DNA from: a virus
Virus record (IMG/VR): IMGVR_UViG_3300002132_000135
Location: 1 to 41,720 of that record
Direction: 5' to 3' (one strand)
DNA: 41,720 nt
Shown here: positions 1-41,720 of the stretch, piece after piece
Numbering within the stretch: position 1 is the stretch's first letter
Layout: each line of letters opens with the position of its first letter
Program-made: the position numbers and the translations under genes
The notes under the pieces: model-generated
Seen by the model: only the letters and a program-made list of their open reading frames with translations
What the model was told of the DNA's origin: nothing
Database searches by the model: none

Positions 1-227
1 CCAACTGCTATTGCGTATGGCCCGTTAGCATTATTAATATTAGTAATAGCTGCCCAAGTGGTTGCACCACCGCCACCACCGATTAGAGTACCACCTGCGG
101 TTGCCCCATCAGATACTCGTAATGCTCCATTCGCCTGATCCCAGAAAATATCTCCTGGTTTGCCTATATAATCTGTTGCTGCTGTAGCGCCCATTCTATC
201 GGCGTATGCTCTGTATGTAGATGCCAT
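1..227 (-). CDS. Virion-type structural protein, N-terminal part (runs off window)
   Basis: The first 75 codons of a minus-strand gene that continues beyond base 1. The start ATG at 227 has an AGGAGAA ribosome site about 8 bases upstream. The protein begins MASTYRAYADRMGATAA, then has a segment of the form YIGKPGDIFWDQANGALRVSDG, followed by a run of five glycines. Short beta-type stretches joined by glycine-rich linkers are typical of phage fibre or neck structural proteins. A TATAAATA late promoter lies just upstream. Its exact role in the virion cannot be told from this fragment. Confidence 0.6.
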   Translation of the reverse strand, partial: MASTYRAYADRMGATAATDYIGKPGDIFWDQANGALRVSDGATAGGTLIGGGGGATTWAAITNINNANGPYAIAV

Positions 228-250
228 TTTTATTCTCCTATATATTAATG

Positions 251-979
251 TTATTTATTTATATCAGATTCTTTTTGGTTGCCCAGAGCTTTAACATAAT
301 TAGCCATTCCGTGGTCTAAGGCACCATCAAGAATGCCTGATTTATATCCGCGCCACTTGTCTTTAATCGCTTGCCAAGTTGTTAGCTTACGTATATTACC
401 GTAAAAGTTAATATACTGCAAAAGACCGTGATGTTTATATCCCATAATCCATAAAGGAACTTTAGTAACTATGTCGTTGTTATTAACGAATCGGTAATGA
501 GTTGTTTCAATAGCGTTAACAAATTTTCTTGTTCCAACTCTTGGCGAACCAAACGTAGTTAGCTGCTCAACTTTCATAGTTTCTTCAAAGCGAGAAGTAG
601 CGATAGTAGCCATAGCAGCACCTAATGAATGCCCTGTGATATAAAGCTTTCTACTAGAATGAGACTTTTGATGCTTAACAATGTCATCCCATAGTTTATC
701 TAGCTCACCGCGAAAACCTGAGTGAACTAAGCCGTGTGTCATAGCTCCACGAGGAATAGCATTTAAGTCAGCAAGAAGATCTGATAACTCTTCGGGCTGT
801 GTGCCACGAAATGCTAAAACGTATTCATCTTTGTTCCAAAATGCGTGGCATTGCGCCCCATCGGCGTCCCAGAATTTATGGCCTGTGATGCCGTATTGTT
901 TAGTTTTAGCTTTAGCTTCTTTACCGCTTAGGTACGCCATCTCTGCCATTAACGACATTTTAAAATTTAAGTTGAACAT
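251..979 (-). CDS. Class 3 lipase (alpha/beta hydrolase)
   Basis: A 242-residue predicted lipase or esterase. The nucleophile elbow GHSLG is at residues 116-120 (Ser118), an oxyanion-region AFRGT at 56-60, FGSPRVG at 143-149, and the likely Asp and His of the triad at NNNDIV (Asp169) and YKHHG (His184). This order is that of the fungal-type Lipase_3 family, which hydrolyses acyl esters. There is no signal peptide, so it would act in the cytoplasm or after release. I chose the start at 979 because it has a GAGGAAAA ribosome site and its ATG overlaps the upstream stop (TAATG). A lipase beside small membrane proteins suggests a role in lysis or host membrane lipid turnover; that is inference. 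Confidence 0.85.
   Translation of the reverse strand: MFNLNFKMSLMAEMAYLSGKEAKAKTKQYGITGHKFWDADGAQCHAFWNKDEYVLAFRGTQPEELSDLLADLNAIPRGAMTHGLVHSGFRGELDKLWDDIVKHQKSHSSRKLYITGHSLGAAMATIATSRFEETMKVEQLTTFGSPRVGTRKFVNAIETTHYRFVNNNDIVTKVPLWIMGYKHHGLLQYINFYGNIRKLTTWQAIKDKWRGYKSGILDGALDHGMANYVKALGNQKESDINK
256..263 (-). promoter_or_regulatory. T4-type late promoter octamer (TATAAATA)
   Basis: The minus strand reads TATAAATA here, 29 bases upstream of the structural gene start at 227. It lies inside the end of the lipase gene. Position and exact match fit the gp55/gp33-dependent late promoters of T4-like phages. Confidence 0.6.
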
Positions 980-1113
980 TATTTTTCCTCTTGTGCAATT
1001 GTTTGTAGCCACTGAATTCTATTTTGCCAGCCTATAGTTAGTGATGTATAAAACAAAACTATTAAAAATACTATTCCTATTATATATGCGGGGTTAACCG
1101 AACTATCGTCCAT
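979..1113 (-). CDS. Small single-pass membrane protein
   Basis: A 44-residue protein starting MDDSSVNPAYIIG with one hydrophobic segment (about residues 9-30) and a polar, basic-then-acidic tail ending QEEK. The start at 1113 lies inside the last codons of the Cys-rich gene (ATGGACGATAG, 11-base overlap), which suggests translational coupling. A longer reading in this frame from 1182 is possible but would overlap the Cys-rich gene almost completely. Its stop overlaps the lipase start by one base. Size and topology resemble holin or spanin-like proteins, but there is no direct evidence of function. Confidence 0.55.
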   Translation of the reverse strand: MDDSSVNPAYIIGIVFLIVLFYTSLTIGWQNRIQWLQTIAQEEK

Positions 1114-1234
1114 CTCTATTACTTTCTTTACAGTCGCATTTAGTGCACACATCATTAATACATTCACCGCAATCAATATCATCGCAATGACACTTGTGCT
1201 TGCACTTTTTGCAAATTATTTTTAACACTTTCAT
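1103..1234 (-). CDS. Cys-rich 43-residue protein, putative metal binder
   Basis: A short gene starting at 1234 after AGAGACAG. The 43 residues contain nine cysteines, arranged as CKKCKHKCHC near the N-terminus (C8, C11, C15, C17 with His13 and His16) and then C22, C25, C30, C33 and C35. This pattern can hold one or two zinc ions, as in small zinc ribbons. It sits between the coiled-coil membrane protein (gap of 10 bases) and the small membrane protein (11-base overlap). No family is recognised with confidence. Confidence 0.6.
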   Translation of the reverse strand: MKVLKIICKKCKHKCHCDDIDCGECINDVCTKCDCKESNRDGR

Positions 1235-1244
1235 ATTACTGTCT

Positions 1245-1886
1245 CTAATTAGCTAAAGGGTTATCTAATGCTCGTTGCAGTTTATTATTAAGAGTATCTT
1301 CGAGAGTTTTAATATCTCTTTCAACTCGACTTAACATATCAGCGATATCACGATCAACCTTTGCTTCTAAATCAGTCATGCGACTATCGTTAGAATCTCT
1401 TAGGTTGTTTGCCTTTTCGTCGTAGTCATTTTGCAGACCATCTCGTTTGTTCTCAAATCGCTCTTCGGCACTTTGAATAATGTCGCGCGTCTCAGCTTCT
1501 TGCTCACGTATCTTATCTTCCATACGATCAACTTGTTTTTCAATTCCAAGAATATCATCGCGCAAACCTTGTTTAATGTCACGAGTGTATTCAATAGCTT
1601 CTTCGATACGAATCATGTTCTCTTCCATCTTCTGGACTACAAGCGCATTCTCTGCTTGAATAGCTTCAATATCGATGTTTTGAACAATTTCTTTCATACC
1701 CATATAGTCGTCGTATACTTGGAATGAAGCATATAGCCCGCCCACTATTGTACTAATAACTGCAAAAAGCGCGCCGATTGTAGTAGGAGTCATAGTAATG
1801 CCAAAAAGTTTCATCTTTGTATTTTTGAGGTTTTCTATTTCCTCTTCAAACTTTTCAATACCTTCACCAAGGTCTTTATCTGACAT
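1245..1886 (-). CDS. Membrane-anchored coiled-coil protein
   Basis: A 213-residue protein. Residues 1-28 are acidic and helical, a hydrophobic segment at about 33-56 (TIGALFAVISTIVGGLYASF) should cross the membrane, and residues about 65-205 are almost entirely charged heptad-like helix rich in Glu, Asp, Lys and Arg, i.e. a long coiled coil. Proteins of this shape are common next to structural genes in marine T4-like phages and have no assigned function. It follows the 1897-2343 gene after a 10-base gap. Confidence 0.75.
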   Translation of the reverse strand: MSDKDLGEGIEKFEEEIENLKNTKMKLFGITMTPTTIGALFAVISTIVGGLYASFQVYDDYMGMKEIVQNIDIEAIQAENALVVQKMEENMIRIEEAIEYTRDIKQGLRDDILGIEKQVDRMEDKIREQEAETRDIIQSAEERFENKRDGLQNDYDEKANNLRDSNDSRMTDLEAKVDRDIADMLSRVERDIKTLEDTLNNKLQRALDNPLAN

Positions 1887-1896
1887 TTTTTATCTC

Positions 1897-2343
1897 CTAG
1901 TTCTCGAAACTATTCTGGTTACCAGACGCGTTTAAACGCTTCAGAGCTTCGAGTTCTTGTTGAAGTTTAAGAACCTCTAATCTCTTTTTTCTCAATTCTA
2001 ATTCGTACAAACTATTGCAGTTAATTCTTTCTTTCGGTTTATCGAGAGGAATAGTAATTCTCGCGTAAACTCCAATATCTCTAGTAGTGTCAAATCCGTT
2101 ATTATTAGAATTAGAACCAAACGGGCTTTGATAATTATCAATAACACCGGTTATTCCGAACTCTAGATTTGTTGCCCCACCAATAGAATTCTTACAATCT
2201 AAGTCACCTGCACGAATACTGTCTTGTCCATAAGACTGAGAAGCTCCTGGCAAACTAACACCGATTCCGGATTGTTGTGCATACGCCGAAGACGTAAAGA
2301 TTAACGTCATAATAGAGATTATAATATAAAGTTTTACTTTCAT
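1897..2343 (-). CDS. Exported protein with C-terminal coiled coil, unknown function
   Basis: A 148-residue protein. Residues 1-22 form a signal peptide (hydrophobic IIISIMTLIFTSSAYA, cleavage before QQSG). A polar Gly/Ser/Asn-rich middle follows, with two cysteines (DLDCKNS and RINCNS), then a charged helix LELRKKRLEVLKLQQELEAL. The start overlaps the upstream stop (TAATG). Similar proteins occur, as far as I recall, in marine T4-like phages without known function. The two cysteines could form a disulfide in the periplasm. Confidence 0.7.
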   Translation of the reverse strand: MKVKLYIIISIMTLIFTSSAYAQQSGIGVSLPGASQSYGQDSIRAGDLDCKNSIGGATNLEFGITGVIDNYQSPFGSNSNNNGFDTTRDIGVYARITIPLDKPKERINCNSLYELELRKKRLEVLKLQQELEALKRLNASGNQNSFEN

Positions 2344-2732
2344 TATTCACCGCTCCCGTTTTTGAATCTAGAACAAATCCGAGAAGATACCGAAGTTCTA
2401 GTTCTATCACTCTTTTTCAGTTTAGATCTCGAGCAGATATATTCTGCATTATTTATATCTTGGTCTCTAATAAAAACATCAAATGACACTGTACTTAAAT
2501 ACGGTATTTTAAATACTGTATAGTTAGTAACAAACGGTATCGGTATCCAGTTTGCATCAAAGACGCCAATTTCGTAATAGTCAACATCTGCTCTTTTATT
2601 AAACATAGTCATAGTAGTCTTATGAAGACCTTCCATAAAAGATGGTTCCAATTTTGGATATGTTGGAACCATCTCGTGAGCACTTGTAGCATTGGCGAGC
2701 AATAAGCTAACGACAATAATAAATATTTTCAT
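2343..2732 (-). CDS. Exported small protein, possibly pilus-chaperone-like
   Basis: A 129-residue protein with a clear signal peptide (KIFIIVVSLLLANATSA, cleavage before HEM). The rest looks beta-rich and ends with two cysteine-containing strands (YICSRSKL and RICSRF). The start at 2732 was preferred over 2771 because it gives a proper signal peptide and removes the overlap with the upstream gene. The mature part weakly resembles a truncated fimbrial periplasmic chaperone domain; this is a visual impression only. It overlaps the next gene by one base. Confidence 0.55.
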   Translation of the reverse strand: MKIFIIVVSLLLANATSAHEMVPTYPKLEPSFMEGLHKTTMTMFNKRADVDYYEIGVFDANWIPIPFVTNYTVFKIPYLSTVSFDVFIRDQDINNAEYICSRSKLKKSDRTRTSVSSRICSRFKNGSGE

Positions 2733-2748
2733 AATAATCCAATCACTT

Positions 2749-3264
2749 TTATTGTGCGATACACTCAGCAATAACTAGTGCTGTGTAATTGCCGCCAGGA
2801 AACGCTTTACTACCACCCATAACAGCCGTAGACACCGTTTCAAACCAAGTCGAACCAGTGGCAGTTAAGTCATATCTATCTGCCATGCCGAGTTCTACTT
2901 TAGTTGATTCATATGTACCCATACCCGTAGCGTCAGATACAGTTTTAACTGTAGTATCACCGACCCAAGTTACCGTATCAGGCAATGATGGGCTAGAAGA
3001 GAAAGAGCTTGGTGCAGTAATATTTACATAATATGCATCTGCAAGTGATACATCTACTCGTATAACAGCGCCTTCACCACCGTCCTGTGGTGACGTAGTT
3101 AATGTGTAAGCATTAGGGTTACCAAAGGTACCTGAACTATCTGTTTGTATAATGCAACGTGATTGCACTACTCCGTTAATTTGTGTTTCACTTTGCGCTA
3201 AGGCAGGTGTCGTTCCTGCAACTAGTATTAAAAACACTGCCGACAATTTGTTTACTTTTAACAT
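2749..3264 (-). CDS. Exported beta-rich protein, pilin/spore-coat-U-like
   Basis: A 171-residue protein with a signal peptide (LSAVFLILVAGTTPALA, cleavage before QSET). The mature part has the look of an Ig-like beta sandwich: alternating hydrophobic strands, two cysteines (SRCIIQ near the N-terminus and AECIAQ at the very C-terminus) suited to a disulfide, and many Thr and Ser. This arrangement is reminiscent of fimbrial subunits or the spore coat U family. AGGAG lies upstream of the start at 3264. It lies between two other exported proteins, so they probably act together outside the cytoplasm. Confidence 0.6.
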   Translation of the reverse strand: MLKVNKLSAVFLILVAGTTPALAQSETQINGVVQSRCIIQTDSSGTFGNPNAYTLTTSPQDGGEGAVIRVDVSLADAYYVNITAPSSFSSSPSLPDTVTWVGDTTVKTVSDATGMGTYESTKVELGMADRYDLTATGSTWFETVSTAVMGGSKAFPGGNYTALVIAECIAQ

Positions 3265-3268
3265 GATG

Positions 3269-4180
3269 TTATTCTCCTTCGTTTAGGTTATATTGTGAAT
3301 CTACCATTTGCTGATGTAGCAACTGTTGTGCGAAACCATTGCGTAAACCACTTTTACCATCTGGGAGTTTTGAATCTGCTAAAACTACCGTCTCATTATA
3401 AGAACCACCTGCTAATTGTGCAGTGTAATATCCTTGTGACATTACAGCTATATTCATCATCTCATTCATATTCTGAATTCGCATTCCTTCTACAAATAAC
3501 GCTGTTGTATCAGATACTGACATAGCTTTTTCTAATCTATACTTCCTTTTTGCTTCTTCTTCTTCTACTACTTTCTTCTTTTCGTTTTCGTCTAACACTT
3601 CTTCGTTTTCGTCTAGAATAGTATTTCTATCTAACTCAACGTTTTCATCATTCATTACATTGTATAAACTATCTAAATCAATTTCATATATGTCTGGCAC
3701 TGGCACAACATATCCAGGACAGTTTGGATCAAATTGCGGATTATAGCATGGTGTTACTTTATACGTATAAACAACATTAGCGTCATACACACTTCCAGGT
3801 CCTTCTACTACTATACTACCATTACCCCACAATTCGCTTGGAAGATTTCCAACAGGAACTGCTTTGTTAATCTGTGTTCCCGATAAAGATCCCGGAAGCC
3901 AATCATCTCTTTCTCTAAAGATATAACCTGTCCCACTTGCAAATTCGTTCTGCACGTATACTGTAGTGAAATCTCCAGTTTCTTTTTGAATCCTGTATGA
4001 ATAAATCACATTCTGAATATCGAGACCACCTACACCCGGAATAACCGACGGCATCGACCACATAAGTGATTGGTCGGTTATTGCGTTACCCGTGTATCCG
4101 TAATACGGTACAATACTCTCAGAGTAAGAGTAAGAGGGCAAGAATACCAACACCAGCAAGTGGAGCAGCTTTCTCAACAT
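3269..4180 (-). CDS. Exported protein with acidic linker, unknown function
   Basis: A 303-residue protein. The signal peptide is MLRKLLHLLVLVFLPSYSYS. Residues about 21-165 look beta-rich (YYGYTGNAITDQS, VTPCYNPQFDPNCPGY). Residues about 175-215 are a very acidic then mixed-charge stretch (DENEEVLDENEKKK), followed by helical sequence to the end. The gene overlaps the end of the preceding gene by 62 bases, long for a phage, but no later start would leave a signal peptide. Similar proteins are known to me from marine T4-like phages, function unassigned. Confidence 0.7.
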   Translation of the reverse strand: MLRKLLHLLVLVFLPSYSYSESIVPYYGYTGNAITDQSLMWSMPSVIPGVGGLDIQNVIYSYRIQKETGDFTTVYVQNEFASGTGYIFRERDDWLPGSLSGTQINKAVPVGNLPSELWGNGSIVVEGPGSVYDANVVYTYKVTPCYNPQFDPNCPGYVVPVPDIYEIDLDSLYNVMNDENVELDRNTILDENEEVLDENEKKKVVEEEEAKRKYRLEKAMSVSDTTALFVEGMRIQNMNEMMNIAVMSQGYYTAQLAGGSYNETVVLADSKLPDGKSGLRNGFAQQLLHQQMVDSQYNLNEGE

Positions 4181-4691
4181 TCATAGGTCCCATTAATTTT
4201 AGTTCTTTTTCAGTTTCTTGCACGTGTGTTTCCCAACCCAATTTGGCAGCATCACCAATTTGGCCATCATATGGGCAAGGAGTTCCGGCATGCATCATAG
4301 CGTCGAATACTTTTTGATCTTGGCACATTACAGACACAGCTGCAACTTTCATTCCCATATCGTACATTACTTTTGCGTTTTTTAATCTTTGACAGTTTTC
4401 TTCAGTAAATGTGCCACCAGCAGAAATACCAAGAATTTGTGTTTGCACTGCTCCAGACACACCAATTGTGCATAGATCGTTGTTAGTACCAGCGCTAAAT
4501 TGTGGGGAAATAGCCGATGGGGGTGGCTGTGTAATGTTTGTATTCATGTTGCCGCTAGTTGTAACATTAGTATCAGTACCTGACTGTGTACAAACGTATC
4601 CAGTAGGACATTCAACCGCTTCTTGAGCGAAGCTTGATGTTGCAACTGTCATCACCATAAAAGCGAACAAAGCCATTATTAGTGTTTTCAT
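4119..4691 (-). CDS. Exported Cys-containing protein with hydrophobic C-terminus
   Basis: A 190-residue protein, first gene of the minus-strand late block. It has a signal peptide (LIMALFAFMVMTVATSSFA, cleavage before QEA), a CPTGYVC motif at about residues 28-34, a Thr/Asn/Pro-rich linker, further cysteines (LCTIG, ENCQR, MCQDQ, PCPYD) and ends in a hydrophobic tail (GVGILALLLLL) that could be a second membrane segment. The number of cysteines fits a disulfide-bonded periplasmic protein. Its last 62 bases overlap the start of the next gene in another frame. Confidence 0.7.
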   Translation of the reverse strand: MKTLIMALFAFMVMTVATSSFAQEAVECPTGYVCTQSGTDTNVTTSGNMNTNITQPPPSAISPQFSAGTNNDLCTIGVSGAVQTQILGISAGGTFTEENCQRLKNAKVMYDMGMKVAAVSVMCQDQKVFDAMMHAGTPCPYDGQIGDAAKLGWETHVQETEKELKLMGPMNVEKAAPLAGVGILALLLLL

Positions 4692-4733
4692 TATCTTTTA
4701 CTCCAAGTTGTTCATAAAGACATATTATGCAGT

Positions 4734-4759
4734 TATTTATAGTCATACACATATTTATA
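4734..4759 (-). promoter_or_regulatory. Two tandem T4-type late promoters
   Basis: The minus strand reads TATAAATA twice, at 4752-4759 and at 4734-4741. They lie 43-61 bases upstream of the start at 4691 and would transcribe the minus-strand block of exported proteins, the coiled-coil protein and the lipase. Two exact octamers 18 bases apart in an intergenic region support late expression. Confidence 0.6.
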
Positions 4760-4797
4760 ATTAAAATACTTCGAAATGAAACTTTTGCGAATATCTA

Positions 4798-4827
4798 TTT
4801 GACAGCAAGTGTCAAAATCCCGACAAT
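4798..4827 (+). promoter_or_regulatory. Inverted repeat overlapping a -35 element in the divergent region
   Basis: TTTGACA and TGTCAAA face each other across GCAAG (4798-4816), a perfect 7-base inverted repeat. The left arm contains TTGACA (4799-4804), and 17 bases later GACAAT (4822-4827) can serve as a -10. So a sigma70-like promoter toward the nuclease overlaps the repeat. The repeat could be an operator or chance; no binding protein is known. Confidence 0.4.
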
Positions 4828-4856
4828 TGATACAAATAACACACTACACATATTAA

Positions 4857-4864
4857 TATAAATA
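4857..4864 (+). promoter_or_regulatory. T4-type late promoter octamer (TATAAATA)
   Basis: Exact TATAAATA on the plus strand, 33 bases upstream of the nuclease start at 4898. Together with the minus-strand octamers at 4734 and 4752 it makes this intergenic region a divergent late promoter. Confidence 0.55.
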
Positions 4865-4897
4865 AATCACAAGATAATTATAACCTTTGGAGCAACA

Positions 4898-5656
4898 ATG
4901 AAAAAGTTTTTATATTTACTAGCACTAACACCGTTTGCAGCGTTTGCTAATCCGATCGATGACGAATGCCCTCAGCATACAATTCACGGTGCACCAATTA
5001 GTAGCATCACTGAAAATGTACAATATATATGTCACGGCAATTATGCTGTTCATTATAGATACGATACAAAAACCGCTGAGTTCGTAGTAGAGCATTTAGA
5101 CGATTCTGACATCAACGGATCTGCAAAGCGCAAAGATGATTTTAGACCAGATCCAAAAGTACCAGACGATAAAGAAGCATCAATAGATGACTATAAAGCG
5201 TCAGGCTATGATCGTGGGCATTTAGTTCCTGCGGCTGATAATCGTACAGATCAAGATCAAATGAGCGAAAGCTTTTTCCTAACAAATATGATTCCACAAG
5301 ATCCGGGTAACAACAGAGTTATTTGGAGAATTCTAGAGCTTGGTGTAAGAAATACCGCAGCGGAAGGAAACGATATTTACGTATCAAGTGGTACGATTTA
5401 CGAAGATGGTTATTTGGTTATTGGTGATAATGTAGGCGTTCCGACTAAAGTCTGGAAAGTAGTTTACAACCATACTAATGGAGAAACCATTGGATTCATC
5501 TTCCCAAATAAGAAATATAGCTCAAAAGATCTACCTTTGTTTGTAGCTACTATTGATGAAGTTGAAGCTGCGACCGGAATTAACTTCTTCCCTCAGTTAG
5601 ACGAAGCTTCTGAATCTAAATTTGATACATCAAAATGGCCTAAAATTATCAAGTAA
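4898..5656 (+). CDS. Exported non-specific DNA/RNA endonuclease (DRGH family)
   Basis: A 252-residue nuclease with a signal peptide (FLYLLALTPFAAFA, cleavage before NPID). The catalytic motif DRGH is at residues 105-108 (His108 general base) within GYDRGHLVPAADN, and the metal-binding asparagine is in the NMIPQDPGNNR stretch (about 130-140). This is the Serratia/EndA/NucA beta-beta-alpha-metal fold, which cuts single- and double-stranded DNA and RNA with Mg2+. Export suggests it acts in the periplasm or outside, for instance on incoming foreign DNA or DNA released at lysis. A hairpin terminator follows directly. The ribosome site is TTTGGAG. Confidence 0.92.
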   Translation: MKKFLYLLALTPFAAFANPIDDECPQHTIHGAPISSITENVQYICHGNYAVHYRYDTKTAEFVVEHLDDSDINGSAKRKDDFRPDPKVPDDKEASIDDYKASGYDRGHLVPAADNRTDQDQMSESFFLTNMIPQDPGNNRVIWRILELGVRNTAAEGNDIYVSSGTIYEDGYLVIGDNVGVPTKVWKVVYNHTNGETIGFIFPNKKYSSKDLPLFVATIDEVEAATGINFFPQLDEASESKFDTSKWPKIIK

Positions 5657-5662
5657 ATAAAT

Positions 5663-5695
5663 ATTGGAGGAGCTACAATGTTCCTCCAATTTTAT
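5663..5695 (+). terminator. Rho-independent terminator after the nuclease
   Basis: ATTGGAGGA pairs perfectly with TCCTCCAAT across a 10-base loop, followed by TTTTAT. The next gene starts only at 5706; an ATG within the loop is not a good start because its reading would lie in the stem. Confidence 0.8.
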
Positions 5696-5705
5696 AAGGC
5701 CCAAT

Positions 5706-6188
5706 ATGATAGATCCTATTTCGGCCATTACTATGGCCACGTCAGCCTATAATATGGTAACCAAAATGGTTGCAGCCGGCCGCGAATTTGAAGATACAGC
5801 TCAGCAGCTAGGCAAATGGTATACTGCCGTAGGCGATTTTAGGTTTGGGCAGCAACAAGCAAAAAATCCTCCGCTATTTAGAAGACTAGTGTCTAGCAAG
5901 TCTATTGAAGAAGAAGCTCTTAATCTGCTTATACATGAAAAGAAAATAGCAGAACAAGAAAAAGAACTTAGAACAATGCTCATGTGGCGCTACGGTGCCA
6001 ATGCGTGGGACGAGTTAGTGCAAATGAGACGGAAAATTGCTAAAACCAGACAAGATACTGTCTATCGTCAAGCAGAACTACGCAAAGATTTTTTTAATAC
6101 TATAAGTATTTTGTTACTCGTAGTGGGGTGCTTAGGTATCATAGGTGGTATGGGCTGGTTTATTGGAGATGTTAAAGGCTTCTGGTGA
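5706..6188 (+). CDS. C-terminally anchored membrane protein, unknown
   Basis: A 160-residue protein starting MIDPISAITMATSAYN. The start at 5706 has AAGG seven bases upstream and avoids the terminator stem that an earlier start would include. Residues 1-115 are helical and charged (EEEALNLLIHEKKIAEQEKEL), and a single membrane segment lies near the C-terminus (about 133-154, ISILLLVVGCLGIIGGMGWF). Proteins of this form are conserved in marine T4-like phages and are often found among virion or lysis-related genes. Function unknown. Confidence 0.75.
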   Translation: MIDPISAITMATSAYNMVTKMVAAGREFEDTAQQLGKWYTAVGDFRFGQQQAKNPPLFRRLVSSKSIEEEALNLLIHEKKIAEQEKELRTMLMWRYGANAWDELVQMRRKIAKTRQDTVYRQAELRKDFFNTISILLLVVGCLGIIGGMGWFIGDVKGFW

Positions 6189-6218
6189 AAATAATTTGCA
6201 ATTAAATGAAAATAACTG

Positions 6219-6247
6219 TTGACATTCGTTCTTAAATGATCTATAAT
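6219..6247 (+). promoter_or_regulatory. Consensus sigma70-type early promoter P1
   Basis: TTGACA (6219-6224), 17-base spacer, TATAAT (6242-6247). Upstream is an AT-rich stretch ending GAAAATAACTG that recurs before other promoters in this window and may act as an UP element. It drives the 6278 gene. Confidence 0.9.
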
Positions 6248-6277
6248 AGTCTTATAAATTAATAAAGAGGCTATATC

Positions 6278-6790
6278 ATGACCAATCTTACTGCAATAAT
6301 CAAAGACATCAAAGAAACAGCTACTCCTCTGATGAATAAGTGGGTTAACGATCGTACAGCGTATGTGATGAATCTCAAAGATGTTCAAAAAGCGTTAGAT
6401 ACCGATGAAGAGTTTGTTGCAGAATACGCAACATACAGAGCTCGTGACCGGTATCTTTCGCGTTCTACCTTCAAATTCATCAAGCTTCAAGGTAAAGGCT
6501 ACACAAAAGGCGATATCATGCTAGCTAGCTACGAATCTGAAGCCAGCATCCGTATCAAGATGAAAAAAGACGCAGATCACAAGCTTGCAAAGATCGATGT
6601 AGCAGTAGCTAAGAAAATCAACTTCGATGTTAAGTCAGTTGAAAAGCTTTATCTAGACGAAGGTAAAGATGGCTTCATTGAAGGGGCTTGGAAGCTCAAC
6701 GGAGAGAAGATCTTCTCATTCGATACCATCTATGCAGGCGGATACAACATCCAATGCCTCCATGTTCGTACTAAGTACAAGCTAAAGTAG
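6278..6790 (+). CDS. Hypothetical early protein
   Basis: A 170-residue soluble protein, Lys-rich, with no recognised motif. It has its own consensus promoter 31 bases upstream and a strong hairpin terminator just after it, so it is a single-gene early transcription unit. That arrangement is typical of T4-like host-takeover genes. An AAAGAGG ribosome site precedes the start. Confidence 0.8.
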   Translation: MTNLTAIIKDIKETATPLMNKWVNDRTAYVMNLKDVQKALDTDEEFVAEYATYRARDRYLSRSTFKFIKLQGKGYTKGDIMLASYESEASIRIKMKKDADHKLAKIDVAVAKKINFDVKSVEKLYLDEGKDGFIEGAWKLNGEKIFSFDTIYAGGYNIQCLHVRTKYKLK

Positions 6791-6800
6791 GTATAACAAA

Positions 6801-6835
6801 AGCCTTTCTTATATCAAAACGGTATAAGAAAGGCT
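6801..6835 (+). terminator. Strong hairpin terminator
   Basis: A perfect 13-base-pair stem: AGCCTTTCTTATA against TATAAGAAAGGCT with a 9-base loop. The following CATATTTAG is only weakly U-rich, but the stem is long and sits directly after the 6278 gene. Confidence 0.75.
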
Positions 6836-6844
6836 CATATTTAG

Positions 6845-6873
6845 TGTACTTTGTTCTTAAATCATGTTATAAT
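6845..6873 (+). promoter_or_regulatory. Early promoter with degenerate -35
   Basis: TATAAT at 6868-6873 preceded by TTCTTAAATCATGT, nearly the same spacer as P1 and the 28089 promoter. The -35 position carries TGTACT (6845-6850) instead of TTGACA. It looks like a decayed or regulated copy of the same promoter family, driving the 6904 gene. Confidence 0.6.
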
Positions 6874-6903
6874 ATACTATATTAAACAATTGAGTACTAA
6901 GCT

Positions 6904-7449
6904 ATGGATCGTATTGTAATGAAGAAGAAGTTCTCGTTAGGCTACTTTGATACTAAAGCTAATGACGATACTTGGGTAAGATTAGGTTCTTTCTCTAAGC
7001 TTCAGGTATGGGTAGATGATTCCATGATGGAAGATGGTTGGCTTGAAGTTGAAGTGGTAGACACTAGTGTACGACATGGTAGAAGCCCTCAGAGAGTCAA
7101 GAGAGTGCTCAACGTGCAGTTGTCAGTAGGTGACTTTAAGAATGCTTTTCATATAGATATGACTCAATTAGATCATCGATACGGTGGACGTGGTATTGCT
7201 GCTAAAGCTTATCGTTACATTATCAAGAAGCTGGGAATAACTTTACAAGCTGGAACATGTCAATCTCAAGGTGGCCGTAAAGTTTGGTTTGATCTTGCAC
7301 AGATTAATGACCTGAATGTTTATACTAAGTCAAAGTTCAGTAAGTCATATGTCGTCGGTATTGATGAAGAGGAACGTGAAGTATGGCATCCTACTAAAGA
7401 AATATATGATGGTATGAAAGAAATGTATGTCTTCGCAGAATCTGCATAA
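6904..7449 (+). CDS. Putative GNAT-type acetyltransferase
   Basis: A 181-residue protein. The only suggestive motif is GGRGIAAKAYRYIIKK (about residues 97-112), which resembles the acetyl-CoA pyrophosphate loop (R/Q-x-x-G-x-G/A) and following helix of GNAT proteins. The preceding beta-rich segment (LEVEVVD, RVLNVQL) fits that fold. Similar proteins occur in other phages. Substrate unknown. The ribosome site is weak (TAAG), and an ATG at 6919 is an alternative start. Confidence 0.55.
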   Translation: MDRIVMKKKFSLGYFDTKANDDTWVRLGSFSKLQVWVDDSMMEDGWLEVEVVDTSVRHGRSPQRVKRVLNVQLSVGDFKNAFHIDMTQLDHRYGGRGIAAKAYRYIIKKLGITLQAGTCQSQGGRKVWFDLAQINDLNVYTKSKFSKSYVVGIDEEEREVWHPTKEIYDGMKEMYVFAESA

Positions 7450-7484
7450 ATAGTCTTATACGCCTCTAAGAGAGAGAGTAATCA

Positions 7485-7652
7485 GTGAGAAGAGCTATAA
7501 AATCATTATCAGTTAGAGCTAAGCAACAAATATCTATTTGCTGTAAGACTCTATGTGAACGTGAGATAGTCGAAGAGTACATTCAAGAGTTGGAAAGCGA
7601 GATTGTAGACTTGAAAAAGTATGTTGCTGAACTAGAAGAGGCAGTACGATGA
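7485..7652 (+). CDS. Small coiled-coil protein (GTG start)
   Basis: A 55-residue reading frame beginning with GTG after AAGAGAGAGAG. It is basic at the N-terminus (MRRAIKSLSVRAKQQ), has three cysteines in ICCKTLC, and ends in a heptad-like acidic helix (YIQELESEIVDLKKYVAELEE). It fills most of the gap between the GNAT-like gene and iscU, which supports its reality. Function unknown. Confidence 0.5.
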   Translation: MRRAIKSLSVRAKQQISICCKTLCEREIVEEYIQELESEIVDLKKYVAELEEAVR

Positions 7653-7681
7653 AACGTAAACACTACTAAGAGACAAGTAAT

Positions 7682-8071
7682 ATGGCATATTCAGATAAAG
7701 TATTAGATCACTACGAAAATCCACGCAACGTGGGTACAATGGACGAAAAAGCTAATAATGTTGGTACAGGAATGGTTGGTGCACCTGCTTGCGGAGACGT
7801 TATGCGACTTCAGATTCAAGTGAACGACGAAGGCATTATCGAAGATGCTAAGTTTAAAACATACGGTTGTGGATCAGCCATAGCATCAAGTTCTCTTTTA
7901 ACTGAATGGGTTAAAGGTTTAAACATTGATGAAGCTGAGAAAATAAGAAATACGGAAATAGCTCAAGAGCTAGCTCTGCCTCCTGTTAAGATACATTGTT
8001 CGGTACTTGCCGAAGATGCAATCAAGGCAGCAGTGAAAGATATTAAATCTAAGAGAAGCCAATGTCAATAA
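7682..8071 (+). CDS. iscU: IscU-type Fe-S cluster scaffold
   Basis: A 129-residue IscU. The three cluster-ligand cysteines occur at the same positions as in bacterial IscU: Cys37 (GAPACGD, with Asp39), Cys63 (YGCGSAIAS) and Cys106 ([11 protein letters not shown], with His105). The LPPVK motif used to recruit the HscA/HscB chaperones is at 99-103, so the phage protein could plug into the host Isc machinery. It builds [2Fe-2S] clusters from sulfur supplied by a cysteine desulfurase; no IscS is encoded here. It overlaps iscA by 10 bases, so the two should be made together. Confidence 0.95.
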
Positions 8072-8391
8072 CAATGACCGCGGTTGCTGAGCAACACGTA
8101 GTTAGGCACCTCGAAGCTCGAAAGAAAGGCTTGGGCATTCGTCTTGGTGTTCGCACTACAGGATGTTCAGGTATGGCATACGTAATAGAATTCGTTGATA
8201 AATTAGAACCTGAAGATCTCAGCTTTACATGCGGTGCTGTTGAATTAGTAGTAGATCCTAAAAGTAATATTTACTTAGATGGAACAGTGCTAGACTATGT
8301 TGCTGAAGGACTCCAAGAAGGCTTTGTATTTAAGAACCCTAATGTAGATGCAGAATGCGGCTGTGGCGAAAGTTTTACAGTACGAAAATAA
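8062..8391 (+). CDS. iscA: IscA/HesB-type Fe-S carrier protein
   Basis: A 109-residue A-type carrier. The three conserved cysteines are Cys35 (TTGCSGMAY) and Cys99/Cys101 (ECGCGESF). A-type carriers receive clusters from the IscU scaffold and pass [4Fe-4S] clusters to target enzymes such as radical SAM proteins and ferredoxins. The start at 8062 overlaps the end of iscU and has AAGAGAAG upstream; an ATG at 8074 is an alternative. Likely targets in this window are the ferredoxin at 31797 and the radical SAM proteins. Confidence 0.95.
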
Positions 8392-8394
8392 CTG

Positions 8395-8423
8395 TTGACA
8401 TGCAATATTTACTGTTTTATAAT
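8395..8423 (+). promoter_or_regulatory. Consensus sigma70-type early promoter
   Basis: TTGACA (8395-8400), 17-base spacer, TATAAT (8418-8423), preceded by GAAAATAACTG as at P1. Its -35 begins four bases after the iscA stop. It drives the metallopeptidase gene. Confidence 0.9.
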
Positions 8424-8460
8424 AGTTATAATAGTCGCATAGTTATGGAAGTAATATGAT

Positions 8461-8892
8461 ATGCACAATATTGAAATATTTGGTGGCAAAGCTAAAGAGC
8501 GGGAAATAGCAGAAACTGCAGTATGGTGGTGTGTCCAAAGGCTGTTGCCTCGTGTGCGTACGCTTAATATTGAAATAAGACTAAAGAAACTCGACGGAGC
8601 AATGGGGTATTGTCTTAATACCGATAATCACAAAAGCTTTGAGATTGAGATAAATAAAGGCATGCGGCTGTTTGATCTTATAAGCACCGTTTGCCACGAG
8701 ATGGTTCATGTTAAACAGTATTATCGCCGAGAACTCAGGCACCGGACCGCTGGTGGGAAAATTATGTGGAAAACTAAAGCTGTGAATGATAGCAGTATAG
8801 CTTACACTGACCTACCTTGGGAAAAAGAAGCGTTTAAGATGGAATGCGAATTAACTATAGAATGCTTTACTGAATTAAATGTTTCTTTTTAA
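8461..8892 (+). CDS. Zinc metallopeptidase-like protein (HExxH)
   Basis: A 143-residue protein with HEMVH at residues 79-83 and a downstream PWEKEAF (about 119-125) that supplies the likely third zinc ligand (Glu122). This is the gluzincin layout seen in SprT/M48-like minimal proteases that are common in phages. It would cleave an unknown protein substrate in the infected cell. It has its own early promoter and is followed at once by another promoter. Confidence 0.75.
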   Translation: MHNIEIFGGKAKEREIAETAVWWCVQRLLPRVRTLNIEIRLKKLDGAMGYCLNTDNHKSFEIEINKGMRLFDLISTVCHEMVHVKQYYRRELRHRTAGGKIMWKTKAVNDSSIAYTDLPWEKEAFKMECELTIECFTELNVSF

Positions 8893-8896
8893 ACAG

Positions 8897-8924
8897 TTGA
8901 CATTTATAAGAAACAATATATAAT
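8897..8924 (+). promoter_or_regulatory. Consensus sigma70-type early promoter
   Basis: TTGACA (8897-8902), 16-base spacer, TATAAT (8919-8924). The -35 starts four bases after the metallopeptidase stop; the transcript would begin just before the GGAGG of the next gene, giving a very short leader. Confidence 0.85.
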
Positions 8925-8944
8925 AGTAACATATGGAGGAAAAA

Positions 8945-9217
8945 ATGGAAGACTTAACAGCTTTAACTATTGAAGAAATTAACGGGCTTATAGATGAAGC
9001 CGGATATGGTGTCGAGGTAAGCGCATCATCATTCATTCAGATAAATGCTTCTAATGAAGCTCAGTATCAATTAACGTATTTTTCAACTGTTGCAGGACAA
9101 ATTGTTGTTAACCACGCGTTTGTAGATGTAGATCTTCAAGGAGATGTACGATTGAAAATGTCAGACATTGGCGAAGGCGACTTGAATCTTCGTAATGAAA
9201 AACCGCCAGAAGAATAA
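8945..9217 (+). CDS. Hypothetical acidic small protein
   Basis: A 90-residue acidic protein (MEDLTALTIEEINGLI). The start at 8945 has GGAGG at an ideal distance; the upstream in-frame ATG at 8933 overlaps that ribosome site and is unlikely. No domain recognised. A bidirectional hairpin terminator follows at 9282. Confidence 0.75.
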   Translation: MEDLTALTIEEINGLIDEAGYGVEVSASSFIQINASNEAQYQLTYFSTVAGQIVVNHAFVDVDLQGDVRLKMSDIGEGDLNLRNEKPPEE

Positions 9218-9281
9218 TTTAATAAACTAAATCATGATTAATCTCTGAAGATTTTATTTACGGTATTTACTAAAGATGAAA

Positions 9282-9304
9282 AGGGTGGTTCTATGAGCCA
9301 CCCT
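9282..9304. terminator. Bidirectional terminator between convergent genes
   Basis: AGGGTGG pairs with CCACCCT over a 9-base loop. On the plus strand CTATTGTTTT follows; on the minus strand TTTTC follows directly. It sits between the plus-strand gene ending at 9217 and the minus-strand gene ending at 9313 and can stop both. Confidence 0.8.
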
Positions 9305-9312
9305 CTATTGTT

Positions 9313-9645
9313 TTAATTATTGTTCTTTTTCAAAGCATCTGCACCAAAGAAAGCTGCAACTAATGCTGAGATAGCAACAAAATATGTTGGAGCAATATCG
9401 CCAACAATACTAGCTGCTTGGTCTAATCCAAGGAATGATGTTAATACAATAGCAAATGGATATAGTAACATGCCCATTAGAGCAAACCAAGTCATTTTGC
9501 GCATTGCATCTCTTTGTGCATCTTGATCTTCTAAAGCTCTGCGCTTGAATTCCAAAGCCATGTCCATTTCTGCTTTAGTAACATGTCCATCACCGTTGAG
9601 ATCCATGCCTTCGACTGCATCGGCGTCGATTGTTTTCTTTGTCAT
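9313..9645 (-). CDS. EF-hand membrane protein
   Basis: A 110-residue protein. Residues 15-26 form a textbook EF-hand loop (DLNGDGHVTKAE: Asp15, Asn17, Asp19, Glu26). Then comes a charged helix and two hydrophobic segments (about 49-66, WFALMGMLLYPFAIVLTSF, and 81-98). The C-terminus is KKNNN. Calcium-binding plus two membrane passes recalls holin-like or channel-like proteins in marine T4-like phages, but the role is unproven. AGGAGAAA precedes the start at 9645. A minus-strand late promoter lies at 9700. Confidence 0.75.
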   Translation of the reverse strand: MTKKTIDADAVEGMDLNGDGHVTKAEMDMALEFKRRALEDQDAQRDAMRKMTWFALMGMLLYPFAIVLTSFLGLDQAASIVGDIAPTYFVAISALVAAFFGADALKKNNN

Positions 9646-9699
9646 ACTATTTCTCCTAATAAAATAAATAAGCACATAACAAAGAAGTTTCAATAAAAC

Positions 9700-9711
9700 T
9701 ATTTATAAATA
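9700..9711. promoter_or_regulatory. Palindromic divergent late promoter (TATTTATAAATA)
   Basis: TATAAATA on the plus strand (9704-9711) and on the minus strand (9707-9700) overlap by four bases, making a 12-base palindrome. The plus copy would transcribe the virion-type genes from 9792, the minus copy the EF-hand membrane protein. Confidence 0.6.
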
Positions 9712-9791
9712 AACATGTGTGAGGCGCTTAAGCGCTGCAGCAACAGTTAATAAATAACATATATGCTAATAGTCAATTAAAGGAGACGAAG

Positions 9792-9986
9792 ATGGCACTT
9801 AAAATAAATGGTCTAGACGTAGTCAGCGATACATATGTACTATCAAATGTGGCAAATACAGATGTAACTACGCAAACAACAATCAATTCTGCGATTATAA
9901 ACCAAAACAACATTTTGCGAATCTATGATTCTGCAGGCACTGAAATCCGCACCCTATTTTGTGCAAACGCAACAGCACAACCCTAA
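9792..9986 (+). CDS. Small virion-associated-type protein
   Basis: A 64-residue protein, Asn/Thr-rich, with an AGGAGA ribosome site. It starts MALKINGLDVVSDTYVLSN and ends TLFCANATAQP. It is 13 bases upstream of the large structural gene and shares the late promoter at 9704, so it is probably a virion component or assembly factor. Not assigned to a family. Confidence 0.65.
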   Translation: MALKINGLDVVSDTYVLSNVANTDVTTQTTINSAIINQNNILRIYDSAGTEIRTLFCANATAQP

Positions 9987-9999
9987 GTGAGGATTCAAC

Positions 10000-11445
10000 A
10001 TGACAGTTAGAGCACCAGTGTATATGCTTGCTCCTTTGGGCGAAACGTATAAGCAAGTATATCCATTCTCCGCACAAGGCGTAACCGAAATAAATGACCT
10101 TGCAGGTTATGCGTTTGCTCTTAACCCCAATCCAAGAATAGAAATTGGTGGTACAAACGGGACACTCGCTGCTGGACAACCATTTGTTGACACTTGGTGG
10201 AGTGCGGGTGCTTCTACAACAGATGTAACAAATTTTGATACTGCTGCAGAAACACCAAATGTTTTCAAAGTAACAGATAACTATAGCAATATTAGAATAG
10301 TCTATGACTCTGTTACTTTGCCAACAGGCGATACTAATAACACACAATACCCATTGTATTTGTATAGCCCAGATGGTACAGAGGTAAACGCAGGTTTTAG
10401 ATCTATGACTGTTACTGACTTTATTGATACATTTGTATTACCAGTACTAGATTCATTTGGTGGCGGAGGTCAGACGTTTCAAAAAAGTGGTACGTATTAC
10501 ATGACTACTTCGGCTGCACCAGCCAATGCTACAATTATAGGAACTGCCGCTTTAAACCAAGAAGCAAATGTTGCAGCGTACGCCGCGTCTAGCATTCCAG
10601 AAACACCGACGCAAAATAATAATATCACTACTTATAGCATCGCTAAAGTTAACTATCCGGCAACAACATCTGTGCTCTGGGAAGGCGCTACTGCACCTTT
10701 GTTGTATGATTTACCGATGTATTTTGATTCTGGTACAGAATCTATTAAGCAACACACACCAGCTACTTGGGCTGCATTATTAAATCCATTCTTAAGATTC
10801 TATCTTGGCGGTGGATCTTCAGCACACACAATATCATATAACGTAAATGGCGCTGATGGTGTTACGAACGGCACAGTTTTCACAGATACAGCTATTACTA
10901 CAGCTGGATCTACTTACAATACAAGATTTGTTAACGCAGATGATTACCGTACTCAGGAATTCCCTACCGGTACTGCTACAGTCCAAGGGGCATCAAAAGC
11001 ATTTAAGATTCATCAGGGGGCTTTATCTACACTCGTTGCATTTGCATCTGGGCCTTATAGCGCAAGCGCTTCAAGCAACGGTCTTTCTGGTTCTTGTACT
11101 GCACAATTTAATGTTCGTAACACTGGGGTCTGCGATGCAACTGGCACGTCTGGTAATCCGGGAACTTCAAGTGGATTGCCAGATACTTGGCTAATAACAG
11201 GTGCTGCTGCAGATTATGACGTAAGATTTACGTATACGCAAACACTTAATGGCGGAGGAACCGTTACTTCAGCTGGCAATGGTGTTTGGTTAAATTGTGG
11301 TACTACTAGAACATGGAAAGTTAGTGACTCTTCAAACGCTCTTGGGAATAACTATATACTAGGTACATTAGAAATTAGAGATGTTGCTACATTAACGATC
11401 CAGTCATCAACTTCAGTGGCTATATTCGCAGATCAAGAACCATAA
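10000..11445 (+). CDS. Virion structural protein, likely fibre or adhesin
   Basis: A 481-residue protein rich in Thr, Ser, Asn, Gly and Ala with almost no charged helix, i.e. mostly beta structure. Gly-rich turns (SFGGGGQ, YLGGGSS) separate domains at about residues 150 and 275. The C-terminal part contains three Cys pairs-like positions (SGSCTAQ, TGVCDAT, WLNCGTT). Composition and the late promoter upstream fit a tail fibre or other exposed virion protein. The accessory enzyme cluster begins 0.6 kb further on. Homology to a named T4 protein is not visible. Confidence 0.7.
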   Translation: MTVRAPVYMLAPLGETYKQVYPFSAQGVTEINDLAGYAFALNPNPRIEIGGTNGTLAAGQPFVDTWWSAGASTTDVTNFDTAAETPNVFKVTDNYSNIRIVYDSVTLPTGDTNNTQYPLYLYSPDGTEVNAGFRSMTVTDFIDTFVLPVLDSFGGGGQTFQKSGTYYMTTSAAPANATIIGTAALNQEANVAAYAASSIPETPTQNNNITTYSIAKVNYPATTSVLWEGATAPLLYDLPMYFDSGTESIKQHTPATWAALLNPFLRFYLGGGSSAHTISYNVNGADGVTNGTVFTDTAITTAGSTYNTRFVNADDYRTQEFPTGTATVQGASKAFKIHQGALSTLVAFASGPYSASASSNGLSGSCTAQFNVRNTGVCDATGTSGNPGTSSGLPDTWLITGAAADYDVRFTYTQTLNGGGTVTSAGNGVWLNCGTTRTWKVSDSSNALGNNYILGTLEIRDVATLTIQSSTSVAIFADQEP

Positions 11446-11459
11446 TAGGAGAAAATATA

Positions 11460-12038
11460 ATGGCAGAATTTAGTGGTAGAATTATTAGTGCAGAGTACAT
11501 GAACACTGATTATTCTCTAATTAAAGTACGATATAACGATAATGGTATAAACGCCATCTATCATCTTGAAGTAGATCCAAACAATGCTGACTTTCAAGCT
11601 TTGGAAGCAGACGGTTGGGATGCAGAGAAGATCATTGACGCAACCGCAGAATCTAAGCGTGTTCAATCTAATGCTTGGAATTTAGAAGTTAATGCTGCAG
11701 CAAAAATGCTTGTGGATGAAATTCTGGCTAGTGAAAAAGACATGCTCGCTAGTCAAAAAGACATGCTCGCTAGTGAAAAATACATGCTCGCTAATACCAA
11801 AAAAGATTTAGCAGATTTGTCACGTTCTACTAGATTGAGTGTTCAAGATATGCTTGCAGAAGTTTGGACTCATATTTTAGATAAAAACACCGACAAGGAT
11901 ATGCTATTTAAGTTTAAGCTCTGGACACTAGAACAAGATTTTGTAAAAGAAATTTCAAAAGAACAGAAGTCAGCTATTCGCAAATCGACAAGAGTTACTC
12001 AATTATTTTCTATTATAGATAAATTACTGGAAGATTAA
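11460..12038 (+). CDS. Virion-associated-type protein with heptad repeat
   Basis: A 192-residue protein. Residues 1-60 look beta-rich (FSGRIISAEYMNTDYSLIKV), residues about 75-120 form a helix containing three copies of the heptad ASEKDML, and the C-terminal part is helical and charged. Similar two-part proteins sit next to fibre genes in marine phages, where they may be assembly chaperones or fibre tips. Its stop overlaps the sulfotransferase start (TAATG), linking virion genes to the enzyme cluster. An AGGAGA ribosome site precedes the start. Confidence 0.65.
   Translation: MAEFSGRIISAEYMNTDYSLIKVRYNDNGINAIYHLEVDPNNADFQALEADGWDAEKIIDATAESKRVQSNAWNLEVNAAAKMLVDEILASEKDMLASQKDMLASEKYMLANTKKDLADLSRSTRLSVQDMLAEVWTHILDKNTDKDMLFKFKLWTLEQDFVKEISKEQKSAIRKSTRVTQLFSIIDKLLED
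11727..11789 (+). repeat. Three tandem 21-base repeats in frame
   Basis: Three adjacent 21-base copies of GCTAGTGAAAAAGACATGCT(C), differing only at a few bases, encode a seven-residue heptad (ASEKDML, ASQKDML, ASEKYML). The unit is a multiple of three, so copy-number change keeps the frame and lengthens the coiled coil in whole heptads. Confidence 0.9.
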
Positions 12039-12742
12039 TGACTTTTGTCGTAGTCGGACATCAAAGAACGGGTACTACGTATCTGATGAACTTTGTTAAC
12101 GAAAAAGAACAATTCAAAGAAGTTAAATTTACAACAGAATTCTTTTTAGGTAGAAATTATTTAGATAATGAAGCTGTTTGGATAAAAGATTTGATAAAAG
12201 ATTATTATTTAAACACATATGATAAAAAACAAATAGAAAGAAAATTCAATTATTTTGAAATATTAAAAGAGGAAGGAAGATTACATCCATTTAAAGTTAT
12301 TCCTTTTGAATTAATAAAAAACGGTTATGAAAAAAGATTACATGAGCTACTTGACGGAATTGAAATTTTAACTATAGATCGTGATCCATTTGATTCCTTT
12401 TTAAGCTATATGTATCAACGTAAAACAAATTGGGCCAATTCCCATAGATTTATTAATCGTAAACAGAATATAGAAGAAGTTACTTTTAATGCTGATACAT
12501 CAGACATTGAATCTTATTTAAAAATATATAAAGTAGAAAAGGATTTCATATCCTCTTTAAATATTTTCCATAGATTTGAATATGAAGAATTGACTCCGGA
12601 AAATATGAAAAACTTTTTTGGTATAAAAAATAAAAAAGATATTTATGTGCCGATGAATATAAACTACAGGCAATTGATTACAAACATTGATTTTGTAGAA
12701 AATAAATTTAAGGAATTGTATATAAAATATGTGGTCAACTAA
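12038..12742 (+). CDS. PAPS-dependent sulfotransferase-like protein
   Basis: A 234-residue protein. The N-terminal GHQRTGTTYLMNF (residues 7-19) is the 5'-phosphosulfate-binding loop of sulfotransferases, and IDRDPFDSFLSYMYQ (113-127, Arg115 and Ser120) matches the 3'-phosphate-binding strand-helix. Such enzymes move sulfate from PAPS to hydroxyl groups of glycans, lipids or proteins. It opens the accessory cluster, its ATG overlapping the stop of the structural gene. The next gene starts within its last codons (14-base overlap). Confidence 0.8.
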   Translation: MTFVVVGHQRTGTTYLMNFVNEKEQFKEVKFTTEFFLGRNYLDNEAVWIKDLIKDYYLNTYDKKQIERKFNYFEILKEEGRLHPFKVIPFELIKNGYEKRLHELLDGIEILTIDRDPFDSFLSYMYQRKTNWANSHRFINRKQNIEEVTFNADTSDIESYLKIYKVEKDFISSLNIFHRFEYEELTPENMKNFFGIKNKKDIYVPMNINYRQLITNIDFVENKFKELYIKYVVN

Positions 12743-13901
12743 TAAAAATCATCCTCTCAAAGTCACTATAGACGTAAGTACTTATTGCAATGCAGGTTGC
12801 CCGCAATGTACGAGAACAGATCGAAATGGATTAGGAAAAGTTGGATGGATGCCCTTGGTTCAATGGAGTATAGATCAATTTAAGGAAGCTATAAAACCTG
12901 AAGATTTTGAATACATTGGACAAATATCTTTTGTTGGTTCATATGGTGATTGCATAATGAATAAAGACATATTTCAAATTATTGAATATTGTATTAAAAA
13001 TGGGTGCAAGGTAAGAGTTGAAACTAATGGATCAATACGAGATGAAGAATGGTGGTGGAATCTTGGTGTTATGGGAGGAGAACTTCTTCAGGTGAGATTT
13101 GATGTAGATGGCATTGATCAAGCCATGCATTCAAAATATAGAAGATTTACAAGTCTTCAAAAGGTTTTAGATAATATGTACATGTTTAGTCAAACCAAGG
13201 CAAAAACTGCAACACAAACTGTAGTATTTAAACACAATCAGGATTATTTGAATGAAATAGAGCAACTTTGCTTACAATATGGATCTTTATGGCATACAAA
13301 GGTTATCTCTGATAGATTCTTTGATGGTAAAACCTTTGAGTTCATAAATGAAGATGGTGAAAGGGAAGTATTAGAAGAAGCAGATAGAAATGTTTTTAGT
13401 AAACCTTATATTGTTGGTGCTCTTAAAAAGGTAGAAAAACCACAACCAGAAACAAAGGTTTTGGATAAAAAAGTTGATGTCCAGCCAAAAACTACTAAAA
13501 AATATGAAAGACAAATACATTTAGACGAGACCATTAAATGTAGATGGGCTTTACCTATGAATAGTCTTTATGTCATGCACGATGGATCTGTTATTCCATG
13601 CTGCTACGTCGGATGGTTTCATACGAGAGTCTATAATCCTGATCCGGAATATGATTCGAAAAGTAAATATAAACAAACAATTATGTCGAATCCTACATTT
13701 AAGCATCTAATAGATAGCCAGGATGAAATTAGTGTATTTAAACATTCTATAAAAGATATTTTACAATCAAAATGGTATTCTAAATCTCTTCCTCAGAGTT
13801 TATCTTCTGATAATCCCATGCCTATGTGTGTAGTGAATTGTTCTAATAGAGTAAGAAAAGAACATCAACTTCGTGAGGATTCAGAGTATGACTACCGATA
13901 A
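12729..13901 (+). CDS. Radical SAM enzyme with SPASM-like C-terminal domain
   Basis: A 390-residue protein. The radical SAM cluster motif C-x3-C-x2-C is at Cys20, Cys24 and Cys27 (STYCNAGCPQC). A glycine-bearing strand VRVETNGS (95-102) fits the barrel. The C-terminal part has Cys271 (IKCRWAL), the pair Cys291-Cys292 (GSVIPCCYVGW) and MCVVNCSNR near the end, the pattern of a SPASM auxiliary-cluster domain. Family members modify peptides or sugars using a 5'-deoxyadenosyl radical. Substrate unknown. It needs Fe-S clusters and an electron donor, both of which the phage may supply. Confidence 0.88.
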   Translation: MWSTNKNHPLKVTIDVSTYCNAGCPQCTRTDRNGLGKVGWMPLVQWSIDQFKEAIKPEDFEYIGQISFVGSYGDCIMNKDIFQIIEYCIKNGCKVRVETNGSIRDEEWWWNLGVMGGELLQVRFDVDGIDQAMHSKYRRFTSLQKVLDNMYMFSQTKAKTATQTVVFKHNQDYLNEIEQLCLQYGSLWHTKVISDRFFDGKTFEFINEDGEREVLEEADRNVFSKPYIVGALKKVEKPQPETKVLDKKVDVQPKTTKKYERQIHLDETIKCRWALPMNSLYVMHDGSVIPCCYVGWFHTRVYNPDPEYDSKSKYKQTIMSNPTFKHLIDSQDEISVFKHSIKDILQSKWYSKSLPQSLSSDNPMPMCVVNCSNRVRKEHQLREDSEYDYR

Positions 13902-14499
13902 TATAATCCTTGTTAAACACGGCAATAAATATCATGCAGGTCATGTAAATAGATTAGCAGATCAATTATTTAAATATTATCCAACAGCAAATTTTTATTG
14001 TTATACCGATGATTCAACTGATGTTGAAATAACAACAATACCAATTTTTAAAAGACCGACATTGCGCCTTTGGTGGAATAAACTTGCGATGTTTAGTAAG
14101 GATTTCCCAGTGCAAGGAAAATGCCTTTATTTTGATTTGGATATGGATATTAAGGCAGATCCTTCCTCATTTATAACTTGGAATGGTCTGACCGTACTTA
14201 GGGACTATTGGAAGGATGGTAAGTATATGCCAAAACACGCATATAATGTTCATATAAATAGTTCTGTAATTACTTGGACGGCTGGTGAACAGCATCATAT
14301 TTGGGAACATTTTTTATCTAACAAAGATTACTTTATGAGAAAATATGTTGGTATTGATAGATTTATTGTCCACGAAAAGATACCACATAACACGTTTAGA
14401 GATGGATTAGTTAATAGCGTGGCAAATCCATATAATGGTAGAACACTAATTGATATGTATAATGGGATAAATTATGAATTACCGAGAGTTAGCATATAG
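13888..14499 (+). CDS. GT-A-like glycosyltransferase
   Basis: A 203-residue protein. The central motif YFDLDMDIKAD (about residues 85-95) is a DxD-type metal and nucleotide-sugar site, preceded by RLWWNKLAMF, as in GT8-like enzymes. The same layout recurs twice in the 576-residue protein at 15118. The start at 13888 has GAGGA upstream; it overlaps the radical SAM gene by 14 bases. It probably transfers a sugar onto the molecule processed by this cluster. Confidence 0.7.
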   Translation: MTTDNIILVKHGNKYHAGHVNRLADQLFKYYPTANFYCYTDDSTDVEITTIPIFKRPTLRLWWNKLAMFSKDFPVQGKCLYFDLDMDIKADPSSFITWNGLTVLRDYWKDGKYMPKHAYNVHINSSVITWTAGEQHHIWEHFLSNKDYFMRKYVGIDRFIVHEKIPHNTFRDGLVNSVANPYNGRTLIDMYNGINYELPRVSI

Positions 14500-15121
14500 A
14501 AATGCTTTAGAATCAGTTAGAGCAATCTATGAAAAATCAAAATACGATCCTGAAGTAGATCTATATCGTTCTATAGATATAATTAACTCAGTGAGTACAT
14601 GGCAGTTCGAAGGTAAAGAATGGCTGGTGCGTGAGTTACTTCCTTTCTTGCCAGAAAAGACAGAAAAAATTGCGATCCTTGGCAGTTGGTACGGACTTGT
14701 TTCTATTATCCTAAGAAATTACGTTTCAGAAGATGTAATTATACGTAACATTGATTCTGATCCAGTTACAGAAGTGATCGGATATGGGTTGTTAAAAGGC
14801 ATGGATTCTTCTCATAAAAATACACAATTTATAGTTGACGACGCGGTTGATCATGTTATAGAAAAAAGAAAAACCTATGACGTGTTTATTAATACAAGCT
14901 GTGAACACATGGAAAAAGATGATATTCGATTTATAGTAGAAGGAAAAAAGCCTTCAACGGTAGTTTGTTTACAATCTAACAATTATCATTCTGTTCAAAG
15001 TCATATTAATACCTACGACAGTTTAGAAGAATTTGTTGAAGAATTAAATTTAGTATCTGTATATTATGCAGGAACTCTTAAAGCAAAAGATTATGATAGA
15101 TATATGGTGATTGGTCAATGA
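14474..15121 (+). CDS. Class I SAM-dependent methyltransferase
   Basis: A 215-residue protein. IAILGSWYG (67-75) is motif I for AdoMet binding, NIDSDP (92-97) supplies the acidic residue after strand 2, and VFINTSCEHM is motif IV-like. It overlaps the preceding gene by 26 bases and the next by 4 (ATGA). The tightly overlapped starts suggest translational coupling along the cluster. Substrate unknown. Confidence 0.8.
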   Translation: MNYRELAYRNALESVRAIYEKSKYDPEVDLYRSIDIINSVSTWQFEGKEWLVRELLPFLPEKTEKIAILGSWYGLVSIILRNYVSEDVIIRNIDSDPVTEVIGYGLLKGMDSSHKNTQFIVDDAVDHVIEKRKTYDVFINTSCEHMEKDDIRFIVEGKKPSTVVCLQSNNYHSVQSHINTYDSLEEFVEELNLVSVYYAGTLKAKDYDRYMVIGQ

Positions 15122-16848
15122 AAAGAGTTATTTTCACGACTTTTGACGATATATCAAATTCTAACAATCTCGATAACACGAATGAGTTGCTTGTAAAAGA
15201 ATATTTTGATCGTCTAATTCAAAACAAAAAAGACTATTCTGATAATATTGGAGTTAAGTTTATCTTTTATCATAATACGATGAAAGATTTTTTACTTACC
15301 GATGATTTAGAGTTTACAAAGGTAAACCTGTATAAGCATCATCTTATGGCCCAGCTTGCAGAAGAATACGACGAAGTCATGTATGTTGATATGGATGTTT
15401 TGTTTAATACTAACGAAAACGTATTTGAATCTTTAGACCTCAGCAAAGGTATTCACGTAAAAGACCAAGACGAAGACATACTTAATAAGAATATTGAAAC
15501 TTTGTTTTTGAAATCTAACGGACTACGTTCACCTACTTTAAAGTATCATATTACAAAAGATATGCTTGGTGGCAAAGACAATCACGTAATTAATACTGGA
15601 ATTATCATTGGAAAAAGCGAACATATTAAACAGATAAAATTCTCAGATAGATTGTCTGAAATGGTCGAGCTTGTTGAATCTATAAAGAAAAACAATACAA
15701 AACGAAAAGATACTTCTTATGTCCGCAGACATTATTATCCGAATAACGAAGCACTCTTTTCATATATTTTAGAAGAATATAGTATTCCTTATGTTTTGCT
15801 TGCTGATGAATGGCATACGATGTATTACGATAAGCCAGCCGATTATGTTGGATGCAAAGGAAAGATTATTCATTTTATCAATAAGAAATTTAATAGATTT
15901 TTCAATGATAAAACTAAATGTATATTTTCTTTATACGTAAAAATCGATGACGACAAATTAGATAATCCTCCAACCTCAAAAATTGAACCACTTGGTAATA
16001 AAAGCAAAAGAACACAGATTCAGTTTGAAAAACATTATGATGATCTTATAAAAGATAAACAGGAGTATGCTCAGAATATTGGAGCTGATTTTATATTATA
16101 TGAAAATGATGATAGATATCAAGAGTTTAAAAAAAGGTTTAGAAATCTATCAGAGTATGATGTAGTAAATTTATACAAGATTTACTGTTTAGACGAGTTA
16201 ACCAAGCAATATGATTTAGTTTGTTATCTAGATTTTGACGTTTATTGCAGAAGAAAAGATGTTGATATATTTGAAAATGTTCCTATGGAATACGCAATTG
16301 CTTGCCAATTTCAAACTAAAGATGAGTTAAAAATTACTAACACTATTCAGTATTTTAATTCTTTTATAGTTGATTTTAGGAACCCTCATTCTAAATATTG
16401 GAATACCCATGCGCTATTGACTGAAAAAGATTTAGATGGAGACTATCCAGTTTTTAACACAGGAATTATCGCCGCGTCTAGATATGTAATGGAAAAATTA
16501 GATTATTTCTCAGATATTGATGAAGTAATTAATACTATGACTGAGCTAAAAGAAGATGAGTTTTCAATGTATCCAGAAAACATACGTCTTTCTTTTGGAT
16601 ACGACAACGAAAGTATTTTTGCGTATAAATGTAAAGAGAATAACCTTCTAACTTCTAATCTTTGGAGTCCGTTATGGCATGGAAAGCGTTCTTTAAAGTA
16701 TGCCGAAGCATATGATAAATTTAATATAGAAAATACTTTAAGAGGAAAAATAGTAAAAAAAGAGTTTGACGCTTGGTGTATTGAAGAAGATCCAGTATTC
16801 GTACACTTTATTTCTAAACAATTTGGATTAGTATTTGATGAAAAATGA
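15118..16848 (+). CDS. Tandem double glycosyltransferase
   Basis: A 576-residue protein made of two copies of the same domain. DxD motifs occur at YVDMDVLFN (Asp91, Asp93) and YLDFDVYCR (Asp371, Asp373), exactly 280 residues apart. Other landmarks repeat too: KDYSDNIGVKFI and QEYAQNIGADFI before them, NTGIIIG (158-164) and NTGIIAAS after them, HFINKKF (251-257) and HFISKQF near the end. This is a GT8-like fold twice in one chain, so it may add two sugars in turn or polymerise. Both sets of metal-binding aspartates are intact. Confidence 0.85.
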   Translation: MKRVIFTTFDDISNSNNLDNTNELLVKEYFDRLIQNKKDYSDNIGVKFIFYHNTMKDFLLTDDLEFTKVNLYKHHLMAQLAEEYDEVMYVDMDVLFNTNENVFESLDLSKGIHVKDQDEDILNKNIETLFLKSNGLRSPTLKYHITKDMLGGKDNHVINTGIIIGKSEHIKQIKFSDRLSEMVELVESIKKNNTKRKDTSYVRRHYYPNNEALFSYILEEYSIPYVLLADEWHTMYYDKPADYVGCKGKIIHFINKKFNRFFNDKTKCIFSLYVKIDDDKLDNPPTSKIEPLGNKSKRTQIQFEKHYDDLIKDKQEYAQNIGADFILYENDDRYQEFKKRFRNLSEYDVVNLYKIYCLDELTKQYDLVCYLDFDVYCRRKDVDIFENVPMEYAIACQFQTKDELKITNTIQYFNSFIVDFRNPHSKYWNTHALLTEKDLDGDYPVFNTGIIAASRYVMEKLDYFSDIDEVINTMTELKEDEFSMYPENIRLSFGYDNESIFAYKCKENNLLTSNLWSPLWHGKRSLKYAEAYDKFNIENTLRGKIVKKEFDAWCIEEDPVFVHFISKQFGLVFDEK

Positions 16849-17572
16849 TCCGCACGAATGGAACATTGTTCCTGTTCCAATATATAAAGATGACTCTGTA
16901 TTTGACATAAAATTAAATCCAGTGAAAGGTGTGAAGCACCCATTTGAGTGCGATCTATATTCTGGTGTTAAAGACGTAATAGACTTTGAAAATAAAAAAG
17001 TACTTGATTACGGCGGTAGCTTTGGTAATCTTATAATAAGCAGCAATGGTAAAATTAAAGAAGAAAACTATACTTGTTTAGATGTAGATAATGTTGCACT
17101 TGAAATGGGAAGAAAAAGGTTTCCTCATTCTACTTGGCTTTATCATAATAGATATAACCCAATGTATAATTTTCAAGGTAATGATACTTTTTCGCATCAA
17201 CTAGAAACATATGATATAATTTTTGCGTATAGTGTTTTCACACATACTTCATATGAAGAATTTATTTGGACTATAGAAAAGCTTAAGCAATACTTAAATC
17301 CAAACGGCAGTATCTTTGTTACTGTTTGTTTGCAGCAAGATACGAGACTACTAGAATGGTATCGGTCACGAAGAATTGACGAATTTGGTAATCAAGATAA
17401 CTATGAACTTAATGATTCTTACATATGTATTACGGATAACATTCAATCAGAAATTATTCCAAATAATTGCAATAGACTGTTGACATTTTACGATGAAGAG
17501 TTTATAATGAAAATTGGAAAAGTGCATAAAGCAAAAATAGCACAGACACTTATAGAAATAGAGAAGCAATGA
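16838..17572 (+). CDS. Class I SAM-dependent methyltransferase
   Basis: A 244-residue methyltransferase. VLDYGGSFG (55-63) is motif I, CLDVDNVALE motif II, and YDIIFAYSVFTHTS motif IV, all in the order of the small-molecule methyltransferase families. The start at 16838 overlaps the previous gene by 11 bases. A perfect sigma70 promoter is embedded near its 3' end (17480-17508). It ends with a 4-base overlap to the next gene. Confidence 0.88.
   Translation: MKNDPHEWNIVPVPIYKDDSVFDIKLNPVKGVKHPFECDLYSGVKDVIDFENKKVLDYGGSFGNLIISSNGKIKEENYTCLDVDNVALEMGRKRFPHSTWLYHNRYNPMYNFQGNDTFSHQLETYDIIFAYSVFTHTSYEEFIWTIEKLKQYLNPNGSIFVTVCLQQDTRLLEWYRSRRIDEFGNQDNYELNDSYICITDNIQSEIIPNNCNRLLTFYDEEFIMKIGKVHKAKIAQTLIEIEKQ
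17480..17508 (+). promoter_or_regulatory. Intragenic consensus sigma70 promoter
   Basis: TTGACA (17480-17485), 17 bases, TATAAT (17503-17508), preceded by GACTG as in the intergenic early promoters. It lies in the 3' end of the methyltransferase gene and points toward the 2-oxoglutarate oxygenase and desaturase genes starting at 17569. Confidence 0.7.
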
Positions 17573-18021
17573 AAGTTAATATTGATCTTATCTTACTAGA
17601 ACTTGATTCGTATTTACCCGAATACCAGAATCAAATCTCGCTGCAGTGTGTAGAGGGAAATCCTGATCCGTTTTATGGAATTGGAAGAATAACTGATTTA
17701 GATCATGAAGAAAAAGATTTTGTTGAACCAATATTTAAAGATTTAGCATATACAAACACAATTATTAAAAAGCTAGGAATGTATAGAACAAGAGTTATGC
17801 GCATGCCGCCACAGACTTGTTACACTTACCACCGAGATTATACTCAACGCATGCACATTCCTTTGATTACAAACGAAAGATGCTTTTTCGTAATTGATGA
17901 TGAAGTTTCACGTTACCCGGCTGATGGCAGCTACTACTTAATAAATACTACAAAGAAGCATACATTTGTTAATGCTTCAACAGAATATAGAATACATATT
18001 GTTGGGTGTATAAATGGCTGA
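17569..18021 (+). CDS. Aspartyl/asparaginyl hydroxylase-like oxygenase
   Basis: A 150-residue protein with the double-stranded beta-helix signature: His88-x-Asp90 (YTYHRDYTQ), HIPLIT (96-101), a distal His131 (TKKHTFVNAS) and an Arg in RIHIVG (Arg141) to bind 2-oxoglutarate. It is shorter than most family members but keeps the iron triad. It would hydroxylate a protein or small molecule using Fe(II), O2 and 2-oxoglutarate. A larger paralogue of the same design is at 23954. Confidence 0.78.
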   Translation: MKVNIDLILLELDSYLPEYQNQISLQCVEGNPDPFYGIGRITDLDHEEKDFVEPIFKDLAYTNTIIKKLGMYRTRVMRMPPQTCYTYHRDYTQRMHIPLITNERCFFVIDDEVSRYPADGSYYLINTTKKHTFVNASTEYRIHIVGCING

Positions 18022-18661
18022 ATCGTTATTAATATTAATATCAATAGTAATAGGAATAATTTGGAGTCAAATTATTTCTCATTGGGGTGCAAGCATCTTA
18101 TTGCACCGTTACTATTGCCATAAACAATTTGAAGTTCCAGTTTGGTTTGAAGTTATTGGTCTTTATATGCTTATGGTTGCTGTAATTAGAACACCAATTG
18201 GATGGATTGCAAGTCATAGAATGCATCATCACCATTCAGATGGACCAGAGGATCCACACGCGGTAAAACATGTTGGATTCTGGAAAGTACTTTTAACCAC
18301 TTGGGATATTCCAAATATTCCCGTCCGTTATGCAAAAGATTTATATGCGAATCCTCGTCTTGTTTTTTGTCACAAATATTGGAAGCATATCTGGGTAGCA
18401 AATTGGGTTATAAGTTTCTTAATTAGTCCTTACTTCTTCGTAGCGTTTGCCTTAGTACCGTTTGTATTTGCAAAAATTGGGTTTGGTTTACTTAACACCG
18501 TTGGACATAAAACCGAAGGTGGTGCTAATGTTCCTTGGCTTAACTTGTTTATTGCCGGAGAAGGTTATCATAAAGAACACCATTATGATTCTAAAAAAAT
18601 TAGATTACACAAATATGATACTGCGGGCTGGATAGCAGAAAAGCTTTTCACCAGAGGATAA
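18014..18661 (+). CDS. Membrane fatty-acid desaturase (short form)
   Basis: A 215-residue desaturase with all three histidine boxes: HRYYCH (31-36), HRMHH (68-72) and HKEHH (186-190). Hydrophobic segments flank them (about 3-25, 45-62, 128-160). This is the stearoyl-CoA-type delta-9 desaturase family, which puts a cis double bond into an acyl chain at a di-iron centre. It needs an electron donor such as ferredoxin or rubredoxin; the phage encodes a ferredoxin at 31797. It overlaps the upstream gene by 8 bases. Confidence 0.9.
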   Translation: MAESLLILISIVIGIIWSQIISHWGASILLHRYYCHKQFEVPVWFEVIGLYMLMVAVIRTPIGWIASHRMHHHHSDGPEDPHAVKHVGFWKVLLTTWDIPNIPVRYAKDLYANPRLVFCHKYWKHIWVANWVISFLISPYFFVAFALVPFVFAKIGFGLLNTVGHKTEGGANVPWLNLFIAGEGYHKEHHYDSKKIRLHKYDTAGWIAEKLFTRG

Positions 18662-18668
18662 AATTGTT

Positions 18669-20324
18669 ATGAAAATACAACTGGGATCTTTTAGTATTCC
18701 ACGAAGTTTGCCGTATATACCATACAGCGCAGCTTTGTTAGAATCCTATATTAAAAATAGCGAAGATCCGCCCGAATGCGAGTTCATAGATCCTATCTAT
18801 GAATATAACGATATGCTAAGCACGGAAGCAGATATTATAGGATTAACTGCTTATGTTTGGAGCCAAGATCATGTTGATAAAATCGCCGAAGAACATAAAA
18901 AGAAAAATCCAAATTGCATAATCATTTACGGCGGACCAAATATTCCTGTCTCTCCAGTAGAGTGGTTAGAATACGAAGGAGAAAGACCGTGGGTAGATGT
19001 TTTTGTTGCTGGATCTGGTGAAGAAGTATTTTTACAATTACTTCGCGAATATCCTAAGTTCACACAAAAGTGGTACAAGCTTAATAAAACTAACAAGTAC
19101 AAATATGGCACACCAATTCCATATTTAGATGGCACGCTTGATAAGTTCTTAAATAATACAGAAAAGAAATTTGTTGCCGTATTGGAAACCAACAGAGGCT
19201 GCCCATTTAAGTGCGCGTATTGTGACTGGGGTGATGCTACTGGTAGTGTCGTAAGTAAATATGATGACGATGTAAACTATAAAACAATCAGTAAAATTCT
19301 GTCTAGTACTGCTATGTCAGGTGTTAAAATTATTGATGCCAACTGGGGCATGTATGAACGTGATCTTGACATGACAAAATATATGCGAGATTATAAGCGT
19401 CCTGAAGTATTCATTAGTCTTTGCGGTACTGCTAAAAACAGTATTAAATACGTTCCTGAGATTAGTAAGATATTCTTTAAAGATAATTTTGGTGCCGAGA
19501 ACGGTCATTGGACTCCTTTAAAACTAGGTATTCAAAGTTGGAGCCTTAAGACTCTTGCTTACAACGATCGTAGTAATATCAAAACGGAGCAGTTAGAATA
19601 CTTACTAAATTACTATAAGGAACACGACATTCCGTATCACTCAGAGCTCATTCTAGGGCTTCCAGGTGAAACTCCTGAGAGTTGGTTATATACATTGGAT
19701 AAAGACTTTGGGCACGGTGTGGAGACACAGGCTTTCCACGCGCTGGAAGCTGTTCCAAATATGCCACTACTTTTAAAGCATAAGTTAGAGTACAAGTTAA
19801 GTGTACATCACGCATTTGCAACAAGAGATAACATTTACCAAACAACAAACCAGTTCTTCCATAGAAATAGAAACAAAGTGTTTGATGATTTTGTAACTGA
19901 TCGTGATAAAACAAAAATTGTAAGAAAAGATCTTATTAATAGTTGTTTTAGTTTTACTACTGACGAGCTATTAACAATGTATGATTACACATGGTGGATG
20001 AATACGTTTAATAACACAAAGATGCTATCTGATATTAAAACACCAAGTGTGGAAATTATTGCATTCTTTGATAACTTAGATAACACACCATTCTGGAAAG
20101 CTCGAGTTGAAGAGCACCGTGCTCATTGGCGTGAAGCTATGATTGACGGCAAGATTCGTAGTACAGGTGCTATTAGATACTGGTTCCATACCATTTTTAG
20201 ATCTGACGAACTTATGCATGTTGCAGAAAACTTTGAACAAGCCCAAGATGAACTTGGCAGAAAACTTACACCATTTAAAAAATCACTGAGAGTTTATGAT
20301 TATGAATATTCCGTTCTTAAATAA
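18669..20324 (+). CDS. Radical SAM enzyme with B12-binding-like N-terminus
   Basis: A 551-residue protein. Residues about 1-130 have a Rossmann-type fold resembling cobalamin-binding domains (ADIIGLTAYVWS, IIIYGGPNIPVSP, VDVFVAGSGEEVF), but the DxHxxG cobalamin-ligand motif is not seen. The radical SAM motif is Cys178-x3-Cys182-x2-Cys185 (NRGCPFKCAYCDWG), and LILGLPGETPESW matches the later barrel strand. Related enzymes include BchE-like cyclases and radical methyltransferases. Eight bases separate it from the desaturase. Substrate unknown. Confidence 0.88.
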   Translation: MKIQLGSFSIPRSLPYIPYSAALLESYIKNSEDPPECEFIDPIYEYNDMLSTEADIIGLTAYVWSQDHVDKIAEEHKKKNPNCIIIYGGPNIPVSPVEWLEYEGERPWVDVFVAGSGEEVFLQLLREYPKFTQKWYKLNKTNKYKYGTPIPYLDGTLDKFLNNTEKKFVAVLETNRGCPFKCAYCDWGDATGSVVSKYDDDVNYKTISKILSSTAMSGVKIIDANWGMYERDLDMTKYMRDYKRPEVFISLCGTAKNSIKYVPEISKIFFKDNFGAENGHWTPLKLGIQSWSLKTLAYNDRSNIKTEQLEYLLNYYKEHDIPYHSELILGLPGETPESWLYTLDKDFGHGVETQAFHALEAVPNMPLLLKHKLEYKLSVHHAFATRDNIYQTTNQFFHRNRNKVFDDFVTDRDKTKIVRKDLINSCFSFTTDELLTMYDYTWWMNTFNNTKMLSDIKTPSVEIIAFFDNLDNTPFWKARVEEHRAHWREAMIDGKIRSTGAIRYWFHTIFRSDELMHVAENFEQAQDELGRKLTPFKKSLRVYDYEYSVLK

Positions 20325-21018
20325 GCCAGTTGTAAAATTCCATAGCGAATCCACTCTTATTACTGATGAGTACCCAATTTACCCTGCTAAAGAGTATAAG
20401 CGCAAATGGGTTAAAAACTGTGCTCTAGCATTTCAAAAATATAAAAAAGTAATAGATGGAAGATCTTCTCTTATCACTGCAGCTAAATGTCCAGGCATGC
20501 GTGATGTTATGGAATCAGGATATATTGTAACAACATGGCATGATTTTACTATTGAAACCAGCGAAGAGAAATACGAAATATTTTATCCAACTTATTTTGA
20601 TGAATTCATAAAGCCATTAAATTTATCGCATCCAAAGATTACGACATTTGATACTAAATCAAATCCAATGAAGATTCCAACTGGAAGCAATTACGATCAA
20701 ATCTTTAAAATTTTCATTCCATATAGCTTTGATATTCCAAAGGGATATGAATTATTGATAATGCCTATTCAATATGATGACGATCCGAAGTTTAGTGCTT
20801 GTTATGGCAAGTGTGATGGATTCCAATCTGATTTTAATATTCATATTTTCTGGCATACTAAAAACGGAAGAGTTACAATCCCAGCTGGTACACCACTGTG
20901 CCAGCTAGTTCCAATTAAAAAATCTAATATTTCTTTAGAAATAAAAGAAGCTACACCAAGTATACTTAAGAAAGCAAAAGCAAAGCTGTTTCATAAGATG
21001 ACAAGGTTTATACTATGA
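20302..21018 (+). CDS. Hypothetical protein, possibly DUF6065-like
   Basis: A 238-residue protein. Segments such as KCPGMRDVMESGYIVTTWHDF and GRVTIPAGTPLCQLVPI suggest a beta-rich, cupin-like fold, and the wording recalls the DUF6065 family of phage proteins; I hold that loosely. Start at 20302 or 20296, both overlapping the radical SAM gene. It lies in the middle of the enzyme cluster and is joined to the next gene by a 4-base overlap. Confidence 0.5.
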   Translation: MNIPFLNKPVVKFHSESTLITDEYPIYPAKEYKRKWVKNCALAFQKYKKVIDGRSSLITAAKCPGMRDVMESGYIVTTWHDFTIETSEEKYEIFYPTYFDEFIKPLNLSHPKITTFDTKSNPMKIPTGSNYDQIFKIFIPYSFDIPKGYELLIMPIQYDDDPKFSACYGKCDGFQSDFNIHIFWHTKNGRVTIPAGTPLCQLVPIKKSNISLEIKEATPSILKKAKAKLFHKMTRFIL

Positions 21019-21623
21019 TAACTAATGGTTACAATGGATATCCGCCTCTTACATTGTTTACAAAGTTGAATTATCCATCACGTACTTTTACGACTACTGA
21101 ACCATCTAAAGAAATAGAAATAATATTTAATAAAGTTGCTGTATCAGGAAAGGCTAGATCTAAAAATTATAAGATGGATGAGTACCTTATACATAACACG
21201 CTTGCTTACACAGTGACAATGATAGAAGATAGACCTGTGCTTGCATCTTTAGTTTGGTCGCGACCAATGTACAACGGAATCGCAAGGTTATGTACACGTT
21301 ACTGCATTGACCCAGATTTCTCATTAGTTAATTTTGGCAAAGGTACTGATGGTATGCGATTAGATACAATGGATCATATCATACAACAAATAGATATATG
21401 TAAAAAATTAGGATATAACGATTTCTTTATTGGAAGAGAAGATTGGAAATCAAAAGGTAGAAGAACAAGAAAAATAGCAAAGCAAATGAGCATATATACT
21501 GGTATAGAATGGAAAGTATCAAATGACGAAGTTTTAGTAAGCACTACACCAGAAGATGACCAAAGCTGGCAATATATAATATACAACAACAGGAAAGATT
21601 TTGACTATGAAAATGAGCTCTAA
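21015..21623 (+). CDS. Hypothetical protein, possibly acyltransferase-like
   Basis: A 202-residue protein. LARLCTRYCIDPDF and GTDGMRLDTMDHIIQQIDICKKLGYNDFFIGRE have the strand-helix rhythm of a GNAT-type acyltransferase, but no acetyl-CoA loop can be named. It overlaps the upstream gene by 4 bases and the TauD-like gene by 17. Conserved-looking member of the cluster without a safe function. Confidence 0.5.
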   Translation: MITNGYNGYPPLTLFTKLNYPSRTFTTTEPSKEIEIIFNKVAVSGKARSKNYKMDEYLIHNTLAYTVTMIEDRPVLASLVWSRPMYNGIARLCTRYCIDPDFSLVNFGKGTDGMRLDTMDHIIQQIDICKKLGYNDFFIGREDWKSKGRRTRKIAKQMSIYTGIEWKVSNDEVLVSTTPEDDQSWQYIIYNNRKDFDYENEL

Positions 21624-22641
21624 ACACCCTTACGCCGTCTATATTGATGATGTAGACTTCGATGAAATGACTGATGATCTGTGGATGGAAATTGGCAAAA
21701 TCCACATGAAAAACTTGGTTACAATTATTCGTAATTGTAACGTAAAACATAAAGATATTTCTAAATGGACAAAAAAGTGGGGTCCTAGTCGTTACAGTGG
21801 TATGTACTTTCTTTCTTTACATTATCCAGAATACTCTGCAAAAGAAATCATTATAATGGCACTAAAGGACAATCCTAAAATTGCTCCTGCACATTGTGAT
21901 CTTGTAAAGAATAGATTTAAAACTAAAGGTCCTTCTGGTACACAACGTGTTACTGATATGCGTGATAAGCGCGGCGATCACACCGGCATTTTTCCAGATG
22001 GCGAATTGAAATGGCATTCTAATGAAGCGGGAAACCATGTCTTTGCGCCAAGCGTTGCTCTATTAGGTGTACAAAACATGGAAGGTTCTTCGACAGGATT
22101 TCTTGAAACAGCTACTTATTACGAAAATTTATCAGAGTCATTTAGATCAGAACTCAATGATATGATAGTAATTCATAGACATAAGCCAGGAATGCTACAT
22201 GTTAAAGATCTTAAAGATCAAGAAGAAATGATGCGGTTGAATATGAACCCTGAACCAGAAAGTTATCTGCCTATGGTAATTCAAAGTCCGGGTGGAATCA
22301 AAGGTTTGCATTATTCTATTAATACTGTCGATGGTATTGTTGGTATGTCTAAAGAAGAAAGCGGCAAGCTTTTTGAAAAAATTAATAAAGAACTTATGCA
22401 GTATGCTTGGGATCATTGGTATGAAAACGATAATGATTGGTTATTCTTCGATAACAGTATTACTAATCATCGCCGTCTTGGAGAAGTAAACAACAGACTT
22501 GGTCTAAGAATTCAGCATGGATATGAAAACATTCAAATTAAAAACTACAATCCATACTTCCAAGAAGAGCACTCTAAAATTTATGACGATAGATTAGCAG
22601 CACTATATAAATTCACAAAGGATAACTTTAATGAAGATTAA
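21607..22641 (+). CDS. TauD/TfdA-like oxygenase with altered iron triad
   Basis: A 344-residue protein. The region KWHSNEAGNHVFAPSVALLG (about 136-155) matches the metal-binding strand of TauD-family 2-oxoglutarate dioxygenases, and DNSITNHRRLG (about 282-292, His288) the distal histidine and following arginines. The usual H-x-D is His137-Ser-Asn139 here, with Glu140 next. The enzyme may bind iron through Asn or Glu, or have a changed reaction. The start at 21607 has AGGAAAG upstream; it overlaps the next desaturase by 11 bases. Confidence 0.75.
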   Translation: MKMSSKHPYAVYIDDVDFDEMTDDLWMEIGKIHMKNLVTIIRNCNVKHKDISKWTKKWGPSRYSGMYFLSLHYPEYSAKEIIIMALKDNPKIAPAHCDLVKNRFKTKGPSGTQRVTDMRDKRGDHTGIFPDGELKWHSNEAGNHVFAPSVALLGVQNMEGSSTGFLETATYYENLSESFRSELNDMIVIHRHKPGMLHVKDLKDQEEMMRLNMNPEPESYLPMVIQSPGGIKGLHYSINTVDGIVGMSKEESGKLFEKINKELMQYAWDHWYENDNDWLFFDNSITNHRRLGEVNNRLGLRIQHGYENIQIKNYNPYFQEEHSKIYDDRLAALYKFTKDNFNED

Positions 22642-23410
22642 AGCATACCACAGTTTTAAACTAGTAAAATCTATCCATTACCTTGCGTGGCTTTCTATTC
22701 CGTTTGTTCTTGTCTTTCCATCAACTTTTAGTTTGCCGGCATTTTTAATTGGATTAGTACTGCTGACTTCTTTGGGGTCAAGTGCAGCCTTGCATAGATA
22801 TTTTTGTCATCAATCATTTAAGACCGGCAAAATAAGGCATTGGATTCTTGCTTTGCTTGGCACTCTTTCTACACAGGGTTCTATTTCTCATTGGGTACCA
22901 TACCACAGGTCTCATCATAAAAACTCTGATACTGAAGATGATCCAATCTCGCCAACATTTGTAGGATTTTGGAAAGCCTTTCATGCCATTCAAGATCTTG
23001 GAAGCTATAAGGATATAAAGACTCGTGATATTGTAATTATGATGAGAGATCCTGCAGTAAAATTCTTTTATGATTGGTATTGGCCAAATATTATTCTTTA
23101 TGTTGTTATTCTTGGGTTGATTAATCCAATACTCATACTTAATATGTATTTTCTACCAATTTTTATGGTTCGATTTGTTTTTGGATTACAAAATACTTTT
23201 GGGCATGGTGTACCCGTGTTTGATGGTTATAAAAATCACGCAACAAAAGACAACAGCTATAATAGTGTATTTGTTAATATGATTACTTTTTGTCTTGGTG
23301 AAACTCTTCATAACAATCACCACCATAATCCGGGTAAATATAGTTATAAAGAACATTGGTGGGAATTAGATTTAACTGGGTTTTTAATTGAAAAAGTGTT
23401 TATAAAATGA
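22631..23410 (+). CDS. Membrane fatty-acid desaturase
   Basis: A 259-residue second desaturase. Histidine boxes: HRYFCH (55-60), HRSHH (92-96) and HNNHH (227-231). Hydrophobic segments at about 18-50, 68-85 and 152-190 give the usual four-pass layout. It differs enough from the 215-residue enzyme at 18014 that the two probably act on different chains or positions. The next gene overlaps by 4 bases. Confidence 0.92.
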   Translation: MKIKAYHSFKLVKSIHYLAWLSIPFVLVFPSTFSLPAFLIGLVLLTSLGSSAALHRYFCHQSFKTGKIRHWILALLGTLSTQGSISHWVPYHRSHHKNSDTEDDPISPTFVGFWKAFHAIQDLGSYKDIKTRDIVIMMRDPAVKFFYDWYWPNIILYVVILGLINPILILNMYFLPIFMVRFVFGLQNTFGHGVPVFDGYKNHATKDNSYNSVFVNMITFCLGETLHNNHHHNPGKYSYKEHWWELDLTGFLIEKVFIK

Positions 23411-23961
23411 AAGTCTTTATAACAGGACATACAAGTGGAATTGGTTTAGCAACTTTTGTATTATTAAAAGAGCAAGGTTACAATGTAATTGGTGGAAGCC
23501 GAAGAACTGGTTTTGATATATCTGATGAAAGGCTTTATTCTCAAATTTTTGATTGTGATGTATTCATTAATAATTCATATCATAAAACCGGTCAACTAAA
23601 CATATTAGAAGCAGTGTACAACGAATGGCAAAATAAAAGCAAAACGATAATAAATATAGGTAGTTGGGGTAAAGATAACCAACAGGGTAGACCACTAACT
23701 CGTTTGAACTATAACGTAGCTAAGAAAGCTTTAGAGACATACAGCTTTTGGATTGCAGAAAATGATTTAGTTTGTCGCAGTATGGTTTACAATCCTGGAT
23801 TTGTAGATACTCCATTGGCTCGGAAAGGCTGCGAAGATTGGCCTAAAGAAAAGATAGAAGAAGTATTGAAACGTATAATGGATCCTAAAGAATGTGCAAA
23901 GACTATTATTTTTATGATTCAAAACAAATATAAATTTAGAGAGATTACACATCATGCTTAA
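23407..23961 (+). CDS. Short-chain dehydrogenase/reductase
   Basis: A 184-residue SDR. The nucleotide-binding TGHTSGIG is at 6-13, a catalytic serine in INIGSWG (Ser86) and YNVAK at 102-106 (Tyr102, Lys106), followed by NPGFVDTP. It is shorter than the typical 250 residues, lacking part of the substrate lid. It would reduce or oxidise a carbonyl or hydroxyl group with NAD(P)H in the cluster's pathway. Confidence 0.9.
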   Translation: MKVFITGHTSGIGLATFVLLKEQGYNVIGGSRRTGFDISDERLYSQIFDCDVFINNSYHKTGQLNILEAVYNEWQNKSKTIINIGSWGKDNQQGRPLTRLNYNVAKKALETYSFWIAENDLVCRSMVYNPGFVDTPLARKGCEDWPKEKIEEVLKRIMDPKECAKTIIFMIQNKYKFREITHHA

Positions 23962-24805
23962 AAGACAACACCTACCATTAATGGCTAAACTTAATTTTAA
24001 GATTGATATCGATAAATTGAGAAACGAGTTCTTTGAACTTGGCTATGATGATTGGTCTAAATATAATGGACTAAGTTACGGTAGCAATACCGAAGATGGT
24101 TTAGTAGTGCGTCGAGTGTTGTTAGAGTATTTTCTTACAGACGAAGAAAAAGCTGAACGTGAAGGCAAGCTTGTTGCTGACGGTGGTGAAGCTTATAAGA
24201 TGCTTTGCTTAACAGAGTTTAACGGTGATCCTAACGTGCACAATAAAAATCTTGCTGCTAAACTTGCAGAAGAAGGTATGGATCCACGTAAATTTGCACG
24301 CCGCATGGAAAAAATTAGTGATCCATCACACCCAGACTATACTCCTATTGCAGATGAAAAGATGTATGATAAGCGTAATAAATTCTGTACAGGTTATGTT
24401 GCTGAAGTATTAGATATGATTGAACAAAACATTGGGCATGTTGCTCGTACTCGTTATGCTGTACTTAAAGCTGGCGAAGAAATTAAACCGCACCTTGATA
24501 TTAACACTGATAAAGCCGTAAGAATTCATATTCCACTAATTACACACGAAGATGTAGTGATTGGGACAAAAGGTAAAAAGAGAACCGTTGAGTTACATAT
24601 GCCAGCAGATGGTAGTGTTTGGTTCTTGAATCAAGCATACGAACACTGGGTTAAAAATAATAGTGACGTAGACAGAGTTCATCTAGTTGTCGTGGTCACC
24701 GGCCAAAACGGTATTCTAGAAGCTAATGAACAATATTTGGATGAGTACACCATCCCTGAAGAAGCATCGTGTGCACACAATCTATATGCCGAGGAGAACG
24801 TATAA
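23954..24805 (+). CDS. Aspartyl/asparaginyl beta-hydroxylase-like oxygenase
   Basis: A 283-residue protein. KPHLDIN (His180-x-Asp182), RIHIPLITHED (190-200), YEHWVKNNSD (His231) and DRVHLVV (Arg241) give the iron triad and 2-oxoglutarate-binding arginine of the Asp/Asn hydroxylase family. It shares the HIPLIT motif and spacing with the 150-residue enzyme at 17569, so the two are paralogues. The N-terminal 150 residues are extra and unrecognised. It overlaps the next gene start (TAATG). Confidence 0.82.
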   Translation: MLKRQHLPLMAKLNFKIDIDKLRNEFFELGYDDWSKYNGLSYGSNTEDGLVVRRVLLEYFLTDEEKAEREGKLVADGGEAYKMLCLTEFNGDPNVHNKNLAAKLAEEGMDPRKFARRMEKISDPSHPDYTPIADEKMYDKRNKFCTGYVAEVLDMIEQNIGHVARTRYAVLKAGEEIKPHLDINTDKAVRIHIPLITHEDVVIGTKGKKRTVELHMPADGSVWFLNQAYEHWVKNNSDVDRVHLVVVVTGQNGILEANEQYLDEYTIPEEASCAHNLYAEENV

Positions 24806-25122
24806 TGGCTATTAAACAAACCGTAGTTTTTACAAATTCAGCAGCAAGCTTTACTAGCATTGACCAAGCTTTGGCTTCAATGAATGCTGCACTTGTAGAT
24901 GTTGCGCAAAAAGAAGAACTCGATACTCGTAATGTTGCAGGCGAATTTACTGCTGATGTTTGGTTTGATTTGAGCACTCAAACAGTTACTATAAACAGAA
25001 CTTGGTTAAGTGAAGCTAATTTTAATTCTTATAAAGCAAGCTGGCCTGGAGAAGGCCCTAATAAAATTTCGTTCGAAGAAGCTGGTTGGATTTGTTCACC
25101 AGAAACTACTGAAGTAATTTAA
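24805..25122 (+). CDS. Hypothetical small protein
   Basis: A 105-residue protein starting MAIKQTVVFTNSAASF. It alternates polar and hydrophobic residues and has many Ala, Thr and Asn, resembling small virion proteins rather than enzymes. The start at 24805 has GAGGAGAA upstream and is coupled to the hydroxylase. Its end overlaps the end of the minus-strand sulfotransferase by 4 bases. Confidence 0.65.
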   Translation: MAIKQTVVFTNSAASFTSIDQALASMNAALVDVAQKEELDTRNVAGEFTADVWFDLSTQTVTINRTWLSEANFNSYKASWPGEGPNKISFEEAGWICSPETTEVI

Positions 25123-25955
25123 ACATAAAACTGATATTCTTCTATAAGATCTAATAATTTAGATTTTACCTCTTCGTAATTTACAATAGCTTTAGAATAA
25201 TCCATCTTCATATCTATTACCAGATTGTTTTCATAATCGTTTGGTAATGAATGATGCCATGATGCGTCATCTAATATTGTACTCAAAGCAGTAAATATTT
25301 TTTCGGTTGTGTTTAAATCTTCGTAATATACAACACTGCAAGTCAAGCCTTTATCGTGTATAACACTTTCTAAATTATAGATGGCTTGACTCTGTTTAAT
25401 AACTGCTCTTGCAACTTCTTCATAATCACTGATAACAACTCCGTTGGATAGATTTTCAGCATGAGTGCGCATGCTATTGTCTAGCTGCCTTACTGTGAAT
25501 TGTCTTGTTTCCTTTGCATATAAAAGACTAAGAAGCTGGTCTAAAGTATTCCTTCTTTTTGTAATCACAAAATGTCTGTCACTAAAGAATTCAATTATTT
25601 CTTTAGGTGTTTCGCTTACTTGCAAAGTACCTTTGATATGATAGTTTCTACCATTCTCTTTTTCTTGTCTTAGTACATCAAGCTTATGTAGATTTCTTTC
25701 CTTAAGATTTTTAAACATGTATGGATAAATAAAATGCATATGGATGCAATCATCATAAACCAACGGTATCATTTCAGTTGGGAATGTTTGGTTGACTCTG
25801 TGATTGGTTACAACTACACTAGAATTAAATTGCAAAAATAATTCACTATGATTTTTTATTTCTAGTAATCCGTATTTTTGCTTAACGTAGTTTGCAGTGA
25901 GCTCGTACAATACTGTACTTCTTGTTCTCGGTGGACTTAAAAAGAATGGAGACAT
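25119..25955 (-). CDS. PAPS-dependent sulfotransferase-like protein (antisense)
   Basis: A 278-residue protein and the only minus-strand gene between 9.8 and 41.7 kb. FLSPPRTRSTVLYEL (5-19) is the 5'-phosphosulfate loop and ITKRRNTLDQLLSLLY (131-146) the 3'-phosphate-binding element. It is only distantly like the sulfotransferase at 12038. The start at 25955 has GAGGG upstream and lies 9 bases from the divergent start at 25965. A minus-strand TATAAATA lies at 26108-26115 and could drive it. Confidence 0.8.
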   Translation of the reverse strand: MSPFFLSPPRTRSTVLYELTANYVKQKYGLLEIKNHSELFLQFNSSVVVTNHRVNQTFPTEMIPLVYDDCIHMHFIYPYMFKNLKERNLHKLDVLRQEKENGRNYHIKGTLQVSETPKEIIEFFSDRHFVITKRRNTLDQLLSLLYAKETRQFTVRQLDNSMRTHAENLSNGVVISDYEEVARAVIKQSQAIYNLESVIHDKGLTCSVVYYEDLNTTEKIFTALSTILDDASWHHSLPNDYENNLVIDMKMDYSKAIVNYEEVKSKLLDLIEEYQFYV

Positions 25956-25964
25956 TATACCCTC

Positions 25965-26534
25965 ATGAAACAATATATAGTGGGCCCAAAATGGGATCAA
26001 AGAGTCATTACAATTGATCCTAAGGGTGATAAAATAGGTATCGCTATGTCTGGCGGAATTGATAGCTGGGTTCTATACAACTTGTTACCAAACAAAGATA
26101 ACATAATTATTTATACCTTTGAAACACCAAGCGGTGTTGATGATGTAGAAACCGTATATAAGCTAACTGGAAGAGATGATATTATAGTGTTGCCAACTAT
26201 GCCAGAAGATCCTACGCCAGTTAAGAATGGTTTAAAAGTGCTTGTTAGAGAATATGGCTTAAACCAGCTATATACGGGCGTAAACCAAGTTCCTCATTAC
26301 AAGTACTTTCCAGAATTTCAAGAGGAAAATGAGCCACCACGTCCTTGGAGAATAGATTCTGATGTACTAATCACCCCTTTCTTACATCTGTACAAATATC
26401 ATATCATTTGGCTGGCTAAAGATCTCGGTATAGATCTATCTGGAACTCAGTCATGTACAACACAACCAGTAGGCCATTGTGGTACATGCTGGTGGTGCAG
26501 AGAGAAGCAGTGGGCCTATGACCAGCTAAAATAA
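25965..26534 (+). CDS. QueC-like PP-loop ATPase with zinc site
   Basis: A 189-residue protein. The pyrophosphatase loop SGGIDSW is at 29-35, and the C-terminus has Cys164, Cys172, Cys175 and Cys178 (QSC, HCGTCWWC), the four-cysteine zinc site of QueC (7-cyano-7-deazaguanine synthase). QueC makes preQ0 for tRNA or, in some phages, DNA deazaguanines. No FolE, QueD, QueE or transglycosylase is seen in the window, so it may act with host enzymes or on another carboxylate. It ends the accessory cluster. Confidence 0.75.
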   Translation: MKQYIVGPKWDQRVITIDPKGDKIGIAMSGGIDSWVLYNLLPNKDNIIIYTFETPSGVDDVETVYKLTGRDDIIVLPTMPEDPTPVKNGLKVLVREYGLNQLYTGVNQVPHYKYFPEFQEENEPPRPWRIDSDVLITPFLHLYKYHIIWLAKDLGIDLSGTQSCTTQPVGHCGTCWWCREKQWAYDQLK

Positions 26535-26600
26535 TTTGAACTTTTTTCTAAGCCAATGATTTGATTAGCAATTTATTTTCATTTAATTTGAAAATAACTG

Positions 26601-26629
26601 TTGACATTCACTATCAGATGATGTATAAT
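26601..26629 (+). promoter_or_regulatory. Consensus sigma70-type early promoter P5
   Basis: TTGACA, 17 bases, TATAAT. The 52 bases at 26589-26640 are identical to 28599-28650. It starts the early small-gene region. Confidence 0.92.
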
Positions 26630-26657
26630 AGCTATATAAACAAATAAAGGAACAACC

Positions 26658-27035
26658 ATGAAATACGCAATCTACCAGATCCAATTATCAGAAGCTCAGT
26701 ACGACCTTATCAACGCAAAGGGTCATATGGCAGTACCAGCTCATGTAGCTAAGATGGATATGACGATGGATTTCAGCGGTGGCAAAATCGGCGGATTGGC
26801 TTCAGACGCTTGGGACAACGGTTTCTACACTCACGTTTCTAACATCGAAGCTTCAGACATAAACCAAGTCTTTGAAATTGGCAACATTGGCCCAGAAGAC
26901 AAGATCGAACGTTTATCACGCATGTCTTCTCTTTCAGTTAGCGACGTTATCGTTGACGAAGAAGGTCAGATCGCAGTAGTAGCTCCGGTTGGTTTCGTAG
27001 CATTCTCTTTCAACCCTAAAATGGCGGTAGCATAA
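26658..27035 (+). CDS. Hypothetical early protein
   Basis: A 125-residue protein (MKYAIYQIQLSEAQYD) without recognised motif, directly behind promoter P5 with an AAAGGAA ribosome site. Predicted mixed alpha/beta. First of a block of small early genes that probably alter host functions. Confidence 0.8.
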   Translation: MKYAIYQIQLSEAQYDLINAKGHMAVPAHVAKMDMTMDFSGGKIGGLASDAWDNGFYTHVSNIEASDINQVFEIGNIGPEDKIERLSRMSSLSVSDVIVDEEGQIAVVAPVGFVAFSFNPKMAVA

Positions 27036-27036
27036 C

Positions 27037-27255
27037 ATGTTAGCATATTGTGATTACATTGCAGACACTATCAAGGTACTTCTGAAGGCCGACAGTCGTG
27101 CCTTAGAGGGCACTGGAACGGCCATACTAGATTATGTGGGTAACCCTAAGATGGATCTTCATCCTACTGAGGGTTACTTCATGTCCACTAAGAAGACCAT
27201 TCTGGTCACTGACATCAACGGTAAGGAGTACAAAATCACAATCGAAGAAGCGTGA
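27037..27255 (+). CDS. Hypothetical small protein
   Basis: A 72-residue protein starting one base after the stop of the previous gene, so read from the same transcript. It ends in a small beta hairpin (TILVTDINGKEYKITIEE). No family recognised. Confidence 0.65.
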   Translation: MLAYCDYIADTIKVLLKADSRALEGTGTAILDYVGNPKMDLHPTEGYFMSTKKTILVTDINGKEYKITIEEA

Positions 27256-27307
27256 CCAGTGTTAGCAGGTGAGTCAACAATTATTTGAAAATAACTGAAA
27301 ATAACTG

Positions 27308-27336
27308 TTGACAGCCTTATCATACTATGTTATAAT
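27308..27336 (+). promoter_or_regulatory. Consensus sigma70-type early promoter with duplicated upstream element
   Basis: TTGACA (27308-27313), 17 bases, TATAAT (27331-27336). The AT-rich upstream element GAAAATAACT occurs twice in tandem (27287-27306), unlike the other copies. Confidence 0.9.
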
Positions 27337-27371
27337 AGTCTTAACAAATCGCAATATACAGGATATAAAAT

Positions 27372-27635
27372 ATGAAAAGCCAATATGATGTTACTAAAAA
27401 CCAACTTATCGTTTCTAACATTGGTCGGAAACTGATGGATATTTCTGTTAACACTCCTATGAAAGGTTTAGATGCTGAAGGTATTGCTCGTACAAATCGT
27501 ATGAGTACTTTTGGCGACACTCTTACTCGCTTTGGTGCTCCTTGGGGTCCAAAAAATCTTGATGAAGTATTGAAGACTTCTGGTATTGGTAAAAAAGAAG
27601 CTGAAGAATTTATGAAACTTGGTTACACACAATAA
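27372..27635 (+). CDS. Hypothetical early protein
   Basis: An 87-residue protein behind its own promoter. The C-terminal half (LDEVLKTSGIGKKEAEEFMKLGY) has the look of a helix-hairpin-helix (GIGKKEAEEF), which might contact DNA. Function unknown. Confidence 0.75.
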   Translation: MKSQYDVTKNQLIVSNIGRKLMDISVNTPMKGLDAEGIARTNRMSTFGDTLTRFGAPWGPKNLDEVLKTSGIGKKEAEEFMKLGYTQ

Positions 27636-27647
27636 GAGGAAGTTCGT

Positions 27648-27836
27648 ATGGCTATGATGATGTCGGAGTTAGTATTAGAAATTCGTGAAATGCTTAATGA
27701 AGGGTATCCTGCGTTAGCAATTGCTGCAACACTAGATGTTTCTTCAGAACTTGTTTGGCGCGTTAAGGACGCAGATGGATATCCAATTCAACTTTCTGAT
27801 GAACCTCAGAAATGGGAAACAATCTATGCCGGCTGA
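27648..27836 (+). CDS. Small putative helix-turn-helix protein
   Basis: A 62-residue protein. The stretch LNEGYPALAIAATLDVSSELVWRVKDA reads like a helix-turn-helix of the AlpA/homeodomain-like type (sheltered by A-x3-L-x-V-S). It may bind DNA; no family is assigned. It overlaps the next gene by 11 bases. Confidence 0.6.
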   Translation: MAMMMSELVLEIREMLNEGYPALAIAATLDVSSELVWRVKDADGYPIQLSDEPQKWETIYAG

Positions 27837-28092
27837 AAAAATTACTTGCTATGCTGAGTCTTTTCATTATAAAGGATATGTTCTAGTTAACGACTTATAT
27901 GAAGATAGTGAAGGCTTCGATAAGAATTGCTGGATGTGGGGTAAAAAGCTAGAAGAAGACTGTGTTGACGCTGTTAACTTAGAAGGTCTAAGCAGTAATT
28001 CGTACGCGCATTTCTTCGAAGCTCATAAGAAATTCATTAAACTTGCAGATGAAAAGTTAATGAATACACTGTGGAAAGAAATTAAATGTTGA
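27826..28092 (+). CDS. Hypothetical small protein
   Basis: An 88-residue acidic protein starting MPAEKITCYAESFHYKG. The start at 27826 overlaps the previous gene by 11 bases. The end carries the -35 of the next promoter. No motif recognised. Confidence 0.65.
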   Translation: MPAEKITCYAESFHYKGYVLVNDLYEDSEGFDKNCWMWGKKLEEDCVDAVNLEGLSSNSYAHFFEAHKKFIKLADEKLMNTLWKEIKC

Positions 28093-28117
28093 CATTCGTT
28101 CTTAAATGATGTATAAT
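28089..28117 (+). promoter_or_regulatory. Consensus early promoter, chimera-like
   Basis: TTGACA (28089-28094), 17 bases, TATAAT (28112-28117). The -35 overlaps the stop codon of the previous gene. The -35 and spacer match P1 (6218-6240) and the -10 plus leader match the 28611 promoter over 37 bases. Confidence 0.92.
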
Positions 28118-28149
28118 AGCTATATAAAGTAAATCAAAGGAATATAACT

Positions 28150-28575
28150 ATGGATGTATCTATTTTCAAACTTACTCGGGATGACCTTCAAAGCTTTATT
28201 TGGGATGCTTATAAAGAAGCTTATGGCATTCGTCCACGTTTCATGGATTTTGAATCTATGTCTATGGATCAACTTCGTAAAGAAGCAGACTCTTGCGCTA
28301 ACGCGGCAGAAGCTGAGATGAAGCGTGAAGAAGAACAGCAAGAAGCAGACTTGGCTGAATTCAAATCACTTATCCAGAAGACTATTGAGCTTGGTGCTGG
28401 TGATGAAGAAACAGCTCTTCGTTGGTTGACTCAAAGCGAAGTGTTCTACCACGGGCAAGATGTTGAGCACTGGGTTTGGAACAAAGGAATCCTTTTCACT
28501 GATTATGGTCGTGAGCTTACAAAACGCTTAGCTCAAATTGTAGATTATGCTTCTTATGAAGAAGAGGCTGCATAA
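28150..28575 (+). CDS. Hypothetical early protein
   Basis: A 141-residue, mostly helical, acidic protein with a long charged helix (EAEMKREEEQQEADLAEF). It has its own strong promoter. No family recognised; typical of small T4-like early genes. Confidence 0.75.
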   Translation: MDVSIFKLTRDDLQSFIWDAYKEAYGIRPRFMDFESMSMDQLRKEADSCANAAEAEMKREEEQQEADLAEFKSLIQKTIELGAGDEETALRWLTQSEVFYHGQDVEHWVWNKGILFTDYGRELTKRLAQIVDYASYEEEAA

Positions 28576-28610
28576 TTATGAATTATTTTCAAATTAAATG
28601 AAAATAACTG

Positions 28611-28639
28611 TTGACATTCACTATCAGATGATGTATAAT
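28611..28639 (+). promoter_or_regulatory. Consensus sigma70-type early promoter P8
   Basis: TTGACA, 17 bases, TATAAT, in a 52-base exact copy of the 26589-26640 region. Confidence 0.92.
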
Positions 28640-28672
28640 AGCTATATAAAGTAAATCAAAGGAAACTACATT

Positions 28673-28957
28673 ATGAAAATTACTTCTCGCTCAACTGCCT
28701 ATTATGCAACTGTTAGAATGGTTAACGGCAAAGTAGATTACCGCGACGAACCTATCTTGGATGGTATCAAAATTGTTGTAAAAATGAACAACGAAGCTTT
28801 TGATACTGCAAATCGTAAATACGTAAAGCTTCAAGGTCGTGGCCCTCGCGCGGTTCATTCAGAAGCTCGTTACGGCAAAGGTCGACGTCGTGGCTTTGAT
28901 CAGTCTCTACCTCTTGGCTTAGCTACTCACGCTGATGTTTATGTTTACAACCGTTAA
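28673..28957 (+). CDS. Hypothetical basic early protein
   Basis: A 94-residue basic protein. Residues about 50-72 (KYVKLQGRGPRAVHSEARYGKGRRRGF) are Arg/Lys/Gly-rich and could bind nucleic acid. No family recognised. It is the first gene behind promoter P8. Confidence 0.75.
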   Translation: MKITSRSTAYYATVRMVNGKVDYRDEPILDGIKIVVKMNNEAFDTANRKYVKLQGRGPRAVHSEARYGKGRRRGFDQSLPLGLATHADVYVYNR

Positions 28958-28971
28958 TAAGGATATATCAA

Positions 28972-29100
28972 ATGACTGTTAAAAATAAAAAACAATTAGC
29001 TGCGCTAAAAGTAGCTCTTAAAAAATCCGGATTAGAATATGTTATTACTCGTACAGAGGGTGACCTCTGCCACATTAACGTTTGGATTGGAGAAGTTTAA
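28972..29100 (+). CDS. Short hypothetical protein
   Basis: A 42-residue protein (MTVKNKKQLAALKVALKKSG) with an AAGGATAT ribosome site. A basic helix is followed by a small beta hairpin. Its stop overlaps the next ATG (TAATG), which supports translation of both. Confidence 0.6.
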   Translation: MTVKNKKQLAALKVALKKSGLEYVITRTEGDLCHINVWIGEV

Positions 29101-29339
29101 TGGATATGAACGTATTGCAAAAGCTTGACAAGATGCCTATCAATGAAGCTCGGATTGCTGCAGTTGCTTTGATTGATCCGAAGAAAACTAAAAAGCTTGT
29201 CTTGAATCGTCTTGAATATGATATATCTAAAGCTTACAGTTCTGGCGAAGTGTCTCGTATTATGTGGCAAGTCTACATGTCTGGCAGCGGCTATGGCACT
29301 ATCGGATCAGCGTGGAAAAAACATTACGCTTCCGCATAA
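29100..29339 (+). CDS. Hypothetical small protein
   Basis: A 79-residue helical, basic protein (MDMNVLQKLDKMPINEAR). The ATG at 29100 is coupled to the previous stop; a TTG at 29082 in the same frame is less likely. No family recognised. Confidence 0.65.
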   Translation: MDMNVLQKLDKMPINEARIAAVALIDPKKTKKLVLNRLEYDISKAYSSGEVSRIMWQVYMSGSGYGTIGSAWKKHYASA

Positions 29340-29350
29340 GGATTAATAAA

Positions 29351-29890
29351 ATGATCAAAACACCTCAACCTATTACGTATTCTATGACTGACGAAGAAAT
29401 AGAGTATCTTAGTAAACAAGCACTTGAAATTTCTCAATGCCCTGTAAGAAGCAGAGGACGCACATATGAAGAATGCTTTAGTGCTTCGCGGGCTGGTGCT
29501 ATTTTGGAATTTGCTTTGGTACATCAAGGCGCAACTAAAAATCCAAAAGAGTTTGATCCTTTAGATCGAGACTCATATGCTTGGGATGTTATTTGGGATA
29601 ATGGTCAAACAGAAGTAAAGCGTAAAAACTTTCTATCAAACGATAACACAAAATGGTATTCATATGATGATCCAGTCTATGTTAAAACCTTTTTGAAGAA
29701 CTTAGACATTGTAGAACATTTTATTGTTGGTGATTACAAAGTATTAGAACCTAATGTGTTTGCTGTAGAATGGATGCTTGTAACCAAAGTCGGAAAATAT
29801 TTTAAAAACTATATGCAAAAAAGCCTTTACAATTCCGGACAAATGTATTATAATCATTATAATGATAAAAATTGCCAATATTTAAGATAA
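29351..29890 (+). CDS. Putative PD-(D/E)xK nuclease-like protein
   Basis: A 179-residue protein. GAILEFALVHQG (Glu53), AWDVIWDNG (Asp79 and Asp83) and TEVKRK (Glu88, Lys90) follow the order E...D...ExK of restriction-endonuclease-like folds. The fit is by eye. If right, it could cut host DNA. The start at 29351 has AAGGATT upstream. Confidence 0.5.
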   Translation: MIKTPQPITYSMTDEEIEYLSKQALEISQCPVRSRGRTYEECFSASRAGAILEFALVHQGATKNPKEFDPLDRDSYAWDVIWDNGQTEVKRKNFLSNDNTKWYSYDDPVYVKTFLKNLDIVEHFIVGDYKVLEPNVFAVEWMLVTKVGKYFKNYMQKSLYNSGQMYYNHYNDKNCQYLR

Positions 29891-29900
29891 GGACAACAAT

Positions 29901-30245
29901 ATGAAATTTGATACTGGTAAACCACCAATTAACTTGGTACCTTCATCGGCTATCATAGCATGCGCTAATGTATTTGCATTTGGTGCACAAAAATATGGTG
30001 AAAACAACTGGCGCAGGGATCTAAATAAGTTTCCAGTGTCACGCCATTTCGCATCTATTCAACGTCATATGTTAGCTTGGAATGATGGCGAAGATATTGA
30101 TCCAGAAAGCGGGTTGCCACATTTGCATCATGCTATGACTCAGCTAATGATTTTGACTGTATGTCAAGCCGAAGCTACCGCTGACGTCGATGATCGCTTT
30201 AATAAAGAAACAGACTACAATACAAGTCCAGCTAATGATAATTAA
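29901..30245 (+). CDS. dATP/dGTP diphosphohydrolase-like protein (MazG-like)
   Basis: A 114-residue all-helical protein. KYGENNWR (about 31-38), RHMLAWNDGEDIDPESGLPH (about 55-74) and HHAMTQLMIL are the signature of the DUF5664 / phage dATP/dGTP pyrophosphohydrolase family. Members hydrolyse deoxynucleoside triphosphates to monophosphates and shape the dNTP pool. In this context it might supply or exclude a base. It overlaps a short gene by 11 bases. Confidence 0.78.
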   Translation: MKFDTGKPPINLVPSSAIIACANVFAFGAQKYGENNWRRDLNKFPVSRHFASIQRHMLAWNDGEDIDPESGLPHLHHAMTQLMILTVCQAEATADVDDRFNKETDYNTSPANDN

Positions 30246-30351
30246 AATAGAAATAGAATTAGATACTAATAACCAAGCAGATTGCGATAAGATGCAAGAG
30301 CTTATACGAATCTTTGAAGAATATGATAGAGGATATGATGATGAACGTTAA
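30235..30351 (+). CDS. Short hypothetical protein
   Basis: A 38-residue acidic protein (MIIKIEIELDTNNQADC) overlapping the previous gene by 11 bases and the next by 11. Its position as a bridge between two real genes supports translation. Function unknown; it may mainly serve coupling. Confidence 0.45.
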   Translation: MIIKIEIELDTNNQADCDKMQELIRIFEEYDRGYDDER

Positions 30352-31057
30352 AGACATTCGACAGCATTTTATTAAAGAATTAAAAGCTGAACGTTTTACT
30401 ACTGATAAAACTGGACAAAAGACTATCGAGCTTCTTGGTGCATCTTTTATCGCTGACGAACCAGCTATCTTTGGTAAACCAGTTGCATCTTATATTGCTG
30501 CTGAGTTAGCTTGGTATGAATCAATGTCAACTAATATTAATGATATCAACGGGTTTGATAAGCCAGCTCCTGCTGCTTGGGAATATGCTGCTGACAAATG
30601 GGGCAATATCAACTCTAACTATGGACATCTAGTATTTGCTGACAAGTACTTCAATCAATTTGAATGTGCGTTCTCTGAATTATGGAATAACCCTGATAGT
30701 CGTCGTGCTCAAATGGTTTACAATCGTCCATCTATATGGGCCGAGTTCGATGAGGGTGGCAAGTCAGACTTCATCTGTACTAATGCGCAAACCTTCTATA
30801 TTCGTGATGGTAAACTTCATATGGTATCTCAAATGCGCTCTAACGATGTAGTATTTGGTTACAAGAATGATTATGCTTGGGCGCAATATCTTATGGGCAA
30901 GGTTGTTGCTGAATGGAATGATTTGGCAAATAAACATAACCTTTCTACATTTGCACCAGATCCTATTCAGATTATTGAACATGGTACTCTTACCTGGCAA
31001 GTGATGTCATTGCATGTGTACGCTCGCCACTTTGATCTAGTTAAAATAAATGGATAG
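30341..31057 (+). CDS. 42: dCMP hydroxymethylase-like (thymidylate synthase fold)
   Basis: A 238-residue thymidylate synthase-family protein. The catalytic cysteine is Cys146 (DFICTNAQTF), with Arg121-Arg122, RSND (166-169) and a His-x-Tyr (HVYARH) near the end. In the conserved R-S-x-D-x3-G-x3-N segment the final Asn, which thymidylate synthases use to accept dUMP, is Asp177 here. T4 dCMP hydroxymethylase has Cys148 and Asp179, the same 31-residue spacing, and a similar length (246). So the substrate should be dCMP and the product 5-hydroxymethyl-dCMP. The start at 30341 has AGAGGA upstream. A thymidylate synthase of altered type remains possible. Confidence 0.8.
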   Translation: MNVKDIRQHFIKELKAERFTTDKTGQKTIELLGASFIADEPAIFGKPVASYIAAELAWYESMSTNINDINGFDKPAPAAWEYAADKWGNINSNYGHLVFADKYFNQFECAFSELWNNPDSRRAQMVYNRPSIWAEFDEGGKSDFICTNAQTFYIRDGKLHMVSQMRSNDVVFGYKNDYAWAQYLMGKVVAEWNDLANKHNLSTFAPDPIQIIEHGTLTWQVMSLHVYARHFDLVKING

Positions 31058-31241
31058 TGTTGAAATAGAATCGCGCATGCGCGAGTTGATAAAACCTATT
31101 GATGAAGCTATTATGTATTGCGACACACGTGAAGAAATTTTAATGCTTGCCTCTGTAATGCTAACAAGGCTTAGAATAATTTACGATAACGAAATAGGCG
31201 AAGTTGGCCGCAAAGAAATGTTTAGAGGAATGACAGAATGA
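31050..31241 (+). CDS. Hypothetical small protein
   Basis: A 63-residue helical protein (MDSVEIESRMRELIKPIDEAIMYCDTREE). It overlaps the hydroxymethylase end by 8 bases and the dCMP deaminase by 4 (ATGA). No family recognised; the coupling suggests use with its neighbours. Confidence 0.65.
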   Translation: MDSVEIESRMRELIKPIDEAIMYCDTREEILMLASVMLTRLRIIYDNEIGEVGRKEMFRGMTE

Positions 31242-31795
31242 GCGATTATGAGCCTTATGACCAATATATGTCACGTATGTATAAAGAACACGAGCCTTTA
31301 TCTCTCAGCCCCCTTCTCCCGCTCCGCGGGGGCTGGAAAAACGAATCTACGACACGATGGCACAACCGCTTTATCGAAATGGCTAAAATGGTTTCTACTT
31401 GGAGTAAGGATCCTTCAAGCCAAATTGGGGCTGTTGCTATTAACGACGAACGCCGCATTCTTGCTACAGGATACAATGGATTTCCGAAAGGTATTGCCGA
31501 TACTGAAGAGCGATTAAATGACCGCGATCAAAAGTATCCTCGCATTATCCACGCCGAAATGAATGCTCTTATGAACGCGTTGTATTCTGGTGTTAGTCTT
31601 AAAGATGCCACACTTTATGTTTATGGATTACCGGTTTGTCCTTCGTGTACTAAGTGTATTATTCAAGCCGGTATCAAGCACGTGGTAATTCCTAGTGTAA
31701 ATACTGACAAAGGCAACTGGCAAGAAGTATGGGAAGAACAAAGTTTGCCAATGTTTAAAGAAAGCGGTGTACAAGTTACTATTTTGGGGTTATAA
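31238..31795 (+). CDS. dCMP deaminase with unusual N-terminal extension
   Basis: A 185-residue zinc-dependent deaminase converting dCMP to dUMP. HAEMNAL (His105, Glu107) and PVCPSC (Cys134, Cys137) are the zinc and proton-shuttle motifs; [11 protein letters not shown] marks the start of the core. About 40 extra N-terminal residues precede it, including [13 protein letters not shown], encoded by a GC-rich hairpin block at 31306-31335. It sits beside the dCMP hydroxymethylase, so both enzymes draw on dCMP. Confidence 0.9.
31306..31335 (+). repeat. GC-rich inverted repeat inside the dCMP deaminase gene
   Basis: CAGCCCCC pairs with GGGGGCTG over a 14-base loop. The block is almost all G and C in an AT-rich genome and is translated in frame as part of an unusual N-terminal extension. 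It may be a recently acquired insertion or an RNA hairpin. Confidence 0.75.
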
Positions 31796-31796
31796 T

Positions 31797-32126
31797 ATGA
31801 CATATCTGGTAACGGATAATTGCGTTAAATGTAAACATACCACATGCGTATCGGTATGTCCAGTTGATTGTTTTTATGAAGGAGAGAACTTTCTAGTAAT
31901 TAATCCAGATGAATGTATTGATTGCGGTGTATGTGTTGCTGAATGCCCTGTAGATGCTATTTACGCAGATGTAGATTTGACTGAAAATGAGCTAGTTATT
32001 TGGACTGACAGAAACACTAAATATAGTAAGATATGGCCAAACATTACTGAACAAAAAGAACCATTGCCTGACGCTGATCTTTGGGTTACTGTACCAAACA
32101 AGTTTGAAACATTCGTAGAGTCATAA
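31797..32126 (+). CDS. fdxA: Seven-iron ferredoxin ([3Fe-4S][4Fe-4S], FdxA type)
   Basis: A 109-residue ferredoxin closely matching Azotobacter-type FdI. All nine cysteines are present one residue later than in that protein: Cys9, 12, 17, 21, 25, 40, 43, 46 and 50 ([25 protein letters not shown]). The C-terminal [19 protein letters not shown] is the family's typical tail. It carries electrons at low potential. A phage-encoded copy could feed the desaturases or radical SAM enzymes of this genome. It is two bases downstream of the dCMP deaminase stop. Confidence 0.95.
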
Positions 32127-32161
32127 ATACAACTATACAATATATTATGAAAAGGTGAAAT

Positions 32162-33262
32162 ATGTCTAAAAAAATTCTTATTACTGGTATGAACAAGTTG
32201 CAATGTACGAAAGACTTCTTTCTCGATCAGCAGCTTCAAGTAGTTCCTTCACATTATTCTCTTATACGATGTCTTGAAGATATGGGCTATGAGGTAGAAC
32301 AGCGGCCTGTATCCTTAGGCGAGGACTTATCTGGCTATGATGAGGTAGTTGTTTATATCCACAGTATCCAGGCCTTCTGTCAGTTTCTGTGGGCTGGTCT
32401 ATACGCGGTTAAGGCTCGCCCAGATTGTATCTTAGCTTTTGATGATTGGCAATGGCCACAAATCTTTGGTGCTATCGAAACATATCAAGAGAAGATGGAA
32501 GCAAACGATCCAGGTATTTTCCGTGATTACCTATTTGATCTTTGGCAAGGTGCAGAAAACAGAGAGTCTGTAATATCTTATAAAGATGATTACATCGAAG
32601 CATGCAAAATCATTACTAGCCGTAGCAATCGTTTACTTGTAAGCGCATTTGACCACGGTAATCTATCACTGCTGAATCTTGGCTGGAAAGAAGAAAACGT
32701 TTATCGGTTTAATCCTAATCCTTACCACTTAAATCGTACTGAAGATAACGGTTACGGCACAGGTACTATTGCATTAGATAACTTCTTTGGCGATACTCCA
32801 GAAAAAGAAAAGAAATGGAACTTTGCTTCTCTAGTCCAAGAAAAAACCCGCAAATGGTTAAAGGCTCAGCAGCCAGAAGGTTGGAAGTGGGAAATTCAAT
32901 ACTTTGGTGCTAAACGTGGCAAGTACAAATCAGAACGTCGTACAGAACCAGAAATGGTAAAAGTATTTGGACAACAATGGGGTTGTTTGATGCCGGGTTA
33001 TTTTCACGCTGGTTCTGGTTGGTGGAGAGCCCGTCCTTTGCAAGTAGCAGATGCTGGTTCTATCCTTATTGGTGATAAAGCAGAGATGATGGTGTATTAC
33101 CAAGATGAAGCGATCGCTGGTCTTACTGTATCTGATATAGAAGCAATGAGTGACGAACAACTGGTAGCAACAGCAAAAGCACAACGTGATGCTCTTTACG
33201 CTAGCCATCCTCTTGATAAAAATGTACAACGTGAAGAATTACGAAGAGCACTAGAAGCATGA
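32162..33262 (+). CDS. GT-B-like glycosyltransferase, possibly acting on DNA
   Basis: A 366-residue protein. The N-terminal part (KILITGM, HYSLIRCLEDMGYEVEQRPVS, GYDEVVVYIHS, CILAFDDWQWP) and the C-terminal part (MPGYFHAGSGWWRARPLQVA, GSILIGDK) form two Rossmann-like halves as in GT-B enzymes. The N-terminal layout is reminiscent of T4 DNA beta-glucosyltransferase, by eye only. It is joined by ATGA to UDP-galactopyranose mutase, which would make its donor. It could glycosylate hydroxymethylated DNA or a surface glycan. Ribosome site AAAAGGTGA. Confidence 0.6.
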   Translation: MSKKILITGMNKLQCTKDFFLDQQLQVVPSHYSLIRCLEDMGYEVEQRPVSLGEDLSGYDEVVVYIHSIQAFCQFLWAGLYAVKARPDCILAFDDWQWPQIFGAIETYQEKMEANDPGIFRDYLFDLWQGAENRESVISYKDDYIEACKIITSRSNRLLVSAFDHGNLSLLNLGWKEENVYRFNPNPYHLNRTEDNGYGTGTIALDNFFGDTPEKEKKWNFASLVQEKTRKWLKAQQPEGWKWEIQYFGAKRGKYKSERRTEPEMVKVFGQQWGCLMPGYFHAGSGWWRARPLQVADAGSILIGDKAEMMVYYQDEAIAGLTVSDIEAMSDEQLVATAKAQRDALYASHPLDKNVQREELRRALEA

Positions 33263-34260
33263 AATATCTCGTAGTAGGAGCCGGGTTTTCCGGTGCAGTA
33301 ATTGCTCGTGAGCTTGCAGAAGCAGGCCACACTGTGCGGGTTGTCGAAGCCCGTAATCATGTTGCAGGTAATGCTTATGACTATGTTAATGAGCATGGTA
33401 TCAGAGTACACCAATACGGTCCTCACTTATTTCATACTAATAATAAATCGGTATATGATTGGCTTAGTAAGTTTACAGAATGGGTACCTTACCAACACAA
33501 AGTAAAAGCCCAGCTTGAAGATGGCCGGTTTGCTACTCTTCCAGTAAACCGCGAAACTAAAGATATGGTAGGAGAAGAGAATGTTCTTGATATTTTCTTC
33601 CGGCCATATACTAAGAAGATGTGGGGAATGGAACTTGACGAGCTAAATCCTGATATTATTAATCGTGTTCCTATTAGAGACGACGATAATGAATTGTATT
33701 TTCCAAACGACGAATATCAAGCTATGCCAAAAGATGGCTATACTGCTTTAGTTGAAAACATCTTAGATCATAAAAACATTCAAGTAATGTTAGAAACATC
33801 TTATGATAAAGATTGGAATTGGATGTATGATCATGTATTTAACTCTATGCCAATCGATCAATACTTTGATTTTAAACACGGTAACTTGCCTTACAGATCA
33901 ATCAGATTTACAACTGTAACTTTGCCAATCCCGCGCGCTTTACCAACTACTACTGTTAACTTTACTCACGATGGTCCACAAACCCGTGTAACTGAGTGGA
34001 AGAATATTCCATGTCACGGAGACAATAAATATAGCACAACACTCACATTTGAAGAGCCTTGCGACTACGTTGATAATAATTTTGAACGCTATTATCCAGT
34101 TAAAGATCGTGACGGCAAAAATCGTGAATTGTACGAAAAGTATAAAAATGAACAGCCAGAGAATATGAAATTTATAGGTCGTTGTGGACTGTATGCATAC
34201 TTAGATATGGACATGGCCATTAATTCAGCTCTAGCCACAGTGAGGAAATTCCTAGTATGA
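33259..34260 (+). CDS. glf: UDP-galactopyranose mutase
   Basis: A 333-residue FAD enzyme converting UDP-galactopyranose to UDP-galactofuranose. GAGFSG (8-13) binds FAD, followed by VVEARNHVAGNAYDY; GPHLFHTNN (about 54-62), FFRPYTKKMWG and the C-terminal GRCGLYAYLDMDMAI are family hallmarks. It is slightly shorter than bacterial Glf (about 370-390). It overlaps the glycosyltransferase before it and the methyltransferase after it by 4 bases each, so it probably supplies a furanose sugar donor to its neighbours. Confidence 0.95.
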   Translation: MKYLVVGAGFSGAVIARELAEAGHTVRVVEARNHVAGNAYDYVNEHGIRVHQYGPHLFHTNNKSVYDWLSKFTEWVPYQHKVKAQLEDGRFATLPVNRETKDMVGEENVLDIFFRPYTKKMWGMELDELNPDIINRVPIRDDDNELYFPNDEYQAMPKDGYTALVENILDHKNIQVMLETSYDKDWNWMYDHVFNSMPIDQYFDFKHGNLPYRSIRFTTVTLPIPRALPTTTVNFTHDGPQTRVTEWKNIPCHGDNKYSTTLTFEEPCDYVDNNFERYYPVKDRDGKNRELYEKYKNEQPENMKFIGRCGLYAYLDMDMAINSALATVRKFLV

Positions 34261-35465
34261 CCGACATTACACACGCAAGCATTGTACCTTTGATTGGCGG
34301 AGAAACAATCGCTTCACATAGAGCTTTTGGAAAACCCCCATTACATTTTATGTCATATGAAGCTTTTGCAGCTAATGATAAGCACATAGTAAATTACTAC
34401 AACAATGAAATACCTTATTACGTACTAGACAAAGGGATGTCACCACCAGCTAATGAAAGAGCTGATGTAGTAGCATCTGTTTGTCCTTGCGCTGGGTTGT
34501 CTATGATGTCACATGGATACGGTGATGATAATCCAAACAACCAATGGTTAACAGAAACAACGAAATATATTCTTGGTGACTATAAACCAAAAGTATACTG
34601 GGGCGAGAATGCTCCAGGATTTGCTGGTAAGATCGGTACAAATATTCGTAATGAGATGAGACAAATCGGCAAAGATAATGGATATACAATGAGTGTATAT
34701 CGTACTAAATCTTTATTGCATGGTGTCCCACAAGTTCGCGAACGTTCTTTCTACTTCTTTTGGGAAGGAACACAAGTACCAATCTTCAATTATTTTGAAC
34801 GTGAATACACTCCTATCGAAGATCTTATTCGTAACGTAAAATCAAATTTTCAAACACAACCAATCTGCACTAAGAAGCCATCTGATAATCCGTATTACAA
34901 ATATATCTTAGAAGAGATTCATGGTGGTCGGTCTCACGCAGAACACTCTGCTGCTATTGATCCTACATCAGCTCGTGGAGTAGATGCTTTCTCTTATATC
35001 GAAAGATCGGGGCATACATATTTACAAGTAGCTAAATGGATGGAAGCTAATGGTTTTGAAAGAGAAGTAGAAAAATGTCTGTATAAGAATGAAAAGCTAG
35101 CTAACGGTGGAAGCATTATGCGTCGTGGAGTTATTATTCCAAAAGATCGCATCGGCGCGTTTGTTGGTCACTATCCTATAATGCTTACACATCCTGACGA
35201 AGATAGGTTTATTAACTACCGCGAAGCAATGTCTATTATGGGGCTGCCAGAAGACTTCGAATTGGTCGATGCAAGTCCTAAAGTTGCTAACCATATATGC
35301 CAAAACGTACCTGTACAGACGGCCACAGACATGGCCACAGAGGTTCTGGCAGTGTTAAATAAAGAGAGAATAATGGTTGACAAAGACTACGTTTTGCAGT
35401 ATAATGGTACTAAGAGATTAGAATACGAAACCAAAATAGATACTCTGGAGGCCTACTTTTCATGA
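34257..35465 (+). CDS. C5-cytosine DNA methyltransferase-like
   Basis: A 402-residue protein with m5C methyltransferase motifs in order: motif I-like VPLIGGETIASHRAFG, motif IV VCPCAGLSMMSHG (catalytic Cys in the second PC), motif VI YWGENAPGFAG, motif VIII GVPQVRERSFYFF, and motifs IX-X RFINYREAMSIMGLPEDF with NHICQNVPVQTA. PCA replaces the usual PCQ. It should methylate or otherwise act at C5 of cytosine in DNA. It is coupled by ATGA overlaps on both sides and carries a promoter inside its 3' end. Confidence 0.88.
   Translation: MTDITHASIVPLIGGETIASHRAFGKPPLHFMSYEAFAANDKHIVNYYNNEIPYYVLDKGMSPPANERADVVASVCPCAGLSMMSHGYGDDNPNNQWLTETTKYILGDYKPKVYWGENAPGFAGKIGTNIRNEMRQIGKDNGYTMSVYRTKSLLHGVPQVRERSFYFFWEGTQVPIFNYFEREYTPIEDLIRNVKSNFQTQPICTKKPSDNPYYKYILEEIHGGRSHAEHSAAIDPTSARGVDAFSYIERSGHTYLQVAKWMEANGFEREVEKCLYKNEKLANGGSIMRRGVIIPKDRIGAFVGHYPIMLTHPDEDRFINYREAMSIMGLPEDFELVDASPKVANHICQNVPVQTATDMATEVLAVLNKERIMVDKDYVLQYNGTKRLEYETKIDTLEAYFS
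35377..35405 (+). promoter_or_regulatory. Intragenic consensus sigma70 promoter
   Basis: TTGACA (35377-35382), 17 bases, TATAAT (35400-35405) in the 3' end of the methyltransferase gene, directed at the exonuclease and glycosyltransferase genes that follow. Confidence 0.7.
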
Positions 35466-36106
35466 CCACACACTTTATTATTGACTTTGAGACTATTGGT
35501 CAAAACTCACGAGAGGTACCGGCAATTGATTGTTCGTACACAACTTTCGATTGGGCTAGATTTACTGAGAATCCATACTCTTTTAAAGAGTTAGTGCTTG
35601 GAACGCATCAGGCTAAGTTTGATATTAAAGATCAAATGGTTAATCATGGCTGTAAGTATAACGAACGCGACTTGCAATGGTGGTTAGATCAGCCGCCAGA
35701 ACTTAGGCGAAATATGAAACCATCTGCAAGTGATCTTACAGCTGGGCAGTTTATGGAAAAGCTGATTGACTATTTACGCACATCAAATAAAATCGATTAT
35801 TGGTGGTCGAGATCAAATTCGTTTGATCCAGTAATTCTGGATCGTATCGCACAGAATGCCGGTAAAACTTCTTTGCTTGGTGACTATCTTAAGTATTGGG
35901 CAGTTCGCGATACACGCACATTCATCGATGCAAAATTCGATTTTAATGTGCCAGGCGGCAAGAATGCGTTTGTTCCTGTATCTGATACTGCAAAATGGGA
36001 ATACAATTTTAAAGCGCACGATAGTAAACATGATGTTGCTGCAGATGTTTTGAGGCTACAAGCTATTGTTAGAGCAGAAGCAGATATGGAGCAAGTGGAA
36101 ATATGA
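35462..36106 (+). CDS. dexA: DexA-like 3'-5' exonuclease (DEDDh)
   Basis: A 214-residue exonuclease. Exo I is FIIDFET (Asp8, Glu10), Exo II SNSFDPVI (Asp121) and Exo III AHDSKHD (His185, Asp190), the DEDDh set. WWSRSNSFDPVILDRI closely recalls T4 DexA. T4 DexA is a non-essential 3'-5' exonuclease thought to help in DNA metabolism. Its place within the glycosyltransferase operon is notable. Confidence 0.88.
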   Translation: MTTHFIIDFETIGQNSREVPAIDCSYTTFDWARFTENPYSFKELVLGTHQAKFDIKDQMVNHGCKYNERDLQWWLDQPPELRRNMKPSASDLTAGQFMEKLIDYLRTSNKIDYWWSRSNSFDPVILDRIAQNAGKTSLLGDYLKYWAVRDTRTFIDAKFDFNVPGGKNAFVPVSDTAKWEYNFKAHDSKHDVAADVLRLQAIVRAEADMEQVEI

Positions 36107-36969
36107 AAATTGAAGTAAGCATTGATGAAATAAAAAAGCATAAGATCTTTATAGGTACACCTATGTACGGTGCCCAATGCGCTGGTACATACACTAAATC
36201 ATCTACAGATCTAGCTATGATGTGTGCAGCTAATGGAATTGGTATTCAGTTCTATTATCTCTTTAATGAAAGCTTAATTCAACGGGCACGTAACTATATC
36301 GCAGATGAATTTATGCGGTCTGATTGCACACACCTAGTGTTTATTGATGCAGACATTGGATTTAATCCTCGTGATATTCTTGGATTGTTAGCAGTAAACA
36401 TTGCTGATCCAGATAAACATAATATTGTTACTGGTCTATATCCTAAGAAAACGATCGCTTGGGAAAAAGTTTCAAAAGCTGCGAAAGCAGGCAAAGGCGA
36501 TGAAAATCCATTTGATCTAGAAGAGTACACCGCCGATTATGTTTTTAATCCAGTACAGAAATCAAGCACCATTAACCTTGGCGAACCACTAGAAGTTGCT
36601 GAAGCTGGCACTGGTTTTATGCTTATTCCACGGGCAACATTTGAAAAGTTTGCTAAAGCATATCCAGAATTAAGCTACAAACCAGATCACGTTAGAACTG
36701 ATAATTTCGATGGTACTCGTAATATTCATGCTTACTTCGACTGTATCATTGATCCAGTAACTAGAAGATATCTATCTGAAGATTATTTCTTCTGTAAGAA
36801 ATCGCGTGACGCAGGAATGCATGTTTACGCGTGTCCTTGGATGCAACTACAACATATTGGTACATATATCTTTAAGGGTAATCTTGGCAAGATTGGCCAA
36901 CTCGGTATGTCTGCAACAGCAGATAACTCTAGTCGTAAGAAAGAATATAATAAGAAAAAGAACAAATAA
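36103..36969 (+). CDS. GT-A glycosyltransferase
   Basis: A 288-residue glycosyltransferase. KIFIGTPMYG begins the fold, FIDADIGF (Asp82, Asp84) is the DxD metal site, GTGFMLIPR and SEDYFFCKKSRDAG (225-238) give the acceptor/catalytic region and QHIGTYIF (His251) the later metal ligand. The C-terminus is Lys-rich (RKKEYNKKKNK). It is the last of five ATGA-coupled genes. It may transfer the second sugar, or act on a protein or lipid. Confidence 0.82.
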   Translation: MKIEVSIDEIKKHKIFIGTPMYGAQCAGTYTKSSTDLAMMCAANGIGIQFYYLFNESLIQRARNYIADEFMRSDCTHLVFIDADIGFNPRDILGLLAVNIADPDKHNIVTGLYPKKTIAWEKVSKAAKAGKGDENPFDLEEYTADYVFNPVQKSSTINLGEPLEVAEAGTGFMLIPRATFEKFAKAYPELSYKPDHVRTDNFDGTRNIHAYFDCIIDPVTRRYLSEDYFFCKKSRDAGMHVYACPWMQLQHIGTYIFKGNLGKIGQLGMSATADNSSRKKEYNKKKNK

Positions 36970-36972
36970 ATG

Positions 36973-37012
36973 TTGACAGTAGTCAAAAACTATGTTATTA
37001 TTAATATAAATA
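36973..37012 (+). promoter_or_regulatory. Early promoter and overlapping late octamer before gene 45
   Basis: TTGACA (36973-36978), 17 bases, TATTAT (36996-37001), and a TATAAATA octamer at 37005-37012. The sliding clamp would be made both early and late; T4 also needs gp45 for late transcription. Confidence 0.7.
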
Positions 37013-37039
37013 AACAACAAGCACTAGGAGCTTTACATA

Positions 37040-37702
37040 ATGAAATTCAGTGAACGTACTATTACAATCCTCAAAAGTTTTGCGAGCATTAACAAATCTA
37101 TCTTGATGAAAGAAGGTAATGTTCTTAAAACTGTAACACCGGAAAAAACTCTTGTTGCAACAGCGACAATTCCAGATCAAATTCCATCTCAAGCATGTAT
37201 CTATGATCTATCTCGTTTCTTGTCAATCTTGAGTCTTTATAACGATCCGGATGTAGAATTCCACGATAAATACTTTACAATTGCAGCAGGCAAACAACGT
37301 ACTAAGTATGTTTATGCCGATATTTCTATGATTCACGCTGCACCAGAAAAAGACATTCAGTTGCCTTCTGCTGATGTAGTAGTAGATGTTTCGTGGGGTG
37401 ATCTACAGTCTGTTATTAAAGCAGCCGGTGTTCTGCAATTCCAAGAAGTTGCTTTCGTTGGCCAAGAGGGTAAAATCTACCTTAAAGCTATCGATGGCAA
37501 TAACGCAAACTCAGATGATTATGGCGTTGAAATCGGGACAACATCTGATGAATTTAAGATTATTATCAAAACTGATAATCTTAAACTTTTACCTCAGGAT
37601 TACAAAGTTACTCTTTGCGCGAAGGGTATTTCTGAGTTTAAAAGCGAAGGTGTCACATACTTTGTGGCAATTGATACTAAGTCGACTTATAAAAAAGGAT
37701 AA
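37040..37702 (+). CDS. 45: Sliding clamp (T4 gp45-like)
   Basis: A 220-residue clamp (T4 gp45 is 228). MKFSERTITILKSFASINKSILMK aligns by eye with T4's LSKDTTALLKNFATINSGIMLK, and CIYDLSRFLSILSLYNDPDVEF with IYDLNGFLGILSLVNDDAEI; the end YKVTLCAKGISEF matches YKLLLWAKG. It is a trimeric ring tethering the polymerase and, in T4, activating late transcription. It is loaded by gp44/gp62 encoded next. Confidence 0.95.
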   Translation: MKFSERTITILKSFASINKSILMKEGNVLKTVTPEKTLVATATIPDQIPSQACIYDLSRFLSILSLYNDPDVEFHDKYFTIAAGKQRTKYVYADISMIHAAPEKDIQLPSADVVVDVSWGDLQSVIKAAGVLQFQEVAFVGQEGKIYLKAIDGNNANSDDYGVEIGTTSDEFKIIIKTDNLKLLPQDYKVTLCAKGISEFKSEGVTYFVAIDTKSTYKKG

Positions 37703-37996
37703 ATGAAAATGAGTGAAGCACAAAACCAACAAGGCCAAGGCCAAGGCCAACAACAAGAGCCAGTACAAATCTCCTTGCAAGATATTGCAACAGTTGTACA
37801 GATGATTGATGTAGTTTCTCGGCGCGGTGCTTATGAAGGTAACGAACTAGCTGGCGTAGGTATGCTACGTAATAAGCTAGAAATCTTCCTTCGTCAGAAT
37901 GCACCAGAAGGACAACAACCTCAAGGACAAATGCCGGCAGAAGCACCAGCTAATGTACCGTCAGACGCACCAATGGCTTCTAAAGTCAAAAACTAA
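37703..37996 (+). CDS. Conserved small protein in the replication operon
   Basis: A 97-residue protein with a Gln/Gly-rich N-terminus (QNQQGQGQGQQQE), a helical core (SLQDIATVVQMIDVVSRRGAYEGNELAGVGMLRNKLEIFL) and a Pro/Ala-rich tail. The core recurs between genes 45 and 44 in marine T4-like phages as I recall. It starts right after the gene 45 stop. A second ATG at 37709 is possible. Function unknown. Confidence 0.75.
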   Translation: MKMSEAQNQQGQGQGQQQEPVQISLQDIATVVQMIDVVSRRGAYEGNELAGVGMLRNKLEIFLRQNAPEGQQPQGQMPAEAPANVPSDAPMASKVKN

Positions 37997-38048
37997 GGCG
38001 CTACCTTAGAACGAACGATGTGGGCTCTCGTTGCTAAATAAGCCCACA
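37993..38048 (+). terminator. Two tandem hairpins between the gene 45 and gene 44 units
   Basis: CTAAGG/CCTTAG (37993-38009, loop CGCTA) overlaps the stop codon, and TGTGGGCT/AGCCCACA (38019-38026 and 38041-38048) follows with a 14-base loop and CTTATTCTT. The U-tract is poor; they may weaken read-through or protect the clamp mRNA. Confidence 0.6.
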
Positions 38049-38078
38049 CTTATTCTTATATTATGATTGGTGATGATA

Positions 38079-39032
38079 ATGACAATATCCAAAAAAACAA
38101 ATGAAGTGCTCTGGGTCGAAGCTTATAGACCACAGTGTATTGATGACACCATCCTTCCTGAAAAAACTAAAGCAGCTTTTAAAAAGTTTGTTGAAGACAA
38201 AAGTATTCCTAACTTACTGCTTACTGGCGGTCCAGGTGTAGGTAAAACCACAATCGCAAAAGCTATGCTCGAAGAGCTAGGCTGCGACTATATTGTTAAG
38301 AATGGTTCTCTTAATGTAAATATCGATACTCTTCGATATGAAATCTCTACATACGCATCCTCCATGTCTTTATCTGGTGGACGTAAGTATGTTATCTTTG
38401 ATGAAGCAGACTATCTGAATGCAACATCAGTTCAACCAGCCCTCCGTAACTTTATTGAAGAATACTCTTCTAACTGTGGCTTCATCTTTACGTGTAACTT
38501 TAAAAACCGTATCATTGAGCCATTGCGTTCTCGTTTGTCTGAAGTAGATTTTACTATCGAAACTTCACAGCGTCCTAAGATGGCTATGCAATTCTTTAAA
38601 CGTGTGTGTAATGTTCTTGATAATGAAAGTGTTCCATACGAAAAGCCAGTTCTTGCTAAAGTAATTGAACGACACTTTCCCGATTTTCGTCGTGTTCTTA
38701 CTGAGCTTCAAACTTATTCTGCGTCTGGTAATATTGACGAAGGTATCTTTGTTAACTTAAAGCAAGAGTCTATGGATGAAGTATTCAAACTTCTTAAAGC
38801 TAAGAACTTCACGGGTATGCGCAAATGGGTTGCTTCTAATAGTGATCAAGATATGAATGAGATGTTCCGGCGCATTTATGATATGTCAACTGATAAAGTT
38901 GAAATGAAATCTATGCCAGGATTCGTAGTTACTCTTGCAGATTATATGTACAAAGCAAACTTTGTTGCAGATCTTGAAGTTAACATGGTTGCTTTCCTTA
39001 CTGAAGTTATGATGGAGGCTGAATACAAATGA
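38079..39032 (+). CDS. 44: Clamp loader large subunit (T4 gp44-like)
   Basis: A 317-residue AAA+ ATPase (T4 gp44 is 319). WVEAYRPQCIDDTILP starts the family fold; Walker A GGPGVGKT (50-57), Walker B VIFDEAD (105-111), and the switch region EYSSNCGFIFTCNFKNRI follow. It opens the gp45 ring with gp62. The start at 38079 is chosen for spacing to GGTG; 38073 is also possible. Confidence 0.95.
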   Translation: MTISKKTNEVLWVEAYRPQCIDDTILPEKTKAAFKKFVEDKSIPNLLLTGGPGVGKTTIAKAMLEELGCDYIVKNGSLNVNIDTLRYEISTYASSMSLSGGRKYVIFDEADYLNATSVQPALRNFIEEYSSNCGFIFTCNFKNRIIEPLRSRLSEVDFTIETSQRPKMAMQFFKRVCNVLDNESVPYEKPVLAKVIERHFPDFRRVLTELQTYSASGNIDEGIFVNLKQESMDEVFKLLKAKNFTGMRKWVASNSDQDMNEMFRRIYDMSTDKVEMKSMPGFVVTLADYMYKANFVADLEVNMVAFLTEVMMEAEYK

Positions 39033-39193
39033 TATATGATATCTTAATATTCTTAGCAGGATGTTACATCGGTTATCTTGGTGTTCGTGTATTGCTACTA
39101 TCTTCTACAATGATTTCAGAACGTAAAGCTAATTATCGTGCAGGTACTCACGACTATTATGGTAATGTTATTAACAAGGACGAAAATGAATAA
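39029..39193 (+). CDS. Small membrane protein
   Basis: A 54-residue protein (MIYDILIFLAGCYIGYLGVRVLLL) with one N-terminal membrane segment and a polar tail (HDYYGNVINKDENE). It overlaps gene 44's end by 4 bases. Function unknown. Confidence 0.65.
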   Translation: MIYDILIFLAGCYIGYLGVRVLLLSSTMISERKANYRAGTHDYYGNVINKDENE

Positions 39194-39230
39194 TAATTGG
39201 GGCTCTAAATCAATGTCATTGGCAAACTGA
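39186..39230 (+). CDS. 14-codon linking ORF (doubtful)
   Basis: MNNNWGSKSMSLAN begins within the end of the membrane protein gene and stops at the next start (TGATG). It may exist only to hand ribosomes from one gene to the next. Not supported as a functional protein. Confidence 0.25.
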   Translation: MNNNWGSKSMSLAN

Positions 39231-39436
39231 TGGGCGAGTGGATAAATAGACTTATTGGTAGAACGACTGTTAATTGCTTTTATTGCAATAAAACAGTTGA
39301 CAAAAAGACTGTTTATGATATAAAATTAAATACAGGCGACGGTTTGCATATTCTAAAAGCTTGTGCTGAATGCGCTGATGATGTTAACGATGTACTCAAA
39401 GCTATTGAAGAGGTAAAACATGACTCTCCCGTATGA
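39230..39436 (+). CDS. Small zinc-ribbon protein
   Basis: A 68-residue protein with CFYC and CAEC (Cys16, Cys19, and about Cys47, Cys50), a four-cysteine zinc ribbon. The rest is a mixed beta/helix. It sits between clamp loader genes and may regulate or bind nucleic acid. A likely promoter lies within its gene (TTGACA 39297, TATAAA 39319). Confidence 0.65.
   Translation: MGEWINRLIGRTTVNCFYCNKTVDKKTVYDIKLNTGDGLHILKACAECADDVNDVLKAIEEVKHDSPV
39297..39324 (+). promoter_or_regulatory. Possible intragenic early promoter
   Basis: TTGACA (39297-39302), 16 bases, TATAAA (39319-39324), with AAACAG upstream as at the 8897 promoter. It would serve the genes from 39420. Confidence 0.4.
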
Positions 39437-39626
39437 ACGTAGATGGGCAGTAAACAATACACGCCAGTTCTTAGTAGATCTAATGGATCCTAAGAAAACA
39501 CCAAGGGTACCATCAGCTGTACGTAAGGAAGCGTATCGTAACCTGAAGCATTATCCCGGCGATTATTATATGGAAAAAGCTGCTGAGCAAGCGCCAGATA
39601 TATTTGGAGATTGGAAGAATGAGTAA
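39420..39626 (+). CDS. BPSL0761-like small protein
   Basis: A 68-residue helical protein. PYERRWAVNNTRQFLVDLM, VPSAVRKEAYRNLKHYP and the following residues fit the BPSL0761 family found in phages and bacteria, function unknown. It overlaps the gene before it by 17 bases and gene 62 after it by 8. Confidence 0.65.
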   Translation: MTLPYERRWAVNNTRQFLVDLMDPKKTPRVPSAVRKEAYRNLKHYPGDYYMEKAAEQAPDIFGDWKNE

Positions 39627-40023
39627 AGAATATAGCCCATTTGATTACATGAATGCAGTCTCCTTTTCAAAAGAAGATCTGATCGGCAAGAGCGATAACC
39701 CAGATATTACCGAAAAAGATTATAGTCCTTATATGGTAAACCGTGGCTTTGCTAACTTTGAAGATACTATTCTTCATGCTAATGAATTAAACCAGCGCCA
39801 TCATCTATTTCATAGAGCGCAGTTTGATTATTACCTCGGTGCTTTGCGCAAGCGGAAGCGTTTTTCTAAATGGCCTAAAGCAGACAAGAGCGCAGATCTT
39901 GACGCTATTCAAGAAGTATATTCCTGTAATCGTACAGTTGCTAAACTATATTTGAAAGCATTAACAGCAGATGACCTTGTAGTTATTCATAATAAGATGA
40001 TAGTAGGCGGAGTTTCTAAATAG
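39619..40023 (+). CDS. 62: Clamp loader small subunit (T4 gp62-like)
   Basis: A 134-residue protein. SPFDYMNAVSFSKEDLI, VNRGFANFEDTILHANELN and RAQFDYYLGALRKRKRFSKW match the pattern of gp62 proteins of marine T4-like phages, shorter than T4's own (187). It completes the gp44/62 loader. The start at 39619 has GGAAGA upstream. Confidence 0.85.
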   Translation: MSKEYSPFDYMNAVSFSKEDLIGKSDNPDITEKDYSPYMVNRGFANFEDTILHANELNQRHHLFHRAQFDYYLGALRKRKRFSKWPKADKSADLDAIQEVYSCNRTVAKLYLKALTADDLVVIHNKMIVGGVSK

Positions 40024-40095
40024 GATAAATATATTGGATGGTCATGGTGAGCATCGTGATAATAATAAACAATATAAAATAAGGTGCTGTATGTT

Positions 40096-40500
40096 ATGGA
40101 AAATGAAAACATTTTCAGAGGCGTCGGTATAGAAATTTCGCTCCCTACTCCTGACAGTTTTTTAAAAATTAAAGAAACTCTCACAAGGATTGGCATATCT
40201 TCTCGTAAAGAAAAGAAATTATATCAGACATGCCATATTCTACACAAGCAAGGACGATATGCAATTCTACATTTCAAGGAGTTGTTTATACTCGACGGAA
40301 AGAAAAATACGTTTACAGAAGAAGATTTAGCAAGACGTAACACGATTGTTAATTTATTAGAAGAATGGGAACTTGTTTCTATTGTACACAAAAATTCAAC
40401 AGAAAGTGTGTTAGCTCCTATAAATCAAATTAAGATTTTATCTCACAAGGAAAAATCAAATTGGACTCTTGAGGCCAAATATAACATTGGGAAGAAGTGA
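40096..40500 (+). CDS. regA: Translational repressor RegA
   Basis: A 134-residue RegA (T4: 122). GIEISLPTPDSFLKIKETLTRIGI, LYQTCHILHKQGRYAILHFKELF, TEEDLARRNTIVNLLEEWELVSIV and the end WTLEAKYNIGKK match T4 RegA almost block by block. It binds early mRNAs near their starts and represses translation. About 11 residues (MENENIFRGVG) are extra at the N-terminus if the ATG at 40096 is used. Confidence 0.95.
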   Translation: MENENIFRGVGIEISLPTPDSFLKIKETLTRIGISSRKEKKLYQTCHILHKQGRYAILHFKELFILDGKKNTFTEEDLARRNTIVNLLEEWELVSIVHKNSTESVLAPINQIKILSHKEKSNWTLEAKYNIGKK

Positions 40501-40502
40501 TT

Positions 40503-41009
40503 ATGAATGTATATAAAGTGAATGAACGAGCAGAGCTGCCAGAATACGCAACAGATGGTTCGGCCTGCTTTGATGTTAAAGTATGTATAAAAAATGGACA
40601 ACGTTTAAGATCGTTTAATTCTTTCAACAAAGAAATGCTGGTCATGGTAAAAGGTGTTGGTGGCGTCCCAGACGCATTCCAGCTACCACCTAGTATTAGG
40701 TGTCTTGTACCAACTGGTCTTATCTTTGATATTCCAGAAAAACACGTAATGAAAATGTATATTCGTTCGTCTGCTGCTTTGAAAAAAGGGTTGACATTAG
40801 CGAATGGTGTTGGTATAATTGATTCAGACTATGTGGAAGAATCTTTTATCATGCTCGAAAATATTTCTGATAGCATGGCAACAATCCATCACGGAGAACG
40901 CATTGCTCAATGTTTAATTGAGAAAACAAGTCGTGTTAAAATTGTTGAAGTAACAGAAAGACCAGGACAAAAAACTGAGCGCGAAGGCGGGTTCGGCAGT
41001 ACTGGTTAA
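40503..41009 (+). CDS. dut: dUTPase
   Basis: A 168-residue trimeric-type dUTPase with all five motifs: ATDGSACFDV, IRSSAALKKGL, LANGVGIIDSDY, GERIAQCLI and EREGGFGSTG. It hydrolyses dUTP to dUMP, keeping uracil out of DNA. Residues about 30-60 form an insertion relative to the short bacterial enzyme. A perfect promoter lies inside motif III's coding sequence. Confidence 0.95.
   Translation: MNVYKVNERAELPEYATDGSACFDVKVCIKNGQRLRSFNSFNKEMLVMVKGVGGVPDAFQLPPSIRCLVPTGLIFDIPEKHVMKMYIRSSAALKKGLTLANGVGIIDSDYVEESFIMLENISDSMATIHHGERIAQCLIEKTSRVKIVEVTERPGQKTEREGGFGSTG
40791..40819 (+). promoter_or_regulatory. Intragenic consensus sigma70 promoter with extended -10
   Basis: TTGACA (40791-40796), 17 bases, TATAAT (40814-40819), with TTGG before the -10 (extended TGn). 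It lies in the dUTPase gene and points to hsp20. Confidence 0.7.
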
Positions 41010-41010
41010 A

Positions 41011-41053
41011 TATAAATAGTAATGTAGGAATGCCGTAGTTGGGTTCCTACATT
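41011..41053 (+). promoter_or_regulatory. Late octamer followed by a 10-base-pair inverted repeat
   Basis: TATAAATA (41011-41018) lies just after the dUTPase stop. AATGTAGGAA (41021-41030) pairs with TTCCTACATT (41044-41053). The hairpin would lie at the 5' end of the late hsp20 transcript; no U-tract follows. Confidence 0.5.
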
Positions 41054-41114
41054 AACTACATCGCCGGTTAAATAACGGCACAACATAATCTTGCTTTTTA
41101 AAAGGAGACAGCAA

Positions 41115-41570
41115 ATGACTAACGTTAACACTCGTAGATTCACCGCAGATCTACTCAATGACCCTTACTTTATTGGGTTTGATAATCTTATTAATAAGAT
41201 GTCTAAATCAGCCCAAGGGCAACCAAATTATCCACCTTACAACATTGTTAAAAAAGATGAGAACACGTACGAATTGCAGCTTGCAATCGCTGGTTTCTCT
41301 TTTGATGATCTTAGTGTAGAAGTTAAAGACGGAGTGTTATCCGTAACAGGTAATAAAGCAGAAGAAGATACTATCTATGAATATATTCATAAAGGAATCT
41401 CAGCTCGTGCATTTATTCGCACCTTTACACTATCAGATACAGTTGTTGTAAACGGCGCAGATCTCAAAGACGGCATTCTTATTGTTGCTCTTGAGAACGT
41501 AATCCCAGAAGAAAAGAAACCTCGGAAGATCGATATCGGTCGTAGTAAAGAGACATTACTTAAGGGATAA
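41115..41570 (+). CDS. Small heat-shock protein (Hsp20/IbpA)
   Basis: A 151-residue Hsp20. PPYNIVKKDENTYELQLAIAGF begins the alpha-crystallin domain, DLSVEVKDGVLSVTGNK follows and GADLKDGILIVALENVIPE closes it, with the IPE tail motif. It holds unfolded proteins, probably helping virion assembly. Hsp20 genes are characteristic of marine T4-like phages. AGGAGA precedes the start at 41115. Confidence 0.93.
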   Translation: MTNVNTRRFTADLLNDPYFIGFDNLINKMSKSAQGQPNYPPYNIVKKDENTYELQLAIAGFSFDDLSVEVKDGVLSVTGNKAEEDTIYEYIHKGISARAFIRTFTLSDTVVVNGADLKDGILIVALENVIPEEKKPRKIDIGRSKETLLKG

Positions 41571-41580
41571 TAAAAAACCA

Positions 41581-41599
41581 GGAGGGTGAAAGGCCCTCC
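41581..41599 (+). terminator. Hairpin after hsp20
   Basis: GGAGGG pairs with CCCTCC over a 7-base loop, preceded by AAAAAA and followed by ACTTATATTAT; terminator-like with a weak U-tract. Confidence 0.55.
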
Positions 41600-41647
41600 A
41601 CTTATATTATGATAAGGTTAATAACACATACACACAGGAGAACTAAA

Positions 41648-41720
41648 ATGAATAACGATTATATGACAAGCATGTTTATTGACATGATTCAAAACGCAAA
41701 GAAAACCTTTGTAGATACTT
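41648..41720 (+). CDS. Partial gene, unknown (runs off window)
   Basis: Starts MNNDYMTSMFIDMIQNAKKT after AGGAG and is open to the end of the window (24 codons). The sequence resembles small phasin-like helical proteins found near hsp20 in marine myoviruses; too short to assign. Confidence 0.55.
   Translation, partial: MNNDYMTSMFIDMIQNAKKTFVDT

Follow-up and report, generated by a model that had tools for sequence, protein, structure and literature searches.

A swappable enzyme cassette of a marine T4-like phage for the probable late synthesis of a lipid- or sugar-based decoration

We analyzed an IMG/VR record of 41,720 bases (hereafter, the window), which represents a T4-like phage. We found that about 18 genes of this window form a cassette, the probable product of which is an unusual decoration built on lipid or sugar and made late in infection. 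Parts of the cassette also occur, in varying combinations, in dozens of ocean phages. Because of the shared gene order, the exchange of arms, the adjacency of tail or island genes and the placement of late promoters, we regard it as a modular operon for tailoring, expressed late and of the type seen in the host-recognition (tail-fibre) islands of marine T4-like phages.

Gene content of the cassette

The window carries T4-type replication genes, a feature of T4-like marine myoviruses, and encodes a clamp, both clamp-loader subunits and a RegA-type repressor (phrog_223, phrog_168, phrog_225 and phrog_242). Genes for thymidylate synthase and dCMP deaminase are likewise present. The initial annotation described a packed block of accessory enzyme genes at 12038-26534, and this description holds. 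The block is filled by 18 ORFs, each of at least 117 aa, 17 of them on the + strand and one (25119-26000) on the - strand. When the longest possible starts are used, 16 of the 17 junctions overlap by 4-37 nt and the remaining one is a 7-nt gap. GC3 is lower in the 18 cassette genes than in the 21 other genes of the window (0.25 versus 0.31, p = 4e-5), which makes the cassette look acquired. The features of the cassette and of the region before it are as follows.

9704-9711, + strand: T4-type late-promoter-like site TATAAATA, 80 nt before the 64-aa ORF
9792-9986, + strand: 64-aa ORF (MALKINGLDVVSDTYVL...), candidate small virion protein
10000-11445, + strand: 481-aa protein related to Mosig_00097 (32.9%, 1e-23)
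11460-12038, + strand: 192-aa coiled protein
12038-12742, + strand: sulfotransferase-like protein (P-loop GHQRTGTTYL; Sulfotransfer_3 in Pfam at 2e-4, below cut-off)
12729-13901, + strand: radical SAM/SPASM enzyme (family match 1e-8)
13873-14499, + strand: glycosyltransferase with DxD motif (PHROG match to phrog_1962, 6e-13)
14474-15121, + strand: SAM methyltransferase, NAS-like (weak, 4e-3)
15118-16848, + strand: double glycosyltransferase (two DxD motifs and relatives)
16835-17572, + strand: SAM methyltransferase (Methyltransf_12, 2e-8)
17569-18021, + strand: AspH1, 2OG oxygenase of the Asp/Arg-hydroxylase family (Asp_Arg_Hydrox, 1.5e-9)
18014-18661, + strand: DES1, membrane di-iron desaturase (FA_desaturase), hub of the cassette
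18669-20324, + strand: cobalamin-dependent radical SAM methylase, TokK/CysS/KedN5-like (B12-binding radical SAM, 2e-7 to 3e-6)
20296-21018, + strand: phrog_7084 protein (PHROG match)
21015-21623, + strand: probable GNAT acyltransferase (weak model; profile match to family c8, 1.4e-7)
21601-22641, + strand: TauD-type 2OG oxygenase (TauD, 6e-13; HxN replaces HxD)
22631-23410, + strand: DES2, second membrane desaturase (FA_desaturase, histidine site, SCD1 match)
23407-23961, + strand: short-chain dehydrogenase/reductase (SDR), FabG-like (3e-5)
23954-24805, + strand: AspH2, 2OG oxygenase of the Asp/Arg-hydroxylase family (Asp_Arg_Hydrox, 5e-12)
24769-25122, + strand: short protein (ORF with doubtful start codon)
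25119-26000, - strand: sulfotransferase-like protein (P-loop SPPRTRSTVL; 4e-7 profile match to a similar phage P-loop family)
25965-26534, + strand: QueC-type PP-loop ATPase (1.5e-7; SGGxDS; C-terminal cysteine cluster)

The enzyme classes named in the initial annotation are all present, and those of both sulfotransferases and the NAS-like methyltransferase rest on weak matches. Pfam searches returned no match for the double glycosyltransferase or for the protein at 25119-26000, and solved-structure searches with the latter and with its counterpart at 12038-12742 returned no sulfotransferase. The genes starting at 20296, 21015 and 24769 were absent from the function list of that annotation.

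The two desaturases match FA_desaturase at 1e-9 (DES1) and 8e-18 (DES2). Both retain an invariant nine-histidine di-metal site, as do enzymes of the SCD/DesA type, and they match SCD1 (8e-23) as well as the DesA family. The histidine and asparagine ligands of DES1 are invariant, the histidine-box pattern is found in all 65 unique desaturase sequences, and hydrophobic segments are seen in DES1. Altogether, DES1 is predicted to be a membrane-embedded, acyl-type desaturase. Of note, a Bacteroidetes bin holding phage contigs was rejected as evidence on the host. Of about 295 Bacteroidota genomes searched for a cellular origin of DES1, 71 others gave only remote desaturase matches (best 2e-17), and none of these was DES1-like.

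The 18669-20324 protein matches TokK (8e-39) and CysS (4e-29), and scores 132.6 of 700 bits against the KedN5-family NCBIfam model (E = 1e-38), below the subfamily cut-off. This methylase may thus work like the KedN5 family while standing outside its formal membership. The TauD-type enzyme departs from the HxD/E...H iron triad of TauD 2OG dioxygenases: HxN stands for HxD in the window copy, in a cyanophage relative and in 76 of the 80 unique copies from phages, and the distal histidine and arginine are retained. AspH2 keeps HxD and the distal histidine. In NCBIfam it comes closest to the acyl hydroxylases LpxO (19.4 of 500 bits) and OlsC (12.8 of 450 bits), both far below equivalog level, and the solved structures nearest to its family profile are L-proline cis-4-hydroxylase and a beta-hydroxylase. 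The GNAT-like and PP-loop proteins are related to families c8 and c54 (8.5e-20), respectively, of other loci. As for the phrog_7084 protein, its fold model reached a pLDDT of 29, and a dUTPase-like motif found no support, the best PDB match having an E-value of 0.16 and a dUTPase appearing only at 1.2. A reading of the cassette as nucleotide hypermodification was dropped for lack of support for this motif.

Relatives, exchange of arms and genomic setting

The cassette is also present, at 99-100% identity, in an independently assembled contig that was binned in MAG UBA4009; the match runs from within 13873-14499 onward, and two genes are shortened in that contig. Moreover, eight genes spanning 18014-24805 occur in identical order in two other phages at 47-89% identity: DES1, B12 radical SAM, phrog_7084, GNAT-like, TauD, DES2, SDR and AspH2. 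These phages are L003 (the 275-kb contig 3300021959_006010) and L005 (the 118-kb contig 3300006990_000013, of which L004 is a near-identical fragment). Given the near-identical contig and this synteny, the cassette is not a product of chance, chimerism or assembly. In L003, a tail gene (Mtd_N, 6e-10) lies upstream of the block. In L005, the block is flanked by nitroreductases, carbamoyltransferases, DegT and radical SAM genes, and the sulfotransferase-like gene that is inverted in the window sits in line inside it, between SDR and AspH2.

Viral scans with single sequences, or with AspH2 or TauD profiles, returned 3-5 relatives, and a profile built from DES1 and its Mosig counterpart reached a wider set of 104 marine viral relatives. 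From these, 80 were retrieved, giving 84 loci with references, 60 of them with distinct DES1 sequences. The 84 loci contain AspH2-type (74), TauD (72), aminotransferase (62), methylase (52), FMN reductase (41) and peroxiredoxin (36) genes, as well as GNAT genes, and PLP-site motifs are present in the aminotransferase. An MTD-type (tropism-determinant) tail gene directly precedes DES1, 18-117 nt away, in 17 of the 60 distinct cases. Relatives of AspH1 and of the SPASM enzyme occur in 20 and 16 of 58 distinct loci, respectively.

The left arm, with its glycosyl, methyl, sulfo and radical-SAM genes, also recurs without the eight-gene block. In L094, the closest island relative, the same left arm is joined to an aminotransferase-type right arm, and four of the genes upstream are shared with the window (57-75%). 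Its left arm includes counterparts of the 13873 glycosyltransferase (73% identity), the NAS-like methyltransferase (49%) and the double glycosyltransferase (49% over 578 aa), the single-domain relatives of which form family c44. On the DES1 tree, the B12-type arm requires at least three changes, and the DES1 sequences closest to that of the window (L030-L033) are accompanied by arms of the other type. The 14.5-kb block is therefore a composite. The initial annotation had taken it for one pathway that scattering of its genes in relatives would contradict. This check gives a split result: the eight genes keep their order, the outer arms exchange, and because of this exchange we rejected a single fixed pathway of 18 genes. 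The accompanying claim, that acyl-chain-type enzymes lie beside glycosyl- and sulfotransferases, stands: the histidine sites of the desaturases are complete, and AspH2 resembles, if weakly, the acyl hydroxylases LpxO and OlsC. The sulfated glycolipid that the initial annotation named as an example is a hypothetical product.

Among 50,697 phage records, DES1 was found in one, Pelagibacter phage Mosig (EXVC030M, MT647606), the copy being about 76% identical to that of the window. In Mosig, DES1 is grouped with genes for AspH, TauD, GNAT, a methylase and radical SAM enzymes, next to tail fibres. Mosig_00097 is located near vrlC, at the border of the host-recognition island, and homologues of its window relative (10000-11445) adjoin the cassette in L005 and L094, in which relatives of the 192-aa coiled protein occupy the same border. 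Thus, the window holds a variable gene block beside island-border genes, with different content in L094. The host recognition clusters of pelagimyophages are bounded by vrlC and the neck gene gp14 and include tail-fibre genes. No vrlC or neck gene was recognised within the 41.7-kb window, and no tail-fibre gene is annotated there; in L003 and Mosig, the neighbours of the module include MTD-type or tail-fibre genes. The cassette of the window is flanked by nuclease/NifU-like and by nucleotide and replication genes.

Late-promoter-like sites

The only TATAAATA site of the cassette, at 9704, lies 2.3 kb upstream, before the gene run 9792-26534. It is the probable head of a transcription unit covering this run, presumably by read-through of its whole length. 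The window contains 11 such sites against 6.8 expected. As the 9704 site is weak alone, we took support from the relatives. Among distinct loci, TATAAATA lies within 75 nt of the start in 29 of 100 unit-first cassette genes versus 10 of 605 interior ones (Fisher 1e-18; shuffles gave a mean of 2.3 and a maximum of 7). Mosig encodes the late-transcription factors gp55 and gp33, and its TATAAATA sites precede genes for head, neck, baseplate and tail as well as the aspH-DES1 operon. Relatives and Mosig thus share with T4-type late operons a TATAAATA close upstream of the unit.

Possible products and known systems

The constant membrane desaturases, the glycan enzymes, the linkage to tail genes and the late timing fit best with remodelling of a receptor glycolipid of the envelope that bears acyl groups, a tentative reading to which we give somewhat less than an even chance. 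We infer its substrate, order of steps, surface display and benefit, taking substrate and reactions from family membership. The cassette would consist of three exchangeable parts: a glycan arm (12038-17572), the hub of AspH1 and DES1 (17569-18661) and an arm for oxidation and methylation (18669-24805). Double bonds and hydroxyl groups would be introduced into an envelope lipid, in its acyl or amino-acyl portion, by the membrane desaturases and AspH-type oxygenases. C-methylation would fall to the B12 radical SAM enzyme, SDR and GNAT would complete the lipid, and sugars, methyl groups and sulfate would come from the glycan arm. Display of this modified glycolipid or LPS on the surface of the dying cell might then keep new progeny with the co-encoded adhesin off the debris and exclude rival phages. 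Several facts weaken this reading. The LpxO/OlsC match is far below cut-off, and the structures nearest to AspH2 are L-proline cis-4-hydroxylase and a beta-hydroxylase. Methylases of the KedN5/TokK type are part of natural-product pathways, and the cassette contains no recognised gene for an acyl carrier, a flippase or a polymerase. In the window it is flanked by nucleotide and replication genes, neither a tail fibre nor vrlC nor a neck gene was recognised, and its single TATAAATA is distant.

The families of AspH, TauD and SPASM enzymes include members acting on proteins, peptides or amino acids. This is one point in favor of a rather unlikely alternative, in which the enzymes hydroxylate, methylate, glycosylate or sulfate a tail fibre or adhesin of the same late unit and thereby tune receptor binding. 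Late promoters common to cassette and virion genes, the MTD-type gene directly before DES1 (17/60) and the cyanophage phrog_7084 relatives, which adjoin tail genes and halogenases, point the same way. However, the one universal enzyme, DES1, makes an improbable protein modifier, since its hydrophobic segments and SCD1 match indicate a membrane-embedded, acyl-type enzyme, and it stays constant while the adjoining virion genes vary across loci. The absence from the cassette of any recognised NRPS, PKS, precursor peptide or exporter, together with tight linkage to virion genes and late timing, makes it unlikely that the product is a diffusible specialised metabolite, such as a small lipopeptide or an altered amino acid, with a toxic effect on competitors or a role in signalling. 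Such a product would nonetheless agree with the KedN5/TokK/CysS-like methylase, with an aminotransferase bearing PLP-site motifs, with several 2OG oxygenases per locus and with arm swapping resembling that of natural-product clusters.

Cutting across the envelope and virion readings is a further proposal, possible though doubtful, that in ocean phages a swappable late cassette, physically tied to a receptor-binding gene, would decorate receptor or virion with acyl or amino-acyl groups of new chemistry by means of TauD-type oxygenases that have asparagine for the iron-binding aspartate (HxN). We consider quite improbable that DES1 is an ordinary auxiliary lipid desaturase for membrane fluidity with unrelated neighbors. 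Viral fatty-acid desaturases with that proposed role are on record (PMC7300359), but here two desaturases share a fixed order and the same partners, and DES1 is nearly always accompanied by AspH and TauD. Least probable of all is that the genes lack a common function and are cargo of a hypervariable island, subject to fast exchange: the arms do exchange, yet order is conserved at 47-89% identity and catalytic residues are intact in divergent phages. If the envelope-glycolipid reading holds, phages of abundant marine bacteria would pair their adhesins with matching enzymes of surface chemistry and exchange these pairs as modules, and this would account for host-range change and the exclusion of rivals by such phages. 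The HxN TauD, the short membrane desaturases and the phage B12 methylase are candidate enzymes of interest, and Mosig with Pelagibacter HTCC1062 is a cultured phage-host pair carrying the module.

Ornithine-lipid and lipid A tailoring (OlsB/OlsC/OlsE/OlsG, LpxO) uses a GNAT-type acyltransferase, an acyl hydroxylase of the Asp/Arg-hydroxylase family, a di-iron membrane enzyme and a methyltransferase. The same four enzyme kinds are predicted for the cassette, although its LpxO/OlsC matches are very weak and no equivalog was assigned. Viral fatty-acid desaturases were reportedly treated by Roitman et al. in 2018. Such desaturases, related to stearoyl-CoA desaturase, have been put forward as fluidity genes (PMC7300359) and are also known from PMC11480375; DES1 belongs to the same enzyme superfamily, but is part of a multi-enzyme late operon.

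The host recognition cluster of pelagimyophages, the name under which the Mosig island is described, varies in content and carries tail fibres together with GT8-type glycosyltransferases and cassettes of radical-SAM genes (PMC7029224). The border gene of the window (10000-11445) is conserved in Mosig. However, a conserved desaturase/TauD/AspH module, its swapping and its late promoters are absent from the passages of that account that were consulted, and no vrlC or neck gene was recognised beside the cassette in the window. Mosig also differs in its right arm, which holds aminotransferase, FMN reductase and peroxiredoxin genes where the window has B12 radical SAM, phrog_7084, DES2 and SDR. The initial annotation knew of no described phage pathway of this make-up. 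For the parts, this goes too far: host-recognition islands with glycosyltransferases and radical-SAM genes (PMC7029224) and viral fatty-acid desaturases (PMC7300359) are on record, and the gene types are known from such phages. As to the cluster as a conserved unit, we found in the open-licence literature no description of a conserved, swapped, late cluster or of the DES1/TauD/AspH module, its exchange, its late-promoter signature or its B12-type variant. Finally, in cyanophage tryptophan-halogenase cassettes (P-TIM40, Sf-FR1; VirX1 type), a phrog_7084 relative adjoins an oxidative tailoring enzyme, with the same 29-nt overlap as in the window, beside tail genes; these cassettes carry halogenases where the window has the B12 radical SAM enzyme and desaturases.

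TauD-type oxygenases and the surroundings of DES1

Across the TauD-type oxygenase of the window (21601-22641) and the TauD family of the viral loci L030-L109, L015 and L028, we found WH(S/A)N at the expected iron-binding HxD position in 76 of the 80 unique copies. The L028 relative (45%) lies two genes downstream of an Mtd-like tail gene (L028:2022-5055), and the membrane desaturase gene DES1 was not seen in L028 within the stretch examined. Immediately upstream of DES1, several loci carry a short protein that is both signal-peptide-like and porin-like (cluster c47, for example L105:9483-9905). Two further genes precede the cassette in the window:

251-1012, esterase/lipase-like gene (9e-25)
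7682-8071, NifU-like Fe-S assembly protein (3.6e-42)

Gene orientation and overlap

The sulfotransferase-like gene is inverted in the window (25119-26000), whereas in the 118-kb phage contig L005 it stands in line within the core. The phrog_7084 gene starts 29 nt within the preceding tailoring gene, in the window and in cyanophages alike:

20296-21018 (window), overlapping a B12 radical SAM gene
L016:7965-8831 and L017:9983-10795 (cyanophages), overlapping a tryptophan halogenase gene

Phage pieces in UBA4009

The independently assembled contig L021 and contigs C110, C169 and C16 of UBA4009 are pieces of the window phage (100% identical), and C16 may extend beyond the window's end. This MAG is labelled Bacteroidetes; the pieces represent either contamination or a hint of the host.

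Neck end of the Mosig island

In Pelagibacter phage Mosig, the neck end of the island contains:

L113:39650-44735, PcyA, heme oxygenase, four 2OG oxygenases, endonuclease V-like and ferrochelatase-like genes

Its gene order is partly common with that of cyanophage Sf-FR1.

What the first reader, a model, noticed from the sequence alone, without database searches (positions are those of the whole stretch)
30341..31057. A 'thymidylate synthase' that is probably dCMP hydroxymethylase
The residue that selects the pyrimidine in this fold is Asp177 rather than Asn, in R-S-N-D-x3-G-x3-D. Asn selects dUMP in thymidylate synthases; Asp is found in T4 gp42. An automatic annotation as thymidylate synthase would miss the meaning for DNA chemistry.
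Basis: partly seen in the sequence, partly recalled or inferred. Interest (0 to 1): 0.7.

Follow-up and report, generated by a model that had tools for sequence, protein, structure and literature searches.

The report
Phage enzyme making 5-hydroxymethylcytosine for DNA
This phage gene, which automatic annotation would call thymidylate synthase, almost certainly makes 5-hydroxymethyl-dCMP like phage T4 gp42, so the phage probably builds its DNA with modified cytosine; the genes next to it suggest, but do not prove, that the cytosine is then capped with an unusual sugar, galactofuranose.

Summary
The protein at 30341-31057 is 46% identical over 98% of its length to T4 gp42. It has Asp177 where E. 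coli ThyA, SPbeta ThyP3, two phage Td proteins and the dUMP hydroxymethylase SPO1 gp29 have Asn. Nearly the whole T4 dCMP hydroxymethylase active site is kept, including Asp145 and Glu60 (T4 numbering), which separate it from thymidylate synthase and from RB69-type 5-hydroxy-dCMP synthase respectively. In a quick tree it lies outside the TS clade. The selector logic is already published, so the gene alone is a new member of a known family.

The surroundings are more interesting: dCMP deaminase, a GT-B protein whose best structural match is T4 DNA beta-glucosyltransferase, a UDP-galactopyranose mutase (Glf), and a C5-methyltransferase-like protein. Across 58 informative IMG/VR relatives this slot always holds candidate base-decorating or sugar-nucleotide genes, swapped as modules. 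Glf+GT pairs recur in Aeromonas and Erwinia T4-like phages that also carry gp42-type genes, and in phage C48C1 directly after a Tet/JBP dioxygenase. I infer hydroxymethylcytosine glycosylation, possibly with galactofuranose. No biochemistry exists for it, and 38 of 80 sampled GT loci show no Glf.

The parts
30341..31057 (+). dCMP hydroxymethylase, T4 gp42 type (Cys146 nucleophile at 30776-30778, Asp177 selector at 30869-30871)
   Evidence: 46% identity over 98% to T4 gp42, PDB 1b49 E 1.9e-60; nearly all T4dCH active-site residues kept; quick tree
29901..30245 (+). dGTP_diPhyd_N (PF18909) nucleotide pyrophosphohydrolase-like protein, usual left neighbour
   Evidence: Pfam E 2e-29; found left of the hydroxymethylase in most relatives that hold that flank
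31238..31795 (+). dCMP deaminase
   Evidence: Pfam dCMP_cyt_deam_1 E 1e-20, phrog_174 E 5.7e-47
31797..32126 (+). ferredoxin-like protein, present in some relatives only; role unknown
   Evidence: Fer4 / DUF3470, phrog_8732, locus maps
32162..33262 (+). GT-B glycosyltransferase (phrog_14998), candidate DNA hydroxymethylcytosine glycosyltransferase
   Evidence: AlphaFold model pLDDT 89; best PDB match T4 BGT, Foldseek E 1.2e-5, VIA Z 17.5; weak profile match to BGT N-terminus
33259..34260 (+). UDP-galactopyranose mutase (Glf), would supply UDP-galactofuranose
   Evidence: Pfam GLF E 7.4e-53; PDB 3hdq UGM E 2.5e-77; 4-base overlap with both neighbours
34257..35465 (+). C5-cytosine-methyltransferase-like protein, right-hand border of the swap slot; role unexplained
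   Evidence: PF00145 E 7.7e-18; PC, EN, QxRxR motif residues invariant in 26 aligned sequences
35462..36106 (+). 3'-5' exonuclease (right anchor)
   Evidence: PF16473 E 4.3e-13, phrog_255
36103..36969 (+). GT-A fold protein (phrog_1574), neighbour of gp45; role unknown
   Evidence: AlphaFold pLDDT 87 and GT-A matches; also beside gp45 in Stenotrophomonas phage DLP6
37040..37702 (+). gp45 sliding clamp (T4-like replication anchor)
   Evidence: phrog_223 E 1.4e-72
38067..39032 (+). gp44 clamp-loader subunit
   Evidence: phrog_168 E 2.2e-106

Best explanation
The gene encodes a deoxycytidylate 5-hydroxymethyltransferase of the T4 gp42 family in a T4-like phage. Cys146 attacks C6 of dCMP, Asp177 recognises and protonates the cytosine ring, methylene-tetrahydrofolate gives the one-carbon unit, and water completes it to 5-hydroxymethyl-dCMP. 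This is then phosphorylated and built into phage DNA (inferred from T4). The hydroxyl is afterwards decorated in DNA by enzymes encoded just downstream, most likely the BGT-like glycosyltransferase at 32162-33262. Shown here: family membership, active-site residues, gene order and the predicted glycosyltransferase fold. Inferred: activity, presence of hydroxymethylcytosine in this phage's DNA, and glycosylation. My confidence is about 0.95 for the hydroxymethylase, 0.75 for glycosylated hydroxymethylcytosine, and 0.4 for galactofuranose as the sugar.
For: T4 gp42 is by far the closest solved structure (E 1.9e-60 against 2e-8 or worse for other TS-fold enzymes). Of 31 T4dCH positions checked, the catalytic and substrate-contact ones (K28, E60, W82, S94, Y96, R123, R124, S144, D145, F146, C148, T149, R168, D171, F174, G175, N178, D179, H216, Y218, R220) are identical in the window; N53, R59, I81, V85 and I209 differ. 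dCMP deaminase and a BGT-like glycosyltransferase follow. In 58 IMG/VR relatives holding hydroxymethylase and a right-hand anchor, each has at least one candidate decorating module, among them AGT-, TAGT- and HMUDK_hel-type proteins. The GT, Glf, C5MT, exonuclease and GT-A genes are joined by 4-base overlaps. MetaGPA showed by selective sequencing that Asp177-type TS genes and dCMP deaminase go with modified-cytosine contigs (PMC8670742).
Against: No biochemistry on this protein or phage, and only a 41.7 kb contig is held, so gp56-type dCTPase and gp1-type kinase could not be sought. Substrate specificity is read from residues. Several cassette proteins (c26, c31, c38) have no clear Pfam function, so calling them decorating enzymes rests on position, and the list of modules was drawn up after seeing the loci. 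The locus counts include near-duplicate contigs.
Confidence: 0.9

Rival explanations
1. It is a true thymidylate synthase (dUMP to dTMP) with an atypical residue.
For: Pfam, PHROGs and NCBIfam all name it thymidylate synthase.
Against: Asp instead of Asn at 177, Asp143 and Thr147 instead of Leu143 and His147 of E. coli ThyA; outside the TS clade, SH-aLRT 98 for TS; NCBIfam scores far below every equivalog cut-off; Aeromonas Aes012 and Erwinia FBB1 carry a separate Asn-type Td besides their gp42-type gene.
Confidence: 0.02
2. It is an RB69/Mosigvirus-type 5-hydroxy-dCMP synthase, giving 5-hydroxycytosine that is then glycosylated.
For: That enzyme is also in the TS superfamily (PMC13390438), and the RB69 homologue also has Asp at the selector position.
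Against: Only about 27% identity to RB69 ORF048c against 46% to T4 gp42. RB69 lacks the folate-activating Glu60 (Phe), Lys28, Ser94, Asp145 (Glu), Asp171 (Asn) and Gly175, all kept in the window.
Confidence: 0.03
3. It is a dCMP methylase (5-methyl-dCMP), as Asn177Asp mutants of thymidylate synthase are.
For: N177D in a TS shifts it to dCMP methylation (PMC8670742).
Against: T4-specific residues beyond Asp179, including Asp145 and Ser94, are kept, and the nearest characterised enzyme hydroxymethylates. A downstream transferase of the BGT type needs a hydroxyl acceptor.
Confidence: 0.03
4. Hydroxymethylcytosine is made, but the Glf/GT pair serves another glycan (capsid, tail or host surface), or the transferase uses a pyranose donor such as UDP-glucose and Glf is incidental.
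For: 38 of 80 sampled GT14998 loci show no Glf in the held flank, 37 of them with the hydroxymethylase and C5MT present, so the family does not need a linked Glf everywhere. Of the four GT loci with a full upstream flank but no hydroxymethylase, three (L158, L160, L163) lie in contigs with neither a TS-fold gene nor Tet_JBP. Glf of an Agrobacterium T4-like phage was read as a cell-wall gene (PMC6630229).
Against: The closest fold is a DNA hydroxymethylcytosine glucosyltransferase; 33 of 37 GT loci with a full upstream flank have the hydroxymethylase just before it; in C48C1 the pair directly follows a Tet_JBP gene; in L158, L160, L161 and L163 the GT follows a nucleotide-sugar epimerase that could be GalE.
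Confidence: 0.35

Closest known systems
T4 gp42 deoxycytidylate hydroxymethylase (PDB 1b49, 1b5e)
   Same: 46% identity over 98%, nearly all active-site residues; in a T4-like phage near a BGT-type gene, as gene 42 is in T4
   Different: not assayed; different gene neighbourhood (before C5MT/gp45 rather than between gp43 and uvsX)
T4 DNA beta-glucosyltransferase (BGT), for the downstream GT
   Same: best structural match of the GT model (Z 17.5, 304 residues, 3.8 A)
   Different: only 14-15% identity; other GT-B enzymes score close behind (Z 14-16); paired with a UDP-galactopyranose mutase; catalytic Asp not located
RB69/Mosigvirus arabinosylation cluster
   Same: TS-superfamily enzyme plus sugar-nucleotide genes in one variable region; the c33/c52/c38 module of the window's relatives resembles it in kinds of domain
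   Different: RB69 makes 5-hydroxycytosine; different sugar genes
MetaGPA 5hmC carbamoyltransferase contigs (PMC8670742)
   Same: Asp177-type TS and dCMP deaminase beside a decorating enzyme
   Different: carbamoyl group rather than a sugar
UDP-galactopyranose mutases (e.g. PDB 3hdq), for Glf
   Same: Pfam GLF well above cut-off, FAD-binding GxGxxG start
   Different: lies in a phage DNA-modification neighbourhood; just under the NCBIfam equivalog cut-off

Membership tests
T4-type dCMP hydroxymethylase | Asp at the pyrimidine-selecting position (T4 Asp179) | tested here: met
   Asp177
T4-type dCMP hydroxymethylase | Cys nucleophile, Glu60, Asp145, Ser94, Tyr96 in the active site | tested here: met
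   Cys146, Glu55, Asp143, Ser92, Tyr94 (residue roles from PMC6400193)
T4-type dCMP hydroxymethylase | groups with T4 gp42, away from thymidylate synthases | tested here: met
   Quick ML tree: TS rows split off with support 98; window, T4, Aes012 and FBB1 gp42 all in the 44-row group with support 93. The careful search did not finish and the deep long branches are unsure
T4-type dCMP hydroxymethylase | forms 5-hydroxymethyl-dCMP from dCMP and methylene-THF | not testable with these tools
   needs an assay
Thymidylate synthase (ThyA) | Asn177 | tested here: not met
   Asp
dUMP hydroxymethylase (SPO1 gp29) | Asn at the selector position | tested here: not met
   SPO1 gp29 Asn194, window Asp
RB69-type 5-hydroxy-dCMP synthase | RB69-like active site, without the folate-activating Glu | tested here: not met
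   window keeps Glu55; RB69 has Phe75. Only one RB69-type sequence was compared
T4 BGT-like DNA glycosyltransferase (for 32162-33262) | GT-B fold closest to BGT | tested here: met
   Foldseek rank 1, VIA Z 17.5, on a predicted model
T4 BGT-like DNA glycosyltransferase (for 32162-33262) | catalytic Asp (BGT Asp100, from memory) | tested here: inconclusive
   invariant Asp94-Asp95-Trp96 after a strand in the N-terminal domain is a candidate, but sequence alignment does not place it
T4 BGT-like DNA glycosyltransferase (for 32162-33262) | transfers sugar to hydroxymethylcytosine in DNA | not testable with these tools
   needs an assay
UDP-galactopyranose mutase (for 33259-34260) | curated family cut-offs | tested here: inconclusive
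   Pfam GLF 179.7 bits against 26.3, met; NCBIfam TIGR00031 290.1 against 303.75, just under

The most novel reading that the evidence does not exclude
The phage coats its DNA with galactofuranosyl-5-hydroxymethylcytosine: a gp42-type hydroxymethylase, a BGT-fold transferase and a UDP-galactopyranose mutase form one module. I found a five-membered-ring hexose on DNA described in no paper of the library searched. The slot it occupies is exchanged among T4-like phages for at least six other candidate decorating modules.
Probability: 0.4. Interest if true: 0.75.

Novelty: new variant of a known kind. Interest (0 to 1): 0.5.

Why it matters
Calling this gene thymidylate synthase hides that the phage probably has modified cytosines, which would affect restriction, CRISPR cutting and sequencing chemistry. 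If the mutase-coupled transferase acts on DNA, it adds a furanose form of hexose to the known phage base sugars. The cultured Aeromonas and Erwinia relatives that carry gp42-type, GT and Glf genes make the idea directly testable. The swap slot offers a list of candidate base-decorating enzymes.

Tried and rejected
Near-identical DNA in the phage collection: none for 25000-41720. Literature for galactofuranose or UDP-galactopyranose mutase in phage DNA modification: nothing relevant in the open-access library, which is not the whole literature. Profile search of the GT family against PDB sequences: no credible match, so the BGT link rests on the fold and a weak N-terminal profile match. MAFFT alignment of GT and BGT did not align the candidate catalytic Asp. 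GT1574 (36103-36969) was considered as the main hydroxymethylcytosine transferase and set aside: in DLP6 it lies beside gp45 with no gp42 annotated nearby. C48C1 first looked like a counter-example because it has no TS-fold gene, until the gene before GT/Glf proved to be Tet_JBP; its lack of PF00145 leaves open which base that enzyme would act on. Tet_JBP was sought and not found in the other GT loci without a hydroxymethylase. One early table reverse-complemented the dCMP deaminase query by mistake; one search corrects it.

Full report
What was checked. The ORF at 30341-31057 exists as described: 238 aa, Asp177 in R-S-N-D-x3-G-x3-D, catalytic Cys146. The window is a 41,720-base IMG/VR viral record. 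T4-like genes gp45, gp44, clamp loader A and RegA follow downstream.

What the protein is. In 50,697 phage records 1,312 have a relative; T4 gp42 aligns at 45.7% identity over 98%. Against the PDB, T4 dCMP hydroxymethylase gives E 1.9e-60; the next families (two 'thymidylate synthase' entries 9iqu and 9iqc, MilA, bacterial ThyA) give 2e-8 or weaker. All three general libraries name it thymidylate synthase. In an alignment with T4 gp42, RB69 ORF048c, Microbacterium phage MillyPhilly, SPbeta ThyP3, E. coli ThyA and SPO1 gp29, the selector is Asp in the window and the first three, and Asn in the last three. The Td proteins of Aes012 and FBB1 have Asn, while their gp42-type proteins have Asp. In 160 family ORFs from the loci fetched, 158 have Asp, and the two with Asn are the ThyA and ThyP3 controls.

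Why Asp alone is not decisive, and what is. RB69-type 5-hydroxy-dCMP synthases share the Asp. Mapping T4 positions discussed in the structure paper (PMC6400193) shows Lys28, Glu60, Trp82, Ser94, Tyr96, Arg123, Arg124, Ser144, Asp145, Phe146, Cys148, Thr149, Asp171, Phe174, Asn178, Asp179, His216, Tyr218 and Arg220 all identical in the window. Asn53, Arg59, Ile81, Val85 and Ile209 differ. RB69 lacks Lys28, Glu60, Ser94, Asp145 and Asp171. The quick tree separates the thymidylate synthases (support 98) and keeps the window with T4, Aes012 and FBB1 gp42 in one group (support 93), within which the window's own sub-group is distinct from the T4 one; RB69, SPO1 and MillyPhilly sit on long branches of unsure place. 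In T4, D179N lowers kcat up to about 3600-fold (PMC6400193). The use of residue 177 to read cytosine modification from metagenomes is published (PMC8670742), so this part is not new.

The neighbourhood. Downstream are dCMP deaminase, a ferredoxin-like protein, a GT (phrog_14998, called GT14998 here), UDP-galactopyranose mutase, a C5-methyltransferase-like protein, an exonuclease and a GT-A-like protein. From the GT to the GT-A-like gene, each start overlaps the previous stop by four bases. The GT has no Pfam or PDB sequence match, but its model (pLDDT 89.4) matches T4 BGT first: Foldseek E 1.2e-5, VIA Z 17.5 over 304 residues at 3.8 A. T4 AGT-DNA complexes score about Z 15, and other GT-B enzymes Z 14-16, so the lead over the fold class is modest. 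A profile comparison also aligns the two N-termini (E 1.2e-4, probability 54%).

Relatives. Eighty IMG/VR loci with 64-77% identical hydroxymethylases were fetched. Of these, 58 hold the gene and a right-hand anchor, and in each the slot between carries at least one module from my list: GT14998+Glf (11); NTP-transferase/kinase + HAD + GT-like (11, plus 1 without the HAD gene); AGT-like + HAD/kinase + cytidylyltransferase (8); TAGT (6, two of them with an epimerase-type gene); AGT-like with an epimerase (5); c26, PALP and c31 in several arrangements (13); inositol-phosphate synthase + HMUDK_hel + c26 (3). Several labels rest on position rather than a known domain, and the list was drawn up after seeing the loci. 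Variable modification genes near gene 42 are already known in cultured Tevenvirinae (PMC8056088; PMC13390438).

The GT family on its own. Of 80 IMG/VR loci found with the GT alignment, 70 have the hydroxymethylase in the held flank and 42 have Glf. Of 37 with at least 7 kb upstream, 33 have the hydroxymethylase, 3 to 3137 bases before the GT; L158, L160, L163 and L167 do not. L158, L160 and L163 lie in contigs without any TS-fold match; the 291 kb contig of L167 has two TS-fold genes elsewhere. In L158, L160, L161 and L163 the genes before the GT read, by my own inspection of the sequences, as ThyX-like and a nucleotide-sugar epimerase; no Tet_JBP was found there. In the Aeromonas phage Aes012 and Erwinia phage FBB1, GT+Glf lie beside motA while the gp42-type gene lies elsewhere in the genome. 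In C48C1, a complete genome without a TS-fold gene or PF00145, GT+Glf directly follow a Tet_JBP dioxygenase. This coupling to a second kind of hydroxymethyl-pyrimidine maker supports a DNA role for the pair, though one genome is thin evidence.

Weighing. The hydroxymethylase is about 0.95 certain. That hydroxymethylcytosine is glycosylated is likely (0.75) from the BGT-like fold and the position. Galactofuranose (0.4) rests on Glf lying beside the GT in several lineages; against it, 38 of the 80 sampled GT loci show no Glf in the held flank. The C5MT-like protein keeps its catalytic motif residues but has no clear job in a phage with hydroxymethylcytosine. It also occurs near an Asp-type TS gene in Pseudoalteromonas phage XG4, and in cyanophage S-TIM61, whose ThyA carries Asp at the selector.

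Novelty. The gene is a new member of the T4 gp42 family. The module around it, if it works as inferred, is a new variant of T4-type cytosine glycosylation. The absence of earlier reports was checked only in the open-access library.

Noticed in passing
window 10000-24805: A run of + strand genes with radical SAM, B12-binding radical SAM, TauD dioxygenase, fatty acid desaturase, aspartyl hydroxylase-like, methyltransferase and weak sulfotransferase matches: looks like a biosynthetic cluster of unknown product.
   Followed up: partly
window 34257-35465: C5-cytosine-methyltransferase-like protein kept beside the hydroxymethylase in most relatives, with catalytic motif residues invariant; its role in a phage with modified cytosine is unexplained.
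   Followed up: partly
L186 (cyanophage S-TIM61, annotated ThyA): Asp at the selector position (RSNDMATGVPLD), so this 'ThyA' may also act on dCMP; the same phage has the C5MT-like gene nearby.
   Followed up: no
window 25965-26534: QueC-like C-terminal match (PF06508, E 1.5e-7); weakly similar ORFs lie directly after the hydroxymethylase in L054, L056, L057 and L069-L071.
   Followed up: no
L082:6564-7979 (phage C48C1): Tet_JBP dioxygenase (E 3.3e-17) directly upstream of GT+Glf in a genome without TS-fold or PF00145 genes, so it might act on thymine.
   Followed up: partly
L003, L004, L026: The swap slot holds inositol-phosphate synthase, a 5-hmdU DNA kinase helical-domain protein (PF18723) and c26: possibly a different kind of base decoration.
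   Followed up: no
L088 (OL964735.1, T4): T4 gp42 itself is labelled 'thymidylate synthase' in this T4 record.
   Followed up: no
window 4898-5656: DNA/RNA non-specific endonuclease (PF01223, E 1.4e-47).
   Followed up: no
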